Shown: positions 1 through 36,297 of the stretch, in pieces
Layout of the letters: every line of letters begins with the position of its first letter
Position numbering within the stretch: position 1 is the stretch's first letter
NCBI GenBank assembly: GCA_013002345.1
Contig: JABDKH010000007.1
Coordinates: 1 to 36,297, forward strand
From: Rhodothermales bacterium
Lineage (GTDB): Bacteria > Bacteroidota > Rhodothermia > Rhodothermales > JABDKH01
DNA: 36,297 nt
Direction: 5' to 3'
Made by a program: the position numbers and the translations under genes
Notes under the pieces: generated by a model
Told to the model about the DNA's origin: nothing
What the model saw: only the letters and a program-made list of their open reading frames with translations
Database searches by the model: none

Positions 1-22
1 TCGGGACGGGAGGTGACGCGTC

Positions 23-1540
23 ATGACGCTGCGTCTGTTTCGGCTGCTTACACTGGCGTTGCTCGTCGTAGTCGCTGTCTCGTGTTCGGGCGATCCCGCA
101 AGCGGCCTGGGCGATCCGGTTGTGGTGGGATCCAAGTCCTTCACTGAGTCAATCATTCTCGGTGAGGTGATAGCAGGTGTTCTCCAATCGACTGGAACTC
201 CTGTGGAGCATCGTCGCAGCCTCGGCGGGACGCGATTCCTGTGGAGCGGCCTTCTTTCAGGCGAAATCGATGTCTATCCGGACTATTCCGGCACGATTCT
301 TCGGGAGATTCTAGCCGCCGAGCCGTATGCGAATCTTTCGGTCGCCCTTCCCCATCTGGACTCGCTGGGAATCGAATTCACCGCACCCTTAGGGTTCAAC
401 AACACCTATGCTCTCGGTATGAGCGAGGCGCGTGCTGCGGAACTCGGCATCGAAAACATAACGGATCTCGTCGATCATCCGGACCTTCGCCTGGGGTTCA
501 GCAACGAGTTCATGGATCGGGGAGATGGCTGGCCCGCACTTCGTACGGCATACCGGTTGCCCCACGAATCGGTACAGGGTGTCGATCACGATCTAGCTTA
601 CCGCGGTCTCGAAGGAGGCTCCATTGATGTGATCGATCTGTATTCGACCGACGCGGAAATCGCCTACTATGGTCTGCGCACACTGACTGACGATCGGTCG
701 CACTTTCCCCGGTACGACGCGGTCGTGCTTTACCGGAAGGACCTTGCAGAAAGACACCCGACGCTGGTGGATTTACTGGTGGGGTTGGAGGGTGCGATCA
801 CGGAAGAGGAGATGACCGACATGAATCGTCGTGTGAAAATCGCTGGCGAGTCGGAGCTAGCGGTTGCCGCACAGTTTCTGCGTCGAAAGCTTTCGATTGT
901 CACGTCCGACATGGGTCCTGAACCGTCGCGATTCGGTCGCGTCTGGCAACGAACAGTCGAGCACCTCATCCTCGTTGGTATCTCGCTTGGCCTGGCGATT
1001 CTCGTGGCCATTCCTCTGGGCGTGCTGGCTGCTCGTCGGCGGCGACTCGGCCAGATCATACTCGGAACGGTGGGCGTCATCTATACCATTCCGGCTCTCG
1101 CTCTGTTGGTATTCATGATCCCGCTGATCGGAATCGGGGGCCCGCCGGCTGTTGTGGCGCTGTTCCTCTACAGTCTGCTGCCGATTGTGCGGAACACGTA
1201 CACGGGACTCACGGATATTCCCGTTCCGCTCTCCGAGTCGGCCACCGCCCTGGGTCTGGAGCCCGTGGCAAGGCTGCGATTGATCGAGCTTCCGCTGGCG
1301 TCCCGATCGATCCTGGGCGGCATCAAAACGTCGGCCGTCATCAACATCGGAACGGCCACGCTGGGTGCCTTGATCGGCGCCGGTGGCTACGGTCAGCCGA
1401 TTCTCACCGGAATTCGTCTGGATGACGTCGGGCTGATCCTCGAAGGAGCCGTTCCGGCGGCACTATTGGCGTTGGTGGCGCAGGGCGTGTTTGATCTGGT
1501 CGAGCGTCTCGCTGTACCAAGGGGGCTGAGAATGGCCTAG
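23..1540 (+). CDS. Glycine betaine/choline-type ABC importer, fused substrate-binding and permease protein
   Basis: A 505-residue fusion of an OpuCC/ProX-type substrate-binding domain and an OpuCB/ProW-type permease, for uptake of a quaternary amine or related compatible solute. Residues 1-21 look like a lipoprotein signal, with a candidate lipid-attached Cys at about residue 21 in AVSC. The binding domain covers about 33-295 and has the family signatures GSKSFTES, LGGTRFLW and GEIDVYPDYSGT. The permease covers about 305-505, with several hydrophobic helices and an EAA-type loop (ESATALGLEPVARLRLIELP) that would contact the ATPase. The start has a strong GGAGGTGA site at 9-16, six bases before ATG. 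No ATPase is in view; it probably lies just upstream, beyond the window edge. The order, binding domain first, is the reverse of the permease-first OpuABC arrangement. Family confident; exact ligand unknown. Confidence 0.9.
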   Translation: MTLRLFRLLTLALLVVVAVSCSGDPASGLGDPVVVGSKSFTESIILGEVIAGVLQSTGTPVEHRRSLGGTRFLWSGLLSGEIDVYPDYSGTILREILAAEPYANLSVALPHLDSLGIEFTAPLGFNNTYALGMSEARAAELGIENITDLVDHPDLRLGFSNEFMDRGDGWPALRTAYRLPHESVQGVDHDLAYRGLEGGSIDVIDLYSTDAEIAYYGLRTLTDDRSHFPRYDAVVLYRKDLAERHPTLVDLLVGLEGAITEEEMTDMNRRVKIAGESELAVAAQFLRRKLSIVTSDMGPEPSRFGRVWQRTVEHLILVGISLGLAILVAIPLGVLAARRRRLGQIILGTVGVIYTIPALALLVFMIPLIGIGGPPAVVALFLYSLLPIVRNTYTGLTDIPVPLSESATALGLEPVARLRLIELPLASRSILGGIKTSAVINIGTATLGALIGAGGYGQPILTGIRLDDVGLILEGAVPAALLALVAQGVFDLVERLAVPRGLRMA

Positions 1541-1590
1541 ACGAGACAACGGACGGAACGGGCTTCCGTGCCTGCAGTTCGGAGGCAAGT

Positions 1591-1618
1591 CGGCCACCCA
1601 ACGTCCGCTCGGTGGCCG
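1591..1618. terminator. Hairpin between convergent genes, possible bidirectional terminator
   Basis: A perfect 8-bp inverted repeat, CGGCCACC with GGTGGCCG, encloses a 12-base loop in the 134-bp gap between two convergent genes. The position suits a terminator for both. No T-tract follows on either strand, so this is not a classical intrinsic terminator, and the role is inferred from position and stem only. Confidence 0.4.
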
Positions 1619-1674
1619 TCGTCAAGAAGCGGAGACACTCGACAGGATCGTCCGTGCTCCGCCTCGATGATTTG

Positions 1675-4647
1675 CTATCTCAAGACCATGAGACTTCGGG
1701 TCTCCACAACATCGCCTGCGCGTAGCCGGCACACGTACAGTCCGGGAGGCAGCGATCGGGTTAAGAAATTCACCTCATACTCCCCGGGTGCTTTGTCTCC
1801 TGTGGCGAGAACGCGGACCTCACGGCCGACGATGTCGAATATGGCAAGGTCCATGGTTGTGGTGACGGGGATCGCGTACCGGATTGTGGTCGCTGAACGA
1901 AATGGGTTCGGATAATTCTGGTAGAGAGCGAACTCTGTCGGGATGGGCGCCTCGGTCAGACCGCCGACGCCGCTTACTACCGTGAAATCACCATCACTCA
2001 CGTCCGACGGATCGCCGTCGGCAGCGTCCGAGATTCGTATGCGACACCGGTTGGACGGAGTGCCCGCAACCGTCCACTGATACCTACCGGTGTTGCTCAC
2101 GGCCCCGGCAATCAGGGCGTACGTTCTTCCGCTGTCATCTGAGGATTCGATGTCGACCGGACCGTTGAAGTCTACGCTCGTCCACTCGATCATCTTTCGT
2201 GTACCCCTCTCCCAGTTCTCACCACCGTTTGGCACTAGGACAGTGAGCGCTGGCTGGAGTTGGGCGACTATGGTGAACACGTCATCGCTAACGTCTCTGG
2301 GGTCTCCGTCGACGGCATCCGAGATACGAACGAGTGCCACGAACGTCGGAGTATCGGGCACGAGCCAGGAGAAGGCACCCGAGTTGGGCGTGGCTGCCAC
2401 GACCTCGGCGTATGTCAAGCCATCGTCGTCGGAGTACTCGATGCGAACGGGCCCATCGAAGTCGACGCTTGTCCACCGGATCGACTGCGACGTGCCGGCC
2501 TCCCAGCTCTCGCCGCCGTTGGGGCTTGCGACCGTGATACTCGGCTGCGTAACGGCGACTATGGTGAACACGCCGTCACTGACGTCCGAGGGATCGCCGT
2601 CGGCGGCATCCGAGATCCGTACCAGTGCCACGTAGGTCGGAGTGTCGGGGACGAGCCACGTGTAGGCGCCCGAGTTGGGCGTGGTTGCGACGACGTCGGC
2701 ATACGTCAATCCATCATCGGTCGAGTATTCGATATGGATCGGTCCATCAAAGTCTACGCTCGACCACCGGATCGATTGCGACGAACCGACCTCCCAAATC
2801 TCGCCGCCGTTGGGGTTTGCGACTGTGAGAGACGGTTCAGACTGCGGCGAGATCGTGAAGACCGCGTCACTGGTGTCGGCTGGCATCCAGTCCGTTGCGT
2901 CGGAGATGCGCACGAGCGCCTCGGCAGTGGGAGTGTTTGGAACGAGCCATACATATGATCCGGTGTTCGGCGTCGCATTGGCGATCTCGACGAATGTCGA
3001 TCCTGAATCGGTGGAATATTCGATCCGGACCGGATCCTCGAAATGCTCGCTGAACCACTCTATGGAGTGCGAAGTGCCCACCTGCCACTCCTCACCGCCG
3101 TTCGGTGCCAGGACCGTGAGCGATGCGGACGTGATCGCGAAGTAGGCGTCGCTCACGTCACTCGTCGCAGGATTCTCCGGATTGAATATGCGTAGCAGGC
3201 CCTGCTCTGTCGGTGTTTCAGGAACGGTCCATGAGTAGACCCCGTCGTCCGTGGTGGATGCGGTCACGACCGTGTACGTGCTGCCGCCGTCTGTCGAGTA
3301 CTCGATGCCGATCTCACCCTGGTAGTCAGTCGTGTGCCACCGTATCGATCGCAGCGATCCCGCGTCCCATATTTCACGACCATTGGGCGCGTCGACTGTT
3401 AACGTCGGCGGCAGGGGAGTGATCGTGAACGTGGCGTCGCTCGCGTCAGAGACATCTCCCGTAGCAGAATCACTAATCCTGACGAGAGCGCTCGTCGACG
3501 ACTCGTTGGGTACGGTCCACGTGTAGGTCCCGGTATTCTCCGCGGCGCTGACAATACCCTGATATGTTACACCGTTGTCCAGTGAGAATTCGATACTGAC
3601 CGGGCCATTGAACCCCTGGCTGTGCCACCGAATGTATCTCGTGGATCCGGCGTCCCAGACCTCTCCGCCATTGGGGACGTCGACCGTTATCGATGATGCA
3701 GGAGCGACGATCGAGAACGGCTCGTTGCTTGTATCCACGGGATCTCCATCACTTGCGTCCTCGATCTTGATCTTTGCGTCGGTGATGGGGAGCGTGCCCT
3801 GGGTCGGAAGAGTCCACTCGAAAGTACCATCGTTTGCTGTGGAGGCTGTAATGACGTGCGGGACACCGCCGTGGACCAGGCTTATTTTGACAGCGCCTGC
3901 ATAATTCATTGTATTCCAACGTATTAGCCGTGTGGACCCTGCGTCCCAGACTTCACCTCCATTAGGTACGTCAACGTGGATTCGCGGGGCCGTTGAAGGT
4001 CCAAGTGACGCGACCTCATCGATGGCGACGGGGCCGTCAAAAAGACCCAGCATCGAGCCCCGTAGCGTGAGATGTATCTCCTTGATCATGTAATCCGGGA
4101 ACGCGGTGGCCAGGTTGGAAAGGTCGAATTCGATCGTGTTCCAGACCGCGTCGCGATCATACGTGCTACTATGGTTGAGCTCGATATCTGACCCGCGCCA
4201 GAGGGTCCAGTCGGTGCCCGCATTCATGTCCCGGACGGTTACCCACAGATTCGCGTACACGGGATGGCGGATTCCCATGTTCTCGACGATGCGAACCGAG
4301 TACCCTCTGGAATTCTGCCAGTCAGAGTTCGAAGAGAGGTCGGGGGAATGAAGTTCGATCACCCACGACGCTCCGCCGGAGTCCGAGATTCCATGGCCAC
4401 CGTCCGCATACAATTGTAGTGCACCAAGGCCTGATCCTGGATCAGGAGCAGGGTAGTTGACGTCACTCGTCCAGCCGGGAATGAAATTGTGCGTATACGG
4501 GCCGTTGCCGTTTTCGTCGTAGGCCCCACGCATCGTCCATCCTTGCAACGTGCCGTCGTTGAAGTTGAAGCTCTGGGCAAATGTCGCCTGTGTCAGGAGG
4601 ACTATGATTCCGAAAAGGAGTACCGAAATCGGCAAGGTGCGTTTCAT
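1675..4647 (-). CDS. Secreted T9SS cargo with seven tandem PNGGE-type beta-sandwich repeats
   Basis: A 990-residue secreted protein. ATG at 4647 gives a clean signal peptide (MKRTLPIS to TFAQ, about 25 residues) and follows a weak AGGT; an upstream in-frame ATG at 4842 only adds an implausible leader. Residues 26-215 resemble a jelly-roll or carbohydrate-binding-like domain. Residues 221-890 hold seven repeats of 94-97 residues, each opening with a version of VPNGGEVWDAGSTRxIRW and closing with an acidic DAADGDPSDVSD-like stretch; this resembles the Kre9/KNH-like family of bacterial surface proteins. The last 85 residues are a Por secretion-system sorting domain with NYPNPF at 911-916. Expected to cross the outer membrane through T9SS and be attached or released. 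No catalytic domain is visible, so a binding or structural role is likely. It is convergent with the ABC gene and divergent from the large operon at 5040. Confidence 0.88.
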   Translation of the reverse strand: MKRTLPISVLLFGIIVLLTQATFAQSFNFNDGTLQGWTMRGAYDENGNGPYTHNFIPGWTSDVNYPAPDPGSGLGALQLYADGGHGISDSGGASWVIELHSPDLSSNSDWQNSRGYSVRIVENMGIRHPVYANLWVTVRDMNAGTDWTLWRGSDIELNHSSTYDRDAVWNTIEFDLSNLATAFPDYMIKEIHLTLRGSMLGLFDGPVAIDEVASLGPSTAPRIHVDVPNGGEVWDAGSTRLIRWNTMNYAGAVKISLVHGGVPHVITASTANDGTFEWTLPTQGTLPITDAKIKIEDASDGDPVDTSNEPFSIVAPASSITVDVPNGGEVWDAGSTRYIRWHSQGFNGPVSIEFSLDNGVTYQGIVSAAENTGTYTWTVPNESSTSALVRISDSATGDVSDASDATFTITPLPPTLTVDAPNGREIWDAGSLRSIRWHTTDYQGEIGIEYSTDGGSTYTVVTASTTDDGVYSWTVPETPTEQGLLRIFNPENPATSDVSDAYFAITSASLTVLAPNGGEEWQVGTSHSIEWFSEHFEDPVRIEYSTDSGSTFVEIANATPNTGSYVWLVPNTPTAEALVRISDATDWMPADTSDAVFTISPQSEPSLTVANPNGGEIWEVGSSQSIRWSSVDFDGPIHIEYSTDDGLTYADVVATTPNSGAYTWLVPDTPTYVALVRISDAADGDPSDVSDGVFTIVAVTQPSITVASPNGGESWEAGTSQSIRWTSVDFDGPVRIEYSDDDGLTYAEVVAATPNSGAFSWLVPDTPTFVALVRISDAVDGDPRDVSDDVFTIVAQLQPALTVLVPNGGENWERGTRKMIEWTSVDFNGPVDIESSDDSGRTYALIAGAVSNTGRYQWTVAGTPSNRCRIRISDAADGDPSDVSDGDFTVVSGVGGLTEAPIPTEFALYQNYPNPFRSATTIRYAIPVTTTMDLAIFDIVGREVRVLATGDKAPGEYEVNFLTRSLPPGLYVCRLRAGDVVETRSLMVLR
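1975..3987 (-). repeat. Seven in-frame tandem repeats of 282-291 bp
   Basis: The conserved PNGGE-coding block recurs at about 2220, 2511, 2802, 3093, 3375, 3663 and 3954. The steps are 291, 291, 291, 282, 288 and 291 bp, all multiples of three. The copies around 2400-2530 and 2690-2820 are especially alike in DNA, for example sharing cgccgccgttgggg, which suggests fairly recent duplication. They encode the beta-sandwich modules of the T9SS cargo. Confidence 0.88.
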
Positions 4648-4778
4648 GATTCGACCTGAAGAAATGCGAAAAGAAGGAACAGCGCATAGGACAGTTGCCG
4701 GCAGGAGTCTGGGTGCTCTCGCGAAACTGAAGAGAACTGTTCGAGGCTCAGGTACGCAAAGCAATCTTGCATTCCTGA

Positions 4779-4816
4779 CGGGCAAAAGGAGTGAGTGCCC
4801 GAGAGATTTGTTCTCG
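4779..4816. promoter_or_regulatory. Two adjacent inverted repeats in the divergent promoter region
   Basis: CGGGCA (4779-4784) pairs with TGCCCG (4796-4801), and CGAGA (4800-4804) pairs with TCTCG (4812-4816). They sit 132-169 bases upstream of the T9SS cargo start and about 225-260 upstream of the operon start at 5040. They could be leader hairpins or operator half-sites; short stems like these also arise by chance. Confidence 0.25.
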
Positions 4817-4954
4817 AAATCCAGTGGGCGTAGTGCTGTCAAGTACTACGCGGTTCGGATTGCTGAAGACGCGAAAACTGCGATGCGTCATCTTGGTCCG
4901 CCGACCGACACCCTGTAGGTGGGTTTCCGTCGATAGAAATCGTCTTTTCCCGCT

Positions 4955-4973
4955 ACACCTTGTCGTGTGGTGT
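4955..4973. promoter_or_regulatory. Short inverted repeat upstream of the large operon
   Basis: ACACC and GGTGT flank a 9-base spacer, 67-85 bases before the start at 5040. The position fits an operator or leader element for the 15.6 kb operon. The stem is only five pairs, so support is weak. Confidence 0.2.
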
Positions 4974-5027
4974 CAGTAAAGAAGCATCCAACCACAGCCA
5001 TTCTTGCCCAACGGGCGCAACAGGTTC

Positions 5028-5032
5028 GGAGG
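5028..5032 (+). promoter_or_regulatory. Ribosome binding site that decides the start at 5040
   Basis: GGAGG sits seven bases before ATG 5040. This favours ATG 5040 over the longer in-frame TTG at 5004, which has no such site. Confidence 0.75.
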
Positions 5033-5039
5033 CTTATTG

Positions 5040-6788
5040 ATGCTGAACCTCGTGTGCGGCATCGCTGGCGGAAGGATGCGTGGGCGATCGGAATTCTCAA
5101 GCACGGCCAACTACATCTCCGTGGCCGCGGTTGCATTTCTGTTGCTTACGTCAGTCTCCTCAGCGACAGCCCAGCAGACTTCCAGTCCAAGTCCCTTCAA
5201 GCTGGAAGGTCAAGTCGGCCTTGCCGCCGAAGCTTACTCGTGCCGGGGCATTCCAGAGCGTCGAGCCCCAACCAGCTCTCAGCTGTTTGCCAACACGCAG
5301 TTCAACATCTTCGGTCTCAAGTCAGGCCTGAATCTCCTTTATTCGACCGACGATACTCGCGTGCGACAATCGATGAATCGACTCGCATTTACTGGCGAGT
5401 GGCGTTGGCTGCAGGTCTCCCTCGGAGACGTAAGCCCGATGCTCACGAAGTACAGCCTTAGCGGCGTGACGGTACGCGGCGGACTGCTCGAGCTAACGCC
5501 GGGGAAGTTCATGGTCACGCTCACGGGCGGACGAACCCAGCGGGCCGTGGCGTATTCCCAGTCAGCGTTTGGCCGGCCCTCCTTCGCACAGTGGCTGTAT
5601 GCGGCGAGAATTGGTGTGGGTTCGAGCAACGGAACACATTTTCACCTGATCGGCGTGCTGGCGCGCGAGCAAGTAGGGTCTCTCGACGAACCACAAGAAC
5701 TCGCTCCGGCCGAGAATTTTAGCGTAACGCCAGACTTCGGATTCTCACTGTTTCAGGGTCGATTCACGCTCCAGGCGAACGCTACGGCGGTCGTTTTTAC
5801 ACAGGACACTCGTACGGCCGAGGTCGACCTACCTGGATTGCCAGGACTCTCGTCGTCCCTGTTCCGGCTTCGGAGGGGCAGCCGCCTGAGTTTTGCCGGT
5901 GAGGTGGAGGCCCAGCTGCGACTGGACGGCTTCAGCTTCCGGGGTGGTTATGAGCGTGTAGAGCCAGGCTTTCAGACGCTCGGGGTGGGCTACGTCATCA
6001 GCGATCATCACGTTGTCACGGCCGCTCCGACCGTAACCATTTTGAATCGTCGCTTGACGCTGGGCGGCACCTTCTCTTGGAGCCGCAATAATCTGCTGGG
6101 CCAGCGGCTGGCCACTCTGACGAGAATGCAGTGGGGGACGAACATGCAGGCACGCATCGGTTCGAATCTTACGATAAGCGCCGGCTACCAACAGATGGAC
6201 AACGCCAATCGGCCGGTGGCGGACAGCCTGGCATCGCTGTTTCAGGACCAGCTGGTTCGAACGTTCATGGTCACGCCGAACCTCGTGATGAGAGCCGGAT
6301 CGCTGACGCACAGCCTTACGCTGTCGACCACATATCAGAAGTTCACTATCGCTCTGCTCCCGGTAGCCTCGAGTCCCCTGATCTCGCCGAACTTCGACAA
6401 CGTCAATTCGGCGCTCACGTATTCGCTCACGGCAAACTCCGGGCTGACCTTCAGTCTCTCGGGCACCTACCTGCGCAGCAACACCGGAGCGACGGACCTG
6501 GACGCTGCCGGTGTCACTCTGGGCTCTGGCGTCCCTTTCTTTCAGCGCAAGCTCCGCGTGAACGTTAGCGCCGGCTGGTCCCAGAATTGGAGCAGCCTGG
6601 CGTCTGCTGTCACGCCGGCCGGCAGCACCGGCTCGACGCAATGGATGATGACCCTGACTTCGTCGCTTCAGGTCACCCGTCGCGACGCGATCCGGCTCAA
6701 CTTGCGAGGACTCAATAGCGACCTCAACGGAGCGTCAGGCAACTTCAAAGAGCTTCAGGCCACGCTCCGCTACGATCACAGATTTTGA
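5040..6788 (+). CDS. Outer-membrane beta-barrel protein of the giant-protein operon
   Basis: A 582-residue exported protein of no family I can name. The ATG at 5040 has GGAGG seven bases upstream. A rather long n-region leads into a hydrophobic stretch (YISVAAVAFLLLTSVSSATAQQ) with cleavage near residue 40. The rest is a run of alternating polar/hydrophobic strands with glycine- and serine-rich turns and almost no helix, and it ends in Phe (YDHRF), as Bam-inserted barrels do. It opens a four-gene operon, with 21 bases to the ATG of the giant gene. It could be the export pore or anchor for the giant protein; that role is inferred from order alone. A simple porin is the main alternative. Confidence 0.72.
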   Translation: MLNLVCGIAGGRMRGRSEFSSTANYISVAAVAFLLLTSVSSATAQQTSSPSPFKLEGQVGLAAEAYSCRGIPERRAPTSSQLFANTQFNIFGLKSGLNLLYSTDDTRVRQSMNRLAFTGEWRWLQVSLGDVSPMLTKYSLSGVTVRGGLLELTPGKFMVTLTGGRTQRAVAYSQSAFGRPSFAQWLYAARIGVGSSNGTHFHLIGVLAREQVGSLDEPQELAPAENFSVTPDFGFSLFQGRFTLQANATAVVFTQDTRTAEVDLPGLPGLSSSLFRLRRGSRLSFAGEVEAQLRLDGFSFRGGYERVEPGFQTLGVGYVISDHHVVTAAPTVTILNRRLTLGGTFSWSRNNLLGQRLATLTRMQWGTNMQARIGSNLTISAGYQQMDNANRPVADSLASLFQDQLVRTFMVTPNLVMRAGSLTHSLTLSTTYQKFTIALLPVASSPLISPNFDNVNSALTYSLTANSGLTFSLSGTYLRSNTGATDLDAAGVTLGSGVPFFQRKLRVNVSAGWSQNWSSLASAVTPAGSTGSTQWMMTLTSSLQVTRRDAIRLNLRGLNSDLNGASGNFKELQATLRYDHRF

Positions 6789-6809
6789 CTTTGACGCGTG
6801 GATATCGTC

Positions 6810-9800
6810 ATGAATAGGCTTCGATCCATCCGCATCCTGCCCGTCTTCCTCGTTCTCCTGCTTGCCGCGGCCCTGCCCCAAGGGGTCGCACCTACCTACG
6901 CACAGGGAACTGCCCAGGCCATCGTCTCGGGAATTCCGCCCATCCTGCAGTCTCCATTCGTAGTCGACTTCGAGCAGGACTACCAGCAGCGGCGATTCCA
7001 GATGCAGTTCATCTACACCGGCCAGCAACCGGCTTCGTTCCGTTTTGTCGCGAGCCTTACGAAGGAGGGGCAGCAGCTGTTCAGTGTAACTTCCGAGCCG
7101 ACCTACTTCGAGCCGGGCACTTATCTGTACACGCACCTTTCGGACAACCCCTCGATATCGTTCTCCGAAGGATTCGATGATCTGGTTGATCAGCTGAGTG
7201 GTCGCATCAAGCGCCAGGTTATCGAAAGCGGCGCCTTCCCCGAGGGGTTCTACACGCTTCGTCTGGAGCCGGTCGCAGCTGACGCCTCCACGTTTGTTAC
7301 CGGAGTTCCGGGCACTGCGACCTTCACGGTCATGTATCCGGAGCCGCCCAGGCTGCTGTCGGTGGCCGATCAGTCGAATCTCAACACGCTGCATCCGAGC
7401 TTCGCCTGGACGCCGGTGATCGCGCCACCGGGGACGACGGTCGACTACGACGTGCTCATCACTGAGGTGCTTGCCAATCAAACGCCGCTTCAGGCGCTGC
7501 TCGGCAACAGAGCACATGCGCAGGTCGATATCACGGGACAGACCACGTTCGCATACATCGCAAACCAGTTGCCTCTCGAAGCCGGGAAGACCTACGTCTG
7601 GCAGGTGGCGGCTACCGCGGAGCTCGCGGGGCGCGTTCTGCCACTCAAGGATGACGGTCGAAGCGAGATCTGGACCTTCACCGTGGGCGCAGCACCGGGT
7701 CTGGTGGCGGAGGCGCCCTCGTACGTCTCGGACGGTACCGGCGAGGACCTCGACTACGTCAATTCGGTGACCTCTCTTTCCGCGAACTGGGGGCCTGTCA
7801 CTGGCGCCTCGTCCTATTCGTACGCGATCGGCTCATCGTCCGGCGGGACGGATGTCCTGAACTGGACGGACGCCGGTCAGCAGACGCAGGCGACGAGGTC
7901 CGGGCTGAGTTTAACACACAAGGTCAAGTACTTCGTTTCGGTGCGGGCCAACAGTACCGGAGGAGAGAGCGGGCAGATCGTCACCTCCGACGGCGTCGTT
8001 GCCGATACATCGCGGCCAACGTCCTCAGTCGAGATTGCCGCACTGAAGAACAAGGTCGGGCATCCATTTCTGAATGACGCCAACTTTCAAGTCACATGGT
8101 CCGGCTGGGATAACGCATCGCCAGTAACGCACTACGAGATCCAGTACAAGCATGGAGCAGATCTCGTCTGGACTACCTGGATGGCGAAGACGGATCAGCA
8201 GTCGGCGACATTCCCGAGCGCGTTACGCGGGGGCGACGGAAAGTATCGATTCCGCAGTCGCGCATGGGACGCGGCTGGGAATGAGAAGACACTCAAAGAT
8301 ATTGTCGAAGCCGAGGTCACGATTGACACGGCGACGCCATCCTCGGAGATAGCCAAGCTGGAGCCACAACAGGCGTCCGGGAGCTTCCTTGTTTCCTGGG
8401 CAGGAACGGATGCAACGTCCGGCGTCGAGAGCTACGACATTGAGTATCAGGAAGACGGCGGCACATGGAAGAGCTGGCTGTCGGCTGTGCCCGCCGCTTC
8501 AACTTCGAACCAGTTCCAGGGTACGGCCGGGATCGCCTACGGCTTCCGAATCGCCGCTCGAGACTCGGCTGGCAATGTTGAGGCATTTCCGCAGGTGGCA
8601 GATGCCTCGACTACGACCCTTGGTTCGACGATCGCCCTGACCGCGTCGGCCACGCCGGCCCTCGCGAATTATTACTACGACTGGAATGAAGACGACCAAA
8701 CATTGTCCCACTCCTGTTCGCACTCACTCAGTTCGAACGTGGATTCTTGCCCGGTCGTGAAGGTGCTGTTCGCCGCACCATCCGGAGTCTCGATGAAGGT
8801 GGATCAGGTCAGCCTTACCTGGTCCGACGAAAGTGGACAACAGGTCGCTATTGAGGCATTTTCCAACCTGTTTGTGGGGTCAATACCGCCCGTTCTCAAG
8901 AGTGGTCAATCCGGGACCATCGACCTTGCCCTTGCTCCCGTCGGGTCTTTCTTCGACAAGGTCGTGAAGGATGCCGACGCAGCCTTCGACAAGACCCTCA
9001 AGTGGACTCCGATAACCCACAACGTCACGGCGGTTCTGCGTGGTAATTACATGGGCAGCGACCAGGTGCCGCATTCGCTGAGTTCCAATTCTGTCGCCAT
9101 CAAGGTAGTGTACCGTCCGATCGCCCCGCCGATGTATACGGTCACGGTGACGGCGACTCCGTCAGCCATCTCATACAGGCCGGACAAACTGACGAACGAC
9201 GTCGACGTCAAGCTCTCGTTGGTAGGAATTCAGGGCGACGAGCTGACACTCGACAAGGTCGTGAATCGCTGGTACGACAGCACCAAGAATCTCTTTGACG
9301 AGCTCTCGAATTCGATTACACCGCTGGTCCTGAAAGACACTCCGCCCGCAGGCCCCGCGGCGTTCATGGAGGTAACTCGGAAGTTGGGGCTCACACTGTC
9401 CGAGTCGAGCTTTAAGAAGGCTCTCGGCGGGCAATCCACTGCCACCTACACGGTACACGTGGAATATCAGGGTAAGGATCAACACGGTAGCCCGGTCTCG
9501 TTCTCAACGGAGACGCCGATCACGGTGCAGTTCTTCGCTGACGCACCGAAGTTGCTCGTATCGTTCTCTCCGAGCAGCATCGTTTTCAGTCCTGCCAAGC
9601 TCCAGCACCCCGTAGACATTTCGTACAGTCTGGCGAGCCCGGTAAGTACCTCCGTGCAGGTTGAGTCCGTAACAAACTACTGGTACGAAGAGGACGACAC
9701 ACTATTTGATACTGGTACCGCAGTCGTTACACCCTTCACTGTACAATCGGGCCAGACGGTTACGCGAACCATGGCCTACTCGTGGTCTGCGTCGAGTTTG

Positions 9801-12800
9801 CAGAAGGCCCTCGCAGGAAAGAGCAATTCGCTTCACACGGTAAAGCTTGAGGCAAACGCCAAGGATGCTGACCAGAATACCGTTATAGGGACAACCGTCG
9901 AACCCCTCACGGTCTACTCGCAAAAGAGCGACGTATCCGTCGACGTGGCGTTCAGTCCGACAACGGTCACCTACACTCCGGATCAGCTTAGCAATCAGGT
10001 GTCTGTAACCTTCACGCTCACCAGCCAATCTGGCAAAAGTGTGACACTTGACAAGGTGACGAACCGGTGGTTCTCGGAAGACGGCAGCCTTCACTGGTCA
10101 GATTCGGCAGTCCTCTCGTCTCCGCGACAGCTTACGACGGCCGCCAGCCTGTCGGTTCACGACACGTTCGGGTTCCCACTTTCTCAGTTCAAACAAGCTC
10201 TGGGAGGAAAGAATCAGGCCACCTACACGGCTGAAATCACCTATTCGGGTACCGACTCCGACGGCATACCCATCAAGGCAGTGACGACAAAGCCGCTTAC
10301 CGCACTGTTCACGGCGTCATCGGCGAAGCTTCTAGCCACGGTCACTCCCGGCAAGTACGTGTTCGACAAGGACAACCTCCAGCGCAAGTGGACGGCGAAG
10401 CTCGACTACAAGAGCGACGTTGCACTCGATGTGAACAGTGCCGAGGTAACCTGGTACGACATCGGCGGAAAGCAGGTCAGCAAAGACAAGGTGGACCTGC
10501 TTCAGACCTACAGCTTCTCGGCTCCGGGTAGTTCGAACACGTTTTCGCTCGATCACACAATCACCGACTACGAGCGTACACTGGCATTGAATCGACCGGG
10601 ATCGGGATGGATGACGACACCCAGCGTCGGAAAGTACAAGGAGGAGATTTTCAAACTGAGGTTCGAGTTTTCGGGAACCGATGCGGTGGGCCGATCCATC
10701 AAGGCGACGTCGAACGAGGTTGAGGCCACATTGCGCGAGACGGCCTACCCGCTCGAGGTGACGGCGAGTCCATCATCGATCTCAACATCAGACAGTCCGG
10801 TCGATCTGGATATCACGATCAACTCCGACGTGAACTCGGTCGTAACCTTAGTCTCACGCACATACCTGCTGAAGAAAGGTACCGATCTCGTTCCGGCAAT
10901 AGGCATGGAGCCTTTCGGTGGGATGGGAAAGCCGGAGACGGCGCAGCCGGTGGTGCAATATGGTTCTGAGGGTGGTGCCACGCAGACTATCGCTGCAAAA
11001 GGGCTCTGGAAAGACAAGATCAGTATCCCGCTCAACACGTCCTACTTGCTCGGATCGTCGGACAAGGTTCAGGTCTCAGCCGAGGTCATTTACAAGGGCA
11101 CTGATGCGGCCGGCAAAGACGTGGAAGGTCGAGTCTTCATTCCGATCGAGGTGAAGAAGCCGGGACAGATCGATGACACGGAGGGTCTCGTAGCATCCGC
11201 CGGGTACTACGAACTGATTCCCAAGGTGGCGTTCGTACAGGCACTGCAGGATCTCTCCATAGTAACGACGTCGGGCGCCAATCGTGTCCTCAATGGTGCC
11301 GTACGTCTGGTCTTGATCCCGGCGCCGTTCGACTCGACCAGGCTTGCTGTCGATGCCACCAACTTGACCTTCGCCCCGGTCGCCGGAAAAACGGACCAGT
11401 GGACCATCAAGGGCGGATCGCTGTCGGAGGAGGGCACCCAGCTTAAGCCGGACCTGTTCCGATTCTACAAAGACGTCGTGCGGGTGAACAAGATCAGCTA
11501 CAATCACGCCCGCACGAAACGGATGCAGATCGACAAAGCGGAGGCCAGGATACCGGTTCTAGAGAAGTCGATCTTCTTGACAAACCTCCTCATTGACAAA
11601 GACGGTCTCCACATTGAGTCTGGTGAGGCTGAGGTTTCCGGTTTCGGCTGGACGTTCCGAATCACGGACATCAAGCAGCAATCAGGGTCGACGGGCAGCC
11701 TGTTGGCGCTGACGGCAGGGATTCGCATGGCCGGTAAGCCGGTGTCCGCCGAGTTCACCCAGACGACGCTCACCATTAAAGAGTCGCAGGGCAAGAAATC
11801 GGTGAGCATGAACGTCAAGCCGACCAACCCCTTCAGGTTTATCCCGAACACTGACTACCTGAACCTGACGTCGATGTACTTCGACGAGAAGACGGGCGAT
11901 GACTGGGTGCTGAAGGTCGGAGTGGAATCAAAGGATCTTCCACTGATGAGCAAACTGGGTCCGCTGAACGGGACACTGACGTATGATCGATCGGGAAAGC
12001 TTGCAGGCTTGCTCGAGCTCATTCCGCGCGAGACCGTGCCCGGTACGCCGCCGACTGACAAGTCGTTTGTCGAGATCGGGAAGCTGGCCAAGATCGACCT
12101 GACGTACGTAGGGCTGCAGCTGGCGGGCAAGGAAGTTATCACGATCCAGAACGCGAAGCCGGACACCTCCTGGGAGTTCGATACGTCGCAGAGCTACATC
12201 GGAATGGCCGCCGACCTGTATCTGCCTATGGTGGGAGATCCGAACAACCGCATCGCCATCGGTTCGGTGTCGTCGACGTCGGTGAGTCCGGGGATTCAGG
12301 TCAATTTCGATGGCAACGTCACGACTAAGACCATCAGCGTGGCGGCCGGCAAGAAGCTCGACCTGGGTCCACTGTATCTCAAACTGACCGCGCTAACATT
12401 AAAGCCCTATCCGTTCGAGATGGGAATCTCGGGAGGAATCGGGGTTGACGCTGCCGGAATTGTGGACGGCGAGATCGATGTCGCAGGATTGAAGGTTGAT
12501 CAGGATGGCGACTTCACGAATTTCAGTGACGTCGTGTCGGGGGGGCAACTGTCGATTCTGAAAGCAGTCACGATCGGCCTCAAGGATGTTGCCTACAAGA
12601 ACACACCGTCTACCATCCAATTCCAGGACAAGGTCGATAATGCAAAGAAGGACGTCAGCCTGACCGTTGACAGCTATTTCCAATTGACCGGTGCGACACT
12701 GACGCTTACCGGATGCGGCGGTGGCTTCGACAACCTGCTGGTATACGAGAAGGATGGGAACACGAGCTTTGTACTCAAGGGTGCAAAGGTCAACGTCAAG

Positions 12801-15800
12801 AACCAGATCGATCTCAATGTCGACTTCTCGTACATCAATGACTCAGCATCCAACACTCAGGCGCTCAGTGCAGGCGGCAATGCCAAGATCGCGAAGAAGT
12901 ACAGCGCCGGCGTGTACGGTGCGTTGGGTACGCGCAGTGGAGAATCCTACTGGGGATTCTACGTGGGCGTCGCAGGTCTCCAGATTCCGGTCGGACCCGG
13001 CATAAACCTCGAGGAGGTCGGCGGCGGCTTCTTCTGGAATCCAACGCTGAGCGACATCGATGCAGTGAAGAATGCAGCCGGCTTCAAGGACCCGAAGTTG
13101 GCGGCTCACATCGTCGCGATGAAGCCCACAGCGACAGCACCACTTACATTCGCCGCCTTTCTCAATGGCGGGGTTTCGATTGGAGCCAACGAGCTCTTCA
13201 AGGGGCGCGGGCTGCTCACGGTCACAGGCAACAGCGCCAAGCTCAACGTCGAGGCCGAGGTTTTGGCCGCGACCGTGAAAGGTAAAGGCTACCTGGAAGT
13301 CAGCTGGAACCCGTGGTACGTGGAGGGCAACTTCAAAGTCATCCTCGATATCCCGCTCATAGACTGCGAGGACCAGCTCACGTTTTACGCATACTCCGAC
13401 AAGGCGTGGGGCATCACGGGCAAGGTGCAGGTCGGCGTCCTCTCGTTCGTTACGACTACCGCCGAGTTCTATGCTGGAAACGACGGCTTCATGTTCGATC
13501 TGACGGTCAAGAAGGGCATCGACATCTTCATCATCTCGGGCGGGATAGAGTTTGAGGTGATGGCATGGTGGCGCAAGGACGTGAGCTGGGGCGCCTATGC
13601 CGCGGGCAAGGCATACGGTGACCTCCTGGCTGGCTTGATCGGCGGAGAAGTGGGCATCGAAGGTGCCTTCATCGGCAGTCCGGAGATCGTAATCTTCATG
13701 GCCGGACACCTCAAGATCGAGATTCTCTGGCAGGATGTTTTCGACGGCCGCGTCTGGATATCGATGGGCGAAAATGGATTTGACAGCGGTACCGGAAAGA
13801 GCAGCAGGTACGACGACATCATCGCCGATGCGAAGAACACCGGCAAGAAGATGAAGTCGGACATGGAGAAGCTGGCGGAAGATCTTAAGAATGCACAGAA
13901 CTCTCTTTTGTCACTGAGTAACAAACAGTTATCAGATGCAGGTAATGCATTGGTTGAGCTAATCGAAATCAAGGGCTTCGACCAGCTGATAAAGAACGAA
14001 TATCAGAAGGATCTCAATGCGGTGGCCTCGAGTGCGAAGGCCACCTTCAACAACGCGTATGCGGTCATCTTCAGTCCGCAGTCGCCAAAGCTTGGAAGTC
14101 TTGACGTCAGTCTGTCTTCGACCGAAACGCAGATTGATGCAACGCTGAATAGTCTCAAGAGCAAAGAGGCTGACGTCCGGAGTCTGCTGTTGTCATTCGA
14201 GGATGTGTTGACGGGTGATCTGCCGACGGTGCAGAATCTTGGAACATACTCGAATCCGGTCGGCCAACTGAGCTATCAGACGGTGACGCTCACGGACACA
14301 AACGGCGTGACGATGACCAAGACGGTGAAGGCAGGCTACGGGTTTGACACCAAGACCGCCCAGGATCTTGACAGCGGAGTCAAGAAGGAACTGAAGAGCG
14401 CCCTCGCGTACCGTCAGAAGTTGATGCAGATGACACAGCAGCTTGGCACCAAGCTGAACAGTGTCGATCAACTGCTATCGGGTTCCGGGAAATCTGTGAA
14501 CACGCTGGTGAACGACTATGGCCAGACCTCGCAGATGATTGGCAATCACACTACGCAGCGTCTTGACTACTTCGACGAGAGGGTCAAGCTGTACTCCAAG
14601 CAGTGGCTTGATCTTTCGACTCTACAATCCCAGATTCAAGCGGGCATTGCGAAGGATCTGTCCGATGCCGGGACCAACGCCAAGCTCAGGGCACAGACTC
14701 GCAACAACCTCGTCAACAAGCTCCTTACGCTCAGCAATCAGGCCACGAGGAAGTTTCCGGACCAGCACGAGAACTGGGCGGCGCTTGCCGATACACTGGG
14801 GCGGTACATCTGGTACGATATCCCGCTGGCGGGTTTTGACGCCGTCACGAAGGGATCGGGAGCCGCTCGCGAGAAGTTTGTGGCAGACTTCCAGAACACG
14901 AACAACGCGTTTCAGGCGAACTGGAGCCTGGCAACTCTGACAGCCGACAAGGTCTACAGCCGAAAAGCGAGGCTGTACACTTTGCTCTATGATCTCCTCG
15001 ATCAGTTGTCGATCGAAGCCGGCACGCGGAAGGAGACGCCTGCATGGGATGGAGAACTGGTAGTGGGTGTGATCGCACTGGACGGTCTCACGACGGGGAC
15101 CCAGTCCGGTGGCGATACGCAGGCGACAGCCATCGGGCCGGCGGGAGCGCAGCAGCCAATCGCAGCGCCCGGAGCTGTCATCGCTACGTCGGACTGGACA
15201 AAGGGGTGGGACTTTGAGAAAGAGCGGCTGAACGTCAAGAAGATGCTCCAGGTACCGCAGATCATTGCTTTCTCGGGGCAGGTCGTCAGCGACAAGACTC
15301 CGGCCTACGCGAAGCTGTCGCTGACCTGGAATGCAACTCACCCCATGAGTATGGCGGAATACAGCCTTGATATTCCGGACTACTCGAAGCCCGTGAAGAT
15401 GGCGCCGCAGGCCCCCACGCAGCAGATCGATCCAAATCCGATCGACCCGCGAACGCGCGTCGATGCACAACTTCCGGGGGCCGTTCAGCCTGGGATGATA
15501 CTGGTGCAGGACGTAGTGGGAATGCAGGGGACGACACAAATGCAGACGCCGACACAGTCACCGTCACTTGACCCGACGCAGGCGCCCGGAGCTGCTCCGA
15601 CGCAACCCGGTTTCTTGCCGATCGCCGGCGGCGGTCCGGTGAGTTTTGGGCCCTCGACGGTTCATGCGTGGCGCTCTCTGGCTGGTCGGACGAGTACCAC
15701 GATACCGTTCCTGCTGGGTGTGCACGAACCCGGGACGTACGAGGTCTGGCTGCGCGCACGTGGCGCCGGTGGACTGGCGCTGCAGCGCCTTGCGACTATC

Positions 15801-16529
15801 AATGTGCAGTACGCGTTTTCTGGTTCACCGGATGGTGCAGACTTCGGCGCCCAGACCAAGAAGGATGCTCTGTCCAGTGCCGACACGACTCCGCCGACGA
15901 CCCCTCTTGTACATGATGGCGGCGCCACAACCAAGAACAGAAATCTCCTCTACGTCACCTGGACGGCCACCGACTACGAGTCTGGAATTCAGGAGTATCA
16001 GTATCGAGTGGTGACCAAGGCGGCGGGTCAATCGACACCGGTCACGAGCTGGTTTTCGACCGGCGGGCAGACCGAGATCAACATCAAATTCGAAGAGCCG
16101 ATGAAGCCGGCCGTCATCTACTACGTTCAGGTGAAGGCGAAGAATGGAGCGGGAGCGTGGAGTGGCGACGGTATCTCGGACGGGATCCAGCTCTCGGACC
16201 CGACTCCGCCCACGGCGCCGGCCATCCGGACGCCCAGGCTGGTATCAGACACTCTGACCGTCGCATGGTCATCCGCCCGTGATCCCGAGTCTCAGGTGGT
16301 TGGCTATCGCTATGCGATCGGCTCCAGGCCGCAAGACACGAACATGCTGGACTGGACCTACACTCAAGACACGGGGTTCGTGATCGACATAAATACGCTC
16401 AGTGAGTCCGCGGGCAAGACGAAAGACGCTACGACCATCTACGTGTCTGTGTGCGCGGTGAACGGAATAGGAGTTGACAGCCCGATTGCTATGGCTCAGA
16501 CCGCCCCGCAACAGCAAACGAAGCAATAG
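6810..16529 (+). CDS. Giant secreted multidomain protein (about 3239 residues), TANFOR/FN3-type surface protein
   Basis: ATG 6810 gives a standard signal peptide (MNRLRSIRIL to TYAQ, about 31 residues); an in-frame GTG at 6798 adds four residues, and neither start has a good ribosome site. Order of parts: N-terminal beta domain 36-175; a domain at 176-294 with VDYDVLITEVLANQTPLQAL and KTYVWQVAAT, which I associate from memory with the TANFOR-like domain of large Bacteroidota surface proteins; three FN3-like domains at 300-600; a Cys-containing beta domain at about 610-770; about five tandem beta modules of roughly 130 residues at 776-1453; an unassigned Gly-rich beta region at 1466-2327; a helical/coiled-coil region at 2336-2737; a Pro/Thr/Gln-rich linker around 2862-2937; and a C-terminal beta domain plus two FN3 domains to 3239. 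There is no T9SS sorting domain, LPxTG-like motif or C-terminal membrane helix, so its passage across the outer membrane is unexplained. Likely role: adhesin or structural fibre. Confidence 0.82.
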   Translation: MNRLRSIRILPVFLVLLLAAALPQGVAPTYAQGTAQAIVSGIPPILQSPFVVDFEQDYQQRRFQMQFIYTGQQPASFRFVASLTKEGQQLFSVTSEPTYFEPGTYLYTHLSDNPSISFSEGFDDLVDQLSGRIKRQVIESGAFPEGFYTLRLEPVAADASTFVTGVPGTATFTVMYPEPPRLLSVADQSNLNTLHPSFAWTPVIAPPGTTVDYDVLITEVLANQTPLQALLGNRAHAQVDITGQTTFAYIANQLPLEAGKTYVWQVAATAELAGRVLPLKDDGRSEIWTFTVGAAPGLVAEAPSYVSDGTGEDLDYVNSVTSLSANWGPVTGASSYSYAIGSSSGGTDVLNWTDAGQQTQATRSGLSLTHKVKYFVSVRANSTGGESGQIVTSDGVVADTSRPTSSVEIAALKNKVGHPFLNDANFQVTWSGWDNASPVTHYEIQYKHGADLVWTTWMAKTDQQSATFPSALRGGDGKYRFRSRAWDAAGNEKTLKDIVEAEVTIDTATPSSEIAKLEPQQASGSFLVSWAGTDATSGVESYDIEYQEDGGTWKSWLSAVPAASTSNQFQGTAGIAYGFRIAARDSAGNVEAFPQVADASTTTLGSTIALTASATPALANYYYDWNEDDQTLSHSCSHSLSSNVDSCPVVKVLFAAPSGVSMKVDQVSLTWSDESGQQVAIEAFSNLFVGSIPPVLKSGQSGTIDLALAPVGSFFDKVVKDADAAFDKTLKWTPITHNVTAVLRGNYMGSDQVPHSLSSNSVAIKVVYRPIAPPMYTVTVTATPSAISYRPDKLTNDVDVKLSLVGIQGDELTLDKVVNRWYDSTKNLFDELSNSITPLVLKDTPPAGPAAFMEVTRKLGLTLSESSFKKALGGQSTATYTVHVEYQGKDQHGSPVSFSTETPITVQFFADAPKLLVSFSPSSIVFSPAKLQHPVDISYSLASPVSTSVQVESVTNYWYEEDDTLFDTGTAVVTPFTVQSGQTVTRTMAYSWSASSLQKALAGKSNSLHTVKLEANAKDADQNTVIGTTVEPLTVYSQKSDVSVDVAFSPTTVTYTPDQLSNQVSVTFTLTSQSGKSVTLDKVTNRWFSEDGSLHWSDSAVLSSPRQLTTAASLSVHDTFGFPLSQFKQALGGKNQATYTAEITYSGTDSDGIPIKAVTTKPLTALFTASSAKLLATVTPGKYVFDKDNLQRKWTAKLDYKSDVALDVNSAEVTWYDIGGKQVSKDKVDLLQTYSFSAPGSSNTFSLDHTITDYERTLALNRPGSGWMTTPSVGKYKEEIFKLRFEFSGTDAVGRSIKATSNEVEATLRETAYPLEVTASPSSISTSDSPVDLDITINSDVNSVVTLVSRTYLLKKGTDLVPAIGMEPFGGMGKPETAQPVVQYGSEGGATQTIAAKGLWKDKISIPLNTSYLLGSSDKVQVSAEVIYKGTDAAGKDVEGRVFIPIEVKKPGQIDDTEGLVASAGYYELIPKVAFVQALQDLSIVTTSGANRVLNGAVRLVLIPAPFDSTRLAVDATNLTFAPVAGKTDQWTIKGGSLSEEGTQLKPDLFRFYKDVVRVNKISYNHARTKRMQIDKAEARIPVLEKSIFLTNLLIDKDGLHIESGEAEVSGFGWTFRITDIKQQSGSTGSLLALTAGIRMAGKPVSAEFTQTTLTIKESQGKKSVSMNVKPTNPFRFIPNTDYLNLTSMYFDEKTGDDWVLKVGVESKDLPLMSKLGPLNGTLTYDRSGKLAGLLELIPRETVPGTPPTDKSFVEIGKLAKIDLTYVGLQLAGKEVITIQNAKPDTSWEFDTSQSYIGMAADLYLPMVGDPNNRIAIGSVSSTSVSPGIQVNFDGNVTTKTISVAAGKKLDLGPLYLKLTALTLKPYPFEMGISGGIGVDAAGIVDGEIDVAGLKVDQDGDFTNFSDVVSGGQLSILKAVTIGLKDVAYKNTPSTIQFQDKVDNAKKDVSLTVDSYFQLTGATLTLTGCGGGFDNLLVYEKDGNTSFVLKGAKVNVKNQIDLNVDFSYINDSASNTQALSAGGNAKIAKKYSAGVYGALGTRSGESYWGFYVGVAGLQIPVGPGINLEEVGGGFFWNPTLSDIDAVKNAAGFKDPKLAAHIVAMKPTATAPLTFAAFLNGGVSIGANELFKGRGLLTVTGNSAKLNVEAEVLAATVKGKGYLEVSWNPWYVEGNFKVILDIPLIDCEDQLTFYAYSDKAWGITGKVQVGVLSFVTTTAEFYAGNDGFMFDLTVKKGIDIFIISGGIEFEVMAWWRKDVSWGAYAAGKAYGDLLAGLIGGEVGIEGAFIGSPEIVIFMAGHLKIEILWQDVFDGRVWISMGENGFDSGTGKSSRYDDIIADAKNTGKKMKSDMEKLAEDLKNAQNSLLSLSNKQLSDAGNALVELIEIKGFDQLIKNEYQKDLNAVASSAKATFNNAYAVIFSPQSPKLGSLDVSLSSTETQIDATLNSLKSKEADVRSLLLSFEDVLTGDLPTVQNLGTYSNPVGQLSYQTVTLTDTNGVTMTKTVKAGYGFDTKTAQDLDSGVKKELKSALAYRQKLMQMTQQLGTKLNSVDQLLSGSGKSVNTLVNDYGQTSQMIGNHTTQRLDYFDERVKLYSKQWLDLSTLQSQIQAGIAKDLSDAGTNAKLRAQTRNNLVNKLLTLSNQATRKFPDQHENWAALADTLGRYIWYDIPLAGFDAVTKGSGAAREKFVADFQNTNNAFQANWSLATLTADKVYSRKARLYTLLYDLLDQLSIEAGTRKETPAWDGELVVGVIALDGLTTGTQSGGDTQATAIGPAGAQQPIAAPGAVIATSDWTKGWDFEKERLNVKKMLQVPQIIAFSGQVVSDKTPAYAKLSLTWNATHPMSMAEYSLDIPDYSKPVKMAPQAPTQQIDPNPIDPRTRVDAQLPGAVQPGMILVQDVVGMQGTTQMQTPTQSPSLDPTQAPGAAPTQPGFLPIAGGGPVSFGPSTVHAWRSLAGRTSTTIPFLLGVHEPGTYEVWLRARGAGGLALQRLATINVQYAFSGSPDGADFGAQTKKDALSSADTTPPTTPLVHDGGATTKNRNLLYVTWTATDYESGIQEYQYRVVTKAAGQSTPVTSWFSTGGQTEINIKFEEPMKPAVIYYVQVKAKNGAGAWSGDGISDGIQLSDPTPPTAPAIRTPRLVSDTLTVAWSSARDPESQVVGYRYAIGSRPQDTNMLDWTYTQDTGFVIDINTLSESAGKTKDATTIYVSVCAVNGIGVDSPIAMAQTAPQQQTKQ
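9136..11166 (+). repeat. Tandem about 130-residue beta modules inside the giant gene
   Basis: Protein-level repeats begin near 9136, 9547, 9934, 10324 and 10750. The first three share a TxTPSxISYxPDKLxN-like opening, a VTNRWYxEDxxLF-like middle, a SSFKKALGGK-like block and a closing xYxGxDxxGxPI strand. The fourth and fifth are more diverged. DNA identity is low, so this is old duplication. The modules probably form a rod of beta sandwiches. Confidence 0.7.
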
Positions 16530-16557
16530 GTGTGGCAGGCCTCAAGAGGATGTAAAC

Positions 16558-18591
16558 ATGAAACCCCGAAACAAGTTTGCGGGCCTCACGGCCGTGTTAC
16601 AGGTTGTCCTGCTGCTGTCGCTGACCTTACCTGTGAGGCTAGCAACGGAAGTGCGAGCGCAGGACCGCGCGCTTCCATTCCTTACCGCGGCAACGGATAC
16701 GCACGCATATGTGCTGCTGCTCGACGCTCCTCCGGGAATGCAGGGGTTCAACGTTTATCGGAAGGGGCAGGACGACGCGGAGCCATCTCTGCTGACGTTG
16801 GCGCCGGTCGTGGCCGTCGCGGACCCCGCAAGGGCTCGCACCCTCCTGGGGGACGATTTCGCGTGGATTGCGCGGGCTTTGCGAGTGCAGGACGCCTTCG
16901 AAGTTCTGAGTCGTCTCCGGACGGATCCAGGTGCTTCGATGGCGATCTCTCTCGCCAGTCTGCGGGCCGCCGCAGTTGCCGGACGACTGTTCGTCGATGA
17001 TACGGTGGAGCGAGGTCGAACATACGAATACCGAATCGAAATACTCGATCTCGACGGAGAGGTCTTGGCGTCAGGCTCTCGCGAGTTTGAAGTCCGAGAC
17101 CGGCATCCGGAGTCTGTGCCGAGTGGTGTGACCGCCGATGCCGGTGATGGCAACATCCGAGTTGCCTGGGAATTCCCGGACTATGCCGGCGATCCAGAAG
17201 ACGTTGTTGTTGGCTTTCACGTCTATCGCAGCGAGGCGGGTGGGTCATTCGAACGGTTGCAGCAAAACCCCATTCTCAGACAGGATGACTTGAGCTTCCG
17301 CGTGGACGCCAGCGTGCATAATACCCGACCCTATTCCTACTACGCCACAGCGGTCGACTTCATTGGGCGAGAAAGCGAGCCGTCTGCGATTGTCTCGGGT
17401 ACACCAGAGGACCTGACCCCGCCCTCGATCCCCAGTCAGGTGGAGGTGTTTTCGGAGGCCAATGCCTTGCTGGTTACGTGGCGGTTGAATCTGGAGCTTG
17501 ACGTGTCTCACTACGACGTCTACCGCAGTCTGGAACTGGAAGCAGGTTACGAGAAGATCAATAGTGAGCCGATCCCTGTTGACCAGGCGAGTTATCGCGA
17601 CGACGACGTGCACAGCGGACCGGTGTACCACTATGTCGTCACAGCCGTTGATCTGGCTGGCAATGAAAGCGAGTTCTCGAATGCAACAACCGGACGACCG
17701 TTGGATACGAAGGGTCCGGGTGCACCAGACGGTCTCACTGTGATGCTGCAGGGACACGAAGTGACGCTGAGTTGGATCGCACCGACTGACGCAGATCTGG
17801 AAGGGTTCTACGTGTACCGCAAGCGGGACGAACAAGATTTCCTGCCAATCACGCAACGACCGCTTCCGAAGGATAGCATTCGTGTGGTTGACGCGGGCTA
17901 CGATAACCGCGGGCTCCGACCGGGCAAGGCGTATACCTACGCCGTTGCCGCACTGGACCATGCACTCAACGAGAGCCCATACGCCGTGGTCGAGGTGGCG
18001 ATTCCCGACGACGAACCACCCACACCTCCTGTGGAAAGTTATGCTCGATCAACGGCGGAAGGCCTGGTTGATTTGCAGTGGCAACCGAGCCTGGCGCTCG
18101 ACGTGGTGGGTTATCGGGTGTATCGTAGTGAGAGTGAAGCGGATGTCGCAGCAGTGATCGAGGTAGACGGGTCCACGTTTGAGACGACCGATTCCACTGT
18201 CTCAAGAGGTCGAACATACGCGTACTATGTGGTGGCGGTCGACGCTGTTGGCAACGAGAGTTCTGGCACTGAACCGACCTCCGTAACGCCGCGGGATCTT
18301 TCTGCACCTCCGCCTCCCATGCGTGTCCAAGCAACGGCCGTTGCCGAAGGCGTCGCCGTGTCGTGGGAACACGTGCGGGTGCCGGACCTGGTCGGTTACA
18401 TGGTGTATCGATCGGATTCGCCGTACGGTGTTGCGGAGCAACTGACGTCGTCGCCGCTGGTCGAAACACATTTCCGTGATCCGCAGGGAATGAGTGGGCA
18501 ATACTACCGCGTTACATCACTCGACACGTCGGGTCATGAGAACAAGGGCGGGGAAGCGGTAGAAGCTCGCAGTGAGACCAGTTCGTTCTGA
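16558..18591 (+). CDS. Secreted protein with five FN3 domains and a helix-interrupted N-terminal domain
   Basis: A 678-residue protein. ATG 16558 has AGAGGA seven bases upstream and gives a signal peptide ending near VRAQ (residue 36); a longer in-frame start at 16474 would lie inside the giant gene. Five regular FN3 domains follow at about 184-285, 290-385, 390-487, 490-580 and 582-672, each with a GFHVYRS-like strand and an YxYYVVAVDxxGNES-like strand. The first domain (37-162) has the same opening strand (GFNVYRKG, 62-70) and closing strand (GRTYEYRIEI), but a helical segment of about 65 residues (79-145) is inserted between them. No sorting domain or membrane anchor is seen. It starts 28 bases after the giant gene and ends nine bases before the TPR gene, so it is very probably co-expressed. 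Likely a binding partner or accessory subunit of the giant protein. Confidence 0.82.
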   Translation: MKPRNKFAGLTAVLQVVLLLSLTLPVRLATEVRAQDRALPFLTAATDTHAYVLLLDAPPGMQGFNVYRKGQDDAEPSLLTLAPVVAVADPARARTLLGDDFAWIARALRVQDAFEVLSRLRTDPGASMAISLASLRAAAVAGRLFVDDTVERGRTYEYRIEILDLDGEVLASGSREFEVRDRHPESVPSGVTADAGDGNIRVAWEFPDYAGDPEDVVVGFHVYRSEAGGSFERLQQNPILRQDDLSFRVDASVHNTRPYSYYATAVDFIGRESEPSAIVSGTPEDLTPPSIPSQVEVFSEANALLVTWRLNLELDVSHYDVYRSLELEAGYEKINSEPIPVDQASYRDDDVHSGPVYHYVVTAVDLAGNESEFSNATTGRPLDTKGPGAPDGLTVMLQGHEVTLSWIAPTDADLEGFYVYRKRDEQDFLPITQRPLPKDSIRVVDAGYDNRGLRPGKAYTYAVAALDHALNESPYAVVEVAIPDDEPPTPPVESYARSTAEGLVDLQWQPSLALDVVGYRVYRSESEADVAAVIEVDGSTFETTDSTVSRGRTYAYYVVAVDAVGNESSGTEPTSVTPRDLSAPPPPMRVQATAVAEGVAVSWEHVRVPDLVGYMVYRSDSPYGVAEQLTSSPLVETHFRDPQGMSGQYYRVTSLDTSGHENKGGEAVEARSETSSF

Positions 18592-18600
18592 GTCCGTCGT

Positions 18601-20634
18601 ATGAGAATTGTCGCCGTAACTCTAACGCTGCTTGCCGTCTCGGCGATCAGTGCCTCAGCGCAAAATGCTTGGTCCCTGACGACGGAAGCTGCGGCGCAAT
18701 ACAGCGCTGGCAATTCGGCAGAGGCTGCTTCTCTACTGAAGCGTTCTCTCCGTTTTGACTCGACACTGATCGACACCTACCTGCTGCTCGGCCAAGTATA
18801 TCTGTACGCCGATTCGTTGGATCTGGCCGACTCGATTCTAAAGAGTGCCTTGCGACGCGAAAGGAGCGAGCCGAGAGTCTATCACCTTCTTGGGGCGATC
18901 GCATTTCAGCAAGGCCGCTACCGCAACAGCATCCAGCACTTCCAGCAGGTCCTGGGCCTGGAAGACAGTCCGACGGCGAGACAGTCGCTCTCGATGGCCC
19001 ACCTCAACCGAGGTGTGGAGCTCTTTCAGAACGGCCGGTCGCAGTCGTCGCTTCGGCACTTCGAGTCCGCTCTGGAGGCTGACCCGTCTAATCTGCAGGC
19101 GCATCGCAATGCAGTAGTCGTACTCTTGAAACTGGGCCGACGTGAAGCGGCGGAGCGAGAAGCGACGGAAGCTCTCCGAAAGAGTCGCGGCGACAAGGAA
19201 CTACTCGGCATGCTGGTGGAGTTGCGGCAGCAGCAGAAGGACTTTCCTGGCGCGCTGGTGGCCGCACAAGAGCTCTACAAGTATCACCCGAACGACATCG
19301 ATGTCGGATTGCATCTCGCTTATCTGTACCGGTTCAACAATAGGGGTGACGAATCTTTCGGTGTCTATGAGTCCCTTCTGCGCCTGGCACCGCGCGAGAG
19401 GCGGATCTACGATGATCTTGCTGATCTGCATGCTGTGAGGTCTCAGTACCTCGAAGCCATCGACGTTTATGAGCGTCTGGCTGTCTTGGCGCCACAAGAC
19501 GTGTCCGTCCGACAGGCCATCGCGGGTCTTTACGTCGAACTAGGGGACCACGCAGCTGCGAGGAAGGAATACCGACTTACCCTGGGTCATGGTCATTCGG
19601 ATATCGAAGTCTATCACCGGATCGCCGAGACCTACCTCGAAGAGGATCGCCTCGAAGAAGCTGCTGACACTTTTCGGGAGGCCATCGACAGGTTTCCTTC
19701 GGATCGATCATTGTATGTTGCGTTGGGTAGCGTGTGCGAGGACCTTGACGCGAGTAGGTCCGTCGAGGTCTACGAACAAATGATCGAGGGCAGGCCTTCC
19801 GATCCCCACCCTCACGTCCGCCTTGGGGTCATGTACGCGGGGGAGGACTCTACTCGGATACGCTCTGAACGTCATTTGCGGACGGCCATCGAACTGGGAT
19901 CGAAAGATCCCGCACCTCATCACGCTCTTGCCATTTCGGTAGCGCAACGGGGAGACACGACCAGAGCAATACTGTACGAACGCGAAGCGATAACGCGCGC
20001 GCTTCAACACGTACTTCGTTTTCGGAATCGCCTCGTTGGAGAGCTTGGCGGGGGACGCCAGATCCCTACGAGAACGCAACTAACAAACATCGAAGCTTCT
20101 GCGGACTCACTGGGTGCGTCTGAGAAGGTTCTTAGAGAGAGCCTGGATTCGTTCTTGCACCTGGGTTCCACGGATCAGCGGGAGGCCGATCTTCAAGAAC
20201 TCGCCGACACCTTCCCCGATGCGACCATACTAGTAGAGTATCAAGGCCGGCTTCTCGAGCAGGGAGGCTGGATCGACGAAGCCGAGGCGACATATATGCG
20301 CCTTCTTCAGGCGGAGCCGGGTAACAACTACGCTCAGTTCGCTTTGGCCCGAATTTGGGAGAAGGCTGGCTCTACGCAGAAGGCGCTACGCGCATATCAG
20401 AGAGCACTTGTCCTCGATGACGAAAACCAAGACGTCTACTACAGACTCATCGAGTTGTGTGAACTCGATGGTCGACTGGACAAGCTCGCAGACGAATGGC
20501 TGATTCAGGCTCGGCGCACACCAGGGAATCACGTTCTCCTTAGGAACCTGGCCAGGCTACTCGAGGAGGAGGATCGCACGTCTGATCTCGAGTACGTCCG
20601 TGCACTCATCGACAACCTTGAGCAGGCAGAGTAG
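18601..20634 (+). CDS. Exported tetratricopeptide-repeat protein
   Basis: A 677-residue protein with a short signal peptide (MRIVAVTLTLLAVSAISASAQ) followed almost entirely by TPR-type helical pairs; I count a dozen or more. Units such as DTYLLLGQVYLYADSLDLAD, RVYHLLGAIAFQQGRYRNSI and YAQFALARIWEKAGSTQKAL carry the usual small and aromatic TPR positions. The run weakens around residues 455-530, where a longer helical linker sits. It is nine bases after the FN3 gene with no clear ribosome site, suggesting translational coupling. As the last gene of the barrel-giant-FN3-TPR operon it is probably a periplasmic scaffold or chaperone for assembling the large proteins; the partner is inferred from gene order. 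Confidence 0.85.
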   Translation: MRIVAVTLTLLAVSAISASAQNAWSLTTEAAAQYSAGNSAEAASLLKRSLRFDSTLIDTYLLLGQVYLYADSLDLADSILKSALRRERSEPRVYHLLGAIAFQQGRYRNSIQHFQQVLGLEDSPTARQSLSMAHLNRGVELFQNGRSQSSLRHFESALEADPSNLQAHRNAVVVLLKLGRREAAEREATEALRKSRGDKELLGMLVELRQQQKDFPGALVAAQELYKYHPNDIDVGLHLAYLYRFNNRGDESFGVYESLLRLAPRERRIYDDLADLHAVRSQYLEAIDVYERLAVLAPQDVSVRQAIAGLYVELGDHAAARKEYRLTLGHGHSDIEVYHRIAETYLEEDRLEEAADTFREAIDRFPSDRSLYVALGSVCEDLDASRSVEVYEQMIEGRPSDPHPHVRLGVMYAGEDSTRIRSERHLRTAIELGSKDPAPHHALAISVAQRGDTTRAILYEREAITRALQHVLRFRNRLVGELGGGRQIPTRTQLTNIEASADSLGASEKVLRESLDSFLHLGSTDQREADLQELADTFPDATILVEYQGRLLEQGGWIDEAEATYMRLLQAEPGNNYAQFALARIWEKAGSTQKALRAYQRALVLDDENQDVYYRLIELCELDGRLDKLADEWLIQARRTPGNHVLLRNLARLLEEEDRTSDLEYVRALIDNLEQAE

Positions 20635-20668
20635 CGGCACGCCCGCGCGCTCCGATTGACCCCGAACA

Positions 20669-22288
20669 CTACTTGAGGAGGACCATCTTCTTCGTTTCCA
20701 GAAATTCGTTGGTCCTCAGTTGATAGAGATACACTCCACTCGACAGTGAACCGCTACCCACGCGCGAGCTCGCGCCGAACTCCACCTGGTAGTCACCCGC
20801 CAGATGGTCGCCGCTCACAACCTCACTGACCTCGTTGCCCAACAGGTCGAAGACACGTATCGTCGCGGGTCCGTTTCGTGAAACCGAGTATCGTATCGTG
20901 GTAGTGGGGTTGAATGGATTGGGTGCGTTCTGCATAAGTCTGAAGCTTCCGGGCACCTCCGACTTCGGCTCATCCGCGCCGACGAGCGACTGCTTCCAGT
21001 TCGAGGGCATCTCCAGCCGCATCATGAATAGATCTTCCTGACCGACGTTCATGCTCCAGTTCGATGCCCAGACGACGCTCTTCCCGTCATTAGATATGGT
21101 GGCATGCGTCTCTTCGTAATACGCATCAGTGGTTCCGTACACTTTCGCCAGGTAGTATCCCGCCGGATTCTGTCGATCGAGTTTCACCAGTATGATGCTG
21201 CGGTCTAGCCAGTTCTTCTCCGGCAGGCCGGGCTCGATGTAGGTCGATATCACACAGAAACCATCCGTGTTACACGACACATGCGCGCCGGACTGGAGTC
21301 CAAACTGAGAGGCGCTGTCGTAGTAAAGACGCACCAGCTCCATGCGAGCGTAGGCCGGATCCAGGGGAATCAAATCGATATTGTCCGTGGCCGTATTCTG
21401 ACCGACAACCACCTCCTTGTCATCTAGCGTCAGCGCCACATCCGAGTGCCCGATATTTCCGAGGCCGCGAAACTGCGTGAGTTCTCTGTTAGCGACGACC
21501 ATGCCATCCAGGTTGCCGCCGTTTCCAGGGTCACCGCCGATGATAACCCAGTTGCCAAGCGGAGACATCCCGACCCAGTCTACGTCAACCTCGTTGGGCT
21601 GTACCTCGTACAATCCGATGATGGTGTCGAGTTCGCGGTCCCACGTAAAGATGTACCTTTCGACGTAATCGACCACGTCGTCACCCTGCAGAAACAGCGC
21701 CCAGTAGCGCTTGTCCTTTGACGATTCCCCCTCGTCTCTCGTCGTAATCCGGAAGACATTCTCCTGTGCAATGATGGGGCCGAGAACGGGATCCTGCGAG
21801 AAGTCCTTGATGACCGTCGTCTCCTGTGTTGAGACATTGACGGTTCGTATCGAGAAGTCATAGAGTCCCCATATCACACCCGGATCTTGTGGGTCCCAGC
21901 GTGGCTCCTCGAGATCGATGGTCGCAATCAAATTGCCGGAAGAATTGTACGGATACGAATTTGTGCCGTAGATGCGCCAGCGCGTGTCAGGGTCGAGGAT
22001 GATCTTGCTCCCGTCGCTACTGAAGGGGTCGAAGCGAGCGTACTCGTGTCGGCTGCGGATGTTATTCCGTTCGGTAACGCAGGCGAGTTTCTGACCAAAG
22101 TGGTTGTCCGTGAATGTTTCTCCGGGCGCGGGCGCGCTGCGAGCTATCAGAAAGTGCGGCGGATTGGTTCCGTCGAGTAAATCGGGTACGGCGACAAACG
22201 GAACGTCAGCCGCAATGTCCTGTGAGAACGAGACGAAGTTGCCAAATGCAAAGGATAGCAACAAGACTATAGGCAGCGTGGTTTTCAT
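20669..22288 (-). CDS. Secreted beta-propeller-like protein with T9SS sorting domain
   Basis: A 539-residue protein. ATG 22288 has GGAGGT five bases upstream and gives a signal peptide (MKTTLPIVLLLSFAFG to SFSQ). Residues 30-430 are beta-rich with blade-like segments such as FDPFSSDGSKIIL, WVGMSPLGNWVIIGG and HATISNDGKSVVWASNWSM, resembling WD40/TolB-type or oligogalacturonate-lyase-type propellers. Two Cys residues in HVSCNTDGFCVIS may form a disulfide. The C-terminus is a Por sorting domain with NAPNPF at 454-459 and ends KKMVLLK. It is expected to be exported by T9SS and surface-bound or released. It lies 79 bases downstream of the GH114-like gene on the same strand, and the two may act on the same extracellular material. 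No catalytic residues could be assigned. Confidence 0.8.
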   Translation of the reverse strand: MKTTLPIVLLLSFAFGNFVSFSQDIAADVPFVAVPDLLDGTNPPHFLIARSAPAPGETFTDNHFGQKLACVTERNNIRSRHEYARFDPFSSDGSKIILDPDTRWRIYGTNSYPYNSSGNLIATIDLEEPRWDPQDPGVIWGLYDFSIRTVNVSTQETTVIKDFSQDPVLGPIIAQENVFRITTRDEGESSKDKRYWALFLQGDDVVDYVERYIFTWDRELDTIIGLYEVQPNEVDVDWVGMSPLGNWVIIGGDPGNGGNLDGMVVANRELTQFRGLGNIGHSDVALTLDDKEVVVGQNTATDNIDLIPLDPAYARMELVRLYYDSASQFGLQSGAHVSCNTDGFCVISTYIEPGLPEKNWLDRSIILVKLDRQNPAGYYLAKVYGTTDAYYEETHATISNDGKSVVWASNWSMNVGQEDLFMMRLEMPSNWKQSLVGADEPKSEVPGSFRLMQNAPNPFNPTTTIRYSVSRNGPATIRVFDLLGNEVSEVVSGDHLAGDYQVEFGASSRVGSGSLSSGVYLYQLRTNEFLETKKMVLLK

Positions 22289-22367
22289 CAAAGACCTCCT
22301 ATATTCGGGTCGCAACTGCGACTTTCATTGCCATGGAGCAAGGTGACAGCGCGGCAGCAGTCCATCC

Positions 22368-23441
22368 TTAATAACTGGGTGGCGGAGTAGTGGTCAGCCG
22401 GCCCAGCGATCTTCGGGTGACGTAGGGGATGAACCCGTGCTGCCGCGACAGACTGTAGGCATCTGCGGACCGCGACAATGCGTACTCGCAATTGAAAACG
22501 GGCAGCCCGGCGTTCGTGTAATCCTGGAGGTGATCCAGGTAGTAGTCGACGAGGTCGGCATCGTTCACCCAGTCGTGTCCGTCAGGATCGTTCCAGTCGT
22601 CCGTCGCGTCGCCGTCGTACCAGATTCCCTCCTGCGCAATCGCATCGATTTCGGGAACCAGTGCCGGTCGGCTATCGATTAGCTCAGCCGCATTCTGCTG
22701 GATGATCAGAAAGCCGGGGACGCGTGCTCGGGCATACGTTCTCATCTCTGCAATGAACTGGATCATTTCGGTCGCAGCGTCCTTACCGTCGAGCTCCGCG
22801 CGTGCCACGACATCTACGTTCTCGAATCCCTCTACCCAATCGAGATAAATGCCGTCAAAACCGGATCTAATTGCCTCGTCTATTACGCTTGTGTAGTCAC
22901 CGTGGGGTGTACTGTCCTGATTCCGACCGTAGATAATGATGTCCTTCCACGCCGCATCCCAGTATGCGACGGGGTAGTTGCCACCCCAACCATCCGGATC
23001 GCATATCAGTATGTATTCCGGCCAGTCGCCAGGAGGTTGCCCCTGACAGTCCCAGTCCGTCGACCATGTCCAGTACCAGCGCCAGTCCTCGGCTTCGCCG
23101 ATATCTATGTAGGCGATGACCAGCTTTCTGTGCTCGCCGTCGCTGGCAGCCGACTGCTTTATTCGAGCGACCATGGCGGCCGTGTCAAATGATTTGTCTT
23201 CCGAAGACCAGTCCGTTCTCGTCGGTTCAAGAACGAGCATGTCGTATCTGGACGCGACGAGCGCATCAACGGCACCTGTAGCGGCGACGTCCTGAATCTG
23301 ATAGCCCCAGAACTCAACATCCTGAAGAGACATCGGCGGTCTCAGGGTGCCGTCATCATCTGTCGGATTCTCACTGTCACAGGATGCCAGGAGAATCAGA
23401 GCGATCAACACAACTGGCACGGACGCGGGTGTAGCTTTCAT
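22368..23441 (-). CDS. Lipoprotein of the MJ1477/TM1410 family, GH114-like putative glycoside hydrolase
   Basis: A 357-residue protein. ATG 23441 has GGAGA seven bases upstream and starts a lipoprotein signal with LASC, Cys21 being the lipidated residue; the longer in-frame ATG at 23534 precedes this site and is rejected. The rest is a TIM-barrel of the TM1410/GH114 type, shown by AYIDIGEAEDWRWYW (110-124) and GFDGIYLDW (194-202), the latter carrying the probable catalytic Asp. Family members are proposed endo-alpha-1,4-polygalactosaminidases, though few have been tested, so the substrate here is open. A lipid anchor would place it on the outer membrane. Upstream lies an 18-base palindrome at 23497-23514. 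The T9SS propeller gene follows on the same strand. Confidence 0.82.
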   Translation of the reverse strand: MKATPASVPVVLIALILLASCDSENPTDDDGTLRPPMSLQDVEFWGYQIQDVAATGAVDALVASRYDMLVLEPTRTDWSSEDKSFDTAAMVARIKQSAASDGEHRKLVIAYIDIGEAEDWRWYWTWSTDWDCQGQPPGDWPEYILICDPDGWGGNYPVAYWDAAWKDIIIYGRNQDSTPHGDYTSVIDEAIRSGFDGIYLDWVEGFENVDVVARAELDGKDAATEMIQFIAEMRTYARARVPGFLIIQQNAAELIDSRPALVPEIDAIAQEGIWYDGDATDDWNDPDGHDWVNDADLVDYYLDHLQDYTNAGLPVFNCEYALSRSADAYSLSRQHGFIPYVTRRSLGRLTTTPPPSY

Positions 23442-23496
23442 CGATTCGTCTCCGGGAGGTATAGACGGCTCGTGAAATGGACGGCGAACGTCACGG

Positions 23497-23514
23497 CCCG
23501 TCGGTTCCGACGGG
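23497..23514. promoter_or_regulatory. Perfect palindrome upstream of the GH114-like gene
   Basis: CCCGTCGG, two bases, then CCGACGGG: an 18-base perfect inverted repeat that extends by two more pairs with one bulge. It lies 56-73 bases upstream of the lipoprotein start, so it could be an operator or a leader hairpin. No regulator family is assigned. Confidence 0.4.
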
Positions 23515-23875
23515 ACCAGGTGACAGGATCCCACTGACGAGAACTGACGCCACGGAGTAACTCTGTCAGCCCACCGACACTTTCCGGACAGTTAGTGTCT
23601 CGGTTGTAGACATTCAAGCGGGATAAGCCGCGTAGAGGTGACGGGTGTTCTCCCGCGCGGCCAACGCCGGGCTAACTCGCAGAAGCACAGGTCCGCAGCC
23701 CGAAGACCCCGTCGGTCGCCAATGTCGCCACGGTCGCGGATGTGCCGGATTCAACATGAGCAGCGCGATAGAGGATCGCCTGCGAAAGTCCGGTCCCGGA
23801 ATGATGAATCGACAGGGTTACCCCGCCCAGAAGTACCTACATTATCCCACACGGTCGTTGACACAACTGCGCGTT

Positions 23876-23880
23876 AGGAG
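23876..23880 (+). promoter_or_regulatory. Ribosome binding site favouring GTG 23888
   Basis: AGGAG lies seven bases before GTG 23888. The alternative ATG at 23927, in the same frame, has no comparable site. Confidence 0.55.
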
Positions 23881-23887
23881 CGTACCT

Positions 23888-24688
23888 GTGATCGACAATC
23901 ACATTCCCGGTCGGGTGCGTATACAAATGACCTGTCGATCGATTTTGCCTCGCCTCGCTTTCGCGGGAATCCTCCTGTCGGCCATTCCGGTTGTCGCACA
24001 GCCCAGCGCCCGCGAGATCATGAAGCGCGCCGATGAGCTCACACGCGGTGAAACGGCGCAGGGCACGTATACCATGACGGTCGTTCGGCCGGACTGGGAA
24101 CGGACCATGGTGTTTGCCTACTGGTCGGAGGGCACCGAGAAGTCTTTCATTCGCGTCGAGGAGCCGGTCAAGGACCGCGGCGTCTCTTTTCTCAAGGTGG
24201 GCCGGGAGATGTGGCAGTACGTCCCACGCATCAACCGTGTCATCAAAATCCCGCCGTCCATGATGCTGCAGTCATGGATGGGTTCGGACTTCACGAACGA
24301 CGACCTGGTCAAGGAATCGAGCGTGGTCGACGACTACGAGCACACGCTGCTTGCTCAGGAAGAGCTCGACGGATTCGATACGTACAAGATCGAGCTCGTC
24401 CCGAAGCCTGAGACCGCCGTAGCGTGGGACAAGTTGATTGAGTGGATTCGCGTCGATGACTACGTCCCGCTCCGGGCGGAGTATTACAGCGAACGCGGCG
24501 AGCTCGTTCGCACCATGCTGTTCGGCGATATCAAGCAGATGAGCGACCGGGTCATTCCAGCCCGCTATGAGTTGATAGAGGAAAAGAAGGAGGGGCGCCG
24601 CACGATTCTTCAACTCGACGATGTAGTCTTCGACGAGACGATTCCAGGATCGGTCTTCACCCAGAGAAACCTCCGCAGATCGAGGTAG
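23888..24688 (+). CDS. LolA-like outer-membrane lipoprotein-sorting protein
   Basis: A 266-residue periplasmic protein from GTG 23888, which has an AGGAG site; ATG 23927 would give 253 residues with a more compact signal peptide (MTCRSILPRLAFAGILLSAIPVVAQ), so the start is not settled. The mature part matches the LolA-like family: REIMKRADELTRGETAQGTY, FIRVEEPVKDRGVSFLK, MWQYVPRINRVIKIPPSMM, GSDFTNDDLV and the closing DVVFDETIPGSVFTQRNL. The fold is an open beta-barrel that holds a lipid or lipid-like chain. It is followed after nine bases by an FtsX-type permease, with a second permease, an ATPase and a barrel beyond. This suggests a shuttle between an inner-membrane ABC complex and an outer-membrane partner. 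Cargo unknown. Confidence 0.86.
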   Translation: MIDNHIPGRVRIQMTCRSILPRLAFAGILLSAIPVVAQPSAREIMKRADELTRGETAQGTYTMTVVRPDWERTMVFAYWSEGTEKSFIRVEEPVKDRGVSFLKVGREMWQYVPRINRVIKIPPSMMLQSWMGSDFTNDDLVKESSVVDDYEHTLLAQEELDGFDTYKIELVPKPETAVAWDKLIEWIRVDDYVPLRAEYYSERGELVRTMLFGDIKQMSDRVIPARYELIEEKKEGRRTILQLDDVVFDETIPGSVFTQRNLRRSR

Positions 24689-24697
24689 CCCCCGCAC

Positions 24698-25936
24698 ATG
24701 CTTAAGCTCCTCAAACTGGCCTGGCGCGACATCTGGCGGAACCGCCGGCGAAGCCTGATCACGATGGCGGCCATCGTGTTTTCCCTGTTCCTGATCACGG
24801 GCTTCCATTCGTTACAGAACGGTACATACGACGCCATGGAGGAGGTGGCCGTGCGCATCTTTACCGGCGACGTCCAGATTCATCGCGAGGGCTACTACGA
24901 CGAGCGGACTTTCTCCTACGCGATGGAAGGGGATGAGTACGACTGGGATTCGCTGGCCGACGAATACGAGGAGATCGAGTTCGCCGCGCGGAGAATCACC
25001 GGATTCGGTTTGCTGAGTTCGGACTCCTCCAGTGTCGGTGGCATCATCGTCGGGATCGATCCGGCCCGCGAGTATGGCATCAGCACGTTTGCCTCGGCTC
25101 CGGTTGAGGGAGAACGACTTCAGCCCGGCGACGATCACGAGGTCATGCTCGGCCGAACACTGGCGAACAATCTCGCGCTTGGGGTGGGAGACACGGTCGT
25201 CGTCCTGACGCAGGGCTTCCGCAATGCGATGGGTGCAGATCTCTACGTCATCAAGGGGCTGCTGCGATCCGGAAATCCGGAAGTCGACCGATCAATGATG
25301 ATCATGACGGTAGAGGATGCGGACTTTCTGTTTTCGATGGAAGGGCGGTTCACGGAACTTGTCATCAAGACGGCCGACTTTCGTGACTCCGATCGACTGG
25401 CGCGGCAGCTCGAGGATCGGTTCGACAGCGACCGGTTCGAGGTGATGGGCTGGAAGTCTTTGCTGCCCGAGCTCCAGCAGGCGAGGGCGATGGACGACAT
25501 CGGCAACTATGTGTTCTATGCCTTCCTGTTGATTATGGTTGGCTTCGAGATCTTCAACACGACCATGATGAGTGTCATGGAGCGGGTCAGGGAATTCGGT
25601 GTGATCATGTCGATCGGAATGAAGCCGTGGCAGATTACGCTGCTCATTGCGATGGAGTTGATCCTCAAGACGCTGCTCTCGGTTGCTGTTGGCTTCGGGA
25701 TCGCGTTCATCGTGGTCTCCTATATGCATGCGAATCCGATTCCCTTACCGGAGGACTGGTCGGCGATGTACGAAGATTTCGGATTCTCCGTGCCCGCGAT
25801 TTCGTTCTCGGCGCGGCCGCACATCTTCTACGAGCCGCTGATGTGGATCGGCGTGATAGCCGTTATTGCACTGATATATCCCATACTCCGGATGCGTCGC
25901 TTCTCGCCTGTGGAAGCGCTCCGAACAATGAAATAG
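24698..25936 (+). CDS. FtsX/MacB-type ABC transporter permease, first subunit
   Basis: A 412-residue inner-membrane protein of the LolC/E-MacB permease type. It starts with a cytoplasmic basic stretch (WRDIWRNRRRS) and TM1 at about 18-36, followed by a large periplasmic domain (37-268) containing EVMLGRTLANNLALGVGDTV, and three C-terminal helices near 269-292, 312-337 and 378-398. It ends in a FSPVEALRTM tail typical of FtsX-family permeases. GAGGT lies about a dozen bases upstream of the ATG. It shares the opening motif and layout with the next gene, so the two probably form a LolC/LolE-like heterodimer. These permeases move substrate from the outer leaflet or periplasm by mechanical coupling rather than through a channel. 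Confidence 0.92.
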   Translation: MLKLLKLAWRDIWRNRRRSLITMAAIVFSLFLITGFHSLQNGTYDAMEEVAVRIFTGDVQIHREGYYDERTFSYAMEGDEYDWDSLADEYEEIEFAARRITGFGLLSSDSSSVGGIIVGIDPAREYGISTFASAPVEGERLQPGDDHEVMLGRTLANNLALGVGDTVVVLTQGFRNAMGADLYVIKGLLRSGNPEVDRSMMIMTVEDADFLFSMEGRFTELVIKTADFRDSDRLARQLEDRFDSDRFEVMGWKSLLPELQQARAMDDIGNYVFYAFLLIMVGFEIFNTTMMSVMERVREFGVIMSIGMKPWQITLLIAMELILKTLLSVAVGFGIAFIVVSYMHANPIPLPEDWSAMYEDFGFSVPAISFSARPHIFYEPLMWIGVIAVIALIYPILRMRRFSPVEALRTMK

Positions 25937-25947
25937 ACTACGAGCCG

Positions 25948-27177
25948 ATGGGTATGCTGGCGAGAATCGCGTGGCGAAACATCTGGAGGAACAAGCGCCG
26001 TTCGTGGGTGCTCATCTCGGCGATCTCGATCGGCGTCTTCTGCTTCGTTGGATCCATGACGTTCGCCGATGGCTTCTCCATCCAGCTGGTCAACACATCG
26101 ATCGAACTGGACGGCGGTCACATCCAACTCTCGTCGTCGGGCTACTCGGACAACCCGACGATCCGATCCAGGATTCGGAATCTCGGGTACGTCGAGGACG
26201 CTCTCGATCAGACTCTGCTCGCTCGCTATTCGCCACAGGTCGTTACGTCCGGTATGGTTAACTCGGCCGAGCAGGCGTCGGGTGTGAGGCTGGTGGGAGT
26301 CGATCCGCTGCGCGAACGGGGCGTGTCGAGCATTCCGGAACGGATCGTAGAGGGTGAATACCTGTCGTCCGGAGTCGTGGACGGCGAGGTCGTGATCGGA
26401 GTCTCGTTGGCGGATCGCCTGAACGTGACGGTCGGGGAGAAGATTGTGGTGATGGTCAGCGACCTGGAGAATGAGGTCAGTGCCGGCGCGTATCGTGTGC
26501 GCGGCCTGTTCACGACGAACAGCGCCGAGTACGACCGGATGATGGTGTTCGTTCATCTCGACGAGGCCCGGCGATTGCTGGGGTACTCAACCGAGGAAGC
26601 GTCGACCATTTCCGTTCATCTCGATCCAGAAGTTGACCTCAAGACGTCCGCGGCGGCATTGCGCGGCCGACTGACGGATGTACCGGTAGACGTCCTGACG
26701 TGGGAAGACCGGATGCCCATGCTTGTGCTTATGAGGCAGACCTACGACGTGTTCAGTGTCGCACTCGTTTTGATCCTGTTTTCGGCGATCTCGTTTTCGA
26801 TCATCAACTCGTTTCTCATGGTCATCTTCGAACGGATTCGGGAGATCGGAATCATGTCCGCCAACGGATTACGGCCGATGCAGATATTCAGCATGTTGTA
26901 TCTGGAGGCGGCATTCATCGTCATTCTCGGTCTTCTGGTTGGCGGCATTGTAGCCGCGGGACTCGTCGCGTGGTGGGCCGAGACCGGACTCGATCTGTCG
27001 GCGTTTGCGGAAGGGATGAGATCGTTCAACCTCGGTACGGTCATCTACCCGTACGTTGACTGGCGCCACATCTGGACGGGCGTCATCACCATCTTCATCG
27101 TCGTCTTTCTCAGCGTTCTCTATCCGGCATTCAAGGCCAGCCGATTCAGGGCCGTGGAGGCAATCAACTATGTCTGA
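25948..27177 (+). CDS. FtsX/MacB-type ABC transporter permease, second subunit
   Basis: A 409-residue paralogue of the preceding permease. It begins at ATG 25948, 11 bases after the first permease stop; the much longer open frame from 25627 reads out of frame through that gene and is rejected. Features are ARIAWRNIWRNKRRSW, TM1 at about 19-37, a periplasmic domain with GEVVIGVSLADRLNVTVGEK, then an ERIREIGIMSANGLRPMQIF cytoplasmic loop between the later helices and a SRFRAVEAINYV tail. Its last eight bases overlap the ATPase gene, indicating translational coupling. Expected to pair with the first permease and the ATPase in a LolCDE-like complex. Confidence 0.92.
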   Translation: MGMLARIAWRNIWRNKRRSWVLISAISIGVFCFVGSMTFADGFSIQLVNTSIELDGGHIQLSSSGYSDNPTIRSRIRNLGYVEDALDQTLLARYSPQVVTSGMVNSAEQASGVRLVGVDPLRERGVSSIPERIVEGEYLSSGVVDGEVVIGVSLADRLNVTVGEKIVVMVSDLENEVSAGAYRVRGLFTTNSAEYDRMMVFVHLDEARRLLGYSTEEASTISVHLDPEVDLKTSAAALRGRLTDVPVDVLTWEDRMPMLVLMRQTYDVFSVALVLILFSAISFSIINSFLMVIFERIREIGIMSANGLRPMQIFSMLYLEAAFIVILGLLVGGIVAAGLVAWWAETGLDLSAFAEGMRSFNLGTVIYPYVDWRHIWTGVITIFIVVFLSVLYPAFKASRFRAVEAINYV

Positions 27178-27913
27178 ACTCGTACATGGAAACGGATCGA
27201 CGAGCGGGACGGGATTGAATACCGAGCTTGTCCGCGCAAGCAAGATCGTCAAGATCTACGAAGACAAGGACACCGTTCCGGTACGTGCCCTCGACGGCGT
27301 CGACCTGACGATCAAGAAGGGCGAGTTCATGGCCATCGCCGGACCCTCGGGATCCGGGAAGACGACGCTGTTGAATATCGTGGGCGGCCTCGACAAGCCG
27401 ACCAGCGGACAGGTAATTGTCGATGGTCAGGATCTGTCGGTGTTGAGCAGGACGCAGCTTGCCGAGTTTCGACTTCAGCATCTGGGCTTCGTATTTCAGG
27501 CATACAATCTGATTCCCGTCTTGAGTGCAGAGGAGAATGCGGAGTTCAGTTTGCTCCTGCAGGGCGTCCCGGCGGCGGAGCGACGCAAGCGTGTCCGCGA
27601 GGAGTTCGCGGATCTCGGGATCGGTGATGAGCTGATGCGCCGGCGGCCGAGCGAACTGAGCGGCGGCCAGCAGCAGCGGGTCGCGGTCGCCCGGGCGTTG
27701 CTCTCGCGGCCGCGGCTTATTCTCGCAGACGAACCGACGGCGAACCTGGACTCCAAGACCGGGGCTCGATTGCTCGACAAGATGCGCGACCTGAACGCGC
27801 GCACCGGCATCACTTTCCTTTTCTCCACCCACGATCCACTGGTGATGGAGAGGGCCCGCCGGCTGGTCAGGCTGCGAGACGGACAGATTGTCGACGATGA
27901 AAGACGGAGCTGA
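27170..27913 (+). CDS. LolD/MacB-type ABC transporter ATPase
   Basis: A 247-residue nucleotide-binding subunit. ATG 27170 overlaps the permease stop by eight bases and has GGAGG nine bases upstream. All key motifs are intact: Walker A GPSGSGKTT (58-66), Q-loop FQ (109-110), signature LSGGQ (163-167), Walker B LILADEP (183-189) and the H-loop His221. The sequence around the Q-loop (LGFVFQAYNLIPVLSAEEN) is typical of the LolD/FtsE/MacB group. Residues 1-22 are an extra polar N-terminal tail. It powers the two adjacent permeases. The gene overlaps the next one by 17 bases. Confidence 0.95.
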   Translation: MSELVHGNGSTSGTGLNTELVRASKIVKIYEDKDTVPVRALDGVDLTIKKGEFMAIAGPSGSGKTTLLNIVGGLDKPTSGQVIVDGQDLSVLSRTQLAEFRLQHLGFVFQAYNLIPVLSAEENAEFSLLLQGVPAAERRKRVREEFADLGIGDELMRRRPSELSGGQQQRVAVARALLSRPRLILADEPTANLDSKTGARLLDKMRDLNARTGITFLFSTHDPLVMERARRLVRLRDGQIVDDERRS

Positions 27914-29066
27914 TATCGCCCGGTGGAGAAGCACAGTGCTCCGACTGTTGAGCGCATGCGCGTGTCTCGCCGTCGTTCACCAGTCCGCAACGGGCCAGGT
28001 GTCGATCGAGTCGCGCGGCTACCTCAAGAATCTGGCTATCGGCACGTCATCTGTGTTGTCGGGTGAGTCGCAGTTTCTGGACATCACGCGGTTCCGATGG
28101 CAGCAGATGCTCGACGTCGGGTCGAACCTGCATGCCGAGGTCTGGCTGGACACGGAGATGCTGGCCGGTAATTTTCTGGAGTCGGAGGAGTACACCATCT
28201 CCCGTCTCACTGAACGGCGCACGTGGCTGGACCTGGACTGGCGTGTCGCATCGGGCTCCCGGTTCACGCTGGACCAGCGCCTGTTCCGAGCCTTTGCAAC
28301 GTATTACGCCGGGAAGGCGCAAATCACGGTGGGCCGGCAGCGGATTGCCTGGGGTACGGGCTTCGCGTGGAACCCGACGGATCTCTTCAACCCGTTCAAC
28401 CCCGCCGCCATTGAACTCGACGAGAAGTCGGGCATTGACGCCGTTCATCTCTCTCTGGCAACAGGAGATTTCTCGCATCTCGAGGCCGGCTACGCACCCG
28501 CCTCGGATCCGGCCGCGTCCAGTGCTGCCGCCAGACTCGTGTCGCACAAAGGCGAGTACGACTTCTCCGTCATGGGCGGGTACTTCCGCGACGACTGGGT
28601 AGTCGGCGGTGATTTCGCGGGTTATGTCGGCGACGCGGGCCTCAAGGGAGAGGCCGCACTGACGTTTCCACAGGACGGAAAGGCGTATGTCCGACTGACC
28701 GTGACGGTGGATCGAAGCTTTAGAGGCGACTATTACGCCTTCGTAGAATACTACCTCAATGGACAGGGGACGACCGACAAGAACAAGTACGACTTCAGGC
28801 AGTTGCTGACCGGCAGCGTATTCAACGTCGCACGTGACTACGCGGCCGTATCGGTGTCGAAGGCCGTAACGCCGCTGTTCGCGGCCAGCGTCTATGCGTT
28901 GGTCAACATCGATGACCAGAGCGCTCTGATCGGGCCGTCCATGACGTACTCGCTACGTGAGAACATGGAGCTGGGCGGGGCGGTGTATCTGTTTGCCGGC
29001 AAGGGCGACACGGAGTTCGGCCAGCAGAAGAATGCGTACTTCGGATACCTGCAGTTCTACTTTTGA
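27897..29066 (+). CDS. Outer-membrane beta-barrel partner of the ABC/LolA-like system
   Basis: A 389-residue exported protein from ATG 27897, inside the end of the ATPase gene (17-base overlap); an in-frame TTG at 27888 adds three residues. The signal region (VLRLLSACACLAVVHQSATGQ) is followed by alternating strands and a terminal aromatic (YFGYLQFYF). A conserved-looking motif, QRIAWGTGFAWNPTDLFNP, resembles the WG...NP.D..N signature of DUF1302-type outer-membrane proteins found beside LolA-like carriers. This is likely the outer-membrane end of the pathway, receiving or exporting the lipid-like cargo. The family assignment rests on motif resemblance only. Confidence 0.78.
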   Translation: MKDGADIARWRSTVLRLLSACACLAVVHQSATGQVSIESRGYLKNLAIGTSSVLSGESQFLDITRFRWQQMLDVGSNLHAEVWLDTEMLAGNFLESEEYTISRLTERRTWLDLDWRVASGSRFTLDQRLFRAFATYYAGKAQITVGRQRIAWGTGFAWNPTDLFNPFNPAAIELDEKSGIDAVHLSLATGDFSHLEAGYAPASDPAASSAAARLVSHKGEYDFSVMGGYFRDDWVVGGDFAGYVGDAGLKGEAALTFPQDGKAYVRLTVTVDRSFRGDYYAFVEYYLNGQGTTDKNKYDFRQLLTGSVFNVARDYAAVSVSKAVTPLFAASVYALVNIDDQSALIGPSMTYSLRENMELGGAVYLFAGKGDTEFGQQKNAYFGYLQFYF

Positions 29067-29110
29067 GATCCGTCGCCCGACGCGTCGGGATCCACATCAC
29101 ACCGACACCC

Positions 29111-29311
29111 ATGAATGACATCGCGCTCTCCTCGACACTCACATGTCCTTCGTGTGGTCACCAGTCGACGGAAACCATGCCGGAGAACGCCTGCGTTCAC
29201 TTCTGGGAGTGTCCGGCCTGCGCGGTTATTCTGAAGCCGCTCGACGGGGATTGCTGCGTCTTCTGCTCGTATGGCGATGTGGGTTGTCCGCCGGTCCAGC
29301 GGTCGTCGTGA
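29111..29311 (+). CDS. Small Cys-rich conserved protein with GDCCVFCSYG motif
   Basis: A 66-residue protein. ATG 29111 is preferred over TTG 29063, which overlaps the previous stop and adds a poor leader. It has two CPxC pairs (CPSC, CPAC) and a C-terminal GDCCVFCSYGDVGCPP block that I recognise as recurrent in small uncharacterised bacterial proteins. The Cys spacing suggests a zinc-ribbon or other metal site. No signal peptide. It follows the barrel gene by 44 bases and may be the last gene of that operon or an independent housekeeping gene. Function unknown. Confidence 0.75.
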   Translation: MNDIALSSTLTCPSCGHQSTETMPENACVHFWECPACAVILKPLDGDCCVFCSYGDVGCPPVQRSS

Positions 29312-29361
29312 TTCTCAGACGAAGAGAGGCAGCACGAAAGGTTGACTTCAGCGCCGCCAAT

Positions 29362-29790
29362 CTAGTCGTCGGCAGCTCCCGCTTCGATCCAGTCCCGTAT
29401 CGCCTGTATCTGGGCGGCCGACAGAGGGTCACGACCGCGCGGCATCTGAAGGCCGACGATTCCCGGTGTGCCTTCTATCTTCCGGACCAGATAGCTATCG
29501 TCCGGATTGCCGGCTTCCACACGAAGGAGCGACGGCACCTCGCCGCTCGCCACGCCCACCAGATTCGAGTACGAGTTTCCGGTGCTGAGATCCAGCTGTG
29601 CCGCGGCACCGCCGCCAAGATGACATCCAGAGACGGCGCAGCTCACGTTGAATGTGCTCTGCTGAATGCTTGTGAGGGTGGGCGCGGTCGGTTCAATCTC
29701 AAGCGGTCCCGCGTGCTCGCACCCGACGGCGATCAGAGCAAGGCCAATCAGAGTGAAGGCGAACGACGAAGAGCGAAATAGATGATCCAT
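29362..29790 (-). CDS. Lipoprotein with CX4CH cytochrome c-like domain
   Basis: A 142-residue lipoprotein. ATG 29790 starts a signal ending in AVGC, Cys24 being lipidated. CAVSGCH (51-57) is a CX4CH haem-type motif rather than the usual CXXCH. Downstream, IVGLQMPRGRDPLS offers a distal Met (116) and AQIQAIRDWIEAGA matches the C-terminal helix of cytochrome c-type domains of large Bacteroidota and Planctomycetes proteins. It would sit at an outer membrane facing the periplasm or the outside. It starts seven bases after the preceding gene, whose N-terminal domain has the same layout, so the two are a co-transcribed pair. Haem binding is plausible but unproven, because CX4CH is rare. Confidence 0.8.
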   Translation of the reverse strand: MDHLFRSSSFAFTLIGLALIAVGCEHAGPLEIEPTAPTLTSIQQSTFNVSCAVSGCHLGGGAAAQLDLSTGNSYSNLVGVASGEVPSLLRVEAGNPDDSYLVRKIEGTPGIVGLQMPRGRDPLSAAQIQAIRDWIEAGAADD

Positions 29791-29797
29791 GATGGCG

Positions 29798-31042
29798 TCA
29801 GAATTTGATAACTCGGAAGATGTTGAAGCCGAGGCGCATGTCACCGTCGCGAATATCCAGGTCGCCTCCGCGGAGATACTGATCTCCCGTCAATCCGACC
29901 GAATTGCTGACGACGATCTGGAACACGTGACCGCCCGTAGCGATCTGCAAGCCGGCTCCCCAGGAATCAAAACGGATGTCGTTTCCAAAGGTCGTGGTGC
30001 GCGTGTAGCCGCTGACGATTGGCGCCCACTCTGCCACCAGCGAGAGATTCTGGTGGAAGTTCCACTGCGTCGCGAGCCCCACGGTGATCAGCGCATCCTC
30101 ACCTTCGACCGACTCGACCGGATTCAACACGACTCCCGGAATGATTCCGAGCCCGAGCCCGTCCGTGATTTCCATGGTCGCCGGCACTTGCAGGGTGAGC
30201 TTGAAGGCATCCGCGCTCGTTCTGTCGGCGACCGTCGGCTCTTCCGTGACCCAGTTCGCGGCCCCCTGCACGGCGAGTCCAAGCGGCCATCCACCGACGC
30301 CCTGTTGCCCGAATCGATAGCGAGACCACAGCTCGACATTGTCCGCGGCATTGCTGCGGGCGAGCGACACAAGGAAGTCGTCGGTAATGGCGTAACCCAT
30401 GCTGAGATAAATAATGCCCGATCCATCCAGACCATAGAACGCATCATATCCGGAGCTCAGTTTCGGATTGAACCGGTGTGAAATCAGGAAAAGCCAGCGA
30501 CCCTGATCCACGGTTCGTGTCGTCGGAAGATTGATCGCCTTCCACCCATCGAAAGGGTAGGCGGGGTCGTCGGACGTATCCAATGTGGACGCCTGCCCGC
30601 TCTTCAGGCCGCGAATCCAGTCTTCAAGCAGTTTGACCTCTTCCTCGGTTAACCGATTGCCCGCCATAGGCATGGGGAGGCCGATAATGCCCGGGTCACC
30701 TTTGACCTTCATCATCAGATAGCTGGTCTCGGGGCTTCCAGGATCGACGCGCTTCAGGTCCGGGCGCTCGACGCTGGGCTGGTCCACAAGCGACTCGTAG
30801 TAGCGGCTGCTGGTCAGGTACATATCCTGCTGAGCCACAGGGCCGGCGTGGCAGCCGGTGAGCGAGCAGCTTCGTTCGAAGATAGCTGCCACTCGCTGCT
30901 CGAGATTGTCAGGCGTAATCTGTTGGGCGAGAGCGACGAGGGGCAGCAGGGCCGCCATCGCGGCGAAAATCACCAGGACAGGCGCGACCGCGATGCGGAC
31001 TGGACCGGATCTGATGGCCCCGTAGGCTTCAATTCTTGGCAT
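29798..31042 (-). CDS. CX4CH cytochrome c-like domain fused to a DUF5777-like outer-membrane beta barrel
   Basis: A 414-residue protein from ATG 31042, which gives a usable signal peptide ending ALAQQ. In-frame ATGs at 31081 and 31102 are possible; none has a clear ribosome site. Residues 45-148 are a cytochrome-like domain with CSLTGCH (59-65, CX4CH), a possible distal Met in GLPMPMAG (124 or 126) and EEEVKLLEDWIRGLKSG. Residues 165-414 resemble the DUF5777 barrel family: KAINLPTTRTVDQGRWLFLISHRF, then strands ending FRVIKF. A covalent haem domain on an outer-membrane barrel suggests electron transfer at, or sensing across, the outer membrane. A CRP-like palindrome lies 74-89 bases upstream of this start. 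Confidence 0.82.
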   Translation of the reverse strand: MPRIEAYGAIRSGPVRIAVAPVLVIFAAMAALLPLVALAQQITPDNLEQRVAAIFERSCSLTGCHAGPVAQQDMYLTSSRYYESLVDQPSVERPDLKRVDPGSPETSYLMMKVKGDPGIIGLPMPMAGNRLTEEEVKLLEDWIRGLKSGQASTLDTSDDPAYPFDGWKAINLPTTRTVDQGRWLFLISHRFNPKLSSGYDAFYGLDGSGIIYLSMGYAITDDFLVSLARSNAADNVELWSRYRFGQQGVGGWPLGLAVQGAANWVTEEPTVADRTSADAFKLTLQVPATMEITDGLGLGIIPGVVLNPVESVEGEDALITVGLATQWNFHQNLSLVAEWAPIVSGYTRTTTFGNDIRFDSWGAGLQIATGGHVFQIVVSNSVGLTGDQYLRGGDLDIRDGDMRLGFNIFRVIKF

Positions 31043-31115
31043 CTGGATGTCGAAAAGAGTGATGTAGATAGCGGGGCGCATCGGGCTCAAGATCGGCTGC
31101 ATCCAGACGAAATGC

Positions 31116-31131
31116 TGTGATGCAGGTCACG
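31116..31131. promoter_or_regulatory. CRP/FNR-family-like palindrome
   Basis: TGTGA-N6-TCACG, one mismatch from the CRP core TGTGA-N6-TCACA, flanked by A/T-rich triplets (aaatgc, gttt). It is 74-89 bases upstream of ATG 31042 of the cytochrome-barrel gene, but only 14 bases from the alternative ATG 31102. CRP/FNR-type regulators commonly control cytochrome genes. The match is by eye in one copy. Confidence 0.4.
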
Positions 31132-31213
31132 TTTGACGGCAGGGTAACTGGATTTGCCCCTGTTTCGATTGATGGCATCGGACGCGGACGGTCTTTCGGT
31201 CAGTCAAACCGGG

Positions 31214-31816
31214 TCAGAGAAGCACCACGCGACGCGTGAACAACTCCTCCAGCTCCGGCGGCAATCCGAGGATGTCGTCGGCAAATCCGTCGAGTTCATC
31301 GAGCGTCTTGTTTGACAGGAGATCCGCGATCTCGTCCATCACCGGGCCACCGATGGTGAAGGGGGCGTATGAGTAGAGCATGTTGGGCCCCTGACATTCG
31401 CAATAGACCTGGTACTCCTTCAATTCCTGGACTGGTGCGCCGCTGATCATGCAGGTGGAAATCCAGGGATCGAGCTCCGGGTTGGATCGGGCGGAATCCA
31501 TCAATCGTAATCTCCGCTCCGCGACGGCCACGTGCGAGGCAAAGTAATCCTGCATGCGTTGCAGCGACTCTTCCGACAACTCCTCGAGGAGCGCGTCGCG
31601 ACAATTGACGCAGAGGGCATACTCGAAGATCGTTTCGCGCGCGTCGAATCCCTCGTACGAGCGAAACGCCTTTTCGATGACGTACTGCGTCGTGTCGTCG
31701 AGAAGGAATCTGTCGCACGCCACACATCGCTCGAATGCTCGCCCGGTTTCAGTCGATTGGAAAATGGGAGGCACCGGCTCCAAGTGATCGGCGTATGGTT
31801 GCGACTCCGGGTCCAT
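31214..31816 (-). CDS. Conserved hypothetical with paired CxxC motifs
   Basis: A 200-residue soluble acidic protein without a signal peptide. CVACD (31-34) and CVNC (69-72) form a likely four-Cys zinc site; further Cys residues at 122, 139 and 141 (TCMISGAP, CECQG) could form a second site. The C-terminus is acidic and helical (DEIADLLSNKTLDELDGFAD) and ends FTRRVVLL. No ribosome site is evident. I do not recognise a characterised family. Flanked by the cytochrome pair downstream and a dispersed repeat upstream, it is probably a single-gene unit. Confidence 0.72.
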   Translation of the reverse strand: MDPESQPYADHLEPVPPIFQSTETGRAFERCVACDRFLLDDTTQYVIEKAFRSYEGFDARETIFEYALCVNCRDALLEELSEESLQRMQDYFASHVAVAERRLRLMDSARSNPELDPWISTCMISGAPVQELKEYQVYCECQGPNMLYSYAPFTIGGPVMDEIADLLSNKTLDELDGFADDILGLPPELEELFTRRVVLL

Positions 31817-31925
31817 GCTGGTTTGATCCCAATATGAATTCGTGTTCTCGATAGTCTACCACCTGGTAGGGAAAACGGTCCCGCCGGGCGGCGATACTGG
31901 CGCTCGATTTGGTGACCGCACCACT

Positions 31926-31953
31926 CGTCATTGCGAGCAACGCGAAGCAATCT
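31926..31953. repeat. Dispersed CGTCATTGCGAGC...GAAGCAATCT element
   Basis: The 28-base core begins CGTCATTGCGAGC and ends GAAGCAATCT, with ATTGC and GCAAT able to pair. From memory this is a widely scattered repetitive element of bacterial genomes; its spurious translations (LRVARNDE, DCFALLAMT) are visible here in other frames. It lies downstream of the mtnA-aldolase operon and upstream of the CxxC gene. It may act as a transcript end or as a mobile remnant. Only one copy is in the window. Confidence 0.65.
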
Positions 31954-32001
31954 AATGCGATCCGCAAGGCCGCCAGGGACCCGAAGGTCTCGCGCCGGCA
32001 A

Positions 32002-32592
32002 TCAACCTGTAGCGAAGAGCGCCTCTGCTGCCGCTGCGGGTCCGGCACCGAAGGCAATCAGCCCCTCTTTGTGTCCACCCATCACGATGATATTGCTACG
32101 GCCACGCATCGACGACACCAGGCGTTCGATCTCCCGCGCCATCGCCGTCGTCCCTGCCGCAGCAGCCCGGTTGGTCGTCGGTACGATATCAACAAGTCGG
32201 TCCCAGAGCATCTTGCTGTGAACATGAATGACCGCTCCGACCCGTCCGTCGGCACGGTACACCGCCGCATGCGTCAGAGCTTCGGACGAGGCCGAGATTG
32301 GACCCACGGCGACTATCCGGTTGGCGTCAATGCAGCTATCCACGACTTTCGTGTAATGACGCGCCGAAAGGGTGCGCAGCGCGCCTGTCTGCGTTCCGGA
32401 AATGACAAAGCGCGACGTTCCTCGAATACGGACGCTGACGTTTCCGAAACCTGTGCCGTTCAAGTCCACTCCGATGATTCCTTCATCGACGCACTGGGTG
32501 CGCCAGTAGTTCAGTTCGGATATCAACGTCGCCTCGGGTGGCGGGCCCTTCACCGAGCGGTTGTCGAACTGGATGTATCCCGTTTCATCCAT
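32002..32592 (-). CDS. Class II aldolase/adducin family protein, probable MTA or 5'-deoxyribose salvage enzyme
   Basis: A 196-residue protein of the FucA/AraD/MtnB fold. ATG 32592 overlaps the mtnA stop by eight bases; the longer frame to 32652 lies inside mtnA and is rejected. Zinc ligands are HVH (123, 125) and His174 in GGHKEG. SSEALTH (102-108) places Glu104 at the position of the catalytic Glu73 of L-fuculose-phosphate aldolase. GNVSVR (50-55) is the phosphate-loop region. With mtnA alongside, it is either MtnB (methylthioribulose-1-phosphate dehydratase) or the aldolase of the DHAP shunt, which cleaves 5-deoxyribulose-1-phosphate or methylthioribulose-1-phosphate to DHAP plus an aldehyde. 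I lean to the aldolase, but the sequence alone does not decide. Confidence 0.82.
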   Translation of the reverse strand: MDETGYIQFDNRSVKGPPPEATLISELNYWRTQCVDEGIIGVDLNGTGFGNVSVRIRGTSRFVISGTQTGALRTLSARHYTKVVDSCIDANRIVAVGPISASSEALTHAAVYRADGRVGAVIHVHSKMLWDRLVDIVPTTNRAAAAGTTAMAREIERLVSSMRGRSNIIVMGGHKEGLIAFGAGPAAAAEALFATG

Positions 32593-33691
32593 TCGTATTG
32601 GCCTCGGGAAAAAGCGACAGCATCGCCTCCGGATCCGCCTCGCAGACTCCACGCTCTGTGATAAGGCCCGTCACCAGACGCGCCGGAGTCACGTCGAATG
32701 CGTAGTTGGCTGCCGGGCTGTCGGGTGGCGTCACAAGGACTTCGGTGGCCCGTCCATCGGCCCATCCCTGCACGTATCGTACCTCGTCTCTGTCTCGCTG
32801 TTCGATGGGTGCCGCCCGGCCATCGGACATCGACCAATCGATGCTCGAGGATGGCAAGGCGACATAAAATGGCACGTCATTGTCGTATGCGGCGAGCGCC
32901 TTCTGATACGTCCCGATCTTGTTGATGACGTCGCCCCTTCGCGTGGTGCGATCCGATCCGACCAACACGAGATCCACGAGCTCCTGCTGCATGAGGTGGC
33001 CGCCCGCGTTGTCGACGATGACCGTATGGGGGATCCCGTGCTGCCCCAGCTCCCAGGCGGTGAGCCGCGCTCCCTGGTTTCTGGGGCGAGTCTCGTCAAC
33101 CCATACGTGCACGGGTATTCCGCGGTCGTGCGCCAGGTAGATGGGCGCCGTCGCAGTCCCGTAGTCGACGCACGCGAGCCAGCCGGCGTTGCAGTGGGTC
33201 AGGATGTTGACGGGGCGATCGAGGCCCCTTGCGAGCTCTTCGACAACAGCAAGCCCGTACTCGCCGATCCGCCGACACCGGTCAACTTCTTCTTCCACAA
33301 TGCGATCTGACTCCTTGTCCGCGGCACTTTTCTTTTCGACCGGCGACTCCGCCTTGAGCACGGCGGCCAGCACGCGTTCAACAGCCCAGGCCAGATTGAT
33401 GGCGGTTGGCCGGGACTCGAGTAGTCGCGCCGCAGCGGCCCTGGCGGCATCATCCGCCGAGGCGCCATTCTTCGCATCTGCAACAGCAAAGGCCACGCCG
33501 TATCCGGCGGCGGCACCGATCAGTGGCGCACCGCGCACGTGCATCTCGCGAATCGCCGTAAACACGCCCTCCGTGGTCGCCAGATCCTCCACGATGAAAC
33601 GGTGTGGCAGGTGTCGCTGGTCGATGATCTGCAGCACACGGTGGTCATCACTCCACCAAATCGACCTGCGCGGTGTCCCGTCAACAATCAT
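32585..33691 (-). CDS. mtnA: S-methyl-5-thioribose-1-phosphate isomerase
   Basis: A 368-residue cytosolic enzyme that converts methylthioribose-1-phosphate (or 5-deoxyribose-1-phosphate) to the ribulose form. Family motifs: RGAPLIG (53-59), LTHCNAGWLA with catalytic Cys167, DETRPRNQGARLTAWEL (199-215), VGSDR with catalytic Asp247, and GDVINKIGTYQKAL. Length fits MtnA. A short charged insert at about 113-130 (SPVEKKSAADKES) is unusual. The end overlaps the aldolase gene by eight bases, so the two steps are coupled. No kinase (MtnK) or phosphorylase (MtnP) gene is in the window. The 102-bp divergent gap upstream has no convincing promoter pair. Confidence 0.93.
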   Translation of the reverse strand: MIVDGTPRRSIWWSDDHRVLQIIDQRHLPHRFIVEDLATTEGVFTAIREMHVRGAPLIGAAAGYGVAFAVADAKNGASADDAARAAAARLLESRPTAINLAWAVERVLAAVLKAESPVEKKSAADKESDRIVEEEVDRCRRIGEYGLAVVEELARGLDRPVNILTHCNAGWLACVDYGTATAPIYLAHDRGIPVHVWVDETRPRNQGARLTAWELGQHGIPHTVIVDNAGGHLMQQELVDLVLVGSDRTTRRGDVINKIGTYQKALAAYDNDVPFYVALPSSSIDWSMSDGRAAPIEQRDRDEVRYVQGWADGRATEVLVTPPDSPAANYAFDVTPARLVTGLITERGVCEADPEAMLSLFPEANTNG

Positions 33692-33793
33692 GGTGCGTTC
33701 GTCTGGCTATCTTCAGGCTCTGGCGACAACGTTGAAGGCGCGGAGACAGAGTATACCGATTCAGCATGTAAGTGAGATACCGGAGCAGGGTCG

Positions 33794-34195
33794 ATGACAA
33801 AGGCATTCATCCGATTCGCTCGCGGCCTGTTGCGCATGCCGCTCTATGTGCATGTCTGGCTGATACTTTTGAGCGGAGTGAACGTCGCAGGTGCCATCCT
33901 CTGGCCGGGTGCGCAGGAAGGCCTCGTCACGCTCGCCGTCTTTACGCTCAACATACTCCTCATGGGCACCATCACGTCGCGTGCGGGCTTCTCGCGACTC
34001 CTTGGACTCGGTCATTTTCTGTGGATTCCGCTTGCGGCGTACCTTGTCGTTCGACTGCAGGTCCTTCCAGCCGGCTCGTACGCGTACTGGATACGAATTC
34101 TTCTTATTATGAACGGGATCTCCCTGATCATCGACGCGACCGACGTGGTTCGTTGGTCGCTCGGCGACCGTCGCGAAATCGTAGAGGATTTGTGA
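33794..34195 (+). CDS. Small four-helix inner-membrane protein
   Basis: A 133-residue hydrophobic protein with about four membrane segments (VWLILLSGVNVAGAILWPG, LVTLAVFTLNILLMGTI, HFLWIPLAAYLVVRL, WIRILLIMNGISLIIDA). The start has GGAG eight bases upstream. Its stop overlaps the next GTG start in a GTGA junction, and the lipoprotein after it overlaps the TonB receptor in the same way, so the three form a tight operon. No family recognised; it may assist the receptor system or act in the same nutrient pathway. Confidence 0.78.
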   Translation: MTKAFIRFARGLLRMPLYVHVWLILLSGVNVAGAILWPGAQEGLVTLAVFTLNILLMGTITSRAGFSRLLGLGHFLWIPLAAYLVVRLQVLPAGSYAYWIRILLIMNGISLIIDATDVVRWSLGDRREIVEDL

Positions 34196-34722
34196 TAACG
34201 AAATACGGCGCTGCCATGCCCACCCGCGGATCATCGGGCATCCCGTCGAGTGAACGCAGTGACCGCCCACGGGTCGGTGTCTTTCTCGTCCTTGCGATCG
34301 CACTGCTCGCCTCAAGCGGTTGCGACTCGGATATCGCCCCTCCTATCGACGTGTCCGTCGGCTCAATTCGAGGCGTCATCGAATACACGGGCCAATGGCC
34401 CGCGGGTGATGCGATCGTAGACATGCGGTTCGTGGCCATGCGATTCGTGCCCATCGACACGGCCGACTTCCTGCAGCTGAACAAACTGGAGTTCAGTGAA
34501 CGTCTCGAGTATGGCGTCGAAAACCAGACCGTCGTCCTGAAGGACGTACCTGCCGGTATATATCCCTTCGCCGTCGTTGCGAGACAGAAGACGTCCGACC
34601 CCTTCTCGTGGGAGGCACTGGGAATCTACGAGGAGAACTCGCGCATATTCACTGTCGCTCGCGACGACACAGTAGACGTAGCGATAGCCGTGGACTTTGA
34701 CAATCTGCCGGACTTCCCGTGA
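34192..34722 (+). CDS. Lipoprotein upstream of a TonB receptor
   Basis: A 176-residue lipoprotein from GTG 34192 (GTGA overlap with the preceding stop, GAGGA just upstream); ATG 34216 is an alternative giving a shorter n-region. The lipobox LASSGC is followed by a polar linker and a beta-rich domain: SIRGVIEYTGQWP, VVLKDVPAGIYPFAVVARQK and DTVDVAIAVDF resemble a transthyretin/carboxypeptidase-regulatory-like sandwich. A doubled FVAMRFVP phrase is present. It ends in a GTGA overlap with the TonB receptor. Probably surface- or periplasm-facing on the outer membrane and working with the receptor; function unknown. Confidence 0.8.
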   Translation: MITKYGAAMPTRGSSGIPSSERSDRPRVGVFLVLAIALLASSGCDSDIAPPIDVSVGSIRGVIEYTGQWPAGDAIVDMRFVAMRFVPIDTADFLQLNKLEFSERLEYGVENQTVVLKDVPAGIYPFAVVARQKTSDPFSWEALGIYEENSRIFTVARDDTVDVAIAVDFDNLPDFP

Positions 34723-36297
34723 AACACCTCATGGCGCAACGGATATTGGGAGGCCTGTTTCTGGCCTGCATTATGGGTCTGATGACGACAAGCGTAAGCG
34801 CGCAACGTGTTGAAGTGCAGGGTCTTGTGCGCGACGACTCCGGACTTGCACTGCCCGGCGTCAACATCTACGTCGACGAAGGAAGGGTCGGAACGACCAC
34901 GGGCGTGGACGGCACGTACGTTCTCACGCTGCCGCAGGCGGGCGACTACACGGTGCGGGCATCTGCCGTCGGGTATCGTCGACAGAGTGTCGACATAACC
35001 GCCGGGGTCGGGCAGACGGTCATTCTCGATTTCGTCCTTCCGGAAGTTGTGATCCAGTCAGGGGAAGTGGTGGTCACGGCATCCCGTCGAGCGCAGCTGG
35101 CGAGCATGGTTCCGGCAAGCATCGCCGTCGTCTCCTCGCGAGAGCTTGACGCGCGAAACGCCGTTTCTATGGACGAAGCGCTGCGCTATGTGTCCGGCCT
35201 TCAGATGCAGGACAACCAGGTCAACCTGCGCGGATCGAGCGGCTTCGCCTACAACACGGGAAGCCGCGTACTGCTGCTGCTTGACGGCTCCCAGCTTCTC
35301 TCTCCCGATACCGACGGCGTACCGCTCGACATCATGCCGATGACCCAGGTCGAGCAGATCGAGGTGCTCAAAGGGCCGGGTTCGGCTCTGTACGGCAGTG
35401 GTGCGCTGGGCGGAGTCATTAACGTCATCACAAAGGACTATCCGGCACGCCCCACGACGCGACTGCAAGCCTATGGCGGCGCCTATGAGAATGTCTGGCG
35501 CGGTGCATGGAAAGCCAATTGGCCGGATGGGGGAGAAGACCTCCGCTGGTTTACCGGCGCCCGCGTCGATCACGCGCGTAAGCTCGGGCCGTCCCTCGGT
35601 GGCTGGGTGAGTCTATCGTACCGGAAAGACACCGGCTACTTGAACTTCCAACAGACCTGGCTTTATCAGGGATATGCGAAGCTGGGATGGACAGCTAGCC
35701 CGAAGCTGCAGATGGACTTGCTGCTCGGTGGCCTCTACCGCAAGCACGACAGTTTTCTTTTCTGGAACGGTCTTTCCGATGTGCTGAACCCGGGGGCGCT
35801 CGCACTCAGGTCGACGTCGCCGTCCGGATCGAGCGACAACTTTTCGAACCAGTTCAGCTTCCTCCCGACCATCAAGTTCATTCCGGATCCGCACTCTCTT
35901 ATCACCAGCCGGATGCGTCTTTTTGGCGTCGTGATTCGGCCCATCGACGATCTCACGGGTGAGACCCGTCCCGTCAGCAGCGGAACTCTGGGCGTCAGAT
36001 ACGGTGCGGAGGTCGAGTACACCCGCCTCATGGGATCGGCCGGCACGCTGACCGCCGGTACGAGCTTCGACGCCAATACGACGAAGTCATCGTTCTACGT
36101 AACGTCGGACGGAGATCGGTTGGGGAATCAGCCGGAAGTCGCCGTGTTCGGTCAGTGGGAAGGTCAGGCCACCAAGGAGATAGCACTCGTCGCCGGCGCA
36201 CGATTCGACTTTTACCGCGTCGACGCGGTTCAGTCCGTAACCCGACTCAGCCCGAAGGTTGCTGCGTCGTATACCATGGGAGATGCCATGGTACTCC
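34719..36297 (+). CDS. TonB-dependent receptor, truncated by the window end
   Basis: An open frame with no stop, at least 526 codons. GTG 34719 overlaps the preceding stop; ATG 34731 is an equally possible start. The signal peptide (MAQRILGGLFLACIMGLM to VSAQ) is followed by a carboxypeptidase-regulatory-like domain at about 29-115 (GLALPGVNIYVDEGRVGTTT), then the plug: VVVTASRR, SMDEALRYVSGLQM, VNLRGSSGF, VEQIEVLKGPGSALYGSGAL and GGVINVITKDYP (about 117-242). Barrel strands follow to the window end. This is a siderophore/vitamin/metal-type receptor rather than a SusC; the ligand cannot be told from what is visible. It is third in a tight operon with a membrane protein and a lipoprotein. Confidence 0.94.
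   Translation, partial: MKHLMAQRILGGLFLACIMGLMTTSVSAQRVEVQGLVRDDSGLALPGVNIYVDEGRVGTTTGVDGTYVLTLPQAGDYTVRASAVGYRRQSVDITAGVGQTVILDFVLPEVVIQSGEVVVTASRRAQLASMVPASIAVVSSRELDARNAVSMDEALRYVSGLQMQDNQVNLRGSSGFAYNTGSRVLLLLDGSQLLSPDTDGVPLDIMPMTQVEQIEVLKGPGSALYGSGALGGVINVITKDYPARPTTRLQAYGGAYENVWRGAWKANWPDGGEDLRWFTGARVDHARKLGPSLGGWVSLSYRKDTGYLNFQQTWLYQGYAKLGWTASPKLQMDLLLGGLYRKHDSFLFWNGLSDVLNPGALALRSTSPSGSSDNFSNQFSFLPTIKFIPDPHSLITSRMRLFGVVIRPIDDLTGETRPVSSGTLGVRYGAEVEYTRLMGSAGTLTAGTSFDANTTKSSFYVTSDGDRLGNQPEVAVFGQWEGQATKEIALVAGARFDFYRVDAVQSVTRLSPKVAASYTMGDAMVL

Follow-up and report, generated by a model that had tools for sequence, protein, structure and literature searches.

The stretch of DNA analysed here (the window; 36,297 nucleotides) is the start of contig C7 of a Rhodothermales genome of 4.1 Mb, which is assembled in 381 contigs and is about 97% complete. 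Four same-strand genes in the window encode a predicted outer-membrane barrel, a giant secreted protein, an FN3-array protein and a TPR protein, separated by intergenic gaps of 21, 28 and 9 bases (Table 1). A sequence-only reading of the locus had reported these four genes and their spacing, and the open reading frame coordinates agree with it exactly. It had also assigned signal peptides to all four products; judged by eye, each of the four has a typical N-terminal signal sequence, and these end near ATAQ, TYAQ, VRAQ and SASAQ. The FN3 and TPR domain types that it had named were recovered as Pfam matches in the giant (fn3, E = 3e-12), the third protein (fn3 in four stretches, E = 1.7e-17) and the fourth protein (TPR repeats, E = 1.5e-31). 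No terminator-like sites were found in the three intergenic gaps, and scans for promoters and for the Bacteroidota -33/-7 pattern at the locus gave nothing useful. PADLOC returned a generic TPR match and nothing else. A phage or defence origin of the operon was rejected. An artefact from a fused or frameshifted reading frame was likewise rejected, given that the relatives' frames are intact and similar or larger in size.

Table 1. Genes of the operon, regions of the giant protein and flanking genes (positions in the window).
Feature	Position	Strand	Remarks
Flanking gene with T9SS type A sorting domain	1675-4842	-	positions 1684-1914 encode the sorting domain (CTD); outside the operon and transcribed divergently
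Outer-membrane barrel gene (predicted)	5040-6788	+	ATG start; 582 aa
Giant secreted protein gene	6810-16529	+	ATG start; 3239 aa; without T9SS CTD; without recognised toxin domain
Conserved N-domain of the giant, residues ~30-300	6885-7697	+	homologous to TANFOR-like N-terminal region; barrel-linked part
FN3/Ig-like repeats of the giant, residues ~430-610	8085-8627	+	Pfam
Conserved core of the giant, residues ~1480-2410	11235-14027	+	predicted amphipathic antiparallel beta-meander, then helices
C-terminal Ig/FN3-like repeats of the giant (DPES/ESGI, DPESGI-type)	15945-16526	+	common to the ends of most Rhodothermia giants
FN3-array protein gene, secreted	16558-18591	+	ATG start; 677 aa; third of the conserved triad
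TPR protein gene, secreted	18601-20634	+	677 aa; fourth gene
Flanking gene with T9SS type A sorting domain	20669-22315	-	positions 20681-20923 encode the sorting domain (CTD); outside the operon and transcribed towards it

The barrel profile matched 169 of 395 Bacteroidota genomes at E <= 1e-3 (about 67 at E <= 1e-70), and a contig profile scan built from a three-sequence barrel alignment reached ten loci. Searching 80 relatives with most of the giant recovered N-terminal homologues, mostly at 35-49% identity, in frames of up to ~6,400 codons; giants with this N-domain range in length from less than 1,000 to ~6,400 residues. Across 55 barrel loci, which include the neighbourhoods of 40 further barrels, an N-domain gene lies directly 3' of the barrel gene at 41, always with the barrel first and with a median gap of 16 nt. 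Among the remaining 14 loci, those of G319 (L118/L163), G086 (L123/L162), G350 (L128/L167) and T305 have the order giant, FN3, sometimes TPR, then barrel; at L121, L134 and L139 an N-domain gene overlaps or lies nearby; and L114, L116, L122, L125, L131, L136 and L142 have no clear N-domain gene in the flanks examined. We found that the divergences of the barrel and the N-domain are correlated (Mantel r = 0.89, permutation maximum 0.245, with the species tree not controlled). The pairing is repeated by a paralogue in the window's own genome. In one further case the N-domain is a free protein of 406 residues that still adjoins the barrel, as expected if the N-domain is the partner of the barrel.

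The FN3 gene lies directly 3' of the giant gene in most loci with enough flanking sequence, and the window's operon has the same module, with the barrel gene immediately upstream of the N-domain gene and the FN3 gene downstream. This triad of barrel, giant and FN3 genes extends across the phylum Bacteroidota, in many families and with gaps of a few bases. The full order with the TPR gene in fourth position was found in ten genomes (that of the window, G011, G016, G225, G292, G318, G178, G367, G353 and G182), among them Roseithermus sacchariphilus. Conservation of the four-gene order across genomes, which the sequence-only reading had proposed as a check, was thus confirmed for the quartet and, phylum-wide, for the triad. 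Because the arrangement recurs in many genomes it is beyond chance, and because gene order is conserved the homologues are not scattered through related genomes. Together, these comparisons support the view that the four genes form a conserved unit.

The inference from sequence that the first gene encodes an outer-membrane barrel is supported by an AlphaFold2 model built with 14 homologues, which has ~26 strands (pLDDT 83, pTM 0.72). Barrels that are inserted by BAM usually end in a C-terminal phenylalanine. The window's barrel ends in HRF, and a C-terminal phenylalanine is present in 14 of 14 homologues; together with the fold, this predicts insertion into the outer membrane. Within the model the strands begin right after a short, low-confidence N terminus, without a periplasmic POTRA or plug domain. 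No family model in Pfam or NCBIfam matched the barrel, a sequence search of the PDB found no relative and a comparison with BFVD structures returned generic porins only. Its fold matches are wide barrels, ushers and LptD among them, and the best is MtrB (PDB 6r2q chain B; TM 0.50 over the query, 12% identity, rmsd 12.8). MtrB is likewise a wide barrel without a plug; we take it as a generic large-barrel match. An MtrB-like electron conduit was rejected, as the fold match is weak and the CXXCH haem motif was not seen in the four proteins.

A close parallel in organization is the SprB-SprF pair, in which the gene for a giant surface protein also lies beside that for a cognate outer-membrane barrel; T9SS type B substrates and their PorP/SprF barrels are the established case of such cognate pairing (PMC12618676), and some F. 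johnsoniae operons also include a PorE homologue. However, the ~26-stranded barrel of the window falls outside the PorP/SprF family: TIGR03519 (PorP/SprF) matched neither it nor the 14 barrel homologues, and we found no sequence relationship to PorP/SprF or PorV. Furthermore, the conserved partner is an N-terminal domain in the window and a C-terminal CTD in the PorP/SprF system, the barrel gene lies upstream of the giant gene rather than downstream, and no OmpA-type domain was found by Pfam in the TPR protein. The sole TIGR03519 match in this genome is weak and lies on a contig other than that of the operon. In type V two-partner secretion and in chaperone-usher systems a barrel likewise accompanies a giant or multidomain exoprotein, and ushers are among the fold matches, but POTRA, TPS, plug and chaperone domains are absent from the window's four proteins as judged by Pfam and the model; specifically, Pfam matched neither a POTRA domain in the barrel nor a TPS domain in the giant.

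None of the four proteins contains a T9SS sorting domain (TIGR04183 or TIGR04131; 0 of 4 at E <= 0.1), as the sequence-only reading had stated, so they have no known T9SS signal. Its further suggestion, that export may be independent of T9SS, is not supported. The genome encodes SprA (C200, 2681 codons) and has 109 T9SS sorting-domain loci, and both genes flanking the operon encode a type A CTD, although with 109 such loci CTD neighbours are not rare. Two relatives, G012 and G024, encode a T9SS-CTD protein in the fourth slot in place of the TPR protein, and G082 has a gene for a CTD protein ahead of its TPR gene. SprA was found in 169 of 169 barrel-positive genomes and in 135 of 226 barrel-negative genomes (p = 4e-27), a value that ignores phylogeny and is therefore not strong evidence; since 166 of the 171 genera sampled have SprA, the co-occurrence is only suggestive and is weak at genus level. 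We do not favour T9SS independence of the giant's export. A barrel acting as a dedicated, two-partner-like exporter, to which the TPR protein would deliver the chain from the periplasm, would suit the strict pairing of barrel and N-domain, the lack of a sorting domain in the giant and a set of fold matches that includes ushers and LptD. We nevertheless consider such a T9SS-independent route unlikely, given that the barrel lacks periplasmic domains, POTRA and plug included, that T9SS is present in every barrel-positive genome, and that CTD genes occur on both flanks and within the same operon of relatives.

The four linked genes probably build a giant cell-surface protein, with a dedicated outer-membrane barrel holding it, and the most natural reading of the barrel is that it anchors or handles the giant. 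Our preferred interpretation, to which we assign a probability of about 0.5, is that the operon is a Rhodothermia-type Bacteroidota surface-assembly locus, combining a giant without a sorting domain, a cognate barrel anchor and T9SS-helped export. As their signal sequences suggest, the four proteins would reach the periplasm by Sec, and the barrel, from its predicted fold and C-terminal phenylalanine, would then enter the outer membrane. The giant would reach the surface, most likely helped by T9SS even though it lacks a sorting domain, and would be held there by docking of its N-domain on the cognate barrel, comparable to the way in which PorV or PorP/SprF barrels take over ordinary T9SS substrates and position them. 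The amphipathic beta-meander and the Ig/FN3 stretches of the giant may then project from the surface or lie on it. The FN3 protein may be exported and displayed together with the giant as its partner, and the TPR protein may be an assembly factor in the periplasm or one acting on the cell-wall side; adhesion is the likely function. The modelled absence of a POTRA or plug domain speaks more for an anchor or shuttle than for an exporter that works on its own. More tentatively, it is possible that barrel and N-domain constitute a new outer-membrane delivery module, either a T9SS shuttle that reads an N-terminal signal or a free-standing translocator, that serves giants of up to ~6,400 residues throughout the Bacteroidota. 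The barrel partner and the four-gene set appear to be undescribed in the literature searched. Some of the largest Bacteroidota proteins, these giants among them, have no known T9SS tag, and the pairing makes their route to the surface testable. It links a barrel family that has no Pfam or NCBIfam model to the one domain common to the giants, and it offers a way to annotate many barrels and giants now listed as 'hypothetical'.

Three regions recur among the giants, namely the N-domain (residues ~15-300 in this comparison), the core and the C-terminal DPESGI-type repeats, and the sequence between them varies freely. Comparison of the window's giant with itself by BLAST found no internal repeats above threshold. 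We found that hydrophobic and polar residues alternate in the strands of the core with a score of 2.86 (1.43 in shuffled sequences), above that of the barrel's own strands (1.90; 1.39 in shuffled sequences). The core is modelled as a long antiparallel meander, weakly (pLDDT 63, pTM 0.42), and Foldseek matched it to ushers, LptD and ApoB100, with all TM-scores below ~0.35. The meander may face lipid, fold into a groove or amount to no more than an extended sheet. The strand alternation and the identity of these matches would be in keeping with a giant that is an envelope or lipid-handling structure and not an extended adhesin, in which the core would form a groove or another giant barrel at the outer membrane. 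However, the low confidence of the model and the low TM-scores argue against this alternative, as does the lack of a sequence match between the core and any Pfam family, AsmA/TamB and lipid-transfer families included, and we regard it as decidedly unlikely. Searching the PDB by sequence found no relative of the core either.

The N-domain ties the window's giant to a class of proteins that has been described. For TANFOR proteins (TIGR02542) a role as polymorphic toxins has been proposed, perhaps with export as T9SS substrates, and FN3 and CTD genes were reported to be over-represented in their neighbourhoods; a barrel partner is not mentioned (Jana, Salomon and Bosis 2020; PMC7073777). A Rhodothermia N-domain profile matches TANFOR-like proteins at E values of 1e-15 to 1e-47, and hhalign aligned the N-domain with their N-terminal region over 258 columns (probability 99.8%, E = 1.8e-28). 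The TANFOR-like proteins compared here match TIGR02542 below its curated cut-off of 67 bits (three of four relatives at 33-35 bits and the fourth at 21), and several of them (T303, T305 and T339) also have the barrel next door. Like TANFOR proteins, the window's giant is large and secreted, has a homologous N terminus and FN3 domains, and is encoded beside FN3 and CTD genes in a T9SS-positive genome. In contrast, it has 3239 residues, compared with ~1,000-2,000 in the TANFOR-like proteins compared here, and that study describes neither the conserved barrel partner nor the TPR gene. TIGR02542 had no match in the window's genome, and the window's N-domain failed to match it even with the threshold relaxed to E <= 10. 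Because of this and the sub-threshold scores of the relatives, we regard the operon as divergently related to TANFOR loci rather than assigning its giant to the TANFOR proteins. The sequence-only reading knew of no characterised system of this composition; that statement is right only in part, as the N-domain ties the giant to the published TANFOR class, in whose description the barrel partner goes unmentioned.

The homologous N-domain and the proposal that TANFOR proteins are toxins raise the alternative that the operon encodes a contact-dependent polymorphic toxin of this class, with the barrel as its delivery partner. Pfam toxin domains, however, were absent from the C-terminal 500-600 residues of the window's giant and of nineteen others (nine giants or N-domain proteins of the window's kind and ten other giants). 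The sole Pfam match at the giant's C terminus is an FN3 repeat, and most Rhodothermia giants end in common Ig/FN3-like repeats rather than variable modules. No small immunity-like gene was found downstream, where the FN3 and TPR protein genes follow. Together with the missing TIGR02542 match, this leaves a TANFOR-class toxin quite improbable, and the window's giant is apparently a divergent, non-toxin variant related to TANFOR loci. The barrel pairing also turns the vague hypothesis that TANFOR proteins are T9SS substrates into a two-gene experiment.

As FN3 and TPR folds are generic, the four genes might encode unrelated secreted proteins that share one transcription unit, such as co-regulated envelope genes, but recurrence of the same order in ten genomes and of the tightly spaced triad in many families makes this extremely improbable. 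The TPR proteins themselves are co-linear: those of the nine other genomes align with that of the window over 640-667 columns at 15-22% identity, and most TPR proteins of the fourth slot have in common a C-terminal motif resembling IE.LHK.GR..EAR.

A second barrel/N-domain pair is present in the genome that carries the operon, at the paralogous locus L046, where the N-domain protein, which carries the domain found at the N terminus of the giant protein, is 947 aa long and the He_PIG/cadherin-repeat protein is incomplete, running off the end of its contig. The L046 barrel and N-domain share 36% and 40% identity, respectively, with their counterparts in the window, and each is nearer to its counterpart in the related genome G012 than to the one in the window. 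The two pairs in this genome are therefore of old origin. The same genome encodes a third, distant member of the barrel family (E about 1e-30), and a subtilase-domain protein is encoded a few genes upstream of it.

Features in the window and at barrel-family loci
Feature	Location	Strand
Fused transporter, single ORF	window 23-1540	+
GH114/TM1410-type putative glycoside hydrolase, just past the second flanking T9SS-CTD gene	window 22368-23534	-
DUF5777 membrane-bound beta-barrel protein	window 29798-31102	-
SusC/TonB-receptor-like gene, 5' part, interrupted by window end	window 34719-36297	+
L046: barrel (529-2235), N-domain protein, He_PIG/cadherin-repeat protein	own genome, C126:1-8135	
L142: third barrel-family protein, 680 aa	own genome, C135:12000-30793	
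Free-standing N-domain protein, 406 aa, adjoining barrel	L048:12416-13636 (G060)	
Some flavobacterial-type barrels, about 820 aa	L133:12408-14867; L138:4986-7436	

In the relative G060, the free-standing N-domain protein sits between the barrel and a T9SS-CTD protein, and a 3790-aa giant is encoded apart from it, elsewhere in the same cluster. In some flavobacterial-type barrels, about 820 aa long, the C-terminus is extended by roughly 250-270 residues, for which Pfam gave no convincing family match. Downstream of the TPR gene in four Balneolaceae-type loci (L154, L155, L158 and L160) lies a small gene whose product (about 183-190 aa) looks sigma-factor-like by eye; after it comes the gene for a large protein, whose complete copies are about 1,900 aa long.

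Within the window, the DUF5777 protein belongs to another family than the operon barrel, which matches no Pfam family. The ORF at 23-1540 is a fused transporter: its first half matches a glycine-betaine binding protein (OsmF-like) and its second half a choline/betaine ABC permease.
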